Shown piece by piece: positions 1 through 64,000 of a stretch of 64,000 nt of DNA. Within the stretch, counting starts at the first letter, position 1. Each line of letters opens with the position of its first letter. The notes beneath the pieces are model-generated. The model was not told where the DNA came from. It ran no database searches and saw only the letters and a list, made by a program, of their open reading frames with translations. The position numbers and the translations under genes were made by a program. Where the stretch lies: the NCBI RefSeq assembly GCF_023146395.1, contig NZ_JAGLCD010000002.1, positions 1 to 64,000 of the forward strand. The letters run 5' to 3'. The stretch comes from Aeromicrobium sp. GTDB lineage: Bacteria; Actinomycetota; Actinomycetes; Propionibacteriales; Nocardioidaceae.

Positions 1-190
1 AACTTGGCGTTGATTCGCGGCCTTGCTACCAGAAATGCAAGAGGTGTGTGGACGTTCGAGAGGGGGGTCGGCCGCCGGCGGAAGTTCGGCTCCGGAGGAC
101 GTCGTCTGGGCGGCTCGCGGGGCTGATCACTCATCGACGAGCGCGTGGCCCTGAGGGAGGAATAGGTAGTCGATGAAGGAGTGAAGACTG
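1..190 (+). other. Window edge: possible gene end plus leader of the first small gene
   Basis: Frame 1 is open from base 1 to a TGA at 124-126 and gives about 41 Arg/Gly-rich residues. This could be the 3' end of a gene that starts outside the window, but it matches nothing I recognise. The rest is the leader of the gene at 191, with an AAGGAG ribosome site near 176-181. Confidence 0.25.
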
Positions 191-517
191 ATGGGTCGCT
201 CGATCAGACAGCAGGCGCGTTTAACGGCGCTTCAGGCTCAGGCGTCGCGGCGTCGTGAACGTGCTGCCGCGGACAAGCGCAGGTCGGACTTGGGTATCGA
301 AGTTGCGGTAGCCCTCCAGGAGCGCGACGAGCTCACTCGCCGTCTCGAGGTGGCAGCAGGCCAGGCGTTGGTGCGGTTGATGTGCGACGAAGGGGTCACG
401 CTCACGGCGTTGGAGGAATGGGTCCCGGACCTCTCCGCCCGTGAGGTCAAGCGACTGCGTGCGATCGCCGAAGATCACAACCGGACGTCGTCATCTTCGG
501 CCGAGGCGGAGACGTGA
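191..517 (+). CDS. Small basic helical protein, unknown function
   Basis: The product has 108 residues. It is very basic at the N-terminus (residues 1-35 rich in Arg, Gln and Ala) and then forms a predicted long helix with a Ser/Glu-rich tail. There is no signal peptide or membrane segment. The ATG follows an AAGGAG site by about nine bases. The stop overlaps the next gene as GTGA, so the two are translationally coupled. Small basic proteins followed by large helical ones are common in actinobacterial plasmids and integrative elements, and that is the only hint about function. I do not recognise a family. Confidence 0.6.
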   Translation: MGRSIRQQARLTALQAQASRRRERAAADKRRSDLGIEVAVALQERDELTRRLEVAAGQALVRLMCDEGVTLTALEEWVPDLSAREVKRLRAIAEDHNRTSSSSAEAET

Positions 518-1803
518 AGTCCCCGGAGGTGCACAAGTCTCGAAACCCGGGAGACGTCATGACGATCTTGTCCGACGCACTGATCCGCGCGGAAGCAGCT
601 GAGTCCGCAGCGGCAGATCTGATGATGCGTCTGTCGGTCGTGCGCAGCGAGATTCTGGAACTTGAACGCCTGCGCGGACCGGGAGATGCGAGGCAGCACG
701 TCCTTGACCGGGCTGCTGACACAAGGCGTGACCTCGGCGATCCGCTCTCGAGCATCACGTTGTCGATCCGGTCCGCTCTCGATGCGACGGAGAGCGCATA
801 CTTCGGCGGGGCCGTTTCGGGTGAGATCGATGTGGCCCGTGCGCGGACCATGATCGGGGTTGCGCTGCAGTCTGCGCGGGAGGTTCGTCACCTGCAGCTA
901 GCGATCAAGGACACGGCAGACGCCATGCGCGACGTCGCCGCGGACCCGTCAGGGGATCTCGAGACGCGGCGGAAGCTGCCTCGTTCGCTTCAGCACGCAT
1001 CGACGCCGTTGGAGCAGGCTCAGCGCGGTGCTTACCGAGCGCATGAAGACCTTGTGATGATCTCGCGTTCGTTGTCGGTGGATGTTGCCCGCCTCGTCGG
1101 TGACCGCGTTGAGGCCGGGGCAGAGATCCCTCCCGACCATGGTCCGGTCGCCCGGGTTGAGCCCGCCAGACAGGCCGTGGTCGACAGGGAACGTCTCCCT
1201 CACCACCTGGATGCCGATCATGCCGAACTGATCGAGATCGAGTCGCTCGCCCGTCAACGCGGCAGCTGTCTCCTGCTCGTCGACCGTGCCGAGGACCTGC
1301 GCCGCTCTCTCAGGGGCCAGCGGCGCGAGCAAGCGCAGGGCATGCGCGACGCCCTGCACCAGGCCGAGACGTTGCTCCTTGAGAAGGCGACTGCCGGTGA
1401 GATCGACTCAGGGACCGCCCGGTCGATGACAGCGATAGCGTTGCAGGCCGCCAAAGAGGTTCGGCACCTACAGCTCGACCTCGAGGACGTTGTTGACTTG
1501 CTCATGCCACTCGCGCAGTCGTCACCGAACGGCGCACTCACGAGGGAAGTGTCGAGGGGCATCGTGGCGGCGAACACCGGGCTCGATCGCGCGCGTCGAT
1601 CGGCCCTCCGAGTCTTCAGTGACCTTCAAGTGCTGGCTCGATCGATCGTCTCTCAGCACGAGCGACCAGTTGCGCTCGCGCTGGTGTTCTCCGATGAGGT
1701 TGAGCTGCTGACACCTGCACGAACTGGCCAGGCTCGAACGCGATTGGGCGATCCCATGCTGGCGATCTCCCGCTCCGCTCACCCCACTGGATTCGACCGA
1801 TGA
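514..1803 (+). CDS. Helical protein with an internal tandem duplication, unknown function
   Basis: The product has 429 residues from the coupled GTG at 514. An ATG at 559 with a better-spaced GGGAGA site is an alternative start. The protein is almost wholly helical and has no membrane segment. It contains two related copies of a unit of about 100 residues. Residues 84-190 centre on GEIDVARARTMIGVALQSAR, and residues 279-380 centre on GEIDSGTARSMTAIALQAAK. Both continue with EVRHLQL and then a second helical hairpin (EDLVMISRSLS and SDLQVLARSIV). The region between the copies (195-275) is rich in charged residues. A weaker version of the unit occurs in the protein at 2303-3589. No catalytic motif is visible, and a structural or nucleic-acid-associated role in a mobile element is a guess. 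Confidence 0.65.
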   Translation: MKSPEVHKSRNPGDVMTILSDALIRAEAAESAAADLMMRLSVVRSEILELERLRGPGDARQHVLDRAADTRRDLGDPLSSITLSIRSALDATESAYFGGAVSGEIDVARARTMIGVALQSAREVRHLQLAIKDTADAMRDVAADPSGDLETRRKLPRSLQHASTPLEQAQRGAYRAHEDLVMISRSLSVDVARLVGDRVEAGAEIPPDHGPVARVEPARQAVVDRERLPHHLDADHAELIEIESLARQRGSCLLLVDRAEDLRRSLRGQRREQAQGMRDALHQAETLLLEKATAGEIDSGTARSMTAIALQAAKEVRHLQLDLEDVVDLLMPLAQSSPNGALTREVSRGIVAANTGLDRARRSALRVFSDLQVLARSIVSQHERPVALALVFSDEVELLTPARTGQARTRLGDPMLAISRSAHPTGFDR

Positions 1804-1959
1804 CCACGCGCCAGTACGCGGTCGAGCGCTGCATCGGTGTGGGTACCGTCCACAACTCTCGTGGTTCGCGTGTTGTCCACAGCAGGCGCAGGCGGTGCTT
1901 CGGGCAGCCCCGTCGAGGGGCTGGAGTTGTTCGTGTCACACCGACTTCGAGGAGCCGTC

Positions 1960-2319
1960 ATGCCTGACCTGTCCGAGCAGCTCATCACGGATGCCAACCA
2001 CGCGATCAGCCTGTTCGAATCGCTGAGCCGCGACGCGATGACCGGACTCCGAGACCTGCCCGATGACCGCATCGAGGAGCGGCAACGGCTTTCGCAGTTC
2101 GGACTCGACGCTCATGTCGCCAGCCGGCGGTTGCAGCAACTCATCGGCCTGGAGGAGCTAGCGGACCTTGCTGACGTCTGCGACGTCCGTGACCTCCCCG
2201 CGTGCGCGTCGAGGATTCAGGAAGGTCTGCTGCCGCAGCGCGACGCGGAGATCGTGCAGTGCCTGATCGCGATGGGGCGCGCCACGGAAGGAGCCCGTCG
2301 CTGTGGCTACCTCAACTGA
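1960..2319 (+). CDS. Small helical protein, unknown function
   Basis: The product has 119 residues from the ATG at 1960, and the open frame extends upstream to 1837. The ATG start is chosen because the upstream residues are low-complexity and only the part after MPDLSEQLI looks like a folded helical protein. It is acidic, leucine-rich and without membrane segments. It overlaps the next gene by 17 bases and lies 156 bases after the previous one, so it belongs to the same set of helical proteins. It contains two cysteines near LADVCDVRDLPACAS. No family is recognised. Confidence 0.55.
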   Translation: MPDLSEQLITDANHAISLFESLSRDAMTGLRDLPDDRIEERQRLSQFGLDAHVASRRLQQLIGLEELADLADVCDVRDLPACASRIQEGLLPQRDAEIVQCLIAMGRATEGARRCGYLN

Positions 2320-3589
2320 ACACCTCCGCACGGCAGAGCGCATCTCTCTGCGAGCCCGGCACGCCCCTGGTGCCGATCCGGGCGAGCTGGTGCGCGGCTG
2401 GTCCCGCCTGACGCAGGCAGCGCTGACCACCCACGACGCGTTGCAGCTCGAGGACCCGTCACGGATTGTTGAGCGCATCGCCGCGGCCACCAGCGCACTC
2501 GAGAGCGCCGGCAGGAAACGCGAGTGGCCAGGACCCGGCAGCGCAGACCCGCTCCTCGCGCAGGCCGCTGCCGCCATCCGAACGGCCGGGAGTGCTTCAG
2601 GTCCCGCCAACCTCGAACAGCGGGCCGATGCGGCGCAGGCGCTTCACTCAACGCTGTGGGTAGTCGCGAACCTCGTCGGCGATCGGGCGGACGAACACCG
2701 CATCGACCTGCGCATCGACCGTGTCCCCGACACCGAGGAGATCCAGGCTGCCGCCAGTGACGTGCACCGTCGGATGAAGGCGATGGAACAACTCGCCATG
2801 GAAGCAGCCCTGCGCATCATGCCGAGCAGCAGCTACCCGATGACCGCCAGCCTCGCGACGGCTCTGGCCAACTGGGACCTCACCGCTCATCGCGCACTCC
2901 TGACTGAGAGGTCGACCGCCGTGCTCCATACCGTTGCCCACCAAGAAGTGACGATCGCCGAGACTTTCCGAGGGGCCATCGAGCGTGCAGTGACAACTGG
3001 AGTCATCGACGAGGTCACCGCCGACCGCCTCATGCCAACTCTCACCAGCGCGTCGCGCGCTTGGGCCGAGGTCAACGAGATTGTGGCAGACCTCAGCTTC
3101 GGAAGTTCAGCACCGGCAGACACCATCATCTCCACCTCGGAGACTCTCCGAGGCGAGCTCGCGAAGACCTGGGACATCTCCGATCCAGAAACCAGCCGTG
3201 AACTGCTTACCCAGTTCAACGGGCATCTCTCGACGTCACTGTCGATCTCGGCGGCCGCCCGTGACCTGTTAGAAGAACAAGATCTGCGCGCACCCGCCCG
3301 CGGCGTCAACAACCTCCTGCGAGCCGAGGAGTCGAAGACCCGCGTGAAGCCCTTGGTTGAACCAATGGACGTCTACCTCGGGCGATCGATCGAGCTTCCC
3401 CCGAAAGTCCGGCTCGTCTTGCGCGACAGCATCGATCAAGCATGCGAGGCAAACAGCGAGTCTCTCAAACGAGCCGCCGCGTTCGATCCCTTACTGAGCC
3501 GCCCGGAGCCGACGTCGATGTCGTCTTCAAGCCTGGCTGTTGGGATCGAACTGCCGAGGAGTTCCCGCGGAGCTTTCGTGCCGCGCTGA
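2303..3589 (+). CDS. Large helical protein sharing the repeat of its upstream neighbour
   Basis: The product has 428 residues from a GTG at 2303, about ten bases after GGAAGGAG and inside the previous gene. It is all-helical with no transmembrane segment and no catalytic motif. Residues 220-264 contain TTGVIDEVTADRLMPTLTSA followed by SRAWAEVNEIVADL. This matches the pattern (S/T)GxID-x3-(T)A-x2-M-x4-L-x-(S/A)A seen twice in the protein at 514-1803, so the two probably arose by duplication. The last 50 residues are Ser/Arg-rich and look disordered. Its position in a block of overlapping genes, followed by a broken gene, suggests a plasmid or integrative-element backbone. The function is unknown. 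Confidence 0.6.
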   Translation: MATSTEHLRTAERISLRARHAPGADPGELVRGWSRLTQAALTTHDALQLEDPSRIVERIAAATSALESAGRKREWPGPGSADPLLAQAAAAIRTAGSASGPANLEQRADAAQALHSTLWVVANLVGDRADEHRIDLRIDRVPDTEEIQAAASDVHRRMKAMEQLAMEAALRIMPSSSYPMTASLATALANWDLTAHRALLTERSTAVLHTVAHQEVTIAETFRGAIERAVTTGVIDEVTADRLMPTLTSASRAWAEVNEIVADLSFGSSAPADTIISTSETLRGELAKTWDISDPETSRELLTQFNGHLSTSLSISAAARDLLEEQDLRAPARGVNNLLRAEESKTRVKPLVEPMDVYLGRSIELPPKVRLVLRDSIDQACEANSESLKRAAAFDPLLSRPEPTSMSSSSLAVGIELPRSSRGAFVPR

Positions 3590-3619
3590 GCCCGCCGCAG
3601 CGGGTTCGTCGCACGGAGA

Positions 3620-4174
3620 CGCCATCAGGTTGGCCGCTGCGCCACGGTCGGCCTGCTGTCCCGATGGGTGCAAGTGCGCCCCAGTGACGTCCGGCAGGTG
3701 TTGACGGTGCTTCGCCGCCATGGGCTGGCGCACCGCTACGTTGCGATCGGGCTGCTCCCGCTGTGGGCACTGACCAACCTCGGCGCCTCCCACCTCGACC
3801 TGCGCACCACGCAAAGCACGCGGTCGCTGTCGCCAGACACGAAGTCGCCGTCGCCGAGACCATGCTCGAGTGGCGGGCCCAAGGGTGGAAGGTCACGCCG
3901 GCATCGTGGCTGATCCACCAATTCGACCTCGACAACGAATACGTCGTTCAACCCCGCGCCGCCTACCGTCGCCGTCGAGATCGAAATCACCCGCAAGACG
4001 CCCGACCGGGTTGCCGAAGCCCACGCGTACGGCGCGGACGCAGACTTGTCGGGGCGAGCACCACCGCGCACGTGCGCGACGGGCCTGTGTCGGGTCGGGT
4101 GCAACGTGCATGCCGCCGGCTCGCTTGAGCTGGCGGTCCGCTTGGCGAATCTACTCAGCTCGCTCCGGGGATGA
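3620..4174 (+). pseudogene. Frame-broken remnant, possibly a mobile-element regulator or replication-relaxation protein
   Basis: No single frame is open here, but protein-like stretches follow one another across frames. Frame 2 near 3675-3800 gives VLTVLRRHGLAHRYVAIGLL. Frame 1 near 3820-3960 gives HAVAVARHEVAVAETMLEWR and then a Trp/Pro-rich segment. Frame 2 from 3962 to a TGA at 4172-4174 gives VAVEIEITRKTPDRVAEAHA and a leucine-rich end. Read together they look like one gene with at least two frameshifts. The order of a winged-helix-like start, an H-x-VAVxE region and a VEIEITRK nuclease-like strand recalls the Replic_Relax/MobC type of actinobacterial plasmid proteins, but this identification is weak. 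It sits just before the first catabolic gene and marks the left border of the island. Confidence 0.4.
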
Positions 4175-4266
4175 GCATTCGCCTCGTGCCTTGCTCTCCC
4201 GTCGCTCGACATGGTGTTCCTGCTAGCAGTTCGTGAGTCGGTTGACGACCGCTTGGCGGCGCGATA

Positions 4267-4288
4267 CCTTGCTGACGAGTCGGCAAGG
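4267..4288. promoter_or_regulatory. Palindromic operator upstream of the crotonase gene
   Basis: An almost perfect inverted repeat with the core CTTGCTGACGAGTCGGCAAG lies about 20 bases before the GTG at 4308. Nearly the same site lies before the P450 gene (22981-22999), and a shortened version lies before the binding-protein gene (42446-42461). The symmetry and length fit a TetR-family operator, and the position would let a bound repressor block initiation. Confidence 0.6.
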
Positions 4289-4307
4289 TGCCGCTGGAAG
4301 GGGATCC

Positions 4308-5186
4308 GTGAGCGCGCAGTCTGGCGGAGACGCAGAGCGACCTATTCTGGTCGACCGGATGGGTGACATCTGCTACGTGACGCTCAACCGGCCGCACAAG
4401 TTGAACGCGCTGAGCGAGGACCTCCTCTCGGCCTTCGACGACGCGATGGATCTCATCGCCGCAGACCGAGGGGTCTCGGTCGTCATCTTCCGCGGGGCGG
4501 GCCGTGCGTTCTCTGCGGGTTACGACCTCACCCCCGGGCAGTACACCCCGGGAAAGCAGGCCGACATCCTCGACGACGACGCCAAGGTCGCCGAGCGGGT
4601 CAATCGTTGGTTCCGCGTCTGGGACCTCCCGCAAGCGACGATCGCGCAGGTTCATGGGCCGTGCTATGCCGGGGGCACGCAGCTCGCGTCGGTCTGCGAC
4701 ATGACGGTCGTTTCTGACGACGCCGTGATCGGATTGCCCCAGCTCCCGCTTGGCGGCGGGTTCATCTCACCGTTCTGGGTGCACCTCGTTGGTCCGAAGC
4801 GGGCCAAGGAGATGTCTTTCCGGGCGGGTAGCACGATCGATCCGCAAACAGCGTTGGATTGGGGATGGGTGAATCGAGTCGTCCCGGCCGCAGACCTCGA
4901 CGTCGCTTGCTACGAGCTCGCCGTGGAGATCGCCGCCACTCCGCCGGGGGTCATCGCGTCGAAGAAGCGTGCGATCAACACGATGGTCGAAGCCGGCGGC
5001 TTCCGGTCGGCCCTGAAGACGGTGGCGACGACGAACGCCGTGCTGCACTTCAGTCCCCAGACCACGGCGACGCGTCAGACCATCACTGATCGAGGGCTCG
5101 CGGGAGCGATTCAACACTTCCGTGAGCAGATCGATGCGCGCAAGGCTCAAGCCGACCAGATCCCACCTGCGGGGTCAGGCACGTGA
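4308..5186 (+). CDS. Enoyl-CoA hydratase/isomerase (crotonase) family protein
   Basis: The product has 292 residues from the GTG at 4308, which follows GGAAGGGGATCC. The in-frame ATG at 4233 would add 25 residues that lie across the operator. The crotonase fold is clear from VTLNRPHKLNALS near the start and from the oxyanion-hole regions GAGRAFSAGYDL and GPCYAGGTQLA. It most likely hydrates an unsaturated acyl-CoA. It overlaps the next gene as GTGA. Crotonase, thiolase-like and DUF35 in this order match the logic of hydration followed by retro-aldol removal of a side chain, as in steroid degradation. The acidic residues used by classical hydratases are not at obviously conserved places (CYAGGTQLAS replaces the usual GGGCELAM type), so isomerase or hydrolase activity is also possible. 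Confidence 0.85.
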   Translation: MSAQSGGDAERPILVDRMGDICYVTLNRPHKLNALSEDLLSAFDDAMDLIAADRGVSVVIFRGAGRAFSAGYDLTPGQYTPGKQADILDDDAKVAERVNRWFRVWDLPQATIAQVHGPCYAGGTQLASVCDMTVVSDDAVIGLPQLPLGGGFISPFWVHLVGPKRAKEMSFRAGSTIDPQTALDWGWVNRVVPAADLDVACYELAVEIAATPPGVIASKKRAINTMVEAGGFRSALKTVATTNAVLHFSPQTTATRQTITDRGLAGAIQHFREQIDARKAQADQIPPAGSGT

Positions 5187-6331
5187 CATCGGTCCTGATC
5201 GCGGGTGTCGGCGTCACAGATTTCACTCGGTCGAGCGGCAGATCCGAGGCTCGCCTTGCCGTGGAAGCTGCCGGTCGAGCGTTGGAGGACTGTGGTCTGA
5301 GCCGTGACTCGATCGACGGGATCGTCTCGTACCCGACCGGCCCGAGGGCCGAGGAGCTGATCGGGACGCTTGATCTCAGAGCCGTGGGCTTCACCGCGAC
5401 GTCCCGGCTGGGTGGCGCGAGCTCCGTCGCAGGACTCCAGGTCGCCATGGCAGCGATCATGTCCGGCGCGGCCACGGTCGTGTTGTGCTACTTCGCTCGC
5501 AACGGCTCGTCTCGGTCGCGGATCCACGACCGCATCTCCACGCTACTTCCTGCACCGCATCTTCGTGAAGGCATCGAGCGGCCGCACGGCCTCTCCACCC
5601 CGGCTCAGCTGTATGCGCTCTTGTGCCAGCGGCACATGTACGAGCACGGAACGACGCGCGAGCAGTTGGGACAGGTCGCGGTGACGATGCGCTCGCACGC
5701 CCAGCTCAACCCGGGCGCTCAGCTGTACGGACGACCGCTGGCGATGGACGACTATCTGGCCTCGCCGGCGGTGTCGCTGCCGTACCTCCGGGCAGACTGC
5801 TGTCTCGAGACGGACGGATCGTGCGCGGTGATCGTCGTCAGCGACGAGGTGGCCGCTCGTCTCGATCGTGAGCCGGTGGTTCTCGCGGCGGTCGCAGAAG
5901 GTCATCCTCCGTCGCCGGACGACCTGGTGTCCCGCAACCCCTTCCTGGAGACCGGGCTCCGTCACGCTGCCAGCGCGGCGTTCGACACGGCTGGTCTTCG
6001 TCCCGCGGACGTGGACGTGGCGATGATCTACGACTGCTTCACGTTCGAGGTCATCCATCAGTTGGAGGAAGCGGGTTTCTGCGGGCTCGGCGACGGTGGG
6101 CCATTCGTCGAGTCGGGGGCGATCGCCCTGGGCGGCGCACTTCCGGTGAATCCTCACGGGGGTCTGATGGCCGAAGGGCACCTGGGTGGGATGAACCATG
6201 TCGTCGAGGCCGTCCGGCAGCTACGGGACGAGGCTGGCGGCAGGCAGGTCGACTCGGCGCAGGTCGCCGCCGTGACTGGTTGGGGCGATCTGGGCGACGG
6301 CGCGATGGCACTTCTGGTGCGCCATGGCTGA
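5183..6331 (+). CDS. Thiolase-like protein of the lipid-transfer/Ltp2 retro-aldolase type
   Basis: The product has 382 residues with the thiolase superfamily fold. The N-terminal nucleophilic cysteine of true thiolases is absent: the region reads LGGASSVAGLQ around residues 76-86, with serines where the cysteine should be. The C-terminal half keeps a tyrosine in MIYDCFTF (Tyr283) and the NPHGG motif (His325). In Ltp2, a steroid side-chain retro-aldolase that works with the DUF35 part of ChsH2, tyrosines and the lack of the cysteine are characteristic. The next gene encodes a DUF35 protein, overlapping by eight bases. I infer cleavage of a beta-hydroxyacyl-CoA to a ketone or aldehyde plus acetyl- or propionyl-CoA. 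A non-catalytic acyl-CoA carrier is the alternative. Confidence 0.8.
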   Translation: MTSVLIAGVGVTDFTRSSGRSEARLAVEAAGRALEDCGLSRDSIDGIVSYPTGPRAEELIGTLDLRAVGFTATSRLGGASSVAGLQVAMAAIMSGAATVVLCYFARNGSSRSRIHDRISTLLPAPHLREGIERPHGLSTPAQLYALLCQRHMYEHGTTREQLGQVAVTMRSHAQLNPGAQLYGRPLAMDDYLASPAVSLPYLRADCCLETDGSCAVIVVSDEVAARLDREPVVLAAVAEGHPPSPDDLVSRNPFLETGLRHAASAAFDTAGLRPADVDVAMIYDCFTFEVIHQLEEAGFCGLGDGGPFVESGAIALGGALPVNPHGGLMAEGHLGGMNHVVEAVRQLRDEAGGRQVDSAQVAAVTGWGDLGDGAMALLVRHG

Positions 6332-6788
6332 CGCGGCAACGGCCCACGGCGTCCAACCCGCCAAGCCGCAGGTACGAGCTTGGGGCGATGAGCTCGCGGG
6401 ATTCGAGGAGGCGTCGTCGCGTGGCCGATTGGTCGTCCGACGGTGCGATGCATGCCTTCACCTGCAGTGGCCGCCGCGGTCAGCATGCCAGAGCTGCCTG
6501 GGTGGTGGCTTTGACTGGGTAGAGATCGGTGGGCGAGGTCACATCTACACCTGGACCGAGGTTCATCGATCTTCGCTAGAGGATTTCGCCGGATCGGTGC
6601 CATACATTGTCTGCATCGTGGAGATGGACGAGTCTCCGGATCTGCGCATGCTGGGTCTTCTTGAGGGCGGGACGGTGCCCTCGATCGGTGTCCCGGTGCA
6701 CGGTTCCGCAGTATCGACCGGAACTGCCGCTCCCACGATCAGATGGACGCTCATTACGGACGGCGACGAGTTCGCCGAGAACAGGTAG
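6324..6788 (+). CDS. DUF35 zinc-ribbon/OB-fold acyl-CoA-binding protein
   Basis: The product has 154 residues. A rubredoxin-like zinc ribbon has cysteines 41, 44, 55 and 58 in CDACLHLQWPPRSACQSC. An OB-fold follows (GRGHIYTWTEVHR and later strands). DUF35 proteins bind acyl-CoA and form obligate complexes with thiolase-like partners. The eight-base overlap with the upstream thiolase-like gene supports a complex of the two products, comparable to Ltp2 with ChsH2. The C-terminus is polar and shows no extra hydratase domain, so it is the stand-alone form. Confidence 0.85.
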   Translation: MADAATAHGVQPAKPQVRAWGDELAGFEEASSRGRLVVRRCDACLHLQWPPRSACQSCLGGGFDWVEIGGRGHIYTWTEVHRSSLEDFAGSVPYIVCIVEMDESPDLRMLGLLEGGTVPSIGVPVHGSAVSTGTAAPTIRWTLITDGDEFAENR

Positions 6789-6797
6789 GACGACACC

Positions 6798-7430
6798 ATG
6801 GTCAAGACGGCGCAAGTTGCTCGAAGGTCGAACCGCACGGGCGGGACCGACCCGATCGACCGCAACATGATTCTCGATGCCGCCGCGACGGTCTTCTCCG
6901 AACGCGGCTACCGCGCGACCAACCTGTCGATCGTGGCCGAGACGCTCGGCGTGACCCGCCAGGCGCTCTACCACCACTTCCCGCACAAGGACGCGATCCT
7001 GTTCTACCTCTTCGACCGCACGATGTCGCTCTTCGAGGTGCGCGTGCTCTCAGCGAAGGAGGAGACTCCTGGGGGGACGTTCGTGGCGATGCTCCGCGAG
7101 CACGCCCGAATCTGTATCGAGAACAGTGCCCTGATCATGATCAGCCAGACCGAGGACCGCGAGCTGCCCGAGGATCTGCTGAAGCAGGTGTTGCAGCGAC
7201 GCAAGGACTACCACCGTCAGTTCGTAAACGCCTATTCCGACGGGGTCGCCAGCGGAGAGCTTCGCCCCACCGACGAGGTCAGTGCCTCGGTCAGTTTCAT
7301 GCTCGCTGCATGTCACGCGACGGCGAAGTGGCGGGGGTCGAGCTCCCGCATGTCTTCTCGTGCTCTGACCGACATGGTCACCAGCCTGCTGTGCGACGGC
7401 TCGGTCGTCAGCAACGAGACCCCTCGCTAG
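6798..7430 (+). CDS. TetR-family transcriptional regulator
   Basis: The product has 210 residues. The N-terminal helix-turn-helix spans about residues 24-70: ILDAAATVFSERGYRATNLS, then ETLGVTRQALYHHFPHKDAI. The rest is the helical ligand-binding domain. The gene is inside the first catabolic operon, nine bases after the DUF35 gene. It is therefore probably autoregulated and is the most natural candidate to bind the CTTGCT-type palindromes found at 4267, 22981 and 42446. The likely ligand is an acyl-CoA intermediate of the pathway, as for several TetR regulators of steroid and fatty-acid catabolism. This is inference. Confidence 0.9.
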   Translation: MVKTAQVARRSNRTGGTDPIDRNMILDAAATVFSERGYRATNLSIVAETLGVTRQALYHHFPHKDAILFYLFDRTMSLFEVRVLSAKEETPGGTFVAMLREHARICIENSALIMISQTEDRELPEDLLKQVLQRRKDYHRQFVNAYSDGVASGELRPTDEVSASVSFMLAACHATAKWRGSSSRMSSRALTDMVTSLLCDGSVVSNETPR

Positions 7431-7434
7431 TCAC

Positions 7435-8388
7435 GTGCACGGCCAGCGCACCCTGACCGACCCTCGGCCCCAGGCCGAGGCAGACGCCGTCTTCGCCGAG
7501 GTCAGCAACTGGGGGCGCTGGGGGCCTGACGACGAGCTCGGCACCGTGAACCTGATCGACGCGACCTCGGTGAGGGCCGGGTTCGATGCAGTGCTCACCG
7601 GTGAGCGGATCGGGTGTGGAGTGCTGGAGCTGGCGTCCTCGATCTCCAACCCTGCGCCAGCCCAACACTTCATGGTGCTGGCCCCAGACACCCAGACGGC
7701 CGACTACGGCATCTGTCGTGACTTCCTCGCCTTCCCGCCGCACGGTCCCGGCATCACTCACATCGACGCGCTGTGTCACGTCTTCTACAAGGGCTTGATG
7801 TACAACGGCCGGCCGGCTGCCGACGTGACCTCCTCGGGTGCGCAGTCGCACGCGATCACGGCATTCCGCGACGGCATCACGACCCGTGGGGTCCTGCTCG
7901 ACCTGCCTCGGTTCCGAGGGGTGGACTTCCTCGAGCCGGACGAGCCGGTGCGGTCCGACGAGCTCAGCCGGGCCACTGAGGCGGCGGGACTCGAGATCCG
8001 CGTCGGTGATGCGCTCGTGGTCCGTGTCGGACGACGGGCGAGGCGCGACACGCTCGGCGCTGAGGCCGAGTACCTCCCGGGGAGTCGGCACCTGCGGCTT
8101 GCAGGCTTGGACATCGACTGCCTCCCGTGGCTGAGGGAGCAAGGCGTGTCGGTCATGATTTCCGACGCCGGCCACGATGCCCTCCCCTCGCCGTTCGGTC
8201 CGGCAGTGTCGCCGCTTCACGTCGGCTGTCTGATCTACCTGGGAATGCCTCTGGTCGACAACGCGCAGCTCGACAGGCTGGCTGAAGCCTGTGCCTCACG
8301 CGGGAGGTCGGACTTCCTGCTGACCCTCAATCCCCTGAGCATCGAGGGTTGCACCGGATCTCCGGTGAATCCCGTCGCGGTCCTCTGA
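7435..8388 (+). CDS. Cyclase-family (kynurenine formamidase-like) metal-dependent hydrolase
   Basis: The product has 317 residues from a GTG five bases after the TetR stop. It has the hallmark metal-binding motif H-x-D-x3-H in GITHIDALCHVF (His109, Asp111, His115). The sequence WGPDDELGTVNLID near the start is typical of the long actinobacterial branch of this family. Members hydrolyse amide or ester bonds such as N-formylkynurenine or isatin, and some open lactones or cyclic diketones. In this operon a lactonase or C-C/C-O hydrolase step after Baeyer-Villiger oxidation is plausible but unproven. Confidence 0.8.
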   Translation: MHGQRTLTDPRPQAEADAVFAEVSNWGRWGPDDELGTVNLIDATSVRAGFDAVLTGERIGCGVLELASSISNPAPAQHFMVLAPDTQTADYGICRDFLAFPPHGPGITHIDALCHVFYKGLMYNGRPAADVTSSGAQSHAITAFRDGITTRGVLLDLPRFRGVDFLEPDEPVRSDELSRATEAAGLEIRVGDALVVRVGRRARRDTLGAEAEYLPGSRHLRLAGLDIDCLPWLREQGVSVMISDAGHDALPSPFGPAVSPLHVGCLIYLGMPLVDNAQLDRLAEACASRGRSDFLLTLNPLSIEGCTGSPVNPVAVL

Positions 8389-8434
8389 CCCTCGGCTCGC
8401 TCTAACCAGCTCATCTCACGACCAAGGAGAAGGC

Positions 8435-9181
8435 ATGAGCTCACTGGAATCCAAGACAGTTCTCGTCACCGGCGGTGCCGGGCCCGACATGGGCAGGCTC
8501 ATCGTCACGATGTGTCTGGACGCCGGCGCCCACGTGATCGCCGTTGATGCCAGTGAGAAGAATCTTGAGTCGCTCGCTGCGGACCGGCCCGATGTCATCG
8601 CGGTGCACGCTGACATCTCTCAGCCCGCCGAGGTCGATCGCGCCGTGGCGGCTGGTCCCGGCCCCGTCGATGTCCTGTTCAACCACGCCGGGATCAGTGA
8701 GAAGATCGGCGTCGTCGACGAGGTCGACGACGCCGACTGGGACCGTGTCATGAACGTCAACCTGCGAGCTCCCTTTCTCTTCTCGAAGCGCGTCCTTCCC
8801 TCCATGGTCGAACGCGGTGGGGGCATCATCGTGAACACAGCGTCGGTGTCGGGCTTGCGTGGAGCGCGCGGGGGAGCCGCCTATACCGCGTCCAAGTTCG
8901 GCGTGGTGGGGCTCACGCTTCACATCGCCGCCACGTACGGCAGCAGGGGCATCCGTTGTAACGCGGTCGCGCCAGGGGGCATGGGAAGCAAGCCTGATCC
9001 GAACAAGCGGGTCAACCACTTCACCGATCGGGGCCTCGAGCTGCTGAGCCGCGATCGCGGGAAGCCGGACACGGCGCCGGCAGAGCAGGTCGCGTCTGTG
9101 GCGTACTTCCTGGCAACCGATGCGGCCCAACGCCTCAACGGTGCCGTGATTCCCGTCGACGGCGGGTGGATCGCCTACTAG
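8435..9181 (+). CDS. Short-chain dehydrogenase/reductase (SDR)
   Basis: The product has 248 residues, preceded by AAGGAGAAGG. The nucleotide-binding glycine motif is VTGGAGPDMG (11-20), the conserved NHAG is at 83-86, the catalytic serine is Ser137, and YTASK supplies Tyr150 and Lys154. The C-terminal PVDGGW is typical of classical SDRs. It probably interconverts an alcohol and a ketone, or a hydroxyacyl-CoA and a ketoacyl-CoA. Asp38 at the end of the second strand favours NAD(H). The substrate cannot be told from the sequence. Confidence 0.88.
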   Translation: MSSLESKTVLVTGGAGPDMGRLIVTMCLDAGAHVIAVDASEKNLESLAADRPDVIAVHADISQPAEVDRAVAAGPGPVDVLFNHAGISEKIGVVDEVDDADWDRVMNVNLRAPFLFSKRVLPSMVERGGGIIVNTASVSGLRGARGGAAYTASKFGVVGLTLHIAATYGSRGIRCNAVAPGGMGSKPDPNKRVNHFTDRGLELLSRDRGKPDTAPAEQVASVAYFLATDAAQRLNGAVIPVDGGWIAY

Positions 9182-9228
9182 CAGAGGCGCAGGGGGCGCG
9201 ATCGCGTCACCCGACGAAAGGATGACGC

Positions 9229-10839
9229 ATGGATCGCGATCAACTTCATCTCGGTCGGACCTACGCCAGAGCGCGGTCCTTCTTCCCTGACCAGACCGTC
9301 CACTCGGTGGTCGACGGTGAGCAGCAGACCCTCACCTACCGTGACCTCTTCGCGAGGGTCGATCGTCTCGCTCACGCCCTGCGGGAGTTGGGGGTGCAAC
9401 CCGGTGACCGAGTCGCCACCCTGGGATGGAACCATCATCGGCACCTCGAGGTCTACCTAGCCGCCACGTGGACGGGCGCGGTCCTTCACACGATCAACGT
9501 TCGCATCACGGCCGCTCAGGTGGCCGCGATCGCATCGGATGCCCGGGACGTCGTGATCTTCTACGACGAGGATGTCGCCGACCTGGCGATCGCTGCTGTC
9601 CAGGCCCGTACGCCGGCGGTCGTGCCGTTGGTGTGCTTCGGCTCCGCGGGGACGGTACCGCCTGACGGTCAGGACGTACTCGACTACGAGGGTCTTCTGG
9701 CATCGCAGAGCAGCGATCCCTACACGTATCCAGAGCTGGGAGAAAGCCACCCCGCTGCCACCTGCTACTCGTCGGCGACGACCGGTACGCCCAAGGGGGT
9801 CGTCTACTCCCACCGGTCGCAGGTGTTGCACGCCGCGATGCTCAGCCACGTCGACACCTGGGGCCTCGGTCGGCGAGATGTCGTACTCCCGGTGGTACCC
9901 ATGTTCCACGTCAACGCGTGGGGTCTGCCCTTCGCGGCCATCGCGGCCGGAGCGACCTTGGTGCTTCCCGGTGCTCGTCCTCGCCCGGAGCTCTTGGTCG
10001 ATCTTGTCGAGGCCTTCGCCGTCACCTTGGTGGCTGCAGTCCCCACAGTGTGGTCGGACGTCTTCGACGTCGTTCGCCGGGATCCGTCCGTTGACGTGTC
10101 GAGCCTGAGACTTGCTGTGTGCGGCGGCGCTCCCCTGTCCAGGGCCCTGATCGATCAGGCTGACCGGCTGGCTGTTCCCCTCGTGCACTCCTACGGCATG
10201 ACGGAAGCATCGCCGCTGGTCCTGGTCGGCGAACGTCGCGCAGAGTCGAACCTTTCCGACGATGCTTCGACTACCCGCCGGCTTCGCCAGGGGCGCGTGG
10301 TGCCCGGAGTCGAGTTTCGCGTCGTGGACGACGCGGGTGGCGACGTCCCGTGGGACGGCGCGAGCATCGGCGAGCTCTGGCTTCGAGGACCATGGATCGC
10401 CGAGGAGTACCCGGGGGACGCGCGATCCGCTTCGGCCTTCACCGCCGACGGGTGGTACCTGTCGGGCGATGTTGTCACGATCGACCGGGACGGGCTCGTG
10501 CAGCTGGTCGACCGACAGGCGGATCTCATCAAGAGTGGCGGCGAGTGGATCTCGTCTGTCGACGTCGAGAACGCTTTGATGGAGCACCCGCGCGTGAGGT
10601 CCGCGGCTGTCGCCGGGGTACCCGACGAGCGGTGGCAGGAGAGGCCGTGGGCCTTCGTGGTGGTCGAGGACTCCTTCACGACTGATGACGACCTGCGTCG
10701 GCACCTGGACTCGCGGCTCTCCAAGTTCTGGGTGCCGGACAGGTTCGTGCGGGTCGACGAGGTCCCGCTCACGAGCGTGGGCAAGTTCGACAAGCGGGCG
10801 CTGAGAGCGAGCGCGGCGACGCTGCAGGCTGTTGAGTAG
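9229..10839 (+). CDS. AMP-dependent acyl-CoA synthetase/ligase
   Basis: The product has 536 residues. The adenylation motif is YSSATTGTPKGV (from Tyr180), followed by YGMTEASP, YLSGDVVTID and the hinge region KSGGEWISSVDVENAL. The C-terminal catalytic lysine is Lys519 in GKFDKRALR. The enzyme activates a carboxylate as its CoA thioester through an acyl-adenylate. It is one of three AMP-forming ligases of this type in the island, besides the more distant PaaK-like one. It closes the first operon segment, and a 125-base gap with palindromes follows. Confidence 0.9.
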   Translation: MDRDQLHLGRTYARARSFFPDQTVHSVVDGEQQTLTYRDLFARVDRLAHALRELGVQPGDRVATLGWNHHRHLEVYLAATWTGAVLHTINVRITAAQVAAIASDARDVVIFYDEDVADLAIAAVQARTPAVVPLVCFGSAGTVPPDGQDVLDYEGLLASQSSDPYTYPELGESHPAATCYSSATTGTPKGVVYSHRSQVLHAAMLSHVDTWGLGRRDVVLPVVPMFHVNAWGLPFAAIAAGATLVLPGARPRPELLVDLVEAFAVTLVAAVPTVWSDVFDVVRRDPSVDVSSLRLAVCGGAPLSRALIDQADRLAVPLVHSYGMTEASPLVLVGERRAESNLSDDASTTRRLRQGRVVPGVEFRVVDDAGGDVPWDGASIGELWLRGPWIAEEYPGDARSASAFTADGWYLSGDVVTIDRDGLVQLVDRQADLIKSGGEWISSVDVENALMEHPRVRSAAVAGVPDERWQERPWAFVVVEDSFTTDDDLRRHLDSRLSKFWVPDRFVRVDEVPLTSVGKFDKRALRASAATLQAVE

Positions 10840-10849
10840 TTTCGTAGGT

Positions 10850-10964
10850 AATTGCTTGCGCGCAATTCGATTATCGATCTTCTGATCTCTGGATCCTCTT
10901 GTGTTGCAGGTCACGTTCGGTCTAGTCTTTGCTTGCTAGCAAGGAACTAGGAAGAGGGTGGGTC
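10850..10964 (+). promoter_or_regulatory. Promoter region with two inverted repeats before the NMO-like gene
   Basis: AATTGC (10850-10855) and GCAATT (10862-10867) form an inverted repeat with a six-base spacer. A second, perfect palindrome CTTGCTAGCAAG lies at 10932-10943 inside the wider dyad CTAGT...ACTAG (10922-10950), 21 bases before the ATG. Its half-site CTTGCT is the one found in the longer operators of this island, but with no spacer. The A+T-rich bases 10860-10910 could hold a promoter, which would make 10965 the start of a second transcript. Confidence 0.5.
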
Positions 10965-12077
10965 ATGCAGACCAGAGTTGCCGAGATGCTGGGTGCGGAG
11001 TTTCCGATCTTCGCCTTCAGTCACTGCCGCGACGTCGTCGCCGCCGTGAGTCGAGCCGGCGGGATCGGGGTCATGGGGGCGGTGCGTCTCACCCCCCAAC
11101 AGCTCAAGATCGAGCTGGACTGGATCGATCAGCACGTGGACGGTCGCCCGTACGGTGTCGACTTCCTGCTGCCCAGCGACTACGAGGGCGATGACGTTGA
11201 AGCGCTCGAGCGCGAGATTCCGGCGGAACACCGGGCGTTCATCGAGAATCTCGAGTCGCAGTTCGGCATCCCGCCCCGCAACAATCCTGGTGAGCCCTCG
11301 GAGCTGGGTGGCGGTGATGGGCTGGTCAGCACCCACGCCCACGCGCGGGAGCTGATCGAGGTGGCCCTTGAGCACCCGATGGCTGTGGCGGTGAGCGCCC
11401 TCGGGCCGTTCCCGGCGGATCTCGCGGAGCGCTTCGAGCGGGCTGGCGTTCGCACCGCGGGCATGGTCGGTCAGGTCAAGCACGTCCAGAAGCACGTGGA
11501 CGCCGGCACCGACATCATCATCGCCGTCGGCACCGAGGCGGCGGGCCACACCGGAGACATCACGACCACGGTCTTGGTGCCGCAGGTCGTCGATGCGGCG
11601 GGCGACATTCCGGTCATCGCAGCTGGCGGTGTGGGTGACGGGCGTCAGATCGCCTCCGCCCTCGCGCTCGGTGCCGAAGGAGTGTGGACGGGTTCCATCT
11701 GGTTGACCACTGCCGAGAGCGACTTGGATCCCTCGGTGCAGGAGAAGCTGTTCGCGGCGACGTCGCAGGACACTGTGCGGAGCCGGTGCGCCAGCGGCAA
11801 GCCGGTGCGGCAGCTCGTGACCCCGTGGGTCTCGGCATGGGAGGACCCGGGCGCGCCGGTCTCCCCGCTTCCGATGCCGCTGCAAGGCTTGCTCGTGCGC
11901 GATCCGATCGTCAGCGCATGGGAGCACGGCGTCGACCCGGTGATGGGTACCCCGGTGGGGCAGATCGTCGGCATGCTGAACCGGCGAACGACGGTGCGCG
12001 ACGTCATGCTCGAGCTCGTCGAGGAGTTCGCAGACTCCACGCAGCGACTCATCGCGTTGAGCGGGATGGACGAGTGA
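10965..12077 (+). CDS. Nitronate monooxygenase-like FMN protein (2-nitropropane dioxygenase family)
   Basis: The product has 370 residues from the ATG at 10965, after GGAAGAGGG. It is a TIM-barrel FMN protein with PIFAFSHCRDVVAAVSRAGG at the N-terminus, the histidine His195 in GTEAAGHTGD, and the phosphate-binding AAGGVGDGRQIASALALGAE. The family contains true nitronate monooxygenases and also flavin enoyl-CoA or dehydrogenase-type enzymes such as IpdC of steroid ring degradation. In a CoA-ester catabolic operon an IpdC-like redox role is as likely as nitronate oxidation. Confidence 0.8.
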   Translation: MQTRVAEMLGAEFPIFAFSHCRDVVAAVSRAGGIGVMGAVRLTPQQLKIELDWIDQHVDGRPYGVDFLLPSDYEGDDVEALEREIPAEHRAFIENLESQFGIPPRNNPGEPSELGGGDGLVSTHAHARELIEVALEHPMAVAVSALGPFPADLAERFERAGVRTAGMVGQVKHVQKHVDAGTDIIIAVGTEAAGHTGDITTTVLVPQVVDAAGDIPVIAAGGVGDGRQIASALALGAEGVWTGSIWLTTAESDLDPSVQEKLFAATSQDTVRSRCASGKPVRQLVTPWVSAWEDPGAPVSPLPMPLQGLLVRDPIVSAWEHGVDPVMGTPVGQIVGMLNRRTTVRDVMLELVEEFADSTQRLIALSGMDE

Positions 12078-12141
12078 CGGCGAAGTCGGAGCGGACGAGC
12101 GCAGTGTCCATCACGATGGATCTGGATCCTGGGAGGCAGAG

Positions 12142-13149
12142 GTGAAGTTCGGATTATTGCTGACGGCCATACACGACCGCAGTGTCGATCCCGTCCAGCA
12201 CGTCGCTGAGCATGAAGACGCGATGCGCCGTGCCGGAGAGCTCGGTGTCGACACGGTCTTCGTAGGGCAGCACTTTCTGGGGTCCGAGCTCCGGTTCTAC
12301 CAGCCGATCCCGTACCTGGCGCACCTGGCCACCTTCGCGCCCGACGTCCGCGTCGCGACGGGCATCGCACTCCTGTCGCTCGTCAATCCGGTCGAGGCGG
12401 CGGAGCAGGTGGCGACCCTGGACGTCGTGACGCGAGGCCGCGCTGTCTACGGCGTGGGCCTCGGATACTCCGAGAAGGAGTTCGCGGCCTTCGGGGTCGA
12501 TCGGAAGACGCGTGCTGCGAGGTTTGCGGAGTCCATCAGCGTGATTCGGCAACTGTGGAGCGGCGACCCGGTGCAGCATGCGGGTCGCTTCTTCCAGCTC
12601 GACGACGCACATCCGTCCGTTCTGCCGCTCCAGCCCGGCGGACCTCCGATCTGGTTGGGCGGGCAGTCGGAACCAGCGGTGCGGCGGGCCGCCCGCATCG
12701 GCGATGCCTGGTACGTCGCTCCGTTCGTCCGTCACGACGACCTGAAGGTTCTGCGGGACGTGTTCCTGGAGGAGCGAGCGAAGCACGGGTTGTCGTTGGA
12801 CGGCGAGTTCCCGGTGCGGCGTGACATCATGATCGCCCCCACCGTCGAGGCGGCCCGCCAGCTCGCGTACGAGCGCAGTCGGGCTCGATACCAGACCTAT
12901 CAGAAGTGGGGTCTGGACGACGCGGCCCGTGCCGCGGCCCAGGAGGAGACCTCCCAGCTGGACCTCGAGGAGATCGAGAAGCGTTTCATTCTCGGGCCGC
13001 CGTCTCGATGCGTCGAGCAGATCCAGGAGATCGCCCAGTCGACCGGGATGACCGAGCTCGACCTGCGCGTCCACTGGCCCGGGTCCACGCACCAGGAGGC
13101 GATGGAGCAGCTCGAGCTCTTCTTCGCTGAGATCGCCCCGCACGTCTGA
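12142..13149 (+). CDS. LLM-class flavin- or F420-dependent oxidoreductase
   Basis: The product has 335 residues from a GTG after GGGAGGCAGAG. It has the luciferase-like TIM-barrel fold: FGLLLTAIHDRS at the start, VGQHFLGSE, GIALLSLVNPVEAAEQVATL and RGRAVYGVGLGYSEKEFAAF. The class includes FMNH2-dependent monooxygenases (including type II Baeyer-Villiger enzymes such as diketocamphane monooxygenases) and F420-dependent dehydrogenases and reductases. The same island carries cofC, an F420:NADP oxidoreductase and fbiC (34.9-39 kb), which raises the likelihood of F420. The sequence alone does not decide between the cofactors. Confidence 0.85.
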   Translation: MKFGLLLTAIHDRSVDPVQHVAEHEDAMRRAGELGVDTVFVGQHFLGSELRFYQPIPYLAHLATFAPDVRVATGIALLSLVNPVEAAEQVATLDVVTRGRAVYGVGLGYSEKEFAAFGVDRKTRAARFAESISVIRQLWSGDPVQHAGRFFQLDDAHPSVLPLQPGGPPIWLGGQSEPAVRRAARIGDAWYVAPFVRHDDLKVLRDVFLEERAKHGLSLDGEFPVRRDIMIAPTVEAARQLAYERSRARYQTYQKWGLDDAARAAAQEETSQLDLEEIEKRFILGPPSRCVEQIQEIAQSTGMTELDLRVHWPGSTHQEAMEQLELFFAEIAPHV

Positions 13150-13185
13150 CCGACCCGCCCTTCCACCACGGAACCTCGGAGCACC

Positions 13186-14295
13186 ATGAGCACCTCACAC
13201 GCCGATCCGCCCGTGCCGGCCATGTATCGCCGCACTCCTGACGAACTGCGCGCGTGGTGGGACCGGCGAGATCCGGAGCCGGCGCTCGAGCCGGAACTGC
13301 CGATCATCGACGCTCACCACCATTTGTGGGACCGTGCGCGTGAGCGCTACCTCCTCGAGGAGTTCCTCGAGGACGCGAACAGCGGGCACCGGATCGTGTC
13401 GTCGGTGTACGTCGAAGCAGGTTCGATGTATCGCGCCTCTGGCCCGGCCGAGGAGGCACCCCTGGGCGAGATCGAGTTCGCAACGGGTGTCGCGGCGATG
13501 TCAGCCTCGGGGCGATATGGAGAGTGTCGGGTGGCCGAAGGCGTGGTAGGACGGGTCGACCTGACGGTCGGGCGGGCTGCCGGAGTGCTGCTGGATCGTG
13601 CGCTGCACATCAGTTCGGGCCGACTGAAGAGCATCCGACACGGACTCGCGTGGGATCCGAGCCCCGGCATCAGTGCGGTGCGCAAGGCAGGGTCGAGCGG
13701 GACGTCCTCCCGATTCGCCACCGAGCGGCTGTCCGAGTCGCCGGCGTTTCGCGAGGGGTTCGCCGAGCTCGCGGCACGCGGGCTCGCGTTCGACCTCTTC
13801 ATGTTCCATCCACAGCTCGGGGAAGCCGTGGAGCTGGCGCGGTCCTTTCCGGAGACGACGATCGTGGTCAACCACGCAGGCGGCCCGCTCGGGGTCGGGA
13901 GGTACGCCACAGGGATTTCCGAGTCGCGCAGTGTCTGGCGCGACGCTCTCGTGCGCCTGGCCGCCGAGCCCAACGTCGTCATGAAGATCGGTGGTCTCGG
14001 CATGCCGCTGTTCGGGTTCGGGATGGAGGAACGCGAAGTGCCGCCCACGTCCGAGCAGCTCGCCGCGGCATGGAGCGCGACGGTCGACACCTGCATCGAG
14101 GCCTTCGGCAGCAATCGGTGCATGTTCGAGAGCAACCTTCCTCCCGACGGCCAGAGCGGACGCTACGTGACGATCTGGAACGCGTACAAGCGGATCACGA
14201 GTCTCGCCTCGGCGTCGGAAAAGGCGGACCTCTACCACGGGACAGCCGCCAGGACCTACGACCTGGTCCGTCCGACCACGCCTCAGCATGCGTGA
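13186..14295 (+). CDS. Amidohydrolase-2 family hydrolase (possible lactonase)
   Basis: The product has 369 residues. Metal-binding and catalytic residues of the amidohydrolase-2 family are visible: IDAHHHLWD (His44-His46), NHAGGP (His230) and FESNLPPD (Asp321). Relatives include 2-pyrone-4,6-dicarboxylate lactonase, sugar lactonases and decarboxylases. A lactone-opening step would fit a pathway with a Baeyer-Villiger monooxygenase. The gene follows the LLM gene by 36 bases and ends eight bases into the region before dppD, so it is co-transcribed. Confidence 0.82.
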   Translation: MSTSHADPPVPAMYRRTPDELRAWWDRRDPEPALEPELPIIDAHHHLWDRARERYLLEEFLEDANSGHRIVSSVYVEAGSMYRASGPAEEAPLGEIEFATGVAAMSASGRYGECRVAEGVVGRVDLTVGRAAGVLLDRALHISSGRLKSIRHGLAWDPSPGISAVRKAGSSGTSSRFATERLSESPAFREGFAELAARGLAFDLFMFHPQLGEAVELARSFPETTIVVNHAGGPLGVGRYATGISESRSVWRDALVRLAAEPNVVMKIGGLGMPLFGFGMEEREVPPTSEQLAAAWSATVDTCIEAFGSNRCMFESNLPPDGQSGRYVTIWNAYKRITSLASASEKADLYHGTAARTYDLVRPTTPQHA

Positions 14296-14323
14296 CAAGA
14301 CCGGAAGAGGAGCAGAGACGACC

Positions 14324-15352
14324 ATGACCGACGTGTTGGTGGAGCCCGAGGTCGCCAGCGACCCCCTGGCGCCTGTGCTCAAAATCGAGTGCCTCAATGT
14401 CGACTTCCATACAATCGACGGTTGGGTCCGGGTCGTCGATGACGTGAGCCTCGTCGTGCCCGCGGGCACGACCGTAAGGCTGGTCGGCGAGTCGGGGTCG
14501 GGCAAGACCGTCACGTCGCTCGCTGCGATCGGACTCCTGCCGCCGGACACGACCCGGGTGACGGGGTCGATCCGCCTGGCCGGCGAGGAGCTGGTGGGTG
14601 CGTCGTCGGCTCGTCTGTCCAGGCGACGTGGTCGCGACGTCGCGATGGTGTTCCAGGAACCACGGCGCAGTCTCGATCCTGTGTTCACGGTGGGCTACCA
14701 GATCGCCGAGGTCCTTCGGAGGCACGAGGGGCTTGACCGTCGCGCCGCGCGATCTCGCGCCGTCGAGATGTTGGACAGGGTCGGCATCGCGGACGCCGAA
14801 CGGAGATTCGGCGCCTATCCGCACGAGTTCAGCGGCGGCATGTGCCAACGGGTGATGTTGGCGATCGCTCTCGCGTGCCGACCGCGTCTGCTGATCGCCG
14901 ACGAGGCGACGACAGCGCTGGACGTGACGGTGCAGAAGGAGATGCTCGCGCTGATGAACGACCTCCAGGACGAGCTCGGGGTGGCCATCTTGTTCATCAC
15001 CCACGACTTGAGTGTCGTGGCCGAGACCTGTGACTGGGTCAACGTGATGTACGCGGGCCAGGTCGTGGAGTCGACCGCGGTCGATCGGCTCTTCCACGAA
15101 CCGCGGCACCCGTACACCGAGGGGCTCCTGGCCGCGATCCCGGACCCGCAGCGCCGGCGACTCCAGGCCATCCCCGGGGTGGTCCCTGCTCCTACGAGCT
15201 GGCCGACGGGATGCCGGTTCTCCCCCCGATGTGATTACGCCCGCGAGGGCGTCTGCACGTCCGGGGCGATTCCCCTCGAGCCGGCCGGCGGCGCACAGCT
15301 GACCCGTTGTGCCCGTCATGCCGAGATCGAGCTGAAGGGTGTCCTCGCATGA
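14324..15352 (+). CDS. dppD: ABC transporter ATP-binding protein, DppD/OppD type
   Basis: The product has 342 residues from the ATG at 14324, which follows GGAAGAGGAG. An ATG at 14288 inside the previous gene is less likely. Walker A is GESGSGKT (55-62), the signature is EFSGGMCQR, and Walker B is [12 protein letters not shown]. The C-terminal oligopeptide/dipeptide extension has the Cys-rich [15 protein letters not shown]. It energises import through the permeases encoded downstream. The stop overlaps the dppF start as ATGA. No binding protein is next to it, and the only family-5 one in the window is at 40824-42377. Confidence 0.9.
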
Positions 15353-16215
15353 GTCCGCTCCTCGTCGCGAACGGCCTGCACAAGTCGTACCCGCAGGGCC
15401 GCAGCCTGTGGGGGCGGGCTCGGCCGGCCCAAAGCGTCGTGCGCGACGTGTCCTTCCACGTCGATCGAGGCGAGACCTTGGGGATCGTCGGAGAGACAGG
15501 AGCGGGCAAGTCGACCGTGGGGCGCATGGTTCTACGGCTCGTGGAGGCCGACAGTGGACACGTCAGTTTCGATGGCACGGATCTGTCGACTCTGAGTCCT
15601 GCTTCCTTGCGCCGTATGCGTCAACGGATGACCATGATCTTCCAGGACCCCTTCAACTCGCTGGACCCGCGGATGACGCTCCGCGCCGCAGTCCGGGAGC
15701 CGCTGACCCTGCACACGAGTCTTGGTGGCGCCGAGAAGGAGGCGCGGGTCCGCGAGCTCCTCGAGCGGGTCGGGATGCGGCAGGACCACCTGGACCGGTA
15801 TCCCCGTGAGTTCTCCGGAGGTCAGCTGCAGCGGATCGCCATCGCACGAGCTCTGGCTGCGGATCCGGACTTCATCGTGTGTGACGAGCCCGTGGCCGCG
15901 CTGGATCTCTCGATCCAGGCGCAGGTGCTGAACCTCCTCCTCGACCTGCAACAGGAGCGAGGTCTGAGCTACCTCTTCATCTCGCACGACCTGTCCCTGG
16001 TGCGCTTCCTCGCCCACCGCGTGGCGGTGATGTCGCAGGGAGTGATCGTCGAGCAGGGAACGCCTGAGGAGGTCTTCACCGACCCGAAGCACCCCTACAC
16101 CCGGGCGCTGGTCTCGGCGATCCCCACACCGCGGCCCACGCGCGTGTCCAGGTGGCCGGCCGGGTTCCCCGCGCCTGGGCCGTCGCGACCTGCGACGGAG
16201 AGGAGGTCTCGATGA
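15349..16215 (+). CDS. dppF: ABC transporter ATP-binding protein, DppF/OppF type
   Basis: The product has 288 residues from the ATG at 15349, overlapping the dppD stop. Walker A is GETGAGKST (48-56), the signature is EFSGGQLQR, and the Walker B region is FIVCDEPVAALD with FISHDLSLVRFLAHR after it. The C-terminal extension is short and ends Pro/Arg-rich without the cysteine motif of DppD. The start fits the family ([16 protein letters not shown]). It forms a heterodimer with DppD and overlaps dppB as ATGA. Confidence 0.9.
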   Translation: MSPLLVANGLHKSYPQGRSLWGRARPAQSVVRDVSFHVDRGETLGIVGETGAGKSTVGRMVLRLVEADSGHVSFDGTDLSTLSPASLRRMRQRMTMIFQDPFNSLDPRMTLRAAVREPLTLHTSLGGAEKEARVRELLERVGMRQDHLDRYPREFSGGQLQRIAIARALAADPDFIVCDEPVAALDLSIQAQVLNLLLDLQQERGLSYLFISHDLSLVRFLAHRVAVMSQGVIVEQGTPEEVFTDPKHPYTRALVSAIPTPRPTRVSRWPAGFPAPGPSRPATERRSR

Positions 16216-17156
16216 TTGCGTACGCAGCTCGGAGGCTCCTCAGCGCCGTTCCGCTGCTCTTCTTCCTGAGCCTGTTCGTGTTCCTGCTCTTCGAGCTGAT
16301 GCCGGCGGACGCGGCCGTGATCAGCGCGGGTGAGAACGCAACACCCGAGCAGATCGAGCAGGTCCGCGAGAACCTCGGGCTCAACGAGCCGTTGTGGTCG
16401 CGCTACTTCGACTGGGCCGGAGGGCTCCTCCACGGGGATCTGGGAACGTCCCTGTTCAGCTCACAGTCCGTGACGTCGACCATCCTGGAGCGTCTGCCCG
16501 TGACCGCGTCGTTGGCGCTCGTCTCGATGGTGCTCGTGGTGCTGATCGGGCTGCCGCTCGGCGTCATGGCGGCGCGTCACCCCAACTCGTGGCTGGACCG
16601 TGGCCTGAGCTCATTCGCCTCCTTGTGCATGTCGGTGCCTCCGTTCGTGCTCGGTCTTCTGCTGGCCGTCGCCTTCGGGATCCTTCTGCCGTGGTTCCCT
16701 CCGACCGGGTACACCTCCGTGGCTGACGGCGGGATCAGTGGCTGGCTGAGCAGCCTCGTTCTCCCCGCGATCGCCGTCGCTGCCGTCCCGATCGCGGAGC
16801 TCGCGCGCCAGACTCGCGGCTCGTTCCTCGACGTCCTCGGCGCCGACCACGTGCGAGCCACCCGGGCGAAGGGCATGCCGGAGGGATCGGTCGTCCTGAA
16901 GCACGGAGCGAAGAACGCGGCGGTACCCATCGTCACGGTGCTAGGCCTGCAGGTGAACCGGATTCTCGGAGGGAGCGTCACGGTGGAGTTCGTCTTCGCC
17001 CTGCCCGGCTTCGGCGCACTCGCGGTGAGATCGGTGGTGCAACAGGATCTGCCGATGGTGCTCGGGATCGTGGCGGTCTCCGCCGTGATCGTGGTCGTGG
17101 TGAACATCCTGACCGATCTGTCCTACGGGCTTCTCAATCCCAGGATGCGGCGATGA
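16212..17156 (+). CDS. dppB: ABC transporter permease, DppB/OppB type
   Basis: The product has 314 residues from the ATG at 16212, after GGAGAGGAGG. The first membrane helix is LLSAVPLLFFLSLFVFLLFE, with about five more behind it. The periplasmic loop after helix 1 (ENLGLNEPLWSRYFDWAGGL) is typical of DppB. The coupling region is IAELARQTRGSFLDVLGADH, then VRATRAKGM. Start and stop both overlap neighbours as ATGA, so dppD-F-B-C form a single transcription unit. Confidence 0.9.
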   Translation: MIAYAARRLLSAVPLLFFLSLFVFLLFELMPADAAVISAGENATPEQIEQVRENLGLNEPLWSRYFDWAGGLLHGDLGTSLFSSQSVTSTILERLPVTASLALVSMVLVVLIGLPLGVMAARHPNSWLDRGLSSFASLCMSVPPFVLGLLLAVAFGILLPWFPPTGYTSVADGGISGWLSSLVLPAIAVAAVPIAELARQTRGSFLDVLGADHVRATRAKGMPEGSVVLKHGAKNAAVPIVTVLGLQVNRILGGSVTVEFVFALPGFGALAVRSVVQQDLPMVLGIVAVSAVIVVVVNILTDLSYGLLNPRMRR

Positions 17157-18103
17157 GACGGAGACGAGAGATGACCATCGATGAAGCATCCGGGGCGACT
17201 CGGGAACGACGCCGGCTGCGGGAGCGCAGGGGCGTGCGGCAGTTCGTGGCAAACCGTGCGGCCGTGGTGTCCGTCTGCTTCCTGCTCGCGCTGGTGCTGC
17301 TGGCCTTCCTGGCGCCCCTCGTGGCGACTCATGATCCGGACGAGCAGAACTTGCTCAACAAGTTCCAGAGTCCATCAGCAGAGCACTGGTTGGGAGCGGA
17401 CCTGTACGGGCGCGACCTCTTCAGCCGCCTGGTGTACTCGTCGCGGGTGACGCTGCTGGCCATGCTCCAAGGCCTCGCAGTCGCGAGCAGTCTCGGCATC
17501 ACCCTGGGGCTCATCGCCGGCTACGCGGGCGGCGTCGCCGACGCGCTCCTGAGTCGTGTCTCGGACGCGATCATGGCGCTGCCGCCGATGATCCTGGCCT
17601 TGGCAATTGCGGGCATCCTGGGAGCAGGCCTCACCAATGCGATGATCGCGATCGGTGTGGTCCTGGCGCCTCCTCAGTTCCGGCTTGCTCGTGGTGCTGC
17701 TCAGTCGGTGGCGTCGGAGACCTACATCGAGGCGTGTCGCGCGATCGGATGCTCGCCTGGGCGCATCCTCTGGCGTCACGTCCTGCCCAACATCAGTTCG
17801 CCCCTGCTGATCCAGACGACCTTCGCCGCTGGAGTCATCGTCATCGCCGAGGCCAGTCTCAGCTTTCTCGGACTCGGGGTCCAGCCACCGCAGTCCAGCT
17901 GGGGCGTCATGCTGCGCGCCGCCTTCGACAGCATTTACCAAGCGCCATGGATGGTCCTGGCGCCGACCGTGATGATCAGTCTGACGATCCTGGCCCTGTC
18001 GACCTTCGGTGACGGTCTGAGAGATTCGCTGGAGGGGCGTGGGCGCACCAGGTCGAAGCGACGTCGTGAGCGGGTGGAATCGGCAGCTCGATCGTCGGTC
18101 TGA
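17153..18103 (+). CDS. dppC: ABC transporter permease, DppC/OppC type
   Basis: The product has 316 residues. The start is the overlapping ATG at 17153, and an ATG at 17171 is possible. A basic cytoplasmic N-terminus (RERRRLRERRGVRQF) is followed by the first membrane helix and the DppC hallmark HWLGADLYGRDLFSRLVYSS, and then five more helices. The coupling helix region is ETYIEACRAIGCSPGRILWR. It pairs with DppB. The family carries dipeptides but also other small solutes, and the location suggests uptake of the pathway substrate. Confidence 0.9.
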   Translation: MRRRREMTIDEASGATRERRRLRERRGVRQFVANRAAVVSVCFLLALVLLAFLAPLVATHDPDEQNLLNKFQSPSAEHWLGADLYGRDLFSRLVYSSRVTLLAMLQGLAVASSLGITLGLIAGYAGGVADALLSRVSDAIMALPPMILALAIAGILGAGLTNAMIAIGVVLAPPQFRLARGAAQSVASETYIEACRAIGCSPGRILWRHVLPNISSPLLIQTTFAAGVIVIAEASLSFLGLGVQPPQSSWGVMLRAAFDSIYQAPWMVLAPTVMISLTILALSTFGDGLRDSLEGRGRTRSKRRRERVESAARSSV

Positions 18104-18281
18104 CTCGTGAGCAAGGCAGATCCAGACCATTGGAAAGTTAAGCACTGCGCGATGTCCGCTCGACAGAGACTGTTTCTACAGGCGAAATCGATGACAGCGA
18201 GATCGATCATGCCGTGCATGTGATTGCGTGCCAGCAAGCAGGTTGTTGACAGGTGTCGTGAGTCACGGATAGAACAAGGGA

Positions 18282-19076
18282 GTGGATCTCGAGATGCAGG
18301 GCCGAACCGCGATCGTCGCTGGCGGCAGCCGAGGTATCGGACTCGCCGTGGCGCAGGAGCTTGCTGCCGAGGGAGCGAACATCGTGATCGCCGGTCGTGA
18401 CTCCGACGCGCTGGGATCCGCGGTCGATTCCCTCCGAGTCGGCGGTGGTGCCGTTGTCGGTGCCTGCACCGACATGACGACCGCGAAGGGCATCAGCGCG
18501 GCTGTCGACACTGCGCGGACCCACTTCGGCTCGATCGACATCGTGGTGTCGAACACCGGAAGTCCTGCATTGACCAGCCATGGCGAGACGTCCGAGGCAG
18601 ACCTCGCGCGCAGCTTCGAGACCATGGTGCTGTCGCTCCACCGTCTGCTCGAGCACGTCCTCCCCGGAATGCGTGAGCGAGGCTGGGGGCGGGTGGTGGC
18701 CCTGAACTCCGTCGGCGCTCGTGAGGCGCATCGCGACGTCGACCTCTTTGCCTCTGACGTCACTCGGATTGCCGGCAGCAGTTACGTCACCGCCTTGGCA
18801 GCGGCAGTGGCGGCCGATGGCGTCACGGCCAACAGCGTCGGGGTGGCTGGAATCCGCACGACCAGGGTCGAGGACCAGATGAGGGTGCAGGCGGAAGCCA
18901 GCGGAGTGGCCGTGGCCGACGTCGAAGCGCGCAGGTCGGCGGGTGCCCCCGCAGGCCGCCTCGGCACCCCGGAGGAAGTCGGCTCCGTCGTCGCCTTTCT
19001 GTGCTCGGGCCGATCCAGCTTCGTCACCGGACAGTTCATCGCGGTCGATGGCGGACGTCTGCGGAGGCTCGGATGA
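18282..19076 (+). CDS. Atypical SDR-fold oxidoreductase without the usual Tyr-Lys pair
   Basis: The product has 264 residues from the GTG at 18282, with an ATG at 18294 as the alternative. The cofactor motif is intact (VAGGSRGIG, 12-20) and so is the C-terminal GQFIAVDGGR. Where classical SDRs have YxxxK, this protein reads DLFASDVTRIAG, with neither tyrosine nor lysine in place. Related FabG-like paralogues in actinobacteria read LxxSNxxR at this place. It may therefore catalyse a different reaction or be structural. It opens a new unit after a 178-base gap. Confidence 0.75.
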   Translation: MDLEMQGRTAIVAGGSRGIGLAVAQELAAEGANIVIAGRDSDALGSAVDSLRVGGGAVVGACTDMTTAKGISAAVDTARTHFGSIDIVVSNTGSPALTSHGETSEADLARSFETMVLSLHRLLEHVLPGMRERGWGRVVALNSVGAREAHRDVDLFASDVTRIAGSSYVTALAAAVAADGVTANSVGVAGIRTTRVEDQMRVQAEASGVAVADVEARRSAGAPAGRLGTPEEVGSVVAFLCSGRSSFVTGQFIAVDGGRLRRLG

Positions 19077-19122
19077 CCTCCCGGGACGACGCGCGCGCCG
19101 ACCGGATCAGAAAGGATCTGAA

Positions 19123-19797
19123 GTGAAGATCGGCATCATCGGAGCGGGAAAGATCGGCGGGACCCTCGCGGCTCGTCTGGTCGCATCTGGGCACGACGTT
19201 GCGCTCGCCAACTCTCGTGGCCCGTCGACTCTGGCGCAGGTCGCGCAGGACACCGGCGCACGCGCGGTAGGCGTCTCGGAGGTCGCGATCGCTGCCGATG
19301 CCGTCATCGTCTCGATCCCCCTCCGTGCGCTGCCCGAGCTCGATCCGTCTCACGTCGCTGGAGTCAGCGTCGTGATCGACACCATGAACTACGCCCCGGT
19401 GCGTCGAGACCCTCGCATCGCCGAGCTCGACGAGGGAGAGGTGGAGAGCATGCGAGTGCAGCGGCTGCTCGGTCGCGACGTCGTCAAGGCGTTCAACACG
19501 ATCAACGTGCCGAGCCTGCGAGACCTCGGGCGAGCCCCGGGCAGCCGCAACCGGATCGCACTGCCGGTGGCGGGCGACTCCTCGAACTCGGTGGACGTCG
19601 CGCTCTCGCTCGTGGACGCCGCGGGATTCGACGCGGTCGCGAGCGGGCCCCTGGACCAGTCCTGGCGACAGCAACCCGGGACACCGGCGTTCTGCACGAA
19701 TCTTCCCGCTGACGACCTTCAGCTCGCACTGGATCAAGCTTCACTCGCAGACATCGAGGCATGGCGTTCGCACATCGCGACGTTGCCGCCAGTCTGA
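19123..19797 (+). CDS. NAD(P)-binding protein of the F420-reductase (Fno/NpdG-like) family
   Basis: The product has 224 residues from a GTG after AAAGGATCTGAA. The N-terminal Rossmann motif is IGIIGAGKIGGTLAARLVAS, followed by ALANSRGP and SIPLRALPEL. This is the architecture of NADPH-dependent F420 reductases and related short dehydrogenases. The C-terminal half (GRDVVKAFNTINVPSLRDLG) is that of the broad, poorly characterised branch. The F420-binding loops are not clearly conserved, unlike the gene at 35718. A role in cofactor recycling or substrate reduction is possible. Confidence 0.7.
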   Translation: MKIGIIGAGKIGGTLAARLVASGHDVALANSRGPSTLAQVAQDTGARAVGVSEVAIAADAVIVSIPLRALPELDPSHVAGVSVVIDTMNYAPVRRDPRIAELDEGEVESMRVQRLLGRDVVKAFNTINVPSLRDLGRAPGSRNRIALPVAGDSSNSVDVALSLVDAAGFDAVASGPLDQSWRQQPGTPAFCTNLPADDLQLALDQASLADIEAWRSHIATLPPV

Positions 19798-19834
19798 TGC
19801 TGCGAGCACCATCTACTCACCACAGGAGCCCGAC

Positions 19835-20032
19835 ATGAGAGTCGAGATCGACCAAGACCTGTGCTGCGCCGCTGGACACTGCGTCGTGGCCGCACCCGAC
19901 GTGTTCGACCAGCGGGACGAGGACGGCATTGTCGTCCTCCTGCGGACCGACGTGCCCGAGGAGGGGCGCGGCGAGGTCGAGGACGCCGTGGGGATCTGCC
20001 CCACCCGAGCGATCTGGATCGTCGATGAGTGA
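19835..20032 (+). CDS. [3Fe-4S]-type ferredoxin of P450 systems
   Basis: The product has 65 residues. The cluster ligands are in CCAAGHC (residues 10-16) and CPTRAI near the C-terminus. It has the compact acidic sequence of the small actinobacterial ferredoxins that deliver electrons to cytochromes P450. The following gene encodes its reductase and overlaps it by eight bases. A P450 gene lies 3 kb downstream, so the three proteins probably form one electron chain from NAD(P)H to the P450. Confidence 0.9.
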   Translation: MRVEIDQDLCCAAGHCVVAAPDVFDQRDEDGIVVLLRTDVPEEGRGEVEDAVGICPTRAIWIVDE

Positions 20033-21230
20033 CCATCGCGTCGTCGTCGTGGGCGGTGGCGCCGCGGCCGCTGGCGTCGTCTCGACGCTTGAGAGGGCAG
20101 GCCTTGACGGTCAGGTCACCGTCGTGAGCGACGAGTTTCAGCGCCCCTACGACCGACCGCCTCTGTCGAAGTCGGTGCTCACTGATAGCGGGGTTCAGCC
20201 GACGTGGCTGCTTGCGCCGGACCACCGAGGTGCGCAGTACGTGCTCGGCGACCCGGCCGTGGGGCTCGACATCCACACTCATCGGGTGGCCCTATCGTCC
20301 GGTCGGTTGATTCCGTATGAAGACCTCGTGATCGCGACCGGGGTGCGCCCACGGCGCGTCCTGAACGGTGATGCGGCCGACCGTGCGCACGCCCTCCGCA
20401 CCTACGACGACGCACTCGCGTTGCGCGACAAGCTCACCGCGGGCGCGAGCGTCGTCGTGCTCGGCGCCAGCGTTCTCGGCACGGAGGTAGCCGCGAGTGC
20501 CGTGCAGCGGGGTTGCCGAGTCGTCGTGGCGGCGCCGGAGCTGGATCTTGGGGGGCGGCTGTTGGGGTCGACCGTGGCTGCCATGCTGACCGGCGTGCAC
20601 GAGGGGCACGGCGTGCAGCGGTGGCTCGGGCGGTCGGCTCTCGGCGTCGACACAACGCCGGGCTCTGACGTGCTCCGGATTCGCTTCGACGATGGCACGG
20701 TTCTCGACGCGGACGTCGTGGTCGAGGCGACCGGTAGCGTCCCGAACACCGAGTGGTTGCAGGGGACTGGCGTGACGCTGGCCGATGGAGTCGTGACCGA
20801 CGAGCACCTGCGCGTGTCGTCGGGCATCTGGGCCGCCGGCGACGTCTGTCGCTGGCGCGACGACGTGTCCGGTCAGACCGAGCGCCGAGAGAATCGGACC
20901 AATGCCAGCGAGCAGGCTCTGATCGTCGCCCGCAACATCGAGGCGACACGGAATGGCTCACCGATGCGACGGATGGAAGCCGTTCCGTACTTCTGGACCG
21001 ATCAGTACGGGCTGACGCTGCACGTTCTTGGCCGGGTGGGCCACGACGATCAGCTCGAGGAGCTGGATGGAGACTTGTCGTCGGGCGACATGGCCGCGAT
21101 CTATCGTGATGGATCGGGCAGGCTCGCCGGGGCAGTGGTGGTGGGAAGGCCCCGAGTGTTGCGGGAGCTGCGGCTCGAGATGGTGAAGGGCCGAGCAGCC
21201 AGCTCGGCTGCCGCGGCGCCGGGGGCCTGA
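20025..21230 (+). CDS. Ferredoxin reductase (FAD/NAD-binding)
   Basis: The product has 401 residues from the ATG at 20025. The FAD motif is VVVVGGGAAAAGVVSTLERA near the N-terminus, followed by RPYDRPPLSK (a signature of oxygenase-coupled ferredoxin reductases). The NAD(P) motif is VVVLGASVLGTEVAASAVQR, and the second FAD motif is GIWAAGDVCRW. A C-terminal reductase domain carries the redox face (PYFWTDQYGLTLHVLG). It transfers electrons from NAD(P)H to the ferredoxin encoded just upstream. Confidence 0.9.
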   Translation: MSDHRVVVVGGGAAAAGVVSTLERAGLDGQVTVVSDEFQRPYDRPPLSKSVLTDSGVQPTWLLAPDHRGAQYVLGDPAVGLDIHTHRVALSSGRLIPYEDLVIATGVRPRRVLNGDAADRAHALRTYDDALALRDKLTAGASVVVLGASVLGTEVAASAVQRGCRVVVAAPELDLGGRLLGSTVAAMLTGVHEGHGVQRWLGRSALGVDTTPGSDVLRIRFDDGTVLDADVVVEATGSVPNTEWLQGTGVTLADGVVTDEHLRVSSGIWAAGDVCRWRDDVSGQTERRENRTNASEQALIVARNIEATRNGSPMRRMEAVPYFWTDQYGLTLHVLGRVGHDDQLEELDGDLSSGDMAAIYRDGSGRLAGAVVVGRPRVLRELRLEMVKGRAASSAAAAPGA

Positions 21231-21234
21231 GGTC

Positions 21235-22815
21235 GTGAACGGCTCGACCCAGGTCTGGCGCGAGGAGCTCTCGCCGACCACCTTCCTCGAGCGGGCGGCG
21301 GGCTTTCTTGCCGACAAGGTGGCCGTCGTCGACGGGCAACGACAGTTCACCTACGCCGAGTTCGCGTCGCGATGTCGCCGGCTCCAGGCCGCGCTCGTGT
21401 CGGCGGGGGTCCGACCCGGCGACCGCGTCGCGGCCTGGTGCACGAACAGCCACGTGATGCTCGAGCTGCACCAGGCGGTGCCTGCGTGTGGCGCGGTCCT
21501 GGTGCCGCTCAACACGCGACTGGCGGCTGCGGAGGTCGACCAGCTCCTGGATCACTCGGGTGCGTCCCTGATCGTGGCGACTCGTGAGCACGCCGTGCAA
21601 GCGGCGGAGGCTGCTGGCCGTCGATCGATCGGATGGGTGGCCGAGTCGTCATCTCGGGACTATGACGAGTGGGTCGCGGCTCATGAGCCGGTCGAGCATC
21701 GGTGGGTGGCATCCGAGGAACAGCTGCTCTCCATCAATTACACGAGCGGCACCACCGGTACGCCGAAGGGTGTCATGTACCACCATCGCGGTGCGTATCT
21801 CCAAGCCTTGGCGATGGTGCATCACGCCGGATTGACGGCGGAGTCGCGCTACCTGTGGACCTTGCCGATGTTCCACTGCCACGGCTGGTCGTTCACGTGG
21901 GCGGTCGCCGCTGCCGGCGGTATGCACGTGTGTACGAGGTCGGTGGAGCCGGCAGAGGTGTGGCGCCTGGAGGAGGCCCACGGCGTCACCCACCTCAGCG
22001 CGGCGCCCACCGTACTGACCATGCTTGCCGAGCACGGTCGGAGCAGTCCGAGCGACCGCCGCGTCCACGTCGACACGGGCGGGGCGCCGCCCACGCCGAT
22101 CCTGTTGGAACGGCTCGACGCGCTCGGCCTCGACGTCACCCACCTGTATGGGCTGACTGAGACATACGGACCGGTGGCTGTGAACGTCTGGCGTTCAGAG
22201 TGGGACTCCCTGCCCACGGATCGGCGTGCGGCTCTGCGTGCTCGCCAGGGAGTCGCCAACATCGTCTCCATGCCACTGAGCATCCTCGATGCAGCGGGGG
22301 ACGCCGTTCCGGCTGATGGGCGAACTCCAGGCGAGATCGCGGTGCGTGGCAATACCGTGATGGCGGGGTACTTTCGGGACGAGGTGACCACGGCCGCGTC
22401 GATGCGTGCAGGTCACCTGCTCACCGGCGACGTGGCTGTCATGCATCCTGACGGCTATCTGGAGATCCGTGACCGGCGCAAGGACGTGATCATCTCCGGC
22501 GGCGAGAACATTTCCTCCGTCGAGGTCGAACGGGTGCTCGACACCCACCCGGCGGTGGTGGAAAGCGCGGTCATCGGGGTGCCGGACGATCGGTGGGGCG
22601 AGGCCCCGGTCGCGGTGGTCAGACTCCGCGAAGGCTGCAGCGTCGAGGACGCCGAGCTCATCGCCTTTGCGCGTGAACATCTGGCGGGATACAAGGTGCC
22701 GCGCCTCTACGAGTACCGCGATCTGCCAAAGACTCCCACCGGAAAGATCCAGAAGAACCTGTTACGTGACGACCTCCGGTCGCGTCGGGCCGGCGAGCGT
22801 AGCGGGGAATCGTGA
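21235..22815 (+). CDS. AMP-dependent acyl-CoA ligase
   Basis: The product has 526 residues from a GTG four bases after the reductase stop. The adenylation motif is YTSGTTGTPKGV (from Tyr169), followed by YGLTETYGP, LLTGDVAVMHPDGYL and the hinge DRRKDVIISGGENISS. The C-terminal lysine is in TPTGKIQKNLLR. Its close match to the medium-chain and aromatic ligase branch (GENISSVEVERVL) suggests activation of a fatty, cyclic or aromatic acid. It ends the unit, and a 230-base regulatory gap follows. Confidence 0.9.
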   Translation: MNGSTQVWREELSPTTFLERAAGFLADKVAVVDGQRQFTYAEFASRCRRLQAALVSAGVRPGDRVAAWCTNSHVMLELHQAVPACGAVLVPLNTRLAAAEVDQLLDHSGASLIVATREHAVQAAEAAGRRSIGWVAESSSRDYDEWVAAHEPVEHRWVASEEQLLSINYTSGTTGTPKGVMYHHRGAYLQALAMVHHAGLTAESRYLWTLPMFHCHGWSFTWAVAAAGGMHVCTRSVEPAEVWRLEEAHGVTHLSAAPTVLTMLAEHGRSSPSDRRVHVDTGGAPPTPILLERLDALGLDVTHLYGLTETYGPVAVNVWRSEWDSLPTDRRAALRARQGVANIVSMPLSILDAAGDAVPADGRTPGEIAVRGNTVMAGYFRDEVTTAASMRAGHLLTGDVAVMHPDGYLEIRDRRKDVIISGGENISSVEVERVLDTHPAVVESAVIGVPDDRWGEAPVAVVRLREGCSVEDAELIAFAREHLAGYKVPRLYEYRDLPKTPTGKIQKNLLRDDLRSRRAGERSGES

Positions 22816-23047
22816 GCGGAGGAGCATGTCGACGCGACCTCGGTCGTCTTGCTCATCAGTCAGTGGATAGCTCGATCTTCGTTCCAACTTCATGGTTGGA
22901 GAACACATCAACGATTAATTCAATTGGCATTACGGGGTGCGCGAACGCTGACGAATGCCTCGGACTCAACAAACATTCTCCTTGCTGACGAGTCAGCAAT
23001 CCAGTATGGTGTAGATCACGTATCCAGCGTAGAGTGGAGCAGAAGCC
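22816..23047 (+). promoter_or_regulatory. Regulatory region before the P450 gene with several palindromes
   Basis: This gap holds no gene. It contains CTTGCTCATCAGTCAGT (22848-22864), an inverted repeat TCCAAC/GTTGGA (22883-22888 and 22895-22900), and an A+T-rich stretch (22905-22930). The perfect operator TTGCTGAC-GA-GTCAGCAA lies at 22982-22999, 48 bases before the GTG. The last site is nearly identical to the one at 4267-4288. The P450/BVMO unit therefore probably has its own promoter, under the same regulator as the first operon. Confidence 0.6.
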
Positions 23048-24271
23048 GTGTCCCAGGTCGAACTTGATCCCGTGCACTTCCCCATGCCGAGGGTCCAAGG
23101 ATGTCCGTTCCATCCGCCGCAGGAGCTGCGAGACATCCAGTCGGCCGGCCGCCCAGTCCGGGTGCAGATCTGGAACGGGACGAAGCCCTGGCTCATCACG
23201 GGGCACGACCGGCAGCGATCCTTGCTCACGGACGAGCGACTCAGCTCCGATCCAACTCATCCGCAGTTCCCGTTCCAGAGTGTCGGCATCGAAGCTCGCC
23301 GCGCACGTACGACGACCTTCATCCAGATGGACAACCCGGAGCACAACCACTACCGCCGGATGCTCACCGGCCAGTTCACTGCTAAGCGGATGGAAGCGAT
23401 GCGGGAGTCGATCCAGGAGATCACCGACCGGCTCCTTGACGAGCTGCAAGAGCTCGAGGGTCCGGTCGACCTTGTCGAGCACTTCGCGCTGCCACTGCCT
23501 TCGCTCGTCATCTGCCAGATGCTGGGGGTCCCGTACGAGAGCCACGAACTGTTCCAAGAGGCCAGTGCCACGCTGCTCAGCCAGTCGGCCGACCGTGATC
23601 AGGTCGACGAGGCGACGGTCGTCCTGCGTGAGCTGGCGAGGGATCTGATCGCGGTGAAGCGCGGTCGTGACGACGACGACATCATCAGCCACCTCGTCCG
23701 CGACCACCTCGAGCAGGGCGAACTGACGGAGGACCAGGTCGTCGACATGTCGCTACTGCTGTTGGTCGCGGGGCACGAGACCACGGCCAACCAGATCGCG
23801 CTGGGAACCCTGGCGTTGCTCGAGAATCCTGAGCAGCGCGACTACCTCCAGACCTTGACGGACCGGTCCGACATCGCGCGCGCGGTCGACGAGATGATGC
23901 GGTTCCTGAGCATCGCGCACGTGGGGCGGCGACGCGTGGCCCTGGAGGACATTCAGGTCGATCACGACGTCGTGATCCGCAAGGGGGAAGGGGTCATCTT
24001 CCCGGACGCCGCCGGCAACTGGGACCCGGACGTCTACGAACGCCCAGACACCCTGGACCTGGCGAGGGAGGGCGCCGGAAGGCACATGGCGTTCGGCTTC
24101 GGCACGCACCAGTGCCTCGGTCAGCCCCTCGCGCGGGTCGAGTTGCAGATCGCCTACACCAGCCTCTTCGCGAGGTTGCCGACGCTGCGCCTGCACGGAC
24201 GGGCAAGCGACCTGAAGTTTCGCGAGGACATGAACATCTACGGCGTTTACGCGCTGCCCGTCACCTGGTGA
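23048..24271 (+). CDS. Cytochrome P450, CYP105-like
   Basis: The product has 407 residues from a GTG after GGAGCAG. The I-helix oxygen-activation motif is AGHETT (241-246), the meander and heme loop is FGFGTHQCLGQPLAR, and the thiolate ligand is Cys356. The pattern (HQCLGQPLARVELQIA and LLLLVAGHETTANQIALG) is that of the CYP105/CYP107 class of soluble actinobacterial P450s fed by small ferredoxins. It probably hydroxylates the hydrophobic pathway substrate. The ferredoxin and reductase genes are 2-3 kb upstream. Confidence 0.92.
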   Translation: MSQVELDPVHFPMPRVQGCPFHPPQELRDIQSAGRPVRVQIWNGTKPWLITGHDRQRSLLTDERLSSDPTHPQFPFQSVGIEARRARTTTFIQMDNPEHNHYRRMLTGQFTAKRMEAMRESIQEITDRLLDELQELEGPVDLVEHFALPLPSLVICQMLGVPYESHELFQEASATLLSQSADRDQVDEATVVLRELARDLIAVKRGRDDDDIISHLVRDHLEQGELTEDQVVDMSLLLLVAGHETTANQIALGTLALLENPEQRDYLQTLTDRSDIARAVDEMMRFLSIAHVGRRRVALEDIQVDHDVVIRKGEGVIFPDAAGNWDPDVYERPDTLDLAREGAGRHMAFGFGTHQCLGQPLARVELQIAYTSLFARLPTLRLHGRASDLKFREDMNIYGVYALPVTW

Positions 24272-24364
24272 ACCGAACTGCTCCGGGCCGGAGGCCACGG
24301 AGCGGGCCCTACCGAGCGGTCGTCGCCGGTCACGGGCCCACGACATCCACGAAGGAGATCACGG

Positions 24365-25102
24365 ATGCAGGAGATCTACGAGAAGCAGGCGAGGACGCCC
24401 GGTCTGCGTGACCGGAGCACCGTTCCGCAGGACGAGCTCGCGGCGTACGACCGGGCCCTCGCGCTCGTGCAGAAGTACAGTCACGAGAACTCCGTGGCCC
24501 GGTCGAGGCCGCTGGTGGGGGGAGAGCCCTACGCGCTTCCGTATCGGGTGGCATGGACGAACGCTCCGGGGATCTACTCCGCGTTCCTGGACGCGGCGTG
24601 GACGACCAGCAGGAGAGCCGGGAAGCCGGGGTGGTACCGGCCGTCCGATCACGAGTGGGTCGATCTCGTGCTCGGCTTCGACGCTGGCTACCTGGCTCTG
24701 CACGCGGGTCACACGCCGAACGCCATCAGTGCGGGCATCACGATCGACGCGATGAGGGCAGTCCGCGACGGCCAGGAGGACCGGCTCTCCGAGGACGACC
24801 GACTCGTCGTGGACTTCGTGCGGGCAGCGCGCGACGGACAGATGAACGACGACCTCTGGCAACGGATGATCAGCCGCCTCGGGTCGCTGGAGGGAACGAT
24901 CGCGCTCGCCTACCAGGTCGCCATCCTCGTGGCGATCCAGATCATGATGTCGAGCTTCGGGGTCCCGGCGATGCGTCCGGAGGAGTGGGAGGCTCAGGTG
25001 CAGGCGTACGAGTCCGGAGAGCGCGACCCGGCTGACTCTACCCAGGACTGGGTCTGGGCCACCATCGACGACGACTCGGCGACGCGGGGTACGGCCGAGT
25101 GA
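24365..25102 (+). CDS. Helical protein, possibly AhpD/carboxymuconolactone-decarboxylase-like
   Basis: The product has 245 residues after GAAGGAG. It is rich in helices, with two half-similar segments. LVGGEPYALPYRVAWTNAPG and DAAWTTSRRAGKPGWYRPSD precede LSEDDRLVVDFVRAARDGQM. A long hydrophobic helix (EGTIALAYQVAILVAIQIMM) and an acidic tail follow. The layout resembles the AhpD/CMD fold, but no CxxC motif is present, so peroxidase activity is unlikely. It lies between the P450 and BVMO genes and is probably co-transcribed. The function is open. Confidence 0.55.
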   Translation: MQEIYEKQARTPGLRDRSTVPQDELAAYDRALALVQKYSHENSVARSRPLVGGEPYALPYRVAWTNAPGIYSAFLDAAWTTSRRAGKPGWYRPSDHEWVDLVLGFDAGYLALHAGHTPNAISAGITIDAMRAVRDGQEDRLSEDDRLVVDFVRAARDGQMNDDLWQRMISRLGSLEGTIALAYQVAILVAIQIMMSSFGVPAMRPEEWEAQVQAYESGERDPADSTQDWVWATIDDDSATRGTAE

Positions 25103-25153
25103 AGGGCCTTCGAACGCCGGCGTGGGTCGCACTCTCCGCGAGGATGCTGAACC

Positions 25154-26215
25154 GTGGCTGACGAGGTGAATCTGGAGGAGGTACGGCTCCGCTATGCGAC
25201 CGAGCGGGCGAAGCGGGTCGACCCTCGAAGGGACCACACGCTGGACCTCACCGACGATCTGGCCAGGTACCGCCGTGACCCGCACACGGAGGTCCTCAAG
25301 CGGGAGCCGGTCGACGATCGAGTCGACGCCGTGGTGGTCGGTGGCGGTTTCGGCGGCCTTCTCGTGGCAGCGCAACTCCGCAAGGCGGGCCTCGAGGCGG
25401 TGCGTGTCATCGACCAGGCGGGCGACTTCGGCGGTGTCTGGTACTGGAACCGTTACCCGGGGGCGCAGTGCGACATCGAGTCGCACATCTACCTTCCGCT
25501 CCTTGAAGAACTCGACTACGTTCCGACCGAGCGGTACGCACACGCGCCGGAGATCCACGCCCATGCCCAGGCCATCGGGCGGCATTTCGACCTGTACGAG
25601 CACGCGCTGTTCCACACGAGCGTGACGCGATCCGCCTGGTCGGAGGTTGATCAGCAGTGGATCGTCGAGACCGACCGCGGCGACCGTGTGAGTGCCACGT
25701 TCTTCGTCGTGGCGATCGGTTCGTTGGACAAGCTCAAGGTCCCGGCCATCCCAGGCGTCGAGACCTTTGCCGGTCACTCGTTCCACACCAGTCGATGGGA
25801 CTACGAGTACACGGGCGGTCCGGGGGCGAGAGGCCTCGGGGCGCTCGCCGACAAGCGGGTCGGGATCATCGGTACCGGCGCGACAGCTCTCCAAGTCATT
25901 CCACACCTGGCCCAGGCCGCCAAGGAGCTCTTCGTCTTCCAGCGCACCCCCTCGACCGTGGGGATCCGAGCCAACCGCCCCACGGGCCCCGAATGGGACG
26001 GCCATCGCGAGCCCGGCTGGCAGCGCGAGCGGATGCGCAACTTCACAGAGATCATCATGGGTGTCGAAACGGAGGTCGACCTCGTCGACGACGGCTGGAC
26101 CCACCTGTACCGAGAGCTGATCCACCCGTCTCCGGACGTGGTCGAAGGTGTCGACCCAGACCGGCGCGGCGAGGTCGCCGACCTGCACATGATGGACAAG
26201 ATCCGCGATCGCATC
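25154..26215 (+). pseudogene. Baeyer-Villiger monooxygenase, 5' part, cut by transposon
   Basis: These 354 codons encode the N-terminal part of a flavin Baeyer-Villiger monooxygenase. The FAD motif is VVGGGFGGLLVA (about 62-72), followed by WYWNRYPGAQCDIESHIYLP. The family fingerprint FAGHSFHTSRW is complete (Phe205, His211, Trp215), and the second Rossmann motif is GIIGTGATALQVIPHL (Gly240, Gly242). The frame then enters the transposon and stops at 26374 after foreign codons. Joining base 26215 to base 31163 restores one frame of 601 residues, the usual length for this family. The enzyme would insert oxygen next to a ketone to give an ester or lactone. As it stands the gene is almost certainly inactive. 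Confidence 0.92.
26201..26215 (+). repeat. Target-site duplication, left copy
   Basis: The 15-base sequence ATCCGCGATCGCATC abuts the left end of the insertion and is repeated exactly at 31148-31162 on the right. It shows that the element arrived by transposition into an intact BVMO gene. Confidence 0.95.
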
Positions 26216-26261
26216 TGTGAAGTCTCACGAGATCGTGGACGGTTCTGTCTCGGGACATCGT
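26216..26261 (+). repeat. Left terminal inverted repeat
   Basis: It matches the right end (31102-31147, inverted) at 44 of 46 positions. It contains the first unit (GTCTCACGAGATCGTGGAC from 26222) and most of the second (from 26247). A third unit follows at 26271. Confidence 0.9.
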
Positions 26262-26315
26262 GCGCAGTGAGTCTCACGACATCGTGGGCACTGGGTGCGG
26301 GTGTGGGGTTTGGGC

Positions 26316-27410
26316 ATGGACTTCAACCACGTGCCCGCCGACGTGCGGTGGGCGATCGCGAACTGGCCCGATGATGCCGAGCGGGGTGCGGTCACGCGCT
26401 TCTGCGAGCGGCACCAGATCAGTCGGGCGGTGTTCTACAAGATCCGTCGCCAGGCCGGTGAGGTCGGTCCGGTCGGCGCGACAGAGCCGGGCTCACGGCG
26501 CCCCCATCACAGCCCGAACCGGACCGACGAGCAGTTGATCGAGCACGCGCTCGCCGTCCGAGCTTGGCTTACCGAGCAGGGGCTGGACGCCGGCCCCTTG
26601 TCCGTGCTCGCCCGGATGCGCCGCCAGGGGCTGAACCCGCCCTCAAGGGCCACGCTGGCTCGTGCGTTCGCTGCCGCTGGCGTGTCCAAGCCGGAACCGC
26701 GTAAGCGGCCGCGGGCGGCGAACCGCCGGTTCGTCTACCCGGCCCCGAACTGCTGCTGGCAGATAGACGCGTTCGCCTGGTCGCTGGCCGATGGCACCAG
26801 CGTGTCGATTCACCAGGTCATCGACGACCACTCCCGGATGGCCACCGCAAGCCTCGTCGCCGACGGCGAGACAGCCAGAGCCGCAGTGTTGGTCGTGTCT
26901 ACCGCGATCCGCCGCTGGGGCGTCCCGCAGCGGCTGCTCTCCGACAACGGGTTGGCGTTCAACCCCACCCGCCGCGGGTTCACCGGCAAGCTGGTCGACT
27001 ACCTGCTCGACCTCGGGGTCAAGCCCATCACTGGCAAACCGGACCGGCCGACAACCCAGGGCAAGAACGAACGGTTCCACCAGACGCTGCAGAAGTGGCT
27101 CAACGCCAGGCCACCAGCGAAGACAATCGAGGCCTTGCAGGCACTGGTCGACGAGTTCGACCTCTACTACAACAACGAACGAGCCCATCAAGCACTCGAC
27201 GGCAAGACCCCGGCCGAGGCGTGGGCCGCCACCCCGGCCGCACCCGAACCGACGCCTGAACCCCGCCTCCTGCAAATCCCGCCCTCGGCGCGCGCCACGA
27301 CCACCCGACCACCACCGAGACGACCACGATCGCTACCAGAACGCGGCTCACCCTCCACCCGGCAACAGGAGAGGCCATCGTCAAGGTCAGACCCAACGGG
27401 TGCAGGATGA
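26316..27410 (+). CDS. IS481-family DDE transposase with altered C-terminus
   Basis: The product has 364 residues from the ATG at 26316, and the open frame begins at 26295. A helix-turn-helix (RFCERHQISRAVFYKIRRQ) precedes the DDE core, with Asp151 in QIDAFAW, Asp210 in LLSDNGLAF and Glu252 in KNERFHQTL. After about residue 315 the sequence becomes a Pro/Arg/Ser-rich tail unlike the beta-rich C-terminus usual in this family. A matching C-terminal piece is found 3.5 kb away at about 30943-31086. The catalytic core is intact, so activity cannot be excluded, but the last domain is lost. Confidence 0.85.
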   Translation: MDFNHVPADVRWAIANWPDDAERGAVTRFCERHQISRAVFYKIRRQAGEVGPVGATEPGSRRPHHSPNRTDEQLIEHALAVRAWLTEQGLDAGPLSVLARMRRQGLNPPSRATLARAFAAAGVSKPEPRKRPRAANRRFVYPAPNCCWQIDAFAWSLADGTSVSIHQVIDDHSRMATASLVADGETARAAVLVVSTAIRRWGVPQRLLSDNGLAFNPTRRGFTGKLVDYLLDLGVKPITGKPDRPTTQGKNERFHQTLQKWLNARPPAKTIEALQALVDEFDLYYNNERAHQALDGKTPAEAWAATPAAPEPTPEPRLLQIPPSARATTTRPPPRRPRSLPERGSPSTRQQERPSSRSDPTGAG

Positions 27411-27427
27411 TCTCCATGATGGTCCTC

Positions 27428-27952
27428 TCAGTTCTCGTTGCCGCGGATCATCAGAAGCGCTCCGGCGATCGCGGCGGTGACGATCACGACGTCGGCGACG
27501 TTCCCGATGAACCAGTTCCCGTAGGCGAGGAAGTCCACGACGTGCCCCTGGGCGAACCCTGGAGCACGGAAAAGCCTGTCGCCGGCGTGGGAGGCGGCGG
27601 CCCCGCCAAGCGCGCCGATCACGATCGCCCACCCGGGGTGTCGGACACGGAACGCGAACACGATCGCGGTGACGGTGGCCGCGACGGCCACCAGCGCGAA
27701 CACCCAGGTGGAACCCTCACCGAAGGAGAACGCCGCGCCGGGGTTGTAAGCGAGTTGCAGGCCCAGCAGGTCGCCGATCAGCGGGAGGCGCTCACTTACT
27801 GTGAGCATGGCCTCCGCCCATGCCTTCGTCCCCTGATCGATCAGGAGGACGAGCCCGCCGAGCGCGAGTGCCCCCGCCGTGAGCCGCCAACGCCCCCTCT
27901 GCTGCCGCTCTCCCGACGTCAGCTCAGCATCGGCAGCCGCGTCCGGGGTCAT
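27428..27952 (-). CDS. lspA: Lipoprotein signal peptidase (signal peptidase II) of the metal cassette
   Basis: The product has 174 residues and four membrane helices. LspA motifs are visible: LIDQGTKAWA, LAYNPGAAFSF and the two catalytic aspartates, Asp125 (AGDRLF) and Asp154 (NVADVVIV). The usual GGxxGN before the first aspartate reads GGAAASHAG, a known variation in plasmid-borne copies. It removes signal peptides from lipoproteins in the membrane. LspA genes often accompany heavy-metal resistance genes on actinobacterial mobile elements, for unclear reasons. The gene begins four bases within the cadD stop region and is the last gene of the minus-strand operon. Confidence 0.9.
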   Translation of the reverse strand: MTPDAAADAELTSGERQQRGRWRLTAGALALGGLVLLIDQGTKAWAEAMLTVSERLPLIGDLLGLQLAYNPGAAFSFGEGSTWVFALVAVAATVTAIVFAFRVRHPGWAIVIGALGGAAASHAGDRLFRAPGFAQGHVVDFLAYGNWFIGNVADVVIVTAAIAGALLMIRGNEN

Positions 27953-28557
27953 GCGAGGACCTCGACGAGGCGGACGATGACGCCGGAATCGATCAGGATG
28001 AACAGGCCCAGGCCGATGAACACGACGGGTACGAGCCAGTGCTCGACGCGTTCAAGCGTTTCGGTGACGGCCTTGTGGGTTCCGATCAGGCGTCCAGCAG
28101 CGCACCAGACGGCGACGAGGACGAGGAACACCGCGATCATGACGACGACGTCGCCGGGCGAACTGGTGCGGAAGATCGGCGTGTAGAGGGAGATGTTGTC
28201 GGCCCCGTTGGCGATCGTGATCCCGGCGACGCCCCACAGCCCGACCGCGGTGATCTTCTCGTCGTCGTCATCGTCGTCACCGTTGCGTCGCAGGCCCCGC
28301 ACGAGGGTCCAGATGCCGATGCCGAGCGGGATCAGGCCGAGGAAGCCCACCCATTCGTCGGGGACGATGGTCAGGCCGAGCGCGGCGATCACGCTGATCA
28401 CGACGAGGGTGATGAACCCGAGGTACTGGCCTGCGACGATCTGCCACGGTCGCGGCTTCCCTCGGCTGGAGGCCAGGAACAGCACGGTCAGCACGACGAT
28501 GTCATCGATGTTGGTCGCAGCAAACAAGCCGATCGCTGAGCCGATGGTCGCAAGCAT
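27949..28557 (-). CDS. cadD: CadD-family cadmium resistance transporter
   Basis: The product has 202 residues. The ATG shares its A with the last base of the cadA stop (TGATG). There are five or six membrane helices with the family pattern FAATNIDDIVVLTVLFLASS and ITIANGADNISLYTPIF, containing membrane-embedded acidic residues. A run of aspartates (NGDDDDDDEK) sits in a cytoplasmic loop and could bind metal. CadD proteins export or sequester cadmium. It is coupled to cadA and lspA. Confidence 0.9.
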   Translation of the reverse strand: MLATIGSAIGLFAATNIDDIVVLTVLFLASSRGKPRPWQIVAGQYLGFITLVVISVIAALGLTIVPDEWVGFLGLIPLGIGIWTLVRGLRRNGDDDDDDEKITAVGLWGVAGITIANGADNISLYTPIFRTSSPGDVVVMIAVFLVLVAVWCAAGRLIGTHKAVTETLERVEHWLVPVVFIGLGLFILIDSGVIVRLVEVLA

Positions 28558-30473
28558 CAGCTCTCCAGCCGTGGGGTACGCGTGCGGGCGGCGCGGAGTG
28601 CGTTGAGGATCACGACGACCTCGGCGATCTCGTGGACCAGCACCACAGCGGCGAGTCCGAGGACGCCGAACAGCGCGAGCGGCAGCAGCGCGGTGATGAT
28701 CAGCAGCGACAGGACGATGTTCTGGTTGATGATGCGGCGTCCGCGGCGGGCGTGGTCGAACGCGCGCGGGATGAGGCGGAGGTCGTGGCCGGTGAACGCG
28801 ACGTCGGCGGACTCGATCGCCGCGTCCGAGCCGGTCGCGCCCATCGCGATGCCGATGTCCGCGGCGGCCAGAGCGGGGGCGTCGTTGATGCCGTCGCCGA
28901 TCATTGCAACCGACCCCGCCTTTGACAGCTCCCCGATCGCGGTCGCTTTGTCTTCGGGACGCAGTTCCGCGCGCACGTCGCTGATACCGGCCTGCGCTGC
29001 CAGCGCCCGTGCCGTGCGGGCGTTGTCGCCGGTGAGCATCGTCACCCCGACGCCCTGCGCCGCGAGAGTCCGCACCACTTCGGGGACCTCGGGACGCAGC
29101 TCGTCGCGGACGCCGATCGCGGCGACAGGGGCCCCGTCGCGGTGCACGATCACAACGGTCATGCCCTGCTCCTCCAGGCCCGCGACCTGGTCGCCGAGCA
29201 CCCCGGCGTCGAGCCAGCGGGGGCTGCCGACGGTGATCCGAGTCCCGTCGATCTTGCCCTCGATGCCGTGCCCGGCCTGCTCGGTCACGCCCTCCGCAGC
29301 CTGGGCTCCGGGGGCTGCGGCGGTGATCGCCGCGGCCAGCGGGTGCGTGCTGTGCTGCTCCAGCGCGGCCGCCCAGGCCAGCGCCTGGGCGTCGGTCACG
29401 CCGTCCGCGGCGAGGACCGCGGTGACGGCGGGCTCGTTGCCGGTGAGGGTGCCGGTCTTGTCGACGGCGACGTGGCGGACCGTGCCGAAGCGCTCGAACA
29501 CCGCGCCGGACTTGATGATCACGCCGAACTTGCTCGCCGCGCCGATCGCCGAGACCACCGTCAGCGGCACCGAGATCGCCAGCGCGCACGGGGAGGCGGC
29601 GACGAGGACGACGAGGGCTCGGGTGATCCACAGCTCCGGGTCCCCGAACAGCGAGCCGACCAGGGCGACCAGGGCCGCGAGGACCAGCACGCCCGGGACC
29701 AGCGGGCGCGCGATCCGGTCCGCGAGGCGCGCTCGCTCGCCCTTCTCCGCCTGCGCCTGCTCCACCAGCTCCACGATGGTCGTGAGCGAGTTGTCGGTGC
29801 CCGCCGCCGTCGTCTCGACCTCCAGCGCACCGGCGCTGTTGATCGCGCCGGCCGACACGGCGTCGCCGGGCTCGACCTCGACCGGGATCGACTCGCCCGT
29901 GATCGCCGAGGTGTCCAGGCTGGAGCGCCCCGCACGGACGACTCCGTCGGTCGCGATCCGCTCGCCGGGACGAACCACCATGACCTGCCCGACCGCGAGG
30001 TCCTTCGCCGCAATCTCCACCAAAGCGCCGTCGCGGCGCACGGTCGCGGTGTCGGGGACCAGCTTCAGCAGCGCTCGCAGCCCGCCGCGGGCGCGGTCCA
30101 TCGCCTTGTCCTCCAGCGCCTCTGCGATCGAGTAGAGGAACACCAGCGCCGCAGCCTCTTCGACGTAGCCGAGGACGACTGCGCCGACCGCGCTGATCGT
30201 CATCAGCAGCCCGATGCCCAGCTTGCCCTTGAACAGCTTCCGGATCGCGCCCGGCGTGAACGTCGACGCGCCCAGCAGCAAGCCGACCCAGAACAGCACC
30301 AGTGCCGGGATCTCCATGCCGGACCACTCAAGGATCAGACCAGCGAGGAACGCGACACCGGAGAAGACCGGCACCATGATCCCGCGGTCCCTCCACCAGG
30401 GCCGCTCCTTCTCCTCGCTCTCATCGACTGCCGTGGTCGTCGGCTCGTGCTCGCAGCCGCATGCCGCGCTCAC
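28557..30473 (-). CDS. cadA: P1B-type metal-exporting ATPase (cadmium/zinc/lead type)
   Basis: The product has 638 residues from the GTG at 30473, which overlaps the cmtR stop as GTGA. A short Cys/His N-terminus (ACGCEHE) replaces a full heavy-metal-binding domain. The metal-transport motif SPC lies at about residues 294-296 (AASPCALAIS). The phosphorylation motif is DKTGT with Asp338. HP is in EQHSTHPLAAAI, and GDGINDAPALAAADIGIAMG completes the ATPase core. It pumps Cd(II), Zn(II) or Pb(II) out of the cell. Regulation by CmtR is inferred from the operon. Confidence 0.93.
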   Translation of the reverse strand: MSAACGCEHEPTTTAVDESEEKERPWWRDRGIMVPVFSGVAFLAGLILEWSGMEIPALVLFWVGLLLGASTFTPGAIRKLFKGKLGIGLLMTISAVGAVVLGYVEEAAALVFLYSIAEALEDKAMDRARGGLRALLKLVPDTATVRRDGALVEIAAKDLAVGQVMVVRPGERIATDGVVRAGRSSLDTSAITGESIPVEVEPGDAVSAGAINSAGALEVETTAAGTDNSLTTIVELVEQAQAEKGERARLADRIARPLVPGVLVLAALVALVGSLFGDPELWITRALVVLVAASPCALAISVPLTVVSAIGAASKFGVIIKSGAVFERFGTVRHVAVDKTGTLTGNEPAVTAVLAADGVTDAQALAWAAALEQHSTHPLAAAITAAAPGAQAAEGVTEQAGHGIEGKIDGTRITVGSPRWLDAGVLGDQVAGLEEQGMTVVIVHRDGAPVAAIGVRDELRPEVPEVVRTLAAQGVGVTMLTGDNARTARALAAQAGISDVRAELRPEDKATAIGELSKAGSVAMIGDGINDAPALAAADIGIAMGATGSDAAIESADVAFTGHDLRLIPRAFDHARRGRRIINQNIVLSLLIITALLPLALFGVLGLAAVVLVHEIAEVVVILNALRAARTRTPRLES

Positions 30474-30829
30474 GCGTCTGCTCCCGCTCCGCAGCAACCC
30501 GGAACGGTGCACGACGAGTCCACGCACGGAGCGTGCTCGTCGACAGCCAGAGTCACATCCACCAGCGCGATGAGAGCGGCCGCGAGGTGCGGATCAGCGA
30601 TCTCATACCTAGTCTGGCGACCCTCCGGCTCAGCGACCACGATGCCGCAGTCGCGCAGGCAGGTGAGGTGGTTCGACACGTTCGAGCGAGTCAGCTCCAG
30701 CTCACGCGAGAGCACCGCCGGGTAGCTCGGTCCCTCGAGCAGGGTCATCAGGATCCGGGAACGCATCGGATCCGCCATGGCCCGGCCGAGCCGGTTCATG
30801 ACGTCGAGTCGAGAAGCAATAGTCAGCAT
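30470..30829 (-). CDS. cmtR: CmtR-type ArsR-family cadmium/lead-sensing repressor
   Basis: The product has 119 residues when started at MLTIASRLDVMNRLGRAMAD. The longer frame to 30859 adds ten residues that would cover the promoter. The winged-helix region is ELTRSNVSNHLTCLRDCG. Cys57, Cys61 and Cys102 fall exactly at the positions of the Cd/Pb ligands of Mycobacterium tuberculosis CmtR, and a further Cys cluster ends the protein (SSCTVPGCCG). It represses the downstream cadA-cadD-lspA genes, to which it is coupled, until metal binds. Confidence 0.93.
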   Translation of the reverse strand: MLTIASRLDVMNRLGRAMADPMRSRILMTLLEGPSYPAVLSRELELTRSNVSNHLTCLRDCGIVVAEPEGRQTRYEIADPHLAAALIALVDVTLAVDEHAPCVDSSCTVPGCCGAGADA

Positions 30830-30880
30830 GCACTGAACTATACAGCACAGGCTGATCAATCGCCAGATGCATCAGCCTCC
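30830..30880 (-). promoter_or_regulatory. Promoter/operator of the cadmium cassette
   Basis: On the minus strand a TATAGT hexamer lies only seven bases before the cmtR ATG, so the transcript is probably leaderless. An inverted repeat GGCTGAT/ATCAGCC (30850-30856 and 30871-30877) covers the -35 area and is a candidate CmtR site. Confidence 0.5.
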
Positions 30881-30897
30881 GCCACAAGGCGAAACAG

Positions 30898-31086
30898 CAG
30901 TCGACATCTGATGAATACGCGACTCAGCAACAATCGGTGCTACCAGTACACGTCGCGATCAGCTGGGATGCCGGCACCGTCACCCTCACCGACGCACAAG
31001 GACACACAATCGCGACCTACGAGAAGCCCGCGACCCGCCACGGCTGGCACGGCCCCACCCAGAACCGACCGTCCACGAACTCATGA
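30898..31086 (+). pseudogene. Detached C-terminal piece of an IS481-type transposase
   Basis: Frame 1 reads ISWDAGTVTLTDAQGHTIAT followed by YEKPATRHGWHGPTQ and a stop at 31084-31086, just before the right inverted repeat. This beta-rich end is what IS481-type transposases usually carry, and it is missing from the transposase at 26316-27410. It suggests that the metal cassette was inserted between the two parts. There is no start codon or ribosome site of its own. Confidence 0.65.
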
Positions 31087-31101
31087 GACACCCGACCGTC
31101 A

Positions 31102-31147
31102 ACGATGTCCCGAGACACAACCGTCCACGATCTCGTGAGACATCACA
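31102..31147 (-). repeat. Right terminal inverted repeat
   Basis: It is the inverse of 26216-26261 with two mismatches, and it ends CATCACA directly before the target duplication. Confidence 0.9.
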
Positions 31148-31162
31148 ATCCGCGATCGCATC
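31148..31162 (+). repeat. Target-site duplication, right copy
   Basis: An exact repeat of 26201-26215 (ATCCGCGATCGCATC). It lies in the reading frame of the BVMO gene. Confidence 0.95.
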
Positions 31163-31906
31163 CGACAGGAGGTCGCGGACCCGTCCGTCGCGGCCAGCCT
31201 GATGCCGCAGTACCGATACCTGTGCAAGCGGCCGGGCTTCCACGACGAGTACTTGGCGGCTTTCAACGAACCCGCTGTCACCCTGGTCGACACCGCGGGG
31301 CAGGGGATCGACGAGATCCGTCCCGAGGGCCCCGTCGTCGCCGGCGAGCTGGTGCCGCTCGACTGCCTCGTCTGGGCCACCGGGTTCGAGTGGAACACGA
31401 GCTACAGCAGTCGAATCGGGTTCGACGTCCTCGGTCGCGAGGGTGTCAGCCTCGCTGAGAAATGGCGGGACGGGCCGCGGACCCTGCACGGCATCCTGAC
31501 GCACGGCTTCCCCAACTTCTTCACCCTCCCGGGACCGAACTCGCAGGCCGTGGTCACGACGAACTTCATGCACCTGCTGACCGAGGTCACGGAGCACATC
31601 GGTGCGATGGTGGCGCAGCTGAGGAGCCAGGGTGCTGTCGTCATCGAGGCCACCGCCGACGGTGAGGACGCGTGGGTCCAGACAGTGCTCTCCCGCGCCA
31701 CCGTCAACCACGAGTTCCAGAGCCAGTGCACGCCCGGCCGCTTCAACAACGAGGGAGCGCCTGACGAACGTTCCCGCCTGAACGTCAACTTCGGGGGAGG
31801 GCCCCTCGAGTTCTTCGACCTGCTGAGGAAGTGGCGGAGTGAGCCGCGACTCGACGGGGTGACGATTGACCACGCCCATGACCCCGCGTGGAGCGTGCTC
31901 CGGTGA
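31163..31906 (+). pseudogene. Baeyer-Villiger monooxygenase, 3' part
   Basis: These 247 codons continue the BVMO from RQEVADPSVAASLMPQYRYL. They include the typical CKRPGFHDEYLAAFN and the second flavin-contact region LDCLVWATGFEW. TLPGPNSQAVVTTNF and the C-terminal domain follow. Without an N-terminus it cannot bind FAD. An internal ATG at 31202 could start translation of a useless fragment. The stop overlaps the next ligase start as GTGA, so the downstream genes were once co-transcribed with the BVMO and may now suffer polar effects. Confidence 0.92.
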
Positions 31907-33540
31907 GTCCGACGGTCGAGACCCTCGTGGACCTGGTTGCCTCGGCGTCAGCTCGGGGCGGCGACCGGATGTTCCTCCAGGCACCGGACGTCAGCGTGCG
32001 ATATGCCGATCTCGCCAACGTCGTCTCCCGCGTTGCAGGTGGGTTGGACGACGTGGATCCGCGCGCGGACGCCCCTCTGGCAATCGCCTGCGAGAACTCG
32101 GGTCACGCGGTGATCGCTTGGTGGGCGCAGGCCTGGCGGGGCGGGGTCTCCGCACTGGTCCACGCGGCCTACCGGGGCGAGCCGCTCTCCCACGCGCTCC
32201 AGCTCGTCCAAGCCCGGGTCGTCCTGGTCGACGCGGCCATGCTGGCCCGGCTGGTCGAGGTCCTCGACGGATGCCCGCGTGTGCAGACCGTCATCCTCCT
32301 GGGCGACGCAGCGGACGTCACGGTGCCCGACACGATCGACATCGTGCCGTGGAACCGACTTGTCGCTGATCCTCGTGTTCCTGCGGACGTCATGCCAGGA
32401 GACGCGTGCACGATCATGTTCACGTCGGGGACCACCGGGCCCGCGAAGGGCGTCGTGAAGTCTCACAGGTTCGAGACCACCTACGGGCGATGGGCTGCCG
32501 AAGGTGTGGAGCTCCGCCCGCACCACACGATGTGGTCGTGCTCCCCCTTGGCGCACGCGCGCACAGCAAACGCCACAGTGATCGCCGCGGCTCACGTCGG
32601 GGCAGGGGTCGTGCTGGGCCGTCGCTACCGTGCCGAGAGCTTCTGGCGTGACGCCACGGACGCTGGCGCGACGCACGTCCTGATCAGCTCATCCTTGGCC
32701 AACCGGCTCGCTGCGCTGGATCCGTCGGACGACGATCGCGACCACACCATCGAGGTGGTGCACTGCCTGCCTGGGCCGAGCGATCCGGCGGGCTTCGCTG
32801 CGCGGTTCGGCATCACGCTGACAGGCCAGGGTTACGGCCTGACCGAGGCGTACGTGGCTCCTCAGCGGCTGCGTGAGCAGGACTGGACCCAGCCCGCCAG
32901 CTTCGCGGGGCGACCGCATCCGGCGATGCGCGTCGTCGTCCACGACGTCGCAACGGGCCGGGAGGTGCCGCGCGACGGTGTCTCCGTCGGAGAGCTTCGA
33001 GTCCGGCCGGCCCATCCGGACGACATGTTCAGTGGGTACTGTCGCGACCCCGAGGCGACGGCCGAAGCGGTCAAGGACGGGTGGTTTCACACGGGTGACC
33101 TCTTCGCCTGGGACGAGGGTGGTGCCCTGTACTTCGCTGGCCGGGCCAAGGACACGATTCGCTACCGGGGCGAGAACGTCTCTGCATGGCAGGTCGAGCA
33201 TGCGGCGCTGTCGCTGCCCGGGGTGCTCGAGGCGGCCGCGTTCGCCGTTCCTGCCGACCTCGGCGAGGAGGACGTGCGACTCGACGTCCTCGTGAGTCAC
33301 CCCGTCTCGCTGAACGATCTCGCTGATCACCTCACACGGCGGCTTCCCTCCTTCATGGTGCCGCGCTACCTCGCCATCCGCTCGGATTTCGACCGCACGC
33401 CCACGGGAAAGATCCGGAAGTTTGTGCTGGCGGCAGGCGAGACCGACGTTGTCGGGGAGGTGCTCGACCGCCGCCCATCTCCCAGCCATCCGGACGAGCG
33501 CCACCGCGCAAGATCACCACACGAGATGAGGTCCACATGA
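31903..33540 (+). CDS. AMP-dependent acyl-CoA ligase
   Basis: The product has 545 residues from the GTG at 31903, overlapping the BVMO stop. The adenylation motif is FTSGTTGPAKGV (TSGTTGPAK at 174-182), followed by QGYGLTEAYV, FHTGDLFAWDEG, GENVSAWQVEHA and the C-terminal lysine in RTPTGKIRKF. It resembles crotonobetaine/carnitine-type CaiC ligases more than the two upstream enzymes. It activates a pathway carboxylate, perhaps the acid released after lactone opening. Confidence 0.9.
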   Translation: MSPTVETLVDLVASASARGGDRMFLQAPDVSVRYADLANVVSRVAGGLDDVDPRADAPLAIACENSGHAVIAWWAQAWRGGVSALVHAAYRGEPLSHALQLVQARVVLVDAAMLARLVEVLDGCPRVQTVILLGDAADVTVPDTIDIVPWNRLVADPRVPADVMPGDACTIMFTSGTTGPAKGVVKSHRFETTYGRWAAEGVELRPHHTMWSCSPLAHARTANATVIAAAHVGAGVVLGRRYRAESFWRDATDAGATHVLISSSLANRLAALDPSDDDRDHTIEVVHCLPGPSDPAGFAARFGITLTGQGYGLTEAYVAPQRLREQDWTQPASFAGRPHPAMRVVVHDVATGREVPRDGVSVGELRVRPAHPDDMFSGYCRDPEATAEAVKDGWFHTGDLFAWDEGGALYFAGRAKDTIRYRGENVSAWQVEHAALSLPGVLEAAAFAVPADLGEEDVRLDVLVSHPVSLNDLADHLTRRLPSFMVPRYLAIRSDFDRTPTGKIRKFVLAAGETDVVGEVLDRRPSPSHPDERHRARSPHEMRST

Positions 33541-34514
33541 CGGAAATCAGATTCGACGGTCGGGTCGTGATCGTGACGGGCGCCGGCCGCGGCATCGGCA
33601 GAGCGGTCGCCGAGCTGCTCGCGGACCGGGGAGCTCAGGTCGTCGTCAACGACCGCGGCGGCTCCGTCGACGGTGTCGGCGGAAGTCAGGAGCCGGCCGA
33701 CGAGGTCGTGAGCGCCATCGTCAGCGCTGGAGGTCGAGCCGTGGCCAGTGCAGCCGACATTGGATCCGAGGTCGGGGCGCAGAGCGTAGTCGACTCGGCG
33801 CTGGCATCGTTCGGACGGGTGGACGGACTCGTCAACTGCGCGGGCATCATCCGCCCGGACTCGATCGAGGACCTGCAGGTGCAGCAATTCGACGACATCC
33901 ACCGAGTCCACGTGGGCGGTTCTGTGGCGATGACTCGTGCCGTCTGGCCGCACATGCAGCGTCAGGGGTACGGACGCATCGCTCTGGCGATCTCCGCCGG
34001 ATTCCTGGGTTCGCCGGGCGCTCTGTCCTATGCGACGGCCAAGGGCGGCATCTTCAGCTTCGGGCGATCGGTGGCAAGGTCCGGCCAGGATCACGACATC
34101 AAGGTCAACCTGTTTCTGCCGAGTGCCCAGACACGCATGATCGGTCTGAAGGGGGTGGGGGACGCCGCGGGACGGTCGTCGGCCCCGCCGCGCGCCGCGA
34201 AGGCAGCACCCGAAATGGTGGCCGCGCTCCCGGCGTACCTCGTTCATGACGCCGTGCCCGTCACCGGGGAGACGTTCAGCGTCACGGGGACGAACGTGGC
34301 CAGGATCTACGTCGCGGAGACGCGTGGATTGTCAGTGGGACCCGATGGTCAGTTGGATCTGGAGACTGTGTCCGCGCAGTGGGCGGCTGTCATGGATGGG
34401 GTGGGCGCAGCCACGCCGGTCGACTCCGCCGACCACGGAGCCTTCCGCAAGAAGGTCGCCGACGAGGTGGTCGAGGTCTCTGCCATCGGCTCCGGAGGAG
34501 GGCCCGCGGCATGA
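33537..34514 (+). CDS. SDR of the multifunctional-enzyme-2 type (hydroxyacyl-CoA dehydrogenase-like)
   Basis: The product has 325 residues. The cofactor motif is VTGAGRGIGRA (13-23), VVVNDRGG follows the second strand, and SYATAK gives Tyr165 and Lys169. The long C-terminus and the VNDRGG/VNDLGG pattern are typical of the (3R)-hydroxyacyl-CoA dehydrogenase part of peroxisomal-type MFE-2. A close paralogue is at 45467-46402. The next gene, overlapping as ATGA, is a MaoC hydratase, the natural partner of such a dehydrogenase in (R)-specific beta-oxidation. Confidence 0.88.
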   Translation: MTEIRFDGRVVIVTGAGRGIGRAVAELLADRGAQVVVNDRGGSVDGVGGSQEPADEVVSAIVSAGGRAVASAADIGSEVGAQSVVDSALASFGRVDGLVNCAGIIRPDSIEDLQVQQFDDIHRVHVGGSVAMTRAVWPHMQRQGYGRIALAISAGFLGSPGALSYATAKGGIFSFGRSVARSGQDHDIKVNLFLPSAQTRMIGLKGVGDAAGRSSAPPRAAKAAPEMVAALPAYLVHDAVPVTGETFSVTGTNVARIYVAETRGLSVGPDGQLDLETVSAQWAAVMDGVGAATPVDSADHGAFRKKVADEVVEVSAIGSGGGPAA

Positions 34515-34972
34515 ACGCGCATCTGCCGATGTACTGGGACGACTTCGAGGTCGGTATGCGATTCTCCACCGACGTCCACGCGGTCACGCGGGACGAGGTC
34601 GCGCAGTTCGCCGCGCTCACCCTGGATGACAATCCCCTGCACACCGACCCCGACTTCGCTCGGTCCACCCGCTTCGGGGAAGTGGTGGCCCACGGCCTGC
34701 TCGGTACGTCACTCGCTGTCGGTCTGTTCGCACAGACCAGGCTCGTGACGGGAACGGCTCTCGCGCTGTTGGAGGTTCGGTCGCGCTTTCTCATACCCGT
34801 GCTTGCCGGAGATGTGCTGCGCGCGGAGGTCGAGGTCACACAGCTCAAGCCCACGAAGCGACTGACAGAGGGCGTGCTCTGGCGACGGATCGACGTCCTG
34901 AACCAACGCGACGACGTGGTCCAGGAGGTCGAGATGGTCGCCCTCGTGCGACGGCGCCCTGGCGCAGCATGA
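34511..34972 (+). CDS. MaoC-like hot-dog acyl-CoA hydratase
   Basis: The product has 153 residues from the ATG at 34511, overlapping the SDR stop. The hydratase-2 motif is LDDNPLHTDPDFARSTRFGE, with catalytic Asp40 and His44, followed by VVAHGLLG. It would add water to a trans-2-enoyl-CoA to give the (R)-3-hydroxyacyl-CoA, which the upstream SDR could oxidise. It overlaps cofC by four bases. Confidence 0.9.
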   Translation: MNAHLPMYWDDFEVGMRFSTDVHAVTRDEVAQFAALTLDDNPLHTDPDFARSTRFGEVVAHGLLGTSLAVGLFAQTRLVTGTALALLEVRSRFLIPVLAGDVLRAEVEVTQLKPTKRLTEGVLWRRIDVLNQRDDVVQEVEMVALVRRRPGAA

Positions 34973-35673
34973 TGGCGACGCGGGCCGAGGAGGGTCGTTG
35001 GACAGCGATCGTGCCGATCAAGCCGTGGCAGTTTGCCAAGACGCGATTGGGTTTGCGGACGGGCGCCCGCGTGGCCTTGGCGCGTGCGCTGGGGCATGAC
35101 CTGCTGGCGGCCCTCGCAGCGTCTCGATCGGTGGGTCGGATCGTCATCGTGACGGCAGAACTGGACGTCGATGTCGAGACGCTGTCACGCCCGGTCACGG
35201 TCTTGCGCGATCGCCCGTTGCTGGCAGGCGACATGCTGAATCCGGCAGTCGTCCAGGCTAGGTGCTGGATATCGGCGGCGCACGGGTCGGACACGCCTGC
35301 CGTGGTCGTGCCCTCGGACATCGCCGCCCTCACTCCAGGCTGCCTCGACGAGGTCCTCGCCACAATGGGGCGTTGGGAGCGGGCGTTCGTGACGGACGTC
35401 TGCGGGTCCGGGACGACGTTGGCCAGTGCTCGGCGGGTGGGTGATCTAGTCCCGGCCCATGGGGTCGACTCGGCCGCTCGGTACGAGTCCATGGGATACG
35501 TGCATGTCGCGGAGGCCGACATCCGGTGCCGTCTCGACGTCGATCGGATCGATGATCTCGTCGTTGCCATGGAGCTGGGCACGGGAGCGAGGGTGCGTGC
35601 GACGGTTGCCGAGCATCGGATCTCTTTGGAAACTCGCGACCGGTCGTCTCGCCTTCCGGCGGGCGTCACCTGA
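34969..35673 (+). CDS. cofC: 2-phospho-L-lactate (or phosphoenolpyruvate) guanylyltransferase, F420 biosynthesis
   Basis: The product has 234 residues, with the start overlapping the MaoC stop. The nucleotidyltransferase N-terminus is [26 protein letters not shown] stands at the usual PADLPxL position, and [11 protein letters not shown] is a variant of the DGTGTT loop. The enzyme (FbiD in mycobacteria) makes the GTP-activated three-carbon unit of coenzyme F420. Its presence in a catabolic operon, ahead of F420:NADP oxidoreductase and fbiC genes, is notable. The small changes in conserved loops could reflect a diverged second copy. Confidence 0.85.
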
Positions 35674-35717
35674 TGCACCTCGATCGCGGCGCGTCGGACC
35701 AAGGAGGCAAGGTGGAG

Positions 35718-36374
35718 ATGAAGATCGGCGTCGTCGGCGGCACGGGTCCGCAGGGCCGAGGGCTCGCCTATCGCTTCGCACTGGCCGGTCACCCCGTCGT
35801 GATCGGCTCACGCGATGCTGCTCGGGCGACGGAGAAGGCCGAGGAGATCGCCGCGAAGGCCGAGGGGGCCCGGTTGACGGGCGCCACGAATGCCGACGCG
35901 GTCGCCGCCGTGGACGTCGTGCTGCTGGCGGTGCCCTGGGACGGGCACGCCGAGCTCGTCGCCTCGCTGACCGATGGGCTGGCAGGCAAGATCGTGATCA
36001 GCTGCGTGAACCCGCTGGGCTTCGACGCCGAGGGTCCGTACGGGCTGACGCTGGAGGAGTCGGCGGCCGAGGAGGTCGCACGTCTGGTGCCCACGGCGCG
36101 GGTCGTCGGGGCGTTCCACCACGTGGCCGCGCTGTCGCTGTGGAAGACACCCGATCCGTTGTCGCACGAGGACGTGCTGGTGTGCGGCAACGATGCTGGC
36201 GCGAAGGAGCTCGTGCAGGACCTCGCGGCGTCGGTCACGGGCAAGCGCGGGATCGACGCGGGATCGCTGCGGCTCGCGCGTCAGCTCGAGCCGCTCACGG
36301 CAGTGCTGATCAGCATGAACAAGCGCTACAAGACCCGTTCGGGCGTCGCGGTCACCGGTGTGGAGGCCGGCTGA
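35718..36374 (+). CDS. npdG: F420:NADP+ oxidoreductase (NADPH-dependent F420 reductase)
   Basis: The product has 218 residues from the ATG at 35718, with a GTG at 35712 equally possible. AAGGAGG lies at 35700-35706. The NADP-binding motif is [20 protein letters not shown] followed by [10 protein letters not shown], as in Fno and NpdG. The end [14 protein letters not shown] is the typical F420-side helix and strand. It passes hydride between NADPH and F420, keeping F420H2 available for LLM-type enzymes. The name npdG follows nitrophenol-degrading actinomycetes, and no nitrophenol substrate is implied. Confidence 0.9.
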
Positions 36375-36376
36375 CG

Positions 36377-38980
36377 ATGGCTTTCGACCTGCCCTTCCCG
36401 TCATTGTCGATGTCCACGAAGGCGCTGCCGGCGGAGGGGGAGGTGCGGCGTGCGGTGGTGCGGGCCGAGGCAGGCAGGAGCCTGGACGTCGGTGAGGTCA
36501 CCGCGTTGCTGGCGGCGTCGGGTGGGTACCTGGACCGGTTGATGGCGGTGGCGGCGCGGGTGCGGGATGCAGGCCTGGAGGCGGTGGGTCGGCCGGGCAC
36601 GGTGACCTACTCGCCGAAGGTGTTCGTGCCGATCACGCGGCTGTGCCGCGACCGGTGCCACTACTGCACGTTCGTGGCGACCCCGGCTCAGCTGGAGCGG
36701 GACGGGCAGAGCCTGTTCCTCAGCTTCGACGAGGTCCTGGAGATCTGCCGGGCCGGTGCGGAGCAGGGCTGCACGGAGGCGCTGTTCACGTTGGGTGATC
36801 GTCCGGAGGACCGCTGGCCCGAGGCGAAGCAGTGGCTCGAGGAGGCCGGCTACGACTCGACGCTCGAGTACGTCCGGGCGTTGGCGATCCGAGTGCTGGA
36901 GGAGACGGGTCTGCTGCCGCACCTGAACCCGGGTGTCATGAGCTGGGCCGAGATGAACCGACTCAAGCCGGTCGCCCCGAGCATGGGCATGATGCTCGAG
37001 ACCACGAGCCGTCGCTTGTTCGAGGAGAAGGGCCAGCCGCACTACGGCTCCCCGGACAAGGACCCCGCCGTCCGCCTGCGGGTCCTGGAGGACGCCGGCC
37101 GTCTGGGCGTCCCGTTCACGACCGGGATCCTGGTGGGCATCGGCGAGACGCTGACCGAGCGCGCCGAGAGCCTGTTCGCGATCCGTCAGGTGCACCGGGA
37201 GCACGGCAGCATCCAGGAAATGATCGTGCAGAACTTCCGCGCCAAGGACGCCACCGCGATGCGCAGCGTGGACGACCTGGGCCTGGACGAGTACCTCGCC
37301 GCCGTCGCGACCGCCCGCGTCGTCCTCGGGCCGAGCGTGCGGGTGCAGGCGCCGCCGAACCTGGTCGACCTGGCCGAGTGCCGTGCCCTGCTCGCCGCAG
37401 GGGTGGACGACTTCGGTGGCATCAGCCCGGTCACCCCGGATCACGTGAACCCCGAGCGCCCCTGGCCCGACCTCGACCTCCTGCGGGAGGTCTGCACCGA
37501 GGCAGGCTTCAGCCTGAAGCCCCGCCTCACGACCCACCCGGAGCTGCTGGACGCGCCGTGGGTCGACCCCCGCCTCCGCGGTCACGTCGACGCCCTCCGT
37601 GGTCCCGACGGCCTCCTGGCCGAGGGTGTGAAGCCGGTCGGTCTGCCGTGGCAGGAGCCCGACGGCGGCCTCGTGACGACGGGACGCTCCGACCTGCACG
37701 CCACGATCGACACGACCGGCCGCACGGGTGACCGCCGCGGTGACTTCGACGACGTCTACGGCGACTGGTCCGTGCTCCGTGAAAAAGTGCAGGGGGACAA
37801 GGTCAGGAACGCACCGGCCCTCCTGGGCGCCGCTCTCGGTGGCGACGTGACGGCCGCACTGATCGCGGCCGAGGCCGACCCGGCCGCCATCTCCCGCGAC
37901 CAGGCCCTCACGCTCATGACGGTCGCGGAGGGTCCCGCCCTGGAGGCGGTGTGTGCGTTGGCCGACGACCTGCGCCGCAGCGCGGTCGGCGACCGGGTCG
38001 GCTACGTGGTGAACCGGAACATCAACTTCACCAACGTCTGCTACACCGGCTGCCGCTTCTGCGCCTTCGCCCAGCGCAAGACCGACGCCGACGCCTACAG
38101 CCTGTCGTTCGAGGAGATCGCCGCCCGGGTCGTCGAGGCCCGGGAGGCGGGGGCGACGGAGGTCTGCATCCAGGGCGGTATCGATCCCGAGCTGCCCGGC
38201 GACACCTACGCCCGCATCGCGCGGACGGTCAAGGCCACGGACCCCGACATGCACGTGCACGCCTTCAGCCCCATGGAGGTCATGAACGGCGTCGCCCGCA
38301 CGGGGCTGTCGGTGACCGAGTTCCTGCTCTCCCTCAAGGAAGCGGGCGTCGACTCCCTGCCCGGCACGGCTGCGGAGATCCTCGACGACGAGGTCCGCTG
38401 GATCCTGACCAAGGGCAAGCTCCCCACCGCCCAGTGGATCGACGTCGTCACGACCGCCCACTCCGTCGGCCTGCCGACGACCGCGACGATGATGTACGGG
38501 CACGTCGACCACCCCGGCCACTGGGTCGACCACATCCGGCTGATCGCCGACCTGCAGCGGCAGACGGGCGGGTTCACCGAGTTCGTGCCGCTGCCGTTCG
38601 TGCACCAGAGCTCGCCGATCTACCTCGCCGGCGTCGCCCGTCCCGGACCCACCGTCCGCGACAACCGCGCCGTCCACGCGCTCTCGCGGATCCTGCTGCA
38701 CGGCCTGGTCGACCACGTCCAGTGCTCGTGGGTCAAGCTCGGGCCCGACGTGTGCACCCAGGTGCTGAACGGTGGCGTCGACGACCTCGGCGGCACCCTG
38801 ATGGAGGAGACCATCAGCCGCATGGCCGGCTCCACCAACGGGTCCCGCAAGGACGTCGACGAGCTCGTCGCGATGGCCCACCTCGCCGGCCGACCTGCCG
38901 TCCAGCGCACCACCCTCCACCAGCACCTGTCTAGATCACATTCTCCGGTCCTGTCGGATCTCAGCGTGAGCACGTCCTAG
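36377..38980 (+). CDS. fbiC: FO synthase, CofG/CofH fusion (F420 biosynthesis)
   Basis: The product has 867 residues from the ATG at 36377, two bases after the preceding stop. The frame is open far upstream, but that part is a shadow of npdG. Two radical-SAM domains are present. The CofG half has CRDRCHYC (Cys90, 94, 97) and the CofH half has CYTGCRFC (Cys555, 559, 562). Together they build the deazaflavin FO from tyrosine and a pyrimidine precursor. The fused form is actinobacterial. The gene seems more G+C-rich and uniform than its neighbours, as core genes are, so it may be a recruited housekeeping gene or a second copy. Confidence 0.95.
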
Positions 38981-40224
38981 TGGGTGAGGATGATGATGTT
39001 GCCAGCGAGCGGGCTCGGACGGGTCGCGGCTACGTGGGTCTCCTCCTGGACTGGCGTTTCGGCTGCATCTTCTGGGGCAAGCTGCTCGGTACGGTGGCTG
39101 TCTTCGCGCAGAGCCTTGCCGCAGCCGCCGTCGTCTTCCAGGCATCGGGTTCGGTGGCTCTGGTCAGTCTCGTGACGATCGCCCAGTTTGCCCCCCAGCT
39201 ACTGCTGGGACCGGTCGCAGGTGCTTGGGCGGACCGCGGTCGCGTCGTCCGGCAACTTCTCCTCGGACGGGCGCTCTGTGCTTCCGGGGCCACGGCACTA
39301 TGGCTCACGTTCGTCGTGGCAGAGCCACCGGACGAAGCCGTGCCGGTGATCGTCTTCGTGTGCTCGTTGATCGTGGGCGTGGGCTTCGTGGTCGGCGGGC
39401 CAGCCATGCACATCATCGTGCCTGATCTGGTGACCGGCGAGGAGCTGCCCCGCGCCATTGCGCTTAACACGCTCCCGATGACGATCGGCCGAGTCGCGGG
39501 CCCTGCACTGGGAGGCTTCTCCGTCGGTGTGTGGGGACCCGCCAGCACCTTCGCCACGGCCGCCGCTCTCCAGCTAGGGTTTCTGATCCTGATCGTGGCC
39601 GCTCAGGTGCCCACACGACCGCCGGGACCTTCGGGGGACCGCTCGCTACGTGCCGGTGTGGCCTACGTCCGGGAGCATCCGCGTGTGCTGTGCATGCTGT
39701 GGGTCACAGCGTGTGTGGGCGCGGGTGCGGAACCGACTCTCACACTGGCCCCGGCGCTCGCGGCCGACCTTGGTGGTCAGGATGTCCTGGGTCCTCTCGC
39801 GGCGAGCTTCGGACTCGGAGCTCTCGCCGCGTTCCTGGTGCTGTCTGCCGGTGATCGCTGGCTCTCGTCGTGGTGGGTGGCGTGGACCGGGCTGTGCATC
39901 CTGGTGCTCGGGAACGCAGCGTTGGCGCGGGTCGGCGATCCTGTCGTCGCGTGCGGGGCCTTCGCCATCGCTGGTGCGGGGTTCGCCTGGGCACTGACGG
40001 GAGCCAGCATTGTCCTGCAGACCGAGACCGATCGGGCGTACCGAGGTCGCGTCATGGCTTGGTGGTCCGTTGCCTTCATCGGTTCTCGGCCCATGGCGTC
40101 GGTGACCCTCGGAGTGATCGGCGACCTACGAGGAGTCGGCACGGCCTTCGCGGCACTCAGTGCGTTCCTCCTCGTGTCGCTGGTGATTCTGGCGCTGCTG
40201 AGCTGGAGACACGCGCGCAGGTGA
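38980..40224 (+). CDS. MFS transporter
   Basis: The product has 414 residues from a GTG that touches the fbiC stop. There are about twelve membrane helices, with the MFS loop motif GAWADRGRVVRQLLLGRAL between helices 2 and 3 and GRVAGPALGGF in the N-terminal half. It belongs to the enterobactin-exporter-like or DHA3 branch (LLGPVAGAWADR, AYRGRVMAWWSVAF). It could export a toxic intermediate or import the substrate. It ends the long + strand unit. Confidence 0.88.
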   Translation: MGEDDDVASERARTGRGYVGLLLDWRFGCIFWGKLLGTVAVFAQSLAAAAVVFQASGSVALVSLVTIAQFAPQLLLGPVAGAWADRGRVVRQLLLGRALCASGATALWLTFVVAEPPDEAVPVIVFVCSLIVGVGFVVGGPAMHIIVPDLVTGEELPRAIALNTLPMTIGRVAGPALGGFSVGVWGPASTFATAAALQLGFLILIVAAQVPTRPPGPSGDRSLRAGVAYVREHPRVLCMLWVTACVGAGAEPTLTLAPALAADLGGQDVLGPLAASFGLGALAAFLVLSAGDRWLSSWWVAWTGLCILVLGNAALARVGDPVVACGAFAIAGAGFAWALTGASIVLQTETDRAYRGRVMAWWSVAFIGSRPMASVTLGVIGDLRGVGTAFAALSAFLLVSLVILALLSWRHARR

Positions 40225-40239
40225 CGAGGTCGTGGGCGG

Positions 40240-40692
40240 TCAGGGTGCGGAGCATGCGTGTGGTGTGACGTCGGGCAGAGCGGCAACGGCCAGTCCGGCC
40301 AGCTCGTCGTCCTCGTCAGGCCGCGATCCTGAGACGCCGATGGCGCCCCGCACCAACCCGTCCACATCCAGGATGACTCGGCCACCGAGCCCGGAGACGA
40401 GCGGTGTTGGTCCGGACGAGCTCATGGCGGCGAAGACCGTGGGCTGATCGGTCGCGAGAACTTCGAGATCACCGGAGTCGCAACCCATGACAGCGCTCGA
40501 ATAGGCTTTTGCGAGAGCAACCGGCACGGTCACGGGCCTGGCGCCATCGAGTCGTCGCACGGCCACGACGGACCCGGCCGCGTCGACCACGGCGATGCTG
40601 ACTGCGAGGCGGCGCGAACTCGCCGCATGGAGGGACGCCGCGAGCATCAGCTCGGCCTCGTCGAGGGTGATGATGGTGTGCGAGCAACTCAT
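40240..40692 (-). CDS. GlcG/HbpS-type haem-binding-like protein
   Basis: The product has 150 residues and belongs to the GlcG/HbpS (DUF336) fold. Hallmarks are AVSIAVVDAAGSVVAVRRLD, ALAKAYSSAV and GGRVILDVDGLVRGAIGVSG. Members occur beside glycolate, diol or aromatic degradation genes, and some bind haem or cobalamin or act as cofactor chaperones. It has no signal peptide, so it is cytoplasmic. It is convergent with the MFS gene, and its start is near the hairpin that follows the binding-protein gene. Confidence 0.82.
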   Translation of the reverse strand: MSCSHTIITLDEAELMLAASLHAASSRRLAVSIAVVDAAGSVVAVRRLDGARPVTVPVALAKAYSSAVMGCDSGDLEVLATDQPTVFAAMSSSGPTPLVSGLGGRVILDVDGLVRGAIGVSGSRPDEDDELAGLAVAALPDVTPHACSAP

Positions 40693-40750
40693 GTACTGGC
40701 CTCCGGTGTTGCTCTTCGATTCTCGAAAGTGCGGGTCGTGGCAGAGGAGA

Positions 40751-40786
40751 GGCCGTCACCGGTGCCGAGTGGTGCCGGTGACGGCC
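40751..40786 (-). terminator. Hairpin after the binding-protein gene
   Basis: A perfect 12-base stem GGCCGTCACCGG/CCGGTGACGGCC with a 12-base loop lies 38 bases after the stop of the gene ending at 40824. There is no clear T-run, as is common for actinobacterial terminators. Confidence 0.7.
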
Positions 40787-40823
40787 TACTGTCGAGGCTC
40801 GACGTCTCGCCGAGCTCGTCAGC

Positions 40824-42377
40824 TCACGAGTCGGACAGGACGCCGACCTTGCGGAAGTCGTAGACGTTCGTGTAGTAGCCAACGCCCATCTCGTCGTAGC
40901 CGATGATGCGTTTCGTCGTGGCCAGCAGACTTTGGTTCGCGCAGATGAAACCGTCGAAAGCCTGCTCGTTGGCGATCGCCGAAGCATCCTGGAGGAGCGA
41001 CTCGTATTCCTCGGGCGGGAGGTTCGGATCGGTGGCTCCCGAGAGTGCGTCCTTGAACTCTTGAGGGGTCTGGCCGAGGAACACTCGCGACGTGGAGAAG
41101 TTCGACAGCAGAGTCAGCAGCGGGGTCGCGCCGGCCACCCTCGTCTGGACGAAGGCGCCGTAGTCTCCTTCGCCGTAGAGCGCCGGCGCTTGTGCAGGAT
41201 CCTTCTGATCGATCTCGAGCGTGACCCCGATCTCCTTGAACTGGTCCTGCAGTGCGACGGCGATCGCGTCCTGGGGAGACAGGCCGGCGCTGGCGAGCAG
41301 CTTCAAGGAGAATCCGTCCGGGTAGCCGGCGTCGGCGAGCATCGTGCGTGCGAGGTCCGGGTCGTACTCGTAGTCGTACGGCGGATCCTCGACGTGGCCG
41401 GCGACGCCGGATGGTAGCGGCTGGTTGAGAGGTTCGCAGTAGCCGTTGAGGAGGTTCGACGTGATCGCCTCACGGTTGATGGCGTGGTTGAGGGCGCGTC
41501 GGACCTCCACGTTGTCCAGCGGCGGGACCTCGTAGTTCAGGAAGAGGGAGTAGGCCGCGCCGGGCGGGTAGCTGAACACCTGGTAGTCAGGGCCGAGGTT
41601 CTTGACCTCGTCTGCCTGCGCGGCGTTGGTCAGGATGAAGTCGACCTGTCCGGAGCGGAGGGCGTTCAGCCTCGCGTTGTTGTCGGCGATGCCGACGATG
41701 TTGATCGTCTTGGCCAGAGCTCCATCGGGGTTCCAGTAGTCGTCGCGGCGTTCGAAGGTCGCCGACTCGCCCAGCGTCAGCTCCGTCAGCACGTACGGTC
41801 CGGATCCGACCGGCTTGACGTCGAGATCAGGGTTGTTCAACGCGTTGGGAGACACGATGGATGCCGACGTCGCCGCCAGGAGGTAGGGCAGGTCCGACGC
41901 CGGACGGTTGGTCGTGATGCGCACCGTCATCGGGTCGACCACCTCGATCGACTCGATCATGGGGAAGCGGAATGCGACGGTCGACTCGGGGTCGAACACT
42001 GCGCGGTCCAGGCTGAGCTTGACGGCCTCGGCGTCAACGGCCGCGCCGTCGCTGAAGGTTGCTCCCTCGCGCACGAGGAAGTCGACCGACAGCCCGTCCT
42101 CGGCGAACTCCCACGACTCGGCGAGCAGCGGCTTGACCTCGGGTCCGGGTTCGATCTGGGTGAGCCGGTCGTACACCAGCGACGCGTAGGTGAACTGCGC
42201 GACGTCGCTGGTCGCCCGGTGGGGATCCAGGGGCATCGGCGGCAGCGAGAACGCCGCCTTCAGCTCGCCGTTCGGGTCGATGTCGCCAGCCGGTCCGTCA
42301 CCGTTGCTGCCCCCGCCAGCACACGCGGCCAGCACGAGTGCCATTGCGACAGCAACCGCAGCAAGTCGTGTCCTCAT
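40824..42377 (-). CDS. Family-5 (oligopeptide/dipeptide type) solute-binding lipoprotein
   Basis: The product has 517 residues. The lipoprotein signal is VAMALVLAACAGGG, with lipid-modified Cys19. The family pattern is clear: DPHRATSDVAQFTYASLVYD, VDFLVREGATFSDGAAVDAE, VGSGPYVLTELTLGES and NHAINREAI. It lies outside the membrane, captures the solute and delivers it to a DppBC-type permease. The only such permease here is at 16.2-18.1 kb on the other strand and lacks a binding protein, so the two probably form one system. A site related to the CTTGCT operator lies 69 bases upstream. Confidence 0.92.
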   Translation of the reverse strand: MRTRLAAVAVAMALVLAACAGGGSNGDGPAGDIDPNGELKAAFSLPPMPLDPHRATSDVAQFTYASLVYDRLTQIEPGPEVKPLLAESWEFAEDGLSVDFLVREGATFSDGAAVDAEAVKLSLDRAVFDPESTVAFRFPMIESIEVVDPMTVRITTNRPASDLPYLLAATSASIVSPNALNNPDLDVKPVGSGPYVLTELTLGESATFERRDDYWNPDGALAKTINIVGIADNNARLNALRSGQVDFILTNAAQADEVKNLGPDYQVFSYPPGAAYSLFLNYEVPPLDNVEVRRALNHAINREAITSNLLNGYCEPLNQPLPSGVAGHVEDPPYDYEYDPDLARTMLADAGYPDGFSLKLLASAGLSPQDAIAVALQDQFKEIGVTLEIDQKDPAQAPALYGEGDYGAFVQTRVAGATPLLTLLSNFSTSRVFLGQTPQEFKDALSGATDPNLPPEEYESLLQDASAIANEQAFDGFICANQSLLATTKRIIGYDEMGVGYYTNVYDFRKVGVLSDS

Positions 42378-42445
42378 CCGTTCTCCTCTGATCGGGCGCT
42401 CCGGCCCAGAGTGGGGGCGGTGTCGCGGATCGTCACCACCACTGT

Positions 42446-42461
42446 CTTGCTCGTCAGCAAG
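42446..42461. promoter_or_regulatory. Palindromic operator before the binding-protein gene
   Basis: The sequence CTTGCTCGTCAGCAAG has perfect six-base arms. On the minus strand it equals the operator at 4267 with four bases (TCGG) removed. The similarity suggests control by the same or a related TetR repressor. Confidence 0.5.
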
Positions 42462-42571
42462 GATCCTCGGACGTCAAGGGGGTTGTCAAGATGAAATTGT
42501 GATCTTCGTGACAGTGACCGACCGGACAGATCCTCGCGCAGGTCGGCGGGTTGGGCGGGGTTGGTCCGTTC

Positions 42572-44191
42572 TCACGCATCCGCCAGGATCATGTCGGAGG
42601 CCTTCTCGCCGATCATGACGATGGGAGCGTTCGTGTTGCCGCTGGTGACCTCCGGCATGATCGAACCATCGGCGACTCGGAGGCCCTCGACTCCTCTCAC
42701 GCGAAGGCGCGCGTCGACCACGGACAGGTCGTCTCCGCCCATGCGGCAGGCGCCGGTCGCGTGGGAGGCGCCGCGGACGTCACGGCGCAGGTGCTCCGCC
42801 CACTCATCATCGCTACTGACGTCCAGCGTCGGGGCCGCCTCATCGACCACGAGCTCGGCAAGCGGGGACTCGTTGAAGACGTCGCGAACACGACGGCACC
42901 CCTCGATCAGGTCCTGGAGGTCTCGTGGGTCCTGAAACATCTGGTGCCGGATCGCCGGGCGGTCGCGAGGGTCGGCGGACCGCAGGGCGATCTCGCCGCG
43001 TGACCGTGCGTGCAGGAGGCTGACGTATGCCGAGACCATGGGTTGGTCCGACATCTGCATCTGGTGGGGTTTGGTCTTGCTGATCGTGGTGATGGCGAAC
43101 GGACTGAAGCCGCACTCGATCTCCGGGTGACGCGATGCTGCGTCGAGCTTCAGGAACAACAGCGCGTGGAAGAAGCTGGAGGCTGCCGGACCCTCGCCCT
43201 TGAGCACGAACGGCACGCCGTGGCGGGCCATTCCCAGTGGGTGAAAGTCGAGGTTAAAGGTCGGTACGCGCACGTTCCAGAGCATCTGCGTCACGGGGTG
43301 CTCCTGCAGGTTCTGGCCGACCCCCGGGCTGTCTCGCACGACCGGGATTCCGTGCTCGGCGAGCTTCTCCGCAGGGCCGACGCCGGACAGCATCAAGATC
43401 TTCGGGGACGACATGCCGCCTGCGGCGAGGACGACCTCCCGGCGCGCCCTGACCACCGAGATGCGCCCTCGGCGTTCGACCTCGACCCCGGTGACGCGAC
43501 CGTCCTCGAAGAGGAGGCGACGAGCGAAGGTCCGGGTGGCGATCCGAAGATTGCCACGTCGAGCGGCGGCGCCGAGGTACGCGCGAGCGGTGCTGTGGCG
43601 GAATCCTCGCCGAATGTTCGCCTGTCCGTGGCCGACGCCGATCATGGATGAGCCGTTGTAGTCGGCCGTGAAGTCATGCCCGGCCTCCACCGCGCTTGCG
43701 ACGAACGCGTCCGTCATGGCGTGTCGAGCAGAGACGGGCTCGATGTGCATCGGCCCGTTGCGCCCTCGACGGCCACTGCCGACCGGCCCCGAGAAGCTCT
43801 CGGCTCGCTCGAAGAACGGTCGCACGCTGTCGGCGTCCCAGCCTTCACACCCCCGGTCCGCCCACGTGTTGAAGTCCTCGTCGTGCCCACGGACCCAGAC
43901 AAGTCCGTTGACCGAGCTGCCCCCGCCCAGTACTCGCCCAGCGCGCCAAGGGGTGACGAGGTCGTCCCGGGATGCATCCGGCTCCGCGACGAAGTCCCAC
44001 ATGAGCCCGGGGCGTCGCAAGGTCTGGCCTGCCAGGCCGGGGACGTGGATCGTCGGGTGTACGTCACGGCCGCCTGCTTCGATCAGGAGGACGGCATGTG
44101 AGCCGCTCGCCGAGAGGCGATGGGCAAGCACGCATCCGGCGGATCCGCCGCCGATCACGATGAAGTCGTAGGCGTTTCCCGGATGGGCCAT
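42572..44191 (-). CDS. GMC-family flavin oxidoreductase (choline/alcohol dehydrogenase type)
   Basis: The product has 539 residues from the ATG at 44191. The open frame reaches 44275, but the extra residues do not fit the family. The FAD motif is FIVIGGGSAGCVLAHRL (10-26), followed by the GMC signatures GRVLGGGSSVNGLVWVRGH and EVVLAAGGMSSPKILMLSG. The active-site histidine is in GASHATGACRMG, and SGNTNAP follows. It oxidises an alcohol to an aldehyde or ketone. It could act on the hydroxylated product of the P450. It is transcribed away from the island's main operons. Confidence 0.9.
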   Translation of the reverse strand: MAHPGNAYDFIVIGGGSAGCVLAHRLSASGSHAVLLIEAGGRDVHPTIHVPGLAGQTLRRPGLMWDFVAEPDASRDDLVTPWRAGRVLGGGSSVNGLVWVRGHDEDFNTWADRGCEGWDADSVRPFFERAESFSGPVGSGRRGRNGPMHIEPVSARHAMTDAFVASAVEAGHDFTADYNGSSMIGVGHGQANIRRGFRHSTARAYLGAAARRGNLRIATRTFARRLLFEDGRVTGVEVERRGRISVVRARREVVLAAGGMSSPKILMLSGVGPAEKLAEHGIPVVRDSPGVGQNLQEHPVTQMLWNVRVPTFNLDFHPLGMARHGVPFVLKGEGPAASSFFHALLFLKLDAASRHPEIECGFSPFAITTISKTKPHQMQMSDQPMVSAYVSLLHARSRGEIALRSADPRDRPAIRHQMFQDPRDLQDLIEGCRRVRDVFNESPLAELVVDEAAPTLDVSSDDEWAEHLRRDVRGASHATGACRMGGDDLSVVDARLRVRGVEGLRVADGSIMPEVTSGNTNAPIVMIGEKASDMILADA

Positions 44192-44714
44192 GGCAGTTCC
44201 GATCGAGGGGGCGGTCTCCCGCGGTGGGTGAAAGGGCGCGCAGCGAACTGCTCGTGGGTGGCCGTCCCGTGGCACTGGTGGCGCTGCGGAACCGGCAGCA
44301 CTCTGCCGGCACAGTATGCGACTGACTGATGCGCAAGCAAGGTGTTTCGGATCTTCGAGTCGATGCCACCGCAGATGCCGAGGTCCAACGGCTGGCCCGG
44401 GGTGGCCGCGCCTCCCTTGTCGCGATGCCCGCGCAGAAGACCCGTTCGTCGTCCGTCAGACCTCCAGCGGGCGTGCCCCAGGAGGCGTTGGACGTGATCG
44501 TCCAGTGGCGACGCGCCGCCTCGACGATCCTGGCCCTCCCGTGGTGGGACCGCCGAGCGGCGAGCCCGGACTTCGGATGGTGGTGCGACGACTGCGGACG
44601 AGGGGCTCCGCTACCGGGCTCAGCGCCATGGACCGACCGATCACCTGGTCGTCGTGTACCGTGGCGCGAGCCGACGGCCGTCGCCCTGACGCGAGGCGGG
44701 GCGGAGGAGTAGGA
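44192..44714. other. Intergenic region between GMC oxidoreductase and TetR genes
   Basis: No convincing gene is present. An open frame at 44329-44712 on the + strand would give 127 residues with no recognisable family. It ends in the ribosome site of the TetR gene, and I regard it as doubtful. The minus-strand sequence at 44321-44342 begins CCTTGCTTGCGCATCAGTCA. This resembles the half-sites at 22848 and 22982 and may be an operator for the GMC gene. Confidence 0.4.
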
Positions 44715-45397
44715 ATGAGCCAGGACGCCGCGAAGCGCCCCAAGACCAAGCGGTACTACGACAAGCGCGAGCAGGTCTGGACCTCGCCGTGCGGTTGTTC
44801 TCGGAGAACGGGTACACCGGCACCGGGGTCAGCGAGCTGGGCGAGGCGGCAGGTCTCGCGCGTGGCGCGTTGTACTACTACATCGGTTCGAAGGAGGCCC
44901 TCCTCGCCGAGATCCACGACCGTGTGATGGATCCCTTGCTCGCCGAGGCGAAGCTCATCGCGGCGATGGATATCGGTTCTCGCGCTCGGTTGCGACTGCT
45001 CTCGGAGTCGCTGCTCTGGCAGATCCTTCACCGCCCCGACAACGTCTGGGTGTTTCTCCACGAGTACCGGCACCTCGAGGGCGAGCACCGCGCGCAGTTC
45101 CGGGAGAAGCGTCGCGCGTTCGAGACCTACGTCGGCACCGCGCTCGAGGAGGGGCGTCAGTCGGGTGAGGTCGTCACCAGCGACCCGGATCTGACAACTC
45201 TGGCGTTCTTCAACCTGCACAACTACACCTACCAGTGGCAGGCAGGCCATCCGGGACTCGAGGTCGAGAAGCTGGCCTCCTTCTACTGTGCCATCCTGCT
45301 CCGAGGCATCGGAGCCGTGGAGCAGCCAGACGATCCGGAGCTGCGTGATGAACTCACGAAGGGTCGGTCGGTGCTAGCGGCCCTGCGCTCGGCGTAG
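44715..45397 (+). pseudogene. TetR-family regulator with a frameshift near its start
   Basis: An ATG at 44715 with GGAGGAG in front starts MSQDAAKRPKTKRYYDKREQV. The homology then jumps to another frame at about 44778-44780 and continues LDLAVRLFSENGYTGTGVSE through the rest of a TetR protein to 45397. Adding one base (GTCCTGGAC for GTCTGGAC) restores a single frame of about 227 residues. A GTG at 44789 could start a shortened protein lacking the first helix of the DNA-binding domain. This is either a real inactivating deletion or a sequencing error. The ligand domain (EYRHLEGEHRAQFREKRRAF) resembles the TetR at 49183. Confidence 0.75.
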
Positions 45398-45466
45398 ACC
45401 GATCGCCGGGCGCTCGAGCACATTCATCCACGGCTCGAGCGGCCCGACGACGCTACGCGGGCGGAC

Positions 45467-46402
45467 TCACTCCGGACCGATGTGGTCCGGCACCCTGAAC
45501 TGGTGCGCCAGGTAGTGCGCGGACCAGTCCATGAGGTCTGCTGGCACGTAGTAGTCGGTCTCGTCGTTGATCGCGGCCCAGTGCGATGCCACGTCTTCGA
45601 CCGTGGGCTCGCCGTCGGCGACGTACCCGTCGGTCGAGGCGATGAACACGCGGGCGAACCGACCTGCTCCAGCGGTATAGATCTCGCCACTGACGGGACA
45701 GTCCTCGTGCGCGAGGTAGGCGACCATGGGAGCCGCAGCGCTGGAGGGCATGGTGGGCATGCCTTCAGCGGCGGGAGCCTCGTCGTCGGACCCGCCGCCG
45801 AGGCGAGTCATCGCCGCTGGAGCGATGAGGTTGACGAGGATGTTGTGCTCGGCGCCAGCGAGCTTGGCACTCCGGGCGAGACCGATGGTGCCGCCCTTCG
45901 CTGCCGCGTACGACAGGTTGTTCGGCAAGCCGAGCGTGCCGGTCGAGGTCGTCAGCACCACGCGGCCGTAGCCCTGCTCCACGAAGTGTGGCCATGCGGC
46001 GAGTGTCGTGTTGAAGGATCCGACGAGATGGACGTCGAGGTGGGCTCGCAGGTTGTCGACGTCGATGTCGGGAAGTCCGGCCCAGCGCATGATGCCGGCG
46101 TTGTTGACGAGGATGTCGATGCGTCCGTAGGTGGCGATCGCGGTCGCAATAATGGCCTCCGCACCCGCCGTGGTCGAGACGTCGTTGGTGTCGGCGACGG
46201 CGGCGCCGCCAGCGTCCGTGATCTCGGCGACGACCGCCTGGGCCGGCCCGACGTCGGACCCCTCGCCCTCGGCGGTGCCGCCGAGGTCGTTCACGACGAC
46301 GCTTGCGCCGCGCGCCGCCAGCAGTCGCGCGTAGGCGCGACCGAGGCCGCGACCGGCGCCGGTCACGACGGCCACTCGACCGTCGAATCGCAGCTCACTC
46401 AT
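45467..46402 (-). CDS. SDR of the MFE-2 hydroxyacyl-CoA dehydrogenase type
   Basis: The product has 311 residues. The cofactor motif is VTGAGRGLGRA (13-23), VVVNDLGG follows, and SYAAAK gives Tyr165 and Lys169. The positions are identical to those of the SDR at 33537-34514, so the two are paralogues. It is convergent with the TetR gene. The C-terminal part (residues 235-311) is longer than in a classical SDR and ends HQFRVPDHIGPE. It probably oxidises a 3-hydroxyacyl-CoA or a cyclic alcohol. Confidence 0.88.
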   Translation of the reverse strand: MSELRFDGRVAVVTGAGRGLGRAYARLLAARGASVVVNDLGGTAEGEGSDVGPAQAVVAEITDAGGAAVADTNDVSTTAGAEAIIATAIATYGRIDILVNNAGIMRWAGLPDIDVDNLRAHLDVHLVGSFNTTLAAWPHFVEQGYGRVVLTTSTGTLGLPNNLSYAAAKGGTIGLARSAKLAGAEHNILVNLIAPAAMTRLGGGSDDEAPAAEGMPTMPSSAAAPMVAYLAHEDCPVSGEIYTAGAGRFARVFIASTDGYVADGEPTVEDVASHWAAINDETDYYVPADLMDWSAHYLAHQFRVPDHIGPE

Positions 46403-46461
46403 GTGTCTTCCTGTCTGTTGATGACGGGTCCGGGTGGACCGGTCAGGTGAAGTAGCGCCCG

Positions 46462-47277
46462 GGCTCGGGGATCGTGGAGGTCAACGCTCGCGCGGGGATC
46501 GACGTCGTGCTGGTGGAGGTCTCGCCGGAGGCGGTCAAGGCCGCCGAGGCGCGGGTCACGTCCTCGCTGGATCGCGCGCTGGGTCGCCAGAAGATCAGCC
46601 AGGAGGACTTCGACGCCACGCTGGAGCGGATCCGGTTCACCGACGACCTGGAGCAGCTGGCCGATCGTCATCTGGTGATCGAGGCGGCGTCGGAGCGTGA
46701 GGACATCAAGCTCGACCTGTTCCGCCGCCTGGGCCAGATCGTGACGGACGACCAGGCGATCCTGGCCTCGAACACGTCCTCGATCCCGATCGTGAAGCTG
46801 GGCGCCGTCTCGGGCCGTGCAGACCGGGTGATGGGCGTGCACTTCTTCAACCCGGCTCCGGTCATGAAGCTCGTCGAGCTGATCCCGTCGCTGACCTCCT
46901 CGCCGGAGACGCTCGAGCGGATGCGCGGCTACGTGACCGACGGTCTGGGCAAGGACCCGATCGAGGCCACCGACCGGGCAGGCTTCGTGGTCAACAGCCT
47001 GCTGGTGCCGTACCTGCTCAGCGCGATCCGCATGTACGAGGCGGGCTACGCGTCGGCGGCCGACATCGACCAGGGCATGGTCCTGGGCTGTGGTCACCCG
47101 ATGGGTCCGCTGGCCCTGTCGGACCTGATCGGTCTGGACACGATTCGCGCGATCTGTCAGTCGATGTACCAGGAGTTCAAGGAGCCGCTGTACTCGCCGC
47201 CGCCGCTGCTGGACCGCATGGTCGACGCCAGCCTGCTGGGCAAGAAGTCCGGCCACGGCTTCTACGTTCACACGTGA
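46462..47277 (+). pseudogene. 3-hydroxyacyl-CoA (3-hydroxybutyryl-CoA) dehydrogenase, 5'-truncated
   Basis: Homology begins abruptly at GSGIVEVNARAGIDVVLVEV. The normal first 13 or so residues with the start of the GxGxxG cofactor motif are missing, and a TAG lies in frame at 46453-46455. From there the gene is intact to its end, with SNTSSIPIVKLG, MGVHFFNPAPVMKLVELIPS, DRAGFVVNSLLVPYLL and CGHPMGPLALSDLIGLDT. A GTG at 46474 could start a 267-residue protein, but without the cofactor glycines it would be inactive. The sharp loss of the 5' end marks a deletion or recombination joint with the island on its left. Confidence 0.85.
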
Positions 47278-47454
47278 GCATCACCGGTATGCGTGTGACG
47301 AGCCTTCGGTCGTTCTACGGGCACCTGACCCGCCGTCCGTGGTCACAGCGAGACCTGCCCAGTCACGCGCAACGGAGACCTGCCCCAGGTCGAGCTCGAC
47401 GTCGCGGGCGATTCGAGGTTCGGGAGGGGCGACCGTTGATCCGAAGACGCGGAA
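47278..47454. other. Intergenic gap, no feature seen
   Basis: This short stretch lies between the truncated dehydrogenase and the thioesterase (convergent). I see no gene and no clear hairpin. Confidence 0.4.
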
Positions 47455-47871
47455 TCAGGGTGCGGTTCGGGATGGCAGTGCGCGGCCGTGCGCACGGAAC
47501 AGCGCGATGATCGCCCCGTCGCCGCGAGTGACGGTAACGTCGTAGACACTATTGCGGCCGAACCGGACCTGCTCTCGTGCCTCCGCACGAAGAACGTCGC
47601 CCAAGAATGCCGGTTGGACGAACACGATGTCGGCCTTGGCCGCGACCGAGACTTGCCGACTGTTGACCGCGCAGGCGAACACGGTGTCGGCAAAAAGGAA
47701 GATCTGTCCGCCGTGACAGGTCTCGTAACCGTTGACCATTTCAGCCGTTACGGTCATTTCGCCGTCCGCAGCACCGTCAGCAAAGCGCGTGATGCGAATT
47801 CCGTCGCGCTGCGCGGCGGCGTCGTTCGTGAATATCTCCTCTGACGAGGCGTTGGCCATACGCTGCGTCAT
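47455..47871 (-). CDS. PaaI-type hot-dog acyl-CoA thioesterase
   Basis: The product has 138 residues from the ATG at 47871, which overlaps the LuxR stop as ATGA. The hot-dog helix and strand pattern VNGYETCHGGQIFLFADTVF is that of PaaI thioesterases, and AKADIVFVQPAFLGDVLRAE follows. PaaI releases CoA from dead-end phenylacetyl-CoA derivatives. Coupling to a GAF-LuxR regulator and nearness to a PaaK-like ligase suggest a similar protective role for the second pathway. Confidence 0.85.
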   Translation of the reverse strand: MTQRMANASSEEIFTNDAAAQRDGIRITRFADGAADGEMTVTAEMVNGYETCHGGQIFLFADTVFACAVNSRQVSVAAKADIVFVQPAFLGDVLRAEAREQVRFGRNSVYDVTVTRGDGAIIALFRAHGRALPSRTAP

Positions 47872-48698
47872 GCCAGCACCCCAGAGGACCGCGCGGCCGA
47901 AACGGCTGCGTGGCGGCTGTGCACGCCGAAGGTTCGGCGGAGGCCGCACATAGCCGCACGAACCGAGGCGATGTCGATGTGAAGAGTCCCCGCGATGCTG
48001 AGATCGCTGTGTCCGGACGCGGCAAGCTCAAGGACCGCCAGCTCACGACTCGAGAGTTGTGGCGCCTGTTCCGGCGAGTCGAGCCCCCGCAGCACTGATA
48101 GAAGCGATTCGCAGATCCGAGTCCCCTCGCCGCGAAGCGCGTCGTCTGTTTCTTCCGACAGCGAGGTCAGGATCTTTTCTGCGGAGGCGAGGCAGTTCTC
48201 TCGCAGCAGAGTCGGTGCGCGTTCGAGCCCAACGCTCGCTGAGGGTGACGACATCGGGAGGGTCTGAAGCTCGCGGCCGAGTCGATCGCCAACAGATACG
48301 AGGCGATTGACGACATCATCGCCGAATGAGCAGGCGGCGCGAGTGCCCCCGTAGAGGACCGCCCGGACAGTGCCGTTTGCGCGAACCGGGATCGCGACCA
48401 TTGCTCGGAGGCCTTCGCTCGCGACAGCGGTGTCGTACTCGTGCGAAATGGATCTGGCGCTCGTGTAGTCACGAACGAACACCGGACGACCGACGATCAT
48501 CGCCTTGCCACCCAGCCCGGCGTTGGGCGGCAGGGACAGGCCGTGCAGGGAGTCGGAACGATTGCCGGCCAGCCGGCTGATGCGCAGAGCGCCTGACCGG
48601 ACATGACCTGCGAAGACGACGGGCAGGCCGGATTCGGAATGGCCGTCTTCGACGGCTCGATCCAAGGCCCCCGCCGTGGTCAGCTCAGTGCTCGGCAT
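47868..48698 (-). CDS. GAF-domain LuxR-family transcriptional regulator
   Basis: The product has 276 residues. Residues 1-150 look like a GAF sensor domain (GLSLPPNAGLGGKAMIVGRP, VRDYTSARSISHEYDTAVAS, LRAMVAIPVRANGTVRAVLY). The C-terminal 60 residues are a LuxR-type helix-turn-helix, LSSRELAVLELAASGHSDLS then IAGTLHIDIASVRAAMCGLR. GAF-LuxR proteins often activate aromatic-acid catabolic genes when a CoA ester or acid binds. It is divergent from the small LuxR gene at 48799 and coupled to the thioesterase gene. Confidence 0.85.
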   Translation of the reverse strand: MPSTELTTAGALDRAVEDGHSESGLPVVFAGHVRSGALRISRLAGNRSDSLHGLSLPPNAGLGGKAMIVGRPVFVRDYTSARSISHEYDTAVASEGLRAMVAIPVRANGTVRAVLYGGTRAACSFGDDVVNRLVSVGDRLGRELQTLPMSSPSASVGLERAPTLLRENCLASAEKILTSLSEETDDALRGEGTRICESLLSVLRGLDSPEQAPQLSSRELAVLELAASGHSDLSIAGTLHIDIASVRAAMCGLRRTFGVHSRHAAVSAARSSGVLA

Positions 48699-48798
48699 TC
48701 AGAACGTACCTTTCGATAACTGCGCTCTTGCATGCGAGCGCTCGCTCAGGCAATGTAACATAGGTCACGTCGTGGTTGCGTCTCTCTGGAGGAAAGCA

Positions 48799-49149
48799 GT
48801 GGAGCACAAGGGGGCATTGTCGGTTCGTGAACTCGAGGCGCTGCGTCGGGCGTTCGCCGCTCTGCGCGGGCTCGCTACGCGCGGTGAGGACGGTCGCGTC
48901 AGGCAGGAGTTTCGCGCCCGCGCCCAAAGCCTCCTTCCGGTCCGCGACGGTGGCATCGGTCTGTCGGACCGGGAAGTCGATGTGCTCGCGTATGCCGCCA
49001 CCGGACTGAGGAATGCTGAGATCGCGAACGCCCTGGCGCTCTCACCGGAGACCGTGAAGAGCTACCTGAGTTCGGCTCGGTTCAAGTTGGGAGCGATCAA
49101 TCGACATGAGGCAGTTGCCATGGCGCGTCGTGCGGGCGTGTTGCCGTGA
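48799..49149 (+). CDS. Short LuxR-type HTH regulator
   Basis: The product has 116 residues from a GTG six bases after GGAGG (48788-48792). The open frame reaches 48676 but lacks a better start. The N-terminal half is a helical segment (VRELEALRRAFAALRGLATR). The C-terminal half is a LuxR HTH, LSDREVDVLAYAATGLRNAE then IANALALSPETVKSYLSSAR. There is no receiver or sensor domain. It ends with the same kind of sequence (RHEAVAMARRAGVLP) as the larger LuxR protein, so it may act with it or be a truncated paralogue. Confidence 0.8.
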   Translation: MEHKGALSVRELEALRRAFAALRGLATRGEDGRVRQEFRARAQSLLPVRDGGIGLSDREVDVLAYAATGLRNAEIANALALSPETVKSYLSSARFKLGAINRHEAVAMARRAGVLP

Positions 49150-49182
49150 CGCCACGAATGGATCGCGGCGCCTGCATCTCGA

Positions 49183-49764
49183 CTACGGCAGCAGCCGAGA
49201 CATCACGAGTTCGATTTGCTCGTCAGCAACAATTTTCGGTTCGGTTCCGCGGAGGGCCCACCCCTTAAGTGCGGGCAGATGACCGAGAAGAATAATGTCC
49301 TGTGCCAGAACCAATGCTTCAACGGGCCGGAACTCTCCACGTCGTACTCCAGTAGAAATTACATCGGCGAACGTGCTGCTAATGCCGACCTCGCGCTCTT
49401 GGTACTGCCGGTGGGCCTGGTCGGGTAGGTGCCGATACTCGCGGTACATCAGAAGGATCTGGTCACGGTTTCGGACACACTCGGCAAGGTAAGTGCCAAT
49501 CATCAGTCGCAGCTTGTCGTCCAGCTCGAGATCCGCCCCGGTTGCGACCTCGGCGAGCCTCTCTCGCAGGCCGCCGTAGATGGACTCACAAGCCATGACC
49601 AAGAGGTCTGACTTCGTCTGGATGTAGCGGTACAGGCCCCCGACGCTCATCCCGAGATCCTCGGCGAGCTCGTTGACCGACACCCGGTCAAATCCCCGCT
49701 CCATGATGTGCCTCGTAGCGACCTTCTGAACGTGGTCGAGACGCTGAGCCCGAGTTTGCCTCAT
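49183..49764 (-). CDS. TetR-family transcriptional regulator
   Basis: The product has 193 residues. The DNA-binding domain is VATRHIMERGFDRVSVNELA then EDLGMSVGGLYRYIQTKSDL. The ligand domain contains MYREYRHLPDQAHRQYQERE, resembling the broken TetR at 44715. It is divergent from the B12-mutase operon. The perfect palindrome GTCACA-C-TGTGAC (49843-49855) in the gap is a candidate operator for both directions. Bases 49216-49229 within its 3' end repeat the TTGCTCGTCAGCAA core of the operator at 42446, which may be coincidence. Confidence 0.9.
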   Translation of the reverse strand: MRQTRAQRLDHVQKVATRHIMERGFDRVSVNELAEDLGMSVGGLYRYIQTKSDLLVMACESIYGGLRERLAEVATGADLELDDKLRLMIGTYLAECVRNRDQILLMYREYRHLPDQAHRQYQEREVGISSTFADVISTGVRRGEFRPVEALVLAQDIILLGHLPALKGWALRGTEPKIVADEQIELVMSRLLP

Positions 49765-50089
49765 GAGAGCCGGCCGCGATCGCGGTCATCACCCGCGGGG
49801 TGGGCGCCGTCGATCTGCAGTGAAGTCACGGCTAGAAGCATAGTCACACTGTGACGCGATCCTGACGCGCAAACAACGGCCGCTGTCGCTGGGGTGTGTG
49901 CGGCCCGGGGACGTGAGCCCGCCTGTAGGTGTTGCCCCAGGCGGCCCGGATGGCGTTGGTGGTCGCTTGACCTTCATTTACGCGAAGCGCATACTGGCGA
50001 AGCGATACTGCGAGCGAGTGCTCGCACACATTCTCGAAGGCCGCACGTTAGCTCGTCGAGACTCGCTCCGACAACGGAAGGTGCCCCGA
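49765..50089. promoter_or_regulatory. Divergent control region between TetR and the mutase operon
   Basis: There is no gene here. Features are the palindrome GTCACACTGTGAC (49843-49855), a near-direct repeat CGAAGCGCATACTG/CGAAGCGATACTG (49981-50008), and a perfect dyad TGCGAGC-GAGT-GCTCGCA (50007-50024) about 65 bases before the mutase start. The last could be an operator or a hairpin in the leader. I see no B12 riboswitch core. Confidence 0.5.
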
Positions 50090-50518
50090 ATGGATACGCC
50101 CGTCAGAGTCCTGGTGACGAAGATCGGTCTTGACGGCCACGATCGAGGCAGTCGAATCATTGCGGCATATTTGCGCGACGCTGGTCACGAAGTCGTCTAC
50201 ACACCTCCGTGGCAGACGCTTGAAGCGGTAGTTCGATTGGCCGTGCAGGAGGACATCGAGGTCATCGGGATCTCCTCACTCGCCACCGACCACCTGATCG
50301 TGCCGGACCTCATTCAGGAACTCGTCTCGGCAGGTTTGGACGACGTGGCGGTCGTGGTTGGCGGGATCGTGCCCGACAGCGAACATGCGGCTTTGACGGA
50401 CGCTGGGGTCGCGCGCATCTTCGGGCCTGGCTCTTCTCGTGACGACATCGTCAACGCAGTGTCGGACCTCGGTGCGCAGGTCCAGCAGCGGCGTCGGCAG
50501 ACGGAGGTGTCGGCATGA
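50090..50518 (+). CDS. B12-binding small subunit of an acyl-CoA mutase
   Basis: The product has 142 residues from the ATG at 50090, after GGAAGG. The cobalamin motif DxHxxG is intact in [20 protein letters not shown], whose histidine replaces dimethylbenzimidazole on cobalt. [11 protein letters not shown] and [11 protein letters not shown] complete the flavodoxin-like B12 domain. It is the separate small subunit found in 2-hydroxyisobutyryl-CoA- and isobutyryl-CoA-type mutases, not the fused form of methylmalonyl-CoA mutase. It overlaps the large-subunit gene as ATGA. Confidence 0.93.
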
Positions 50519-52179
50519 CCGCAGTCGAAAACCACCTCAGTCCGAGCGAGCGCTGGGCGCACGAGTATGCGTCGCAGGTCGATCCGTCGGGTGTCGTGCG
50601 CAATCGATCCGGGATCGAGATTGCGCCGCTGTACACCCCGCAGGACTGGTCAGGCGATCGGTACGCTGCCGACCTCGGATTTCCGGGTCAGGAGCCCTAC
50701 ACCCGTGGCATCTATCCCTCGATGTACCGAGGGCGGACTTGGACCCAGCGTCAGCTGATTGGTCTGGGCACCCCGGCTGACTACAACGCACGGGTTCGCC
50801 AGCTGTTGGACCTGGGGTCCACCGCGATCAGCTTGCTGCCCTGCAACTCTGGATTTAGAGGTCTTGACTGCGATGAGGTTCCAGCGCCGCTGCTCGGAAC
50901 TTGCGGCACCGTGATCAACAATGTCGACCACATGGACACCGCCCTCGACGGCGTACCCCTCGGCTCGATCTCGACCGCAATGAACGATCCGACGCCGTTC
51001 ACGCTGCTCGCCTTCGTGCTCGCGACCGCGCAACGCCGTGGCGTGCCTTTCGATCGCATCACGGGGACGTCGAACCAGTCCGACTACATCTCCCACTTCG
51101 TCGCCAACCACATGTTCTACCGGCTGTCGCAGCCAGGTTCCCGGCGGGTGCTGGTGGACCACGTTGCCTACTGCCGGGAGCGGGTGCCCGGGTGGAACCC
51201 GGTCTCCGTCGTTGGCCAGCACATGCAGCAGGCAGGAGCCACGCCGGCCGAGACCATGGGCTTCACGCTCTCGACGGCCATCCAGTATGCGGAGGACTGC
51301 ATGGCGAAGGGTCTGCACCCAGATGCGATCCTGCCGCGCTTCACGTTCTTCTTCGATATCTCCATCTCGTTCTTCGAGGAGATCGCGAAGTTCAGGGCTG
51401 GCCGGCGAATTTGGGCCCGCATCGCGCGAGAGCGCCTTGGCGCCAAGGATCCACGTTCGTGGAGGTTCAAGTTTCACGGGCAGACCTCGGGCGTAGACCT
51501 CACGGCACAGCAGCCGCTCAACAACGTTGCGCGGGTGGCGACGCAGGCGATCACCGGCATCTTCTCGGGTCTTCAGTCGATGCATACCGATGCTTACGAC
51601 GAAGCGATCACGTGTCCGACTGAGGAGTCGGCACGCATTGCCGTGGCCACGCAGAACATCCTGCGGGAGGAAGCCCATCTCTGCGACGTGATCGATCCGC
51701 TCGGTGGCTCGTACTACATCGAGCGTTTGACCGACCAGATGGAGGAAGAGATTCTTCGGGTGATGCAGGTCATCGACGATGCTGGAGGAATGTACGCAGC
51801 CGTCGGTTCCGGTCTCGTGCAGGGCATGATCGGACGGTCCGCGCTTGCAGCTCAGGAACGCATCGACAGCGGCGATGAGAAGGTCATCGGAGTCAACTGC
51901 TTCCAGAGTGACGGGTCAGATGTCGAGCAGCCGCCTCCCTATCGGCCCGACCGGGCGGCCATGGATGCGCACGTTCAAGAGTTCCGCGAGTACAAGCGGA
52001 ACCGAAGCGAGCGTGACGTGAGCCGCGGTATTGACGGTCTGCGTCGAGCAGCGGAGGACGAGAGCTTGAACGTCTTCGCCAGTGTCGTCGAAGCCGCTGG
52101 CGCGGGCGTCACCCACGGTGAAATCGTCGCGACCCTGCGAGATGAGTTGGGGTTCGGCGATCCGTTGATCGTGGCATGA
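50515..52179 (+). CDS. Divergent B12-dependent acyl-CoA mutase, large subunit
   Basis: The product has 554 residues. The TIM-barrel substrate domain of the methylmalonyl-CoA mutase family is clear ([83 protein letters not shown]). The catalytic-base histidine is kept (His236). The specificity residues differ: Tyr89 of methylmalonyl-CoA mutase is Leu81, and Arg207 aligns with Ala197 (or Asn198 with a one-residue gap). Most strikingly, the near-invariant FDxxTxxGYDSDHP loop is [18 protein letters not shown] (105-122). The leucine recalls Ile90 of 2-hydroxyisobutyryl-CoA mutase. The substrate is unknown and probably not methylmalonyl-CoA. Confidence 0.9.
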
Positions 52180-53066
52180 CCAGCTTGGCTGCGGGCGTCA
52201 TTGCTGGTGATCAAGCCAGCCTGGCCCGCGCCATGTCGATACTGGAGCGGGGTGGGTCTGATGCGGAGGCACTCCGGTCGACTTTGGCGCGGCACACAGG
52301 GACGGCCTCGGTGATCGGAGTGACTGGGCCGCCTGGAGCAGGAAAATCCTCCCTGGTCGGTGCGATGGTCGGTTCGCTTCGGGCGCGCGGTACGAACGTG
52401 GCCGTCCTGGCGGTGGATCCGTCCAGTCCGGTTTCGGGAGGCGCCGTGCTCGGGGATCGAACCCGGATGGGTGCCCACACGACCGATCCCGGCGTGTTCA
52501 TTCGATCGATCGCTTCCCGTGGGCACCCCGGTGGACTCGCCCGCGCTGTGCCCGCCTTGATCGATGCGATCGACGCAGCTGGGTGGGAAGTGGTGATCCT
52601 TGAAACAGTGGGCAGTGGGCAGTCGGACATTGACATCGTCGAGTACGCCGACGTCGCAGTTCTCGTCTCCGTGCCTGGGCTTGGGGACGATATCCAGGCC
52701 ATCAAGGCGGGCGTGCTGGAGATCGCCGACGTGTTGGTGGTGAACAAGGCGGATCTTCCAGGCGCTGAGCAGACAGCCCGTGAGCTTGAACGCATGCTCC
52801 GACTTCGGGCAACAGACGCAGTCCGCCCGCCCGTCGTTCGGACGTCGGTTGCCGATGGGACGGGAGTCCCGGCGTTACTGGACGCCCTTGACGGAGTTTC
52901 CAAGACGAAGGGTCGGCATCGCCGGCTCCGCCGCGAGATCACACGCGAAGCTGAGGCGGAGTTTGCTCGGCGTCTGCGCCCGGAGCAGCTCGATGCTGCC
53001 TGCGCTGCGGTGCTGGCCGGGAGCCGAGGTGTGGGAGAAGCGGCGAAGGAGCTCGCCGGATTTTGA
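52176..53066 (+). CDS. meaB: MeaB/ArgK-type GTPase, chaperone of the B12 mutase
   Basis: The product has 296 residues, overlapping the mutase stop as ATGA. G-protein motifs are [12 protein letters not shown] (Lys57), [20 protein letters not shown] (MeaB signature), [12 protein letters not shown] and the base-specificity motif NKAD. MeaB proteins load adenosylcobalamin and protect mutases during turnover. The operon order small subunit, large subunit, chaperone matches the MeaH arrangement of 2-hydroxyisobutyryl-CoA mutases. Confidence 0.93.
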
Positions 53067-53685
53067 CGTGCGCTGCCTCTGCCCTCAGGGTTCGCGGGCG
53101 ATTGATTCAACGTCGGCCAAGACCATCAGGCACCGCGTCTGAAGGCGACGTTCTCGAGTGAATCGCTCGGCGCTGAGGCTGACCTTCTGAAGCCGGGTCA
53201 TGCCCGCGGATGAGATCCATGACTCGTCGCTGGGATTTGGTGGAGTTTGGTCTCGCAATAGCGGATCAATGGCCGGAATGCGCGGCTGCAATCTCGGGCC
53301 AGGGCCACGGTTCTTGGCGAGTGAAACCGGAACCGTGGTCCCGGCCCGAGCTGTTGACATCACGGTCAAGGGTCAAGGTCGCGCCGACGCGTTCCACCTG
53401 CGGCTGTGCCCCACGTCGACCGTTCGCATCAGGCGACGGGGCCGGCCGGTTTCGAGTATGAGTCGAGCCTTTGACGAACTTGGCTCAGCGGCGAGGTGCT
53501 CGCCTTCGGCACGTGGATCCGCGTCGCACCCCACCGCTTGGCGGGGTACGACGCGGACTGCTTCGTCATGCTTCGCACGTCGCGGAACGGTGAGGAGGCA
53601 TTCGCCCAGTAGGTGGGCTAGTCGCCCAGCTTGGTCGCGAAGATCCACAAGGTCCGGACAGATCGCCAGCAGGTCGCCGGCACGT
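53067..53685. other. Gap with a possible gene remnant
   Basis: No intact gene is visible. On the + strand near 53495-53612 one frame reads GEVLAFGTWIRVAPHRLAGY then DADCFVMLRTSRNGEEAF before a stop. This has protein-like composition and could be the end of a decayed gene. The other long frames here look like chance. It lies between two convergent genes (meaB and the PaaK-like gene). Confidence 0.3.
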
Positions 53686-55053
53686 TCAGCTCGACGCCTC
53701 TTCGAAGGCGGACGGGCGACGGTCGATGACTCGCTTGGCCTTGGACACGGCGCGTTCGAGTGTCTCGGGGTCGAGTACCTCGACGGAAAAATTGACGTTC
53801 GTGTCGTTCTTCAGTCGAGCCTTGATCGCCTGAGCGAGCTCGTCCTTGAACGTGCGCGGGTCGGCGGGACTGATGGTTGGGTCATGCTCTACGCGGACCG
53901 TGGCTTCATCCATCGCATCGGGTCGCTCAAGGACGACCACGAACTCGACTCCGGTACCAGGGACTGAGAGCAGGGAGCGCTGGACCTGGCTCGGGTAGAC
54001 GTTCGCCCCGCGAATGATCATCATGTCGTCGAGTCGCCCGTACACCCCGTTAGGCAGCCTGGGGTAGGTCCGCCCGCAGGCGCATGGTTCGTAGGACATG
54101 TGGGATTCATCTCGCGACGCAAACCGAATCATCGGCTGTGATTCGCGGTGGAGGTGCGTGTAAACCACACCGCCGCTTGTGCCTTCGGGCGCGGAACGGT
54201 TGGGGTCCTGCTTGTCGACGATTTCAGTCCACACTTGATCTTGAAGGACATGCACGCCACGCCCCTGCTCGCACTCGGCGTTGGAGGCGAACGGCGTCAT
54301 CTCCGAGGTCGTGGCGAGATCACGGACTGTCATGCCCCACCCTCGCTCCAAGACCTCACGGGTTCCGGGAATGGCGGCCCCGGGTTCGCCGATGAAGATG
54401 CCCAGCCGCAGTGGTGAAGCGGCGGTGTCGTAGCCAAGTGAACGGGCACGCTCGAGCATGTGCAGCGCATACGTCGGTGTGCAGATCAGCACAGTCGATC
54501 CCATGCGGTACATGAGTTCCAGCTGACGTTCCGTCTCGCCGGCACCGATCGGGAAGGCTGTCGCCCCAATTCGCTCACAACCGAGAAGCGAGCCCCAGCC
54601 TCCGATGAACATGCCGAACACCGTGGCGAGCTGGACCCGATCGGTCGGGCGAACCCCCGCTGTGTAGAACCCCTGTGCCATCACGTCAGCGATGTGGTCC
54701 CAGTCACGGTGAGAGATTCCGTAGAGCGTCGGAACTCCGGTCGTGCCGGACGAGCCGTGCACCCGTGCGATCTCGGATTCCGGCACCCCGAGGTAGCTCC
54801 CGAATGGAGGTGTCTCTGCCTGGTCTTCCCGAAGCATGGCCTTGGTGATCACAGGCACCAGTCGGGTGAAGTCTTCCAAGCAAGTCACTTGCCGAGGGTG
54901 GAAGTCGTGAGAGTCGTAGTGACGCCGGTAGAAGGGCAGCTCCTCGTAGACCCGATGCAACTGACGCTGCAACAGGCTGAGCACTCCGGCCTCTCGGTCC
55001 GGCCGGGACTGCGTCTCCCTTTGTTCGTTCCAGTAGGCACCATGGGTCTCCAT
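53686..55053 (-). CDS. Phenylacetate-CoA ligase (PaaK) family aryl/acyl-CoA ligase
   Basis: The product has 455 residues from the ATG at 55053 after GAGAGG. The frame reaches 55167, but the added residues do not fit. PaaK hallmarks are YWNEQRETQSRPDREAGVLS, the adenylation motif VHGSSGTTGVPTLYG, TSEMTPFASNAECEQGRGVH, and a C-terminal domain with GRLDDMMIIRGANVYPSQVQ. It activates a carboxylic acid, often aromatic, to its CoA ester. It is divergent from the Liv operon across a strong palindrome, and probably supplies the thioester that the nearby mutase rearranges. Confidence 0.9.
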   Translation of the reverse strand: METHGAYWNEQRETQSRPDREAGVLSLLQRQLHRVYEELPFYRRHYDSHDFHPRQVTCLEDFTRLVPVITKAMLREDQAETPPFGSYLGVPESEIARVHGSSGTTGVPTLYGISHRDWDHIADVMAQGFYTAGVRPTDRVQLATVFGMFIGGWGSLLGCERIGATAFPIGAGETERQLELMYRMGSTVLICTPTYALHMLERARSLGYDTAASPLRLGIFIGEPGAAIPGTREVLERGWGMTVRDLATTSEMTPFASNAECEQGRGVHVLQDQVWTEIVDKQDPNRSAPEGTSGGVVYTHLHRESQPMIRFASRDESHMSYEPCACGRTYPRLPNGVYGRLDDMMIIRGANVYPSQVQRSLLSVPGTGVEFVVVLERPDAMDEATVRVEHDPTISPADPRTFKDELAQAIKARLKNDTNVNFSVEVLDPETLERAVSKAKRVIDRRPSAFEEASS

Positions 55054-55101
55054 CGTGTACCGCCTCTCTCGGTTTCCCGGCTTGCAGGATGCCCTCCCTG
55101 A

Positions 55102-55153
55102 TAGTGAGGGACTACCCCCGAAATATGCTGCAATCCGGGGGTAGTGAGCGACT
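55102..55153. promoter_or_regulatory. Strong operator between the PaaK-like gene and livF
   Basis: A perfect ten-base inverted repeat ACTACCCCCG/CGGGGGTAGT (55111-55120 and 55136-55145) with a 15-base spacer is bordered by a direct repeat TAGTGAGGGACT/TAGTGAGCGACT (55102-55113 and 55142-55153). It lies 58 bases before the ligase start and 166 bases before livF. The C-rich/G-rich arms resemble sites of LuxR-type activators, and two such genes lie at 47.9-49.1 kb. Confidence 0.6.
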
Positions 55154-55318
55154 GATCGAGTCATCACAATTCGGTGGCATGACCCGAATCACTCTCGCCG
55201 ACCAGACCGGTCGAGTCCGTTCGCCTCAACGAGGTGGACGTATGCGCTCCGATTGGTCGCCAGTGCGAATCGCAGTGGATGTGACAGGAACGCGCCGGTG
55301 CAACGGCGCGTGGTTCCC

Positions 55319-56128
55319 ATGCTGAGCGCATCGGGGCTCGTGGTCGGGTACGGCGCAAACCGAAGTGTCCTGGACCGAGTTGACCTCTCAGTGCCGGACT
55401 CCGGGGTGGTAGCGGTCCTCGGGAGCAACGGCGCAGGCAAGTCCACCCTGCTGCGGACACTCTCGGGCACGCTGAGCTTCCACGGTGGCGCACTCCACGA
55501 TGGCCAGGTCAAGCTCGACGACCGGCCGATTCAGCGCCTTTCCGCAGCATCGATTGCCCGCGCCGGTGTGGTGCAGGTCCCTGAGGGCCGCAAGATCTTC
55601 GCGAAGATGACGGTCGAGGAGAACCTGCGAGTGGGTGCGGTCTGCACCCCGCCCGGTCGGAGGGCATCAGCCAGAGAACGCGTCATGGAGCTCTTCCCGC
55701 GGCTCGCTGAACGCCTGGAGCAGCGCGCCGGCTTGTTGTCGGGTGGTGAGCAGCAGATGTTGGCGATGGGGCGCGCTGTCATGGCGAGCCCCAGAGTGCT
55801 GCTCCTCGACGAACCTTCCCTCGGACTCGCGCCCAAGCTGATTGAGCAGATCGGCGACATCGTGACCGAGATCAGCGCGCAAGGAACGCCGGTAGTGCTG
55901 GTGGAGCAGAACGCTGCGATGGCGTTGCGGGTTGCTGCCACCGCGGTGGTGCTCGAGGTCGGTCGTGTGGCCATGAGCGGCGAGGCCGAGCAGCTGAAGG
56001 ACTCCGACGGGATTCACGACCTCTATCTCGGTGGACACTCGCATCCTGCCGCCCAGGACGTTGACGGAGAAGTGGAGGGCGAGGCGACCGATCTGCCCCG
56101 TCGTCGCCTGGCGAGGTGGACGGCATGA
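55319..56128 (+). CDS. livF: Branched-chain-type ABC transporter ATP-binding protein LivF
   Basis: The product has 269 residues from the ATG at 55319. Walker A is GSNGAGKST, VPEGRKIFAKMTVEENLRVG is characteristic of LivF, the signature is LLSGGEQQMLAMGRA, and Walker B is VLLLDEPSLGLAPK. The C-terminal 30 residues beyond LGGHSHP are extra. It is the first gene of livFGHM plus a binding protein, all overlapping or nearly so. The ribosome site is weak. Confidence 0.9.
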   Translation: MLSASGLVVGYGANRSVLDRVDLSVPDSGVVAVLGSNGAGKSTLLRTLSGTLSFHGGALHDGQVKLDDRPIQRLSAASIARAGVVQVPEGRKIFAKMTVEENLRVGAVCTPPGRRASARERVMELFPRLAERLEQRAGLLSGGEQQMLAMGRAVMASPRVLLLDEPSLGLAPKLIEQIGDIVTEISAQGTPVVLVEQNAAMALRVAATAVVLEVGRVAMSGEAEQLKDSDGIHDLYLGGHSHPAAQDVDGEVEGEATDLPRRRLARWTA

Positions 56129-56964
56129 AACCAACCTCGGACGGGACCACCGCAGCAGAGTCGACCTACGTGCCAGAGCTGCACGTGCGCAATGTCACCG
56201 TGCGATTCGGAGGCCTCGCGGCACTCACGGATGTCTCCTTCACGGTCAAGCCCGGCACCATTCACGCCCTGATTGGGCCTAACGGTGCGGGCAAGTCCAC
56301 CTGCTTCAACGTGGTGTCTGGTCTCTATCCGGTCGATGAGGGAGACGTCCGATTCGGACCCTCGGACCTGATGAGCACTGCCCCGCATCAGCGAGTCTCG
56401 CTCGGCATCGGACGAGCGTTTCAGAACACTGCGCTGTCAGGCCATGTCACGGTGTTGGACAACGTCATGCTCGGCCGCCATGCCCTGACGCGTGGCGGGT
56501 TCCTCTTGGCTGGCCTTCGGTCACCGAGGATGCGCAAGGAACAGCAACTCCACCTCGATCGAGTCGTCGAGATATGCGAGTTCCTCGGGTTGGGAGACCA
56601 TCTGCAGCGGCCGGTCGGTCAGCTGTCGTACGGCGACCAGAAGCGTGTCGATGTCGCTCGAGCGCTAGCCACGGAACCGAAGCTCCTGATGCTCGATGAG
56701 CCGGCCGCGGGGATGAACGACGCTGAGACGTCAGTCATGGCGCAACTGATCAGCGACATTCGGTCCAGCCTGGGGATCTCGGTGCTCCTCGTCGAACACG
56801 ACATGTCCCTGGTCATGAGCATTGCCGACCACGTGACCGTCCTCGACTTCGGTCGCGGAATTGCCGATGGAACCCCGAGCCAGATTCGCACGTCCCCTGA
56901 AGTGATCAGGGCATACCTCGGCGGCGGGGAAGGTCCCGCTGTCCTGCAGGAGGAACTCAGCTGA
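56125..56964 (+). CDS. livG: ABC transporter ATP-binding protein LivG
   Basis: The product has 279 residues from the ATG at 56125 (overlap ATGA, preceded by GAGGTGG). Walker A is GPNGAGKST, the LivG-type GIGRAFQNTALSGHVTVLDN is present, and Walker B is LLMLDEPAAGMNDAE. The signature is the variant QLSYGDQKRVDVARAL, usual in LivG proteins. It pairs with LivF to drive import. Confidence 0.92.
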   Translation: MKPTSDGTTAAESTYVPELHVRNVTVRFGGLAALTDVSFTVKPGTIHALIGPNGAGKSTCFNVVSGLYPVDEGDVRFGPSDLMSTAPHQRVSLGIGRAFQNTALSGHVTVLDNVMLGRHALTRGGFLLAGLRSPRMRKEQQLHLDRVVEICEFLGLGDHLQRPVGQLSYGDQKRVDVARALATEPKLLMLDEPAAGMNDAETSVMAQLISDIRSSLGISVLLVEHDMSLVMSIADHVTVLDFGRGIADGTPSQIRTSPEVIRAYLGGGEGPAVLQEELS

Positions 56965-57842
56965 TGAGCACGTTCATGCAACTGACGATCAACGGTGCAG
57001 GGAGCGGCGCGGTCTTTGCTCTCCTGGCCCTCGGATTCGTCATCATTTACAGGGCCAGCGGGGCGGTGAACTTCGCCCACGGATCACTGGTGCTCGTTGC
57101 CGGGTACATCACGGTTCGCGCTCAAGAGTCCATGGGAATCACCGTCGCGGCAATACTCGGGGTCCTAGGGGCCGGCGTGCTGGCGGTGATCATCGAACGC
57201 GTGCTTGTCGCACGCACCCGCGGTGGCGACCCCATTGCGCTGGTTCTCCTTACCATCGGCGTCGACGTCGTCATCGTCGAAGAGGTGGCGCGGCGCCTCG
57301 GGTCGTCCGCTCCCTTCGTCCGCGTTCCTTGGGCCAACGAAGTCATTCACGTGGGTCAGATCACTGTCCTAAAAGGGCAGATCGTCGCGCTCTGTTTCGG
57401 GCTCGTGATCATCGCCGTCTTGTTCGCACTCTTCCGATTCACCGGATGGGGACTCGCCATGCGAGCGCAAGCAGAGCACCGCGAGGCAGCAGCACTCATG
57501 GGAGTCCGCAATACCCAGGTCACGGCAGCCGCCTGGCTCATCGCCGGGGTTCTCGCCGGCATCGCAGTGCTTTTCCTGGCAACGCCGGATTTCGCTGGCG
57601 GCGGTGTGTCGCGTGCGACGCACAGTCTGGTGCTGGTGGCGTTTCCCGCTGCGATCATCGGCGGGCTCGATTCAACGAATGGGGCCGTGATCGGCGGCTT
57701 CATTGTGGGGCTGACCGGGGCATACAGCCAGCAGTACGTCTCCTTCGAGTTCGCCAGAGTCGCGGTCTACCTCGTCATGTTGGCGGTCCTCGTCGTACGG
57801 CCGTCGGGACTTTTTGGGACCAAGGAGGTCCAACGTGTCTAA
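56964..57842 (+). CDS. livH: ABC transporter permease LivH
   Basis: The product has 292 residues, sharing one base with the livG stop. It has about eight membrane helices. Family motifs are GAGSGAVFALLALGFVIIYR, GAVNFAHGSLVLVAGY and RFTGWGLAMRAQAEHREAAA. The C-terminal VVRPSGLFG is typical of LivH. The gene overlaps livM by eight bases. Confidence 0.92.
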   Translation: MSTFMQLTINGAGSGAVFALLALGFVIIYRASGAVNFAHGSLVLVAGYITVRAQESMGITVAAILGVLGAGVLAVIIERVLVARTRGGDPIALVLLTIGVDVVIVEEVARRLGSSAPFVRVPWANEVIHVGQITVLKGQIVALCFGLVIIAVLFALFRFTGWGLAMRAQAEHREAAALMGVRNTQVTAAAWLIAGVLAGIAVLFLATPDFAGGGVSRATHSLVLVAFPAAIIGGLDSTNGAVIGGFIVGLTGAYSQQYVSFEFARVAVYLVMLAVLVVRPSGLFGTKEVQRV

Positions 57843-59025
57843 CTCACCGAACAGGCTGCATGTTGCCGGCGCCACCTCCGACCGGTCTCAAGTCCTTGAC
57901 CGCAACGAACCGACTCCCACCAGGCCATGGAGCAGATCGAGCAGGGGACGGCTCGTCAGGATCGCTAGCGGGGTTGTCGCCTTGGTCGTGGCGCTCGCTC
58001 TCCCGCTCTACGTCAGCGAGGTGTGGCTCCGCGTCTTCGAGTACGCCATGGTCGGAGCCGTGGCCGCCATCGGCCTCACCCTGCTGAGCGGACACTGTGG
58101 GCAGCTTTCGCTCGGAACGCCATTCTTCATGCTGGTCGGTGGGACCGCCTACGCCGCACTCGCGGCCGACGCGGAAGCCGGGTCGGATCTCGTCGGCATT
58201 GGTCTTCCCCCCGTGATCGCGATCGTAGGTGCTGTCGTCGTATCGTCCCTGGCTGGTCTCGCGTTCGCTCCCGTGGCTGGTCGAGTCAGCGGCATCTATC
58301 TAGCGGTGGCGACCCTCTCCTTGGTCTTTCTTGGGCTCTATCTTGGGCAGCGGTTCACGGAGTTCACTGGCGGTGCTGCCACAGGGCGCCCGGCTCCGCC
58401 CTTCACGATCTTCGGCTTCTCGTTGACGACTCGTGAACCCGAATTGACCGTGCTTGGCGTTCCGTTCGGTGCTCAGGAACGCATGTGGTACCTCTTCCTC
58501 ATCCTGGTCATCGGCGGGATCTTCTTGGCCTTGGGGGCGGTCCGATCCCGACCGGGGCGGTCGTGGCGGGCCGTCAGGGACAACCCCGCCTCGGCTGCGG
58601 CGATGGGTGTCAACGTTGCTCGTGCTCGAGCCACGGCCTTCGCCGTTTCGGCAGGCTACGCCGGTCTCGCCGGGGTCATGATGGTGCTCTGGTTTGGACT
58701 GCTGAAGGCTGACGAGAACGAGTTTCAAGGCTCGTGGTCGATCGCGGCTGCGATCAGCCTGCTAGCCATCGTCATCATCGGCGGGTTGGGGTCGGTGTGG
58801 GGTGCCGTACTCGGAGCGGCCTTCGTGTTTGGCCTTCCTCTTGCGCTCAGGCTGCTCGTGCCGAGCGTTCCGCTGCTTGCCAGCATCACCGAAGGATCAG
58901 GGGGATTCACGCCTTCGGTGATCACTGCATTCGCCTACGGGTCGTTGATCGTGCTGGTCGTGATCTTCGAACCCGGCGGGCTGGCCGCCATCGGCCGGCG
59001 AATCACCGCAAGGTTCGGCCGCTGA
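57835..59025 (+). CDS. livM: ABC transporter permease LivM
   Basis: The product has 396 residues from a GTG just after AAGGAGG (57824-57830), inside the end of livH. A charged N-terminus of about 45 residues precedes ten or so membrane helices. Motifs are AAIGLTLLSGHCGQLSLGTP, VRDNPASAAAMGVNVARARA and VIIGGLGSVWGAVLGAAFVF. It forms the translocation pore with LivH. Confidence 0.92.
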   Translation: MSNSPNRLHVAGATSDRSQVLDRNEPTPTRPWSRSSRGRLVRIASGVVALVVALALPLYVSEVWLRVFEYAMVGAVAAIGLTLLSGHCGQLSLGTPFFMLVGGTAYAALAADAEAGSDLVGIGLPPVIAIVGAVVVSSLAGLAFAPVAGRVSGIYLAVATLSLVFLGLYLGQRFTEFTGGAATGRPAPPFTIFGFSLTTREPELTVLGVPFGAQERMWYLFLILVIGGIFLALGAVRSRPGRSWRAVRDNPASAAAMGVNVARARATAFAVSAGYAGLAGVMMVLWFGLLKADENEFQGSWSIAAAISLLAIVIIGGLGSVWGAVLGAAFVFGLPLALRLLVPSVPLLASITEGSGGFTPSVITAFAYGSLIVLVVIFEPGGLAAIGRRITARFGR

Positions 59026-59083
59026 CTCCCTGACGTCCTCCGTCAGGCCCAGCGCTGATCGTCCTCATCCAAGGAGACTCATC

Positions 59084-60304
59084 ATGAAAATCACTCGCTC
59101 GCTGGTCGCCGCCGTGACGGTCGGCACCCTCACCCTCGCATCATGTGGGGGAACCAAGTCGGAGTCAGAAAACACCGGGGTGACCGACGACACGATCAAG
59201 CTTGGTGTGCTGACGGACCTGTCCGGCCCGTTCCTCGAGCTGTCGGAGGCCATCCTCGCGGGCAATGAGATCTGGGTCGAGCAGGTCAACGCCTCGGGAG
59301 GGGTCTGCGGTCGCGACGTCGAACTTGTCGTCCGCGACCATGGGTACGACGCGGATGCTGGCGTCGTCGCCTACCAGGAACTTGAGTCGCAGGTCTTGGG
59401 GTTCATGCATGTCCTTGGATCGCCGATCAATGCCGCACTCGATCAGAATTATCTCGACAACGAGACCACGACGGTCGCGCTGTCTTGGTCGTCCTTCATC
59501 CTGAAGAACCCTTACATCATCGTCCCGGGGACGACGTTCGACGTTGAGATGATCAACGGGCTCTCCTACCTGATGGAGCAAGGACAGATCAAGCCGGGAG
59601 ACACGATCGGACACATCTACCTTGAAGGCGAGTACGGGGAGAACGGTCTACTCGGTGCTGAGTACTTCGCCGCGCAGCACGACCTCACCATCGAGAAGGT
59701 CAAGGTGCTTCCGACCGACTCTGACTTGCGCAACGCGGTCACGGGACTCAAGGGCAGCAATGTGGCGGCCATCGCGATGACCACCACGCCGGCGCAGACG
59801 CTCAACGTGGCGGTTGTCAACCAGCAGCTTGGTTTGGATGTCCCGATTGTCGGGAACAACCCGGCGTTCGGCCCTAACATCCTGACGCCAGAGACGGCCG
59901 ACGCCCTGCGGAACGTGTACGTCGTTGCCTCGGCCACGCCCTACACGTCCGATGTGCCGAAGGCGCAGGAAGTTGCGGATCTCTTCGAAGCGCGCGGCGA
60001 CGGTGTACCCCACGCCGGGGTCCCCTACGGCTACGCGATCGGCGAGATCTGGGGCCAGCTTCTCGAGGGCACTTGCGATGATCTGACGCGCGAGGGCGTG
60101 AAGAAGGCCAAGGACGAAGCCGACTCACTGGACACGGAGGACCTCGTGGCCGAGCTGGACTTCTCGAGTCCCGGAAGCCCGGCTACTCGGGCGGTCTACG
60201 TGGCGGTCCCGAACATCGACACCCCCGGCGGTCTCGATCAGCAGGGCGAGCTCTTCGTCTCGGAGGACGCTGAGACGTACCGGGCGCCGGAGCAGCAGGA
60301 CTGA
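59084..60304 (+). CDS. Branched-chain-type substrate-binding lipoprotein
   Basis: The product has 406 residues. The lipoprotein signal is VTVGTLTLASCGGT with the lipid-modified cysteine in LASC. The type-1 periplasmic binding fold follows: KLGVLTDLSGPFLELSEAIL and GHIYLEGEYGENGLLGAEYF. AIAMTTTPAQTL leads into the hinge. The gene comes after AAGGAG, 58 bases after livM. Such proteins bind amino acids but also aromatic and other carboxylates. With the PaaK-like ligase and mutase nearby, a carboxylate ligand is likely. Confidence 0.92.
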   Translation: MKITRSLVAAVTVGTLTLASCGGTKSESENTGVTDDTIKLGVLTDLSGPFLELSEAILAGNEIWVEQVNASGGVCGRDVELVVRDHGYDADAGVVAYQELESQVLGFMHVLGSPINAALDQNYLDNETTTVALSWSSFILKNPYIIVPGTTFDVEMINGLSYLMEQGQIKPGDTIGHIYLEGEYGENGLLGAEYFAAQHDLTIEKVKVLPTDSDLRNAVTGLKGSNVAAIAMTTTPAQTLNVAVVNQQLGLDVPIVGNNPAFGPNILTPETADALRNVYVVASATPYTSDVPKAQEVADLFEARGDGVPHAGVPYGYAIGEIWGQLLEGTCDDLTREGVKKAKDEADSLDTEDLVAELDFSSPGSPATRAVYVAVPNIDTPGGLDQQGELFVSEDAETYRAPEQQD

Positions 60305-60320
60305 CCGGTCCGATGTGATG

Positions 60321-60365
60321 CTGAGCATGGGAAGGTTGGGCCACGGTCTGCCTTCCCATGCTCAG
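60321..60365 (+). terminator. Terminator hairpin of the liv operon
   Basis: A perfect 15-base stem CTGAGCATGGGAAGG/CCTTCCCATGCTCAG with a 15-base loop lies 16 bases after the binding-protein stop. Confidence 0.85.
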
Positions 60366-60825
60366 CGGACTGCCGGTCCGTGCCCGGTGCCGCAGGAGTA
60401 CCAGGTCCGCGTAATCGTTGAAATCGATCCCGTGGGCGGCGGCTGCACCTCTGGATGCCTGCACCTGGACGTCGAAGGTTTCCAGTACTCGATGAGCCCC
60501 CGCGTCTGATGCTTCGAGACGATTGTCAGTGCGAGGGTCGCAACGCACCGCACGAAGTGAAAGCATCGACGACTGGCGGCGGCGCGACAGGTGCTTTCGC
60601 AGCGCGATGGCTCAAGCCTCTGCCGCGACATGATCGATAGGGCCCTGATCGGGTCCAAGGTCAGTTGCGGGTCACGAACGCCAAGTCGGTCAGCGTCGTA
60701 TCAAACTCGGGATGCTCGAGTTGGCGTCGGCTTCGTGCCGCCCACGCGAGATCGTGATCCCGGTGGGTCCAGGGAGGGAGCCGCCCGTTGAAGCCCCTGC
60801 GGCTGCCATGTCTTGGCGGCGTGGG
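60366..60825. other. Gap without a convincing gene
   Basis: Short open frames exist on both strands, but none has a ribosome site or protein-like composition. It separates the liv operon from the convergent CoA-transferase genes and may be the right border of the acquired region. Confidence 0.4.
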
Positions 60826-61464
60826 TCAGTGCCTGTTCTCGAAGACGTGCGGCTCCGTTCGGGAGCGAACGTCTGCGAGAGCAACGTCTGGCGCAAGCTC
60901 GATGAGTTGAAGTCCGTCGGGTGTGATGTCGAGGACGCACAGGTCGGTGATGATGCGCTGGATCACGCCGCGGCCCGTGTAGGGGAGCGAGCACTCCTCG
61001 ACGATCTTGTAGGCGCCGTCACGGGCGACGTGCTCCATGAGCACGATGACGCGGCTGGCCCCGTGGACGAGGTCCATCGCCCCGCCCATGCCCTTGACCA
61101 TCTTTCCGGGGATCATCCAGTTGGCGATGTCGCCGCCGGCTGAAACCTGCATCGCGCCGAGGATCGCGGCGTCGACCTTGCCGGCACGGATCATGCCGAA
61201 GCTCGTGGCGGAGTCGAAGAAGCTCGCGCCCGCACGGACCGTGACGGTCTCCTTGCCGGCGTTGATGAGGTCCGGGTCGACCGCGTCGTCGGTCGGGTAC
61301 GCGCCGGTGCCGAGGATCCCGTTCTCGCTCTGCAGCACGAGCTCGACGTCGTCGGGCACGTAGTTCGGCACGAGGGTCGGCAGCCCGATGCCGAGGTTGA
61401 CGTAGTCGCCGTCGCTGAGCTCGGCGGCGGCGCGGGCCGCCATCTGCTCCCGGTTCCACGCCAT
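60826..61464 (-). CDS. pcaJ: 3-oxoacid CoA-transferase, subunit B (PcaJ/ScoB type)
   Basis: The product has 212 residues, starting one base after the subunit A stop. The catalytic glutamate is Glu47 in [11 protein letters not shown], and [11 protein letters not shown] and [19 protein letters not shown] are family marks. It transfers CoA from succinyl-CoA to 3-oxoadipate or acetoacetate. The divergent IclR gene next door favours the 3-oxoadipate (pca) role, but ScoAB cannot be excluded. Confidence 0.88.
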
Positions 61465-61465
61465 C

Positions 61466-62257
61466 TCAACGCACCTCGTTCTCGGTGGGGGTGGGGCGGA
61501 CCGTGCGCTTCTCGATGCGCTTGTCCTGCGCCTGCTCGGGCGTCAGCGGCACGACGCGGTGCACGTAGACGCCGGGCAGGTGCACGTGGTTCGGGTCGAT
61601 CTCTCCCGGCTCGACGAGGTGCTCGACCTCCGCGACCGTGACGCGGCCCGCCATCGCGGCGAGCGGGTTGAAGTTGCGGGCGGCGTCCTTGAAGACGAGG
61701 TTGCCGTGGCGGTCGCCCTTCCAGGCGCGAACGAGCCCGAAGTCGGAGACGATCGCCTCCTCCAGGACGTAGTCGCGCTCACCGTCCGCGGTGTCGAAGG
61801 TCATGACGGGCTTCTCCGGCGACTGCCGGACGACGGCGCCGGAGGCGTCGTAGCGCCAGGGCAGCCCGCCCTCGGCGACCTGGGTCCCCACGCCGGTGCG
61901 GGTGTAGAACGCTGCGATGCCGGACCCGCCCGCGCGCATCCGCTCGGCCAACGTTCCCTGCGGCGTGAGCTCGACCTCGAGCTCACCGGAGAGGAACTGC
62001 CGGGCGAACTCCTTGTTCTCGCCGACGTACGAAGCCACGACGCGTCGGAGCCGCCCGGCCGAGAGCAGCAGACCGAGCCCCCAGTCGTCGACCCCCGCAT
62101 TGTTTGACACGACCTCGAGGTCGCGCGTGCCGGCGTCCAGGAGGGCCTGGATCAACGTGGAGGGGATGCCGCAGAGGCCGAATCCGCCCACCGTGAGCCT
62201 CGCGCCGTCGGGCACGTCGGAGATCGCGTCGGCGGCCGAGCTGATGACCTTGTCCAT
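61466..62257 (-). CDS. pcaI: 3-oxoacid CoA-transferase, subunit A (PcaI/ScoA type)
   Basis: The product has 263 residues. The CoA-binding motif is [20 protein letters not shown], and [15 protein letters not shown] and [20 protein letters not shown] are typical. It forms a heterodimer with the next gene product. The C-terminal 25 residues ([20 protein letters not shown]) are charged. The region is uniformly very G+C-rich, like core genes. Confidence 0.88.
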
Positions 62258-62322
62258 GCGGCGATCAAAGAGCGCGTCCGATCCGTGGTCAAGCCTGCTC
62301 CTGCAAAACCTGCCAATTGCTC

Positions 62323-62367
62323 GTTCAGTGGAATCAGGGGATCAACGGCGTCCATTCAGCGGACGCC
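62323..62367. promoter_or_regulatory. Candidate IclR operator between pcaI and the regulator gene
   Basis: Two copies of TTCAGNGGA (near 62324 and 62355) and an inverted repeat GGCGTCC/GGACGCC (62347-62353 and 62361-62367) lie in the divergent gap, the latter 14 bases before the GTG at 62381. They fit autoregulation and control of pcaIJ. Confidence 0.5.
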
Positions 62368-62380
62368 CTACGATGAGCGC

Positions 62381-63151
62381 GTGACCGAGTCCCCGAGTGT
62401 CGTGCGGCGAGCGGGAGCCCTGCTGCGTGCCCTGGCGGCGCACGAGCCCTCGGGCGCCAGCACGACCGCGCTCGCCGACGCCGCAGAGGTGCCCCGCCCT
62501 ACCGCGCACCGTCTCCTGATCGCGCTCAGCGCGGAGGACCTCGTCGAGCGCGACGTCGACAGCGGCGCGTGGCACCTGGGGTCGGAGTGCTTCCTCCTCG
62601 GCGCGGCCGCGACGAACCGTCACGACGTCACGCCGCTGGCTCGCGCCACCGTGCGCAGGCTGGCGGCGGAGACGGGCGAGAGCGCGTTCTTCTCGGTGCG
62701 CCGCGGTGACGAGACGGTCTGCGTCCTGCGCGAGGACGGCAGCTTCCCGATCCGCTCGCACGTGCTCCACGAGGGCATCCGCTTCCCGCTCGGTGTCGCA
62801 TCGGCGAGCCTGGCGGTGCTGGCCCTGCTGCCCGACCGAGAACGCGAGACCTACCTGGCGTCGACCGACCTGGAGCGCGAGTTCGGGGTCGAGCACGGCG
62901 TCGGGCCGCTGTCCGCACGCGTCGCGGCCACCCGCGACCGCGGGTACGCCGTCAACCCCGGGCTCATCGTCGAGGGGAGCTGGGGACTCGGTGCGGCGGT
63001 CCTCGACGGTCACGACACGCCGCGGTGGGCGGTGAGCCTGACCGGGATCGAGGCGCGGATCGCGCCGCGGCAGGCCGAGCTGGGCGAGCAGCTGCTGCGA
63101 GCCGCTCACGGTCTGTCGACCCAGGTCGCGCGGTCGGGTCGTCAGCGCTGA
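62381..63151 (+). CDS. IclR-family transcriptional regulator (PcaR-like)
   Basis: The product has 256 residues from the GTG at 62381. The frame starts at 62285, but the extra residues overlap the operator. The winged HTH is STTALADAAEVPRPTAHRLL. The effector domain follows (ESAFFSVRRGDETVCVLRED, LHEGIRFPLGVASASLAVLA, GYAVNPGLIVEGSWGLGAAV). It is divergent from pcaIJ and most likely regulates it in response to a beta-ketoadipate-pathway compound. Confidence 0.88.
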   Translation: MTESPSVVRRAGALLRALAAHEPSGASTTALADAAEVPRPTAHRLLIALSAEDLVERDVDSGAWHLGSECFLLGAAATNRHDVTPLARATVRRLAAETGESAFFSVRRGDETVCVLREDGSFPIRSHVLHEGIRFPLGVASASLAVLALLPDRERETYLASTDLEREFGVEHGVGPLSARVAATRDRGYAVNPGLIVEGSWGLGAAVLDGHDTPRWAVSLTGIEARIAPRQAELGEQLLRAAHGLSTQVARSGRQR

Positions 63152-63167
63152 CCCGGTAACACCGACG

Positions 63168-63755
63168 TCACGGAGACAGGCCCGCCAGCGCCGAGATCGC
63201 CAGCTGCTCGAGCAGGGCCGCCATCTCGTGGCCCTCAAGTCGGGCGCTGTGCGGGGTGGAGTTGATCAGTCCGAAGACGGCGTGCGCGGCGGACCGCGAG
63301 TGGGCGTCGTCGGCGCCGGTCGTGGCGCGGACGACGCGGACCCACAGCTCGACGTACTGGCGCTGCAGGCGACGGACCGTGCGTCGATCGTCCTGGCCCA
63401 GGCTCTCCAGGTCACGGAACTGCACGCTGATCAGGGCCGGTCGGGTCAGCGCGAACTCGACGTGCCAGCGCACCAGGGCGAGCAGCTCGGCGCGAGGGCC
63501 ATCGGCCGCCGCGGCCTCGGCCCGGCGCAGGCCCTCGGCGAGCAGGAGCTCGGAGATGTCGACCAGCATCGTGCCGAGCAACGCCTCCTTGCTCGTGAAG
63601 TGCTTGTACAGCGCAGGCCCGGAGGTGCCGACGGCTCGGCCGATCTCGTGCATCGACACGCCGTGGAAGCCCTGGACGGCGAACAGGCCGGCCGCGACCT
63701 CGACGATCTGCTGGCGACGGCCAGCGGGTGGGGGTGCTGCAGCGTCGACGTCCAC
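63168..63755 (-). CDS. TetR-family regulator of the adjacent acyl-CoA dehydrogenase
   Basis: The product has 195 residues. The DNA-binding domain is AAGLFAVQGFHGVSMHEIGR then AVGTSGPALYKHFTSKEALL. It resembles actinobacterial regulators of fatty-acid or acyl-CoA dehydrogenase genes. It is divergent from an acyl-CoA dehydrogenase gene across two palindromes (63786-63828), which are its probable operators. Confidence 0.9.
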   Translation of the reverse strand: MDVDAAAPPPAGRRQQIVEVAAGLFAVQGFHGVSMHEIGRAVGTSGPALYKHFTSKEALLGTMLVDISELLLAEGLRRAEAAAADGPRAELLALVRWHVEFALTRPALISVQFRDLESLGQDDRRTVRRLQRQYVELWVRVVRATTGADDAHSRSAAHAVFGLINSTPHSARLEGHEMAALLEQLAISALAGLSP

Positions 63756-63785
63756 CCCAGCATCGTAGACGGGTCTGGACGTCGA

Positions 63786-63828
63786 GGTTAATGATTGCTA
63801 ACCTGGCGCTGGTTAATGATCGTTAACC
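63786..63828. promoter_or_regulatory. Tandem TetR operators
   Basis: GGTTAATGATTGCTAACC (63786-63803) and GGTTAATGATCGTTAACC (63811-63828, a perfect palindrome) lie 25 bases apart centre to centre, between the TetR and acyl-CoA dehydrogenase genes. Two near-identical sites about two and a half helical turns apart suggest paired binding and control of both promoters. Confidence 0.8.
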
Positions 63829-63855
63829 GACGCCGAGAAGGTAGGGGACCGCCGC

Positions 63856-64000
63856 ATGTTCGAGCTCAGCCGGGAGCACGAGGCCTTCCGCGGATCCGTG
63901 CGCGACTTCGCCGAGCGCGAGATCGCCCCGCACGTCGCCGCGTGGGACCGTGACCACCACTTCCCGGTGGACGTCGTCCGCCACATGGGCGACCTGGGCC
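63856..64000 (+). CDS. Acyl-CoA dehydrogenase, 5' end (cut by window edge)
   Basis: An ATG at 63856 begins FELSREHEAFRGSVRDFAER then EIAPHVAAWDRDHHFPVDVV, the typical N-terminal helices of acyl-CoA dehydrogenases. Only 48 codons are in the window, so active-site residues cannot be seen. The tandem palindromes just upstream point to control by the divergent TetR protein. Confidence 0.88.
   Translation, partial: MFELSREHEAFRGSVRDFAEREIAPHVAAWDRDHHFPVDVVRHMGDLG

Follow-up and report, generated by a model that had tools for sequence, protein, structure and literature searches.

A two-subunit B12-dependent mutase operon of probable pivalyl-CoA mutase type in Aeromicrobium sp.

The window (the whole stretch of 64,000 nucleotides that we analysed, G000:C12:1-64000) belongs to a draft genome of Aeromicrobium sp. 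of 2.82 Mb that is 83% complete. It encodes a three-gene mutase operon, near which lie genes for a regulator, a thioesterase, a ligase and a Liv-type ABC transporter (Table 1). The small subunit, the large subunit and the chaperone scored above the cut-offs of TIGR00640 (135.7 bits, cut-off 57.45), TIGR00641 (460.8 bits, cut-off 303.8; 544.8 bits with PF01642) and TIGR00750 (271.9 bits, cut-off 240.75), respectively. At both operon junctions, small/large and large/MeaB, the stop and start codons share bases. The small subunit probably starts at 50090, with GGAAGG upstream, and the protein opens [20 protein letters not shown]. The open reading frames and the curated families agree with the complete operon of a small DGHDRG subunit, a large subunit and MeaB described in an earlier note made from the sequence, whose operon coordinates were right, including that start. 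The same genome carries a separate two-gene pair of methylmalonyl-CoA mutase (MCM) type on contig C4.

Table 1. Features of the mutase locus and of the cluster downstream on the same contig.
Feature	Position	Strand	Basis or remark
Hotdog thioesterase (PaaI/PaaD type)	47455..47949	-	TIGR02286, TIGR00369
TetR-family regulator, divergent from the mutase operon	49183..49764	-	PF00440
Mutase small subunit, B12-binding, LDGHDRG (DxHxxG) motif	50090..50518	+	TIGR00640, PF02310
Mutase large (catalytic) subunit, 554 aa; L81, N198, Q235, H236, D359	50515..52179	+	PF01642, TIGR00641, residue census, trees, fold
MeaB-type GTPase chaperone	52176..53066	+	TIGR00750 above cut-off, PF03308
PaaK/HCL-type acyl-CoA ligase	53686..55167	-	closest solved structure 6hdw
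Liv-type ABC transporter ATPase, LivF-like	55253..56128	+	groups with genes annotated as ABC transporters close to the mutase of L078, L080, L081
Liv-type ABC transporter ATPase, LivG-like	56116..56964	+	same clustering (L078, L080, L081)
Liv-type permease, LivH-like	56964..57842	+	sequence and place in the operon; 31-34% identity with mutase-flanking stretches of L037, L054, L062
Liv-type permease, LivM-like	57814..59025	+	read from sequence and operon position
Liv-system substrate-binding lipoprotein	59084..60304	+	sequence and operon position; 27% identity with a mutase-flanking stretch of L037
3-oxoacid CoA-transferase subunit B	60826..61464	-	TIGR02428 above cut-off
3-oxoacid CoA-transferase subunit A	61466..62257	-	TIGR02429 above cut-off
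Left end of a cluster running beyond the window	63168..64000	.	contains TetR and the start of the acyl-CoA dehydrogenase
TetR	63168-63755	-	downstream cluster
Acyl-CoA dehydrogenase	from 63856	+	downstream cluster
CitE-like gene	65548-66381		same contig, past the window
Methylcrotonyl-CoA-carboxylase-like beta subunit	66381-67934 (C12)		same contig, followed by a biotin carboxylase family gene

The large subunit has the fold of MCM (1req, 2xij), with which it shares the catalytic histidine (His244 in MCM), the operon also having the DxHxxG motif, and the fold of IcmF (4xc6/5cjw). In structural alignments it was 27-28% identical to IcmF and 31% to the 2-hydroxyisobutyryl-CoA mutase HcmA (4r3u). 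The active site is weakly modelled by AlphaFold. We compared the active-site residues in an alignment of 43 complete members of the clade described below and 15 outgroup rows, with MCM numbering taken as the printed chain index plus one (verified on the Y89F mutant chain 5req). Four positions that we take to belong to the active site, with roles carried over from MCM, are changed: Leu81 replaces Tyr89, Asn198 replaces Arg207, Gln235 replaces Tyr243 and Asp359 replaces Asn366, each in 43/43 clade members and in 0/15 outgroup rows. Because they are conserved throughout the clade, these changes are not due to chance. His236, the counterpart of His244, is retained in all 43 members, and Pro109, Cys110 and Cys130 are equally clade-wide (43/43).

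The alignment confirmed three earlier readings, namely Leu81 at the Tyr89 position, the retention of the catalytic His236 and the replacement of the FDxxTxxGYDSDHP loop by [18 protein letters not shown]. For the Arg207 position, Ala197 had been preferred to Asn198, and it is the second option that stands. Gln188 and Asn198 are ten residues apart, as are the invariant Gln197 and Arg207, and Ala197 aligns with the Ala preceding the Arg in short MCM-type mutases; hence Asn198 is the better counterpart of Arg207. The changes to Gln235 and Asp359 are two further ones, absent from the earlier note.

With Leu81 and Asn198, the protein lacks the Tyr89 and Arg207 of MCM. It also differs from HcmA, which has an Ile/Gln pair at these positions, and Tyr and Asn where the clade has Gln235 and Asp359. 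IcmF is a single fused chain with an internal G domain and a Phe/Gln pair, as judged from the own-genome L005 and L050 IcmF-type proteins, the comparison for the isobutyryl-CoA mutase (ICM) class being made with these IcmF-type proteins. The two specificity residues thus bear out the previous claim that the enzyme is not an MCM, a 2-hydroxyisobutyryl-CoA mutase (HCM) or an ICM.

Close relatives are scattered. A single scan across 84,980 species genomes, restricted to six eight-residue query patterns, retrieved 41 loci with 53-87% identity to the large subunit of the window, the closest in Nocardioides sp. Root140 (87%) and then in Prescottella (85%). The others come from an Acidimicrobiales draft, from numerous Alpha- and Gammaproteobacteria, from some Betaproteobacteria and from one draft each of Nitrospira and Rokubacteria. 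Going by record names, many members of the clade are marine. A plasmid search gave 418 matching records at E <= 1e-30; identity was 58.6-72.5% for the top six, one of them Xaut_5043 of the Xanthobacter autotrophicus Py2 plasmid pXAUT01 (72.1%). Some mutase was found at E <= 1e-60 in 194 of the 196 genomes of the window's order, the best one outside its own genome being 42% identical (35-42% in the rows shown). We found no close copy in the other genomes searched of the order (196) or of the phylum (396).

We built a careful tree of 53 rows and a quick tree of 61 rows. The careful tree recovered a clade of 44 rows (support 100/100), within which the window protein and Xaut_5043 share a subclade of 19 rows (support 100/99), and the quick tree concurs. 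The clade lies apart from MCM and HCM and is set off by a long, fully supported stem in both trees. Both trees carry long-branch warnings, in the careful tree for outgroups and some inner rows, and we are therefore unsure where the clade stands with respect to HcmA and IcmF. Xaut_5043 is, we assume, the large subunit of the characterised native pivalyl-CoA mutase (PCM) of X. autotrophicus Py2, with Xaut_5043/5044/5042 presumably being the mutase and its chaperone. A native isovaleryl-CoA/pivalyl-CoA mutase, presumably Xaut_5043/5044, was reportedly described by Kitanishi, Cracan and Banerjee (J Biol Chem 2015); our literature search for the Xaut_5043/5044 locus tags found no paper naming them.

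The window protein had been said to fit no known class. It sits in a well-supported clade with Xaut_5043, to which it is 72% identical, and has the same residues at all positions compared (L81, N198, Q235, H236, D359). If Xaut_5043 is the characterised PCM, the tree places the window protein inside a characterised clade with the same residues, an outcome that the earlier note had itself named as counting against its claim. The apparent new specificity is most likely that of a recognised but rare class, PCM, which was missing from the list of residue pairs used then.

We compared the gene neighbourhoods of 46 relative loci, several of them with short flanks. The large subunit is flanked by a small-subunit match in 44; the mutase genes have a TetR match as neighbour in 40 and a MeaB match in 35, and in 19 a thioesterase match lies close to them. 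Liv-type transporter genes were found near the mutase in eight (L037, L045, L053, L054, L062, L078, L080, L081). The X. autotrophicus locus has a gene set close to that of the window, encoding in succession TetR, the B12 subunit, the large subunit, MeaB, a thioesterase (PaaD), a PaaK-family ligase, a second AMP-ligase and a Liv-type transporter. Unlike the window, it is plasmid-borne, its PaaK-family ligase is a different one, and the second AMP-ligase (659 aa) is additional. No carboxylase genes were found in the compared flanks of its mutase. Methylcrotonyl-CoA-carboxylase-like genes adjoin the mutase in three of the 46 loci, i.e., in a groundwater betaproteobacterium (L050), in Ruegeria (L070) and on a Sulfitobacter plasmid (L082), the last also with acyl-CoA dehydrogenase, enoyl-CoA hydratase and biotin carboxylase genes. 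They are absent from the flanks, some of them short, of the other 43, and from all 20 control stretches around other mutases of the order. All control stretches come from actinobacteria and the three positive loci from proteobacteria, and the difference (3/46 vs 0/20), not significant alone, is suggestive.

We consider it probable, from the sequence comparisons, that the operon encodes a two-subunit adenosylcobalamin-dependent mutase of PCM type with its MeaB chaperone, which would convert pivalyl-CoA to isovaleryl-CoA and feed it into leucine-type catabolism. The locus is probably an acquired module for pivalate or similar 2,2-dimethylacyl compounds. Such an acid could be imported, perhaps via the Liv-type ABC transporter, and converted to its CoA thioester by the HCL-like ligase. 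In the mutase, the 5'-deoxyadenosyl radical would abstract a hydrogen from a methyl group, and a 1,2 shift of the thioester carbonyl, helped by His236, would turn pivalyl-CoA into isovaleryl-CoA. The exchange of Tyr89 for Leu81 and of Arg207 for Asn198 would abolish the carboxylate clamp and make space for an uncharged tert-butyl group. Isovaleryl-CoA could then be degraded to acetyl-CoA via the acyl-CoA dehydrogenase, the methylcrotonyl-CoA-carboxylase-like genes and the 3-oxoacid CoA-transferase further along the contig. The same interconversion of pivalyl-CoA and isovaleryl-CoA is attributed to the related mutase IcmF in passages of two papers (PMC10481361, PMC9974510). Structures of IcmF with both pivalyl-CoA and isovaleryl-CoA exist, according to PDB titles (5cjw, 5cjv).

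The ligase bears on the size of the substrate. It scored 357.3 bits with the 2-hydroxyisobutyryl-CoA synthetase 6hdw (HCL), vs 236.9 bits or less with phenylacetate-CoA ligases. Its true start possibly lies some 38 codons further in. A ligase 67-89% identical to it (piecewise in L074) is encoded near the mutase in L037, L038, L044 and L074. The ligase of the Roseiarcus relative behaves alike (359 bits with 6hdw, 257 with a phenylacetate-CoA ligase), and that of X. autotrophicus does the opposite (117 bits with PaaK, 90 with 6hdw). The argument from an HCL-type ligase is therefore limited to the actinobacterial and Roseiarcus type, since plain PaaK is the closer match in X. autotrophicus. For the window and Roseiarcus, the scores suggest kinship with a ligase that takes a compact tertiary C4 acid, and this argues against an aromatic substrate.

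A new specificity class for an aromatic or otherwise bulky acyl-CoA is very improbable in our view. The absence of the carboxylate clamp would accommodate it, and several neighbours point in its direction: the Liv transporter, a ligase of the PaaK superfamily (although its 296.6 bits with TIGR02155 are far below the cut-off of 646.3), and the thioesterase, whose best NCBIfam model is PaaI (TIGR02286, 117.5 bits, just below the cut-off of 118.9), the model TIGR00369 being matched above its cut-off. The X. autotrophicus genes beside the mutase are likewise annotated as PaaD and putative phenylacetate-CoA ligase. Against these stand the clade and residues in common with Xaut_5043, the greater similarity of the window ligase to 2-hydroxyisobutyryl-CoA synthetase and the carboxylase linkage in three of the 46 relatives. 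Of the aromatic or branched substrate proposed earlier, the branched option is retained, and the aromatic one is weakly supported at best, despite the PaaI match. Slightly less credible still would be an isobutyryl-CoA or 2-hydroxyisobutyryl-CoA mutase whose residues have drifted, given a specificity pair unlike the Ile/Gln of HcmA and the Phe/Gln of IcmF-type proteins, the identities to HcmA, to IcmF and to the mutases of the order (31%, 27-28% and, in the rows shown, 35-42%), and the stem that sets the clade apart.

A PCM-clade enzyme might also have several substrates, pivalyl-CoA being just one of them, and act naturally on a larger 2,2-dimethylacyl-CoA such as could arise from gem-dimethyl terpenoids, tert-alkylphenols or branched alkanes. 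This seems unlikely for the window. In six relatives (L039, L041, L042, L052, L054, L079), the mutase has in its vicinity a thiolase with 59% or higher identity to the L079 thiolase, which would agree with an acyl-CoA supply by thiolysis, and Pseudomaricurvus alkylphenolicus and Cycloclasticus appear in record titles, names that we take to suggest hydrocarbon or alkylphenol use. No such thiolase was seen beside the window copy, where there is an HCL-like ligase instead, and the carboxylase linkage in L050, L070 and L082 points to isovaleryl-CoA itself.

Quaternary carbons, such as those of tert-butyl and gem-dimethyl groups, resist ordinary beta-oxidation. We know of few enzymes that break this block. 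If the pivalyl-CoA reading is right, the Leu81/Asn198/Gln235/Asp359 signature, with the occasional linkage to a leucine-type carboxylase, would provide a simple genome search for pivalate-type degraders. It would also correct records that name such proteins methylmalonyl-CoA mutase, e.g., that of the X. autotrophicus plasmid. As a tentative and rather doubtful extension, the clade could be a scattered, mobile family for quaternary-carbon catabolism, in which subclades have adapted one and the same Leu/Asn/Gln/Asp pocket to various 2,2-dimethylacyl-CoAs, a part of them supplied by thiolysis, and the module was repeatedly joined to leucine-catabolic genes.

The carboxylase beta gene of the contig itself starts 14.2 kb downstream of the large subunit. 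Its best structures bear mixed labels: a "carboxyl transferase domain protein" (798 bits) and AccD1, labelled as a probable acetyl-/propionyl-CoA carboxylase (791), followed by a methylcrotonyl-CoA carboxylase beta chain (758) and one chain with a propionyl-CoA carboxylase label (740), other chains with that label scoring at most 277. The downstream acyl-CoA dehydrogenase passed no NCBIfam equivalog cut-off; its best structures were other acyl-CoA dehydrogenases (488 bits), with isovaleryl-labelled chains at 277 or less, so that its role as an isovaleryl-CoA dehydrogenase is putative. The carboxylase gene was found in all 26 genomes of the genus examined, including this one. In a sister genome (G091), the carboxylase cluster is present without the mutase and without adjoining ScoAB, so the neighbourhood of mutase and carboxylase on our contig may be coincidental. 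The DNA block conserved between the two genomes starts at C12:63180, and no DNA-level match was found to its left in the G091 stretch compared. The G+C content, by one-kilobase segments, is 61-66% at 48-61 kb and 70-73% at 61-70 kb. Values of 63-66% also occur elsewhere on the contig. The mutase-ligase-transporter segment was presumably acquired and set beside a resident carboxylase cluster, with a junction between about 60.3 and 63.2 kb.

Among the 46 loci of relatives compared for the neighbours of the mutase, six (L039, L041, L042, L052, L054 and L079) encode close to it a thiolase at least 59% identical to that of L079, a plasmid of Sphingobium sp. YC-XJ3. The recurrence of this gene suggests that in these hosts the substrate of the mutase may come from a longer chain through thiolysis. 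The Sphingobium plasmid itself carries two copies of a module of mutase, thiolase and AMP-ligase (7780-25000). IS6100 and IS1380-like elements lie close to the doubled module, and together this indicates that it is mobile and was recently duplicated. The same comparison of neighbours gave no MeaB match beside the mutase in L053, L055, L056, L057, L058, L059, L067, L068, L069 and L076. In such loci, a thioesterase gene often follows the mutase genes directly.

One relative, L065, encodes a divergent mutase paralogue (8230-9948, 57% identical to the window protein), with a standard member of the clade directly downstream. Its residue at the Tyr89 position is Val, and the Arg207 region reads Ser/Leu (numbering of methylmalonyl-CoA mutase, MCM); judging from these residues, the paralogue possibly represents a further shift of specificity inside the clade. 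The Aeromicrobium genome also encodes two divergent proteins of the mutase family, in addition to its MCM-type pair and its IcmF-type (fused isobutyryl-CoA mutase) protein.

Further features of the window and of its own genome (G000)
Feature	Location	Remark
Divergent mutase-family protein	G000:C10:51941-53473	keeps Tyr/Arg
Divergent mutase-family protein	G000:C18:2867-4369	keeps Tyr/Arg; one internal stop in match
Two LuxR-type regulator genes	window 47868-49149	one with GAF domain; between thioesterase and TetR genes
3-hydroxybutyryl-CoA dehydrogenase gene	window 46474-47277	
Transposase-like gene	window 26295-27410	integrase-core (rve)

The 3-hydroxybutyryl-CoA dehydrogenase gene of the window has a second, 92% identical copy in the same genome (G000:C6:2611-3408). 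The transposase-like gene stands amid accessory catabolic genes, encoding a P450, a pyridine nucleotide-disulphide oxidoreductase, an amidohydrolase and a luciferase-like monooxygenase.
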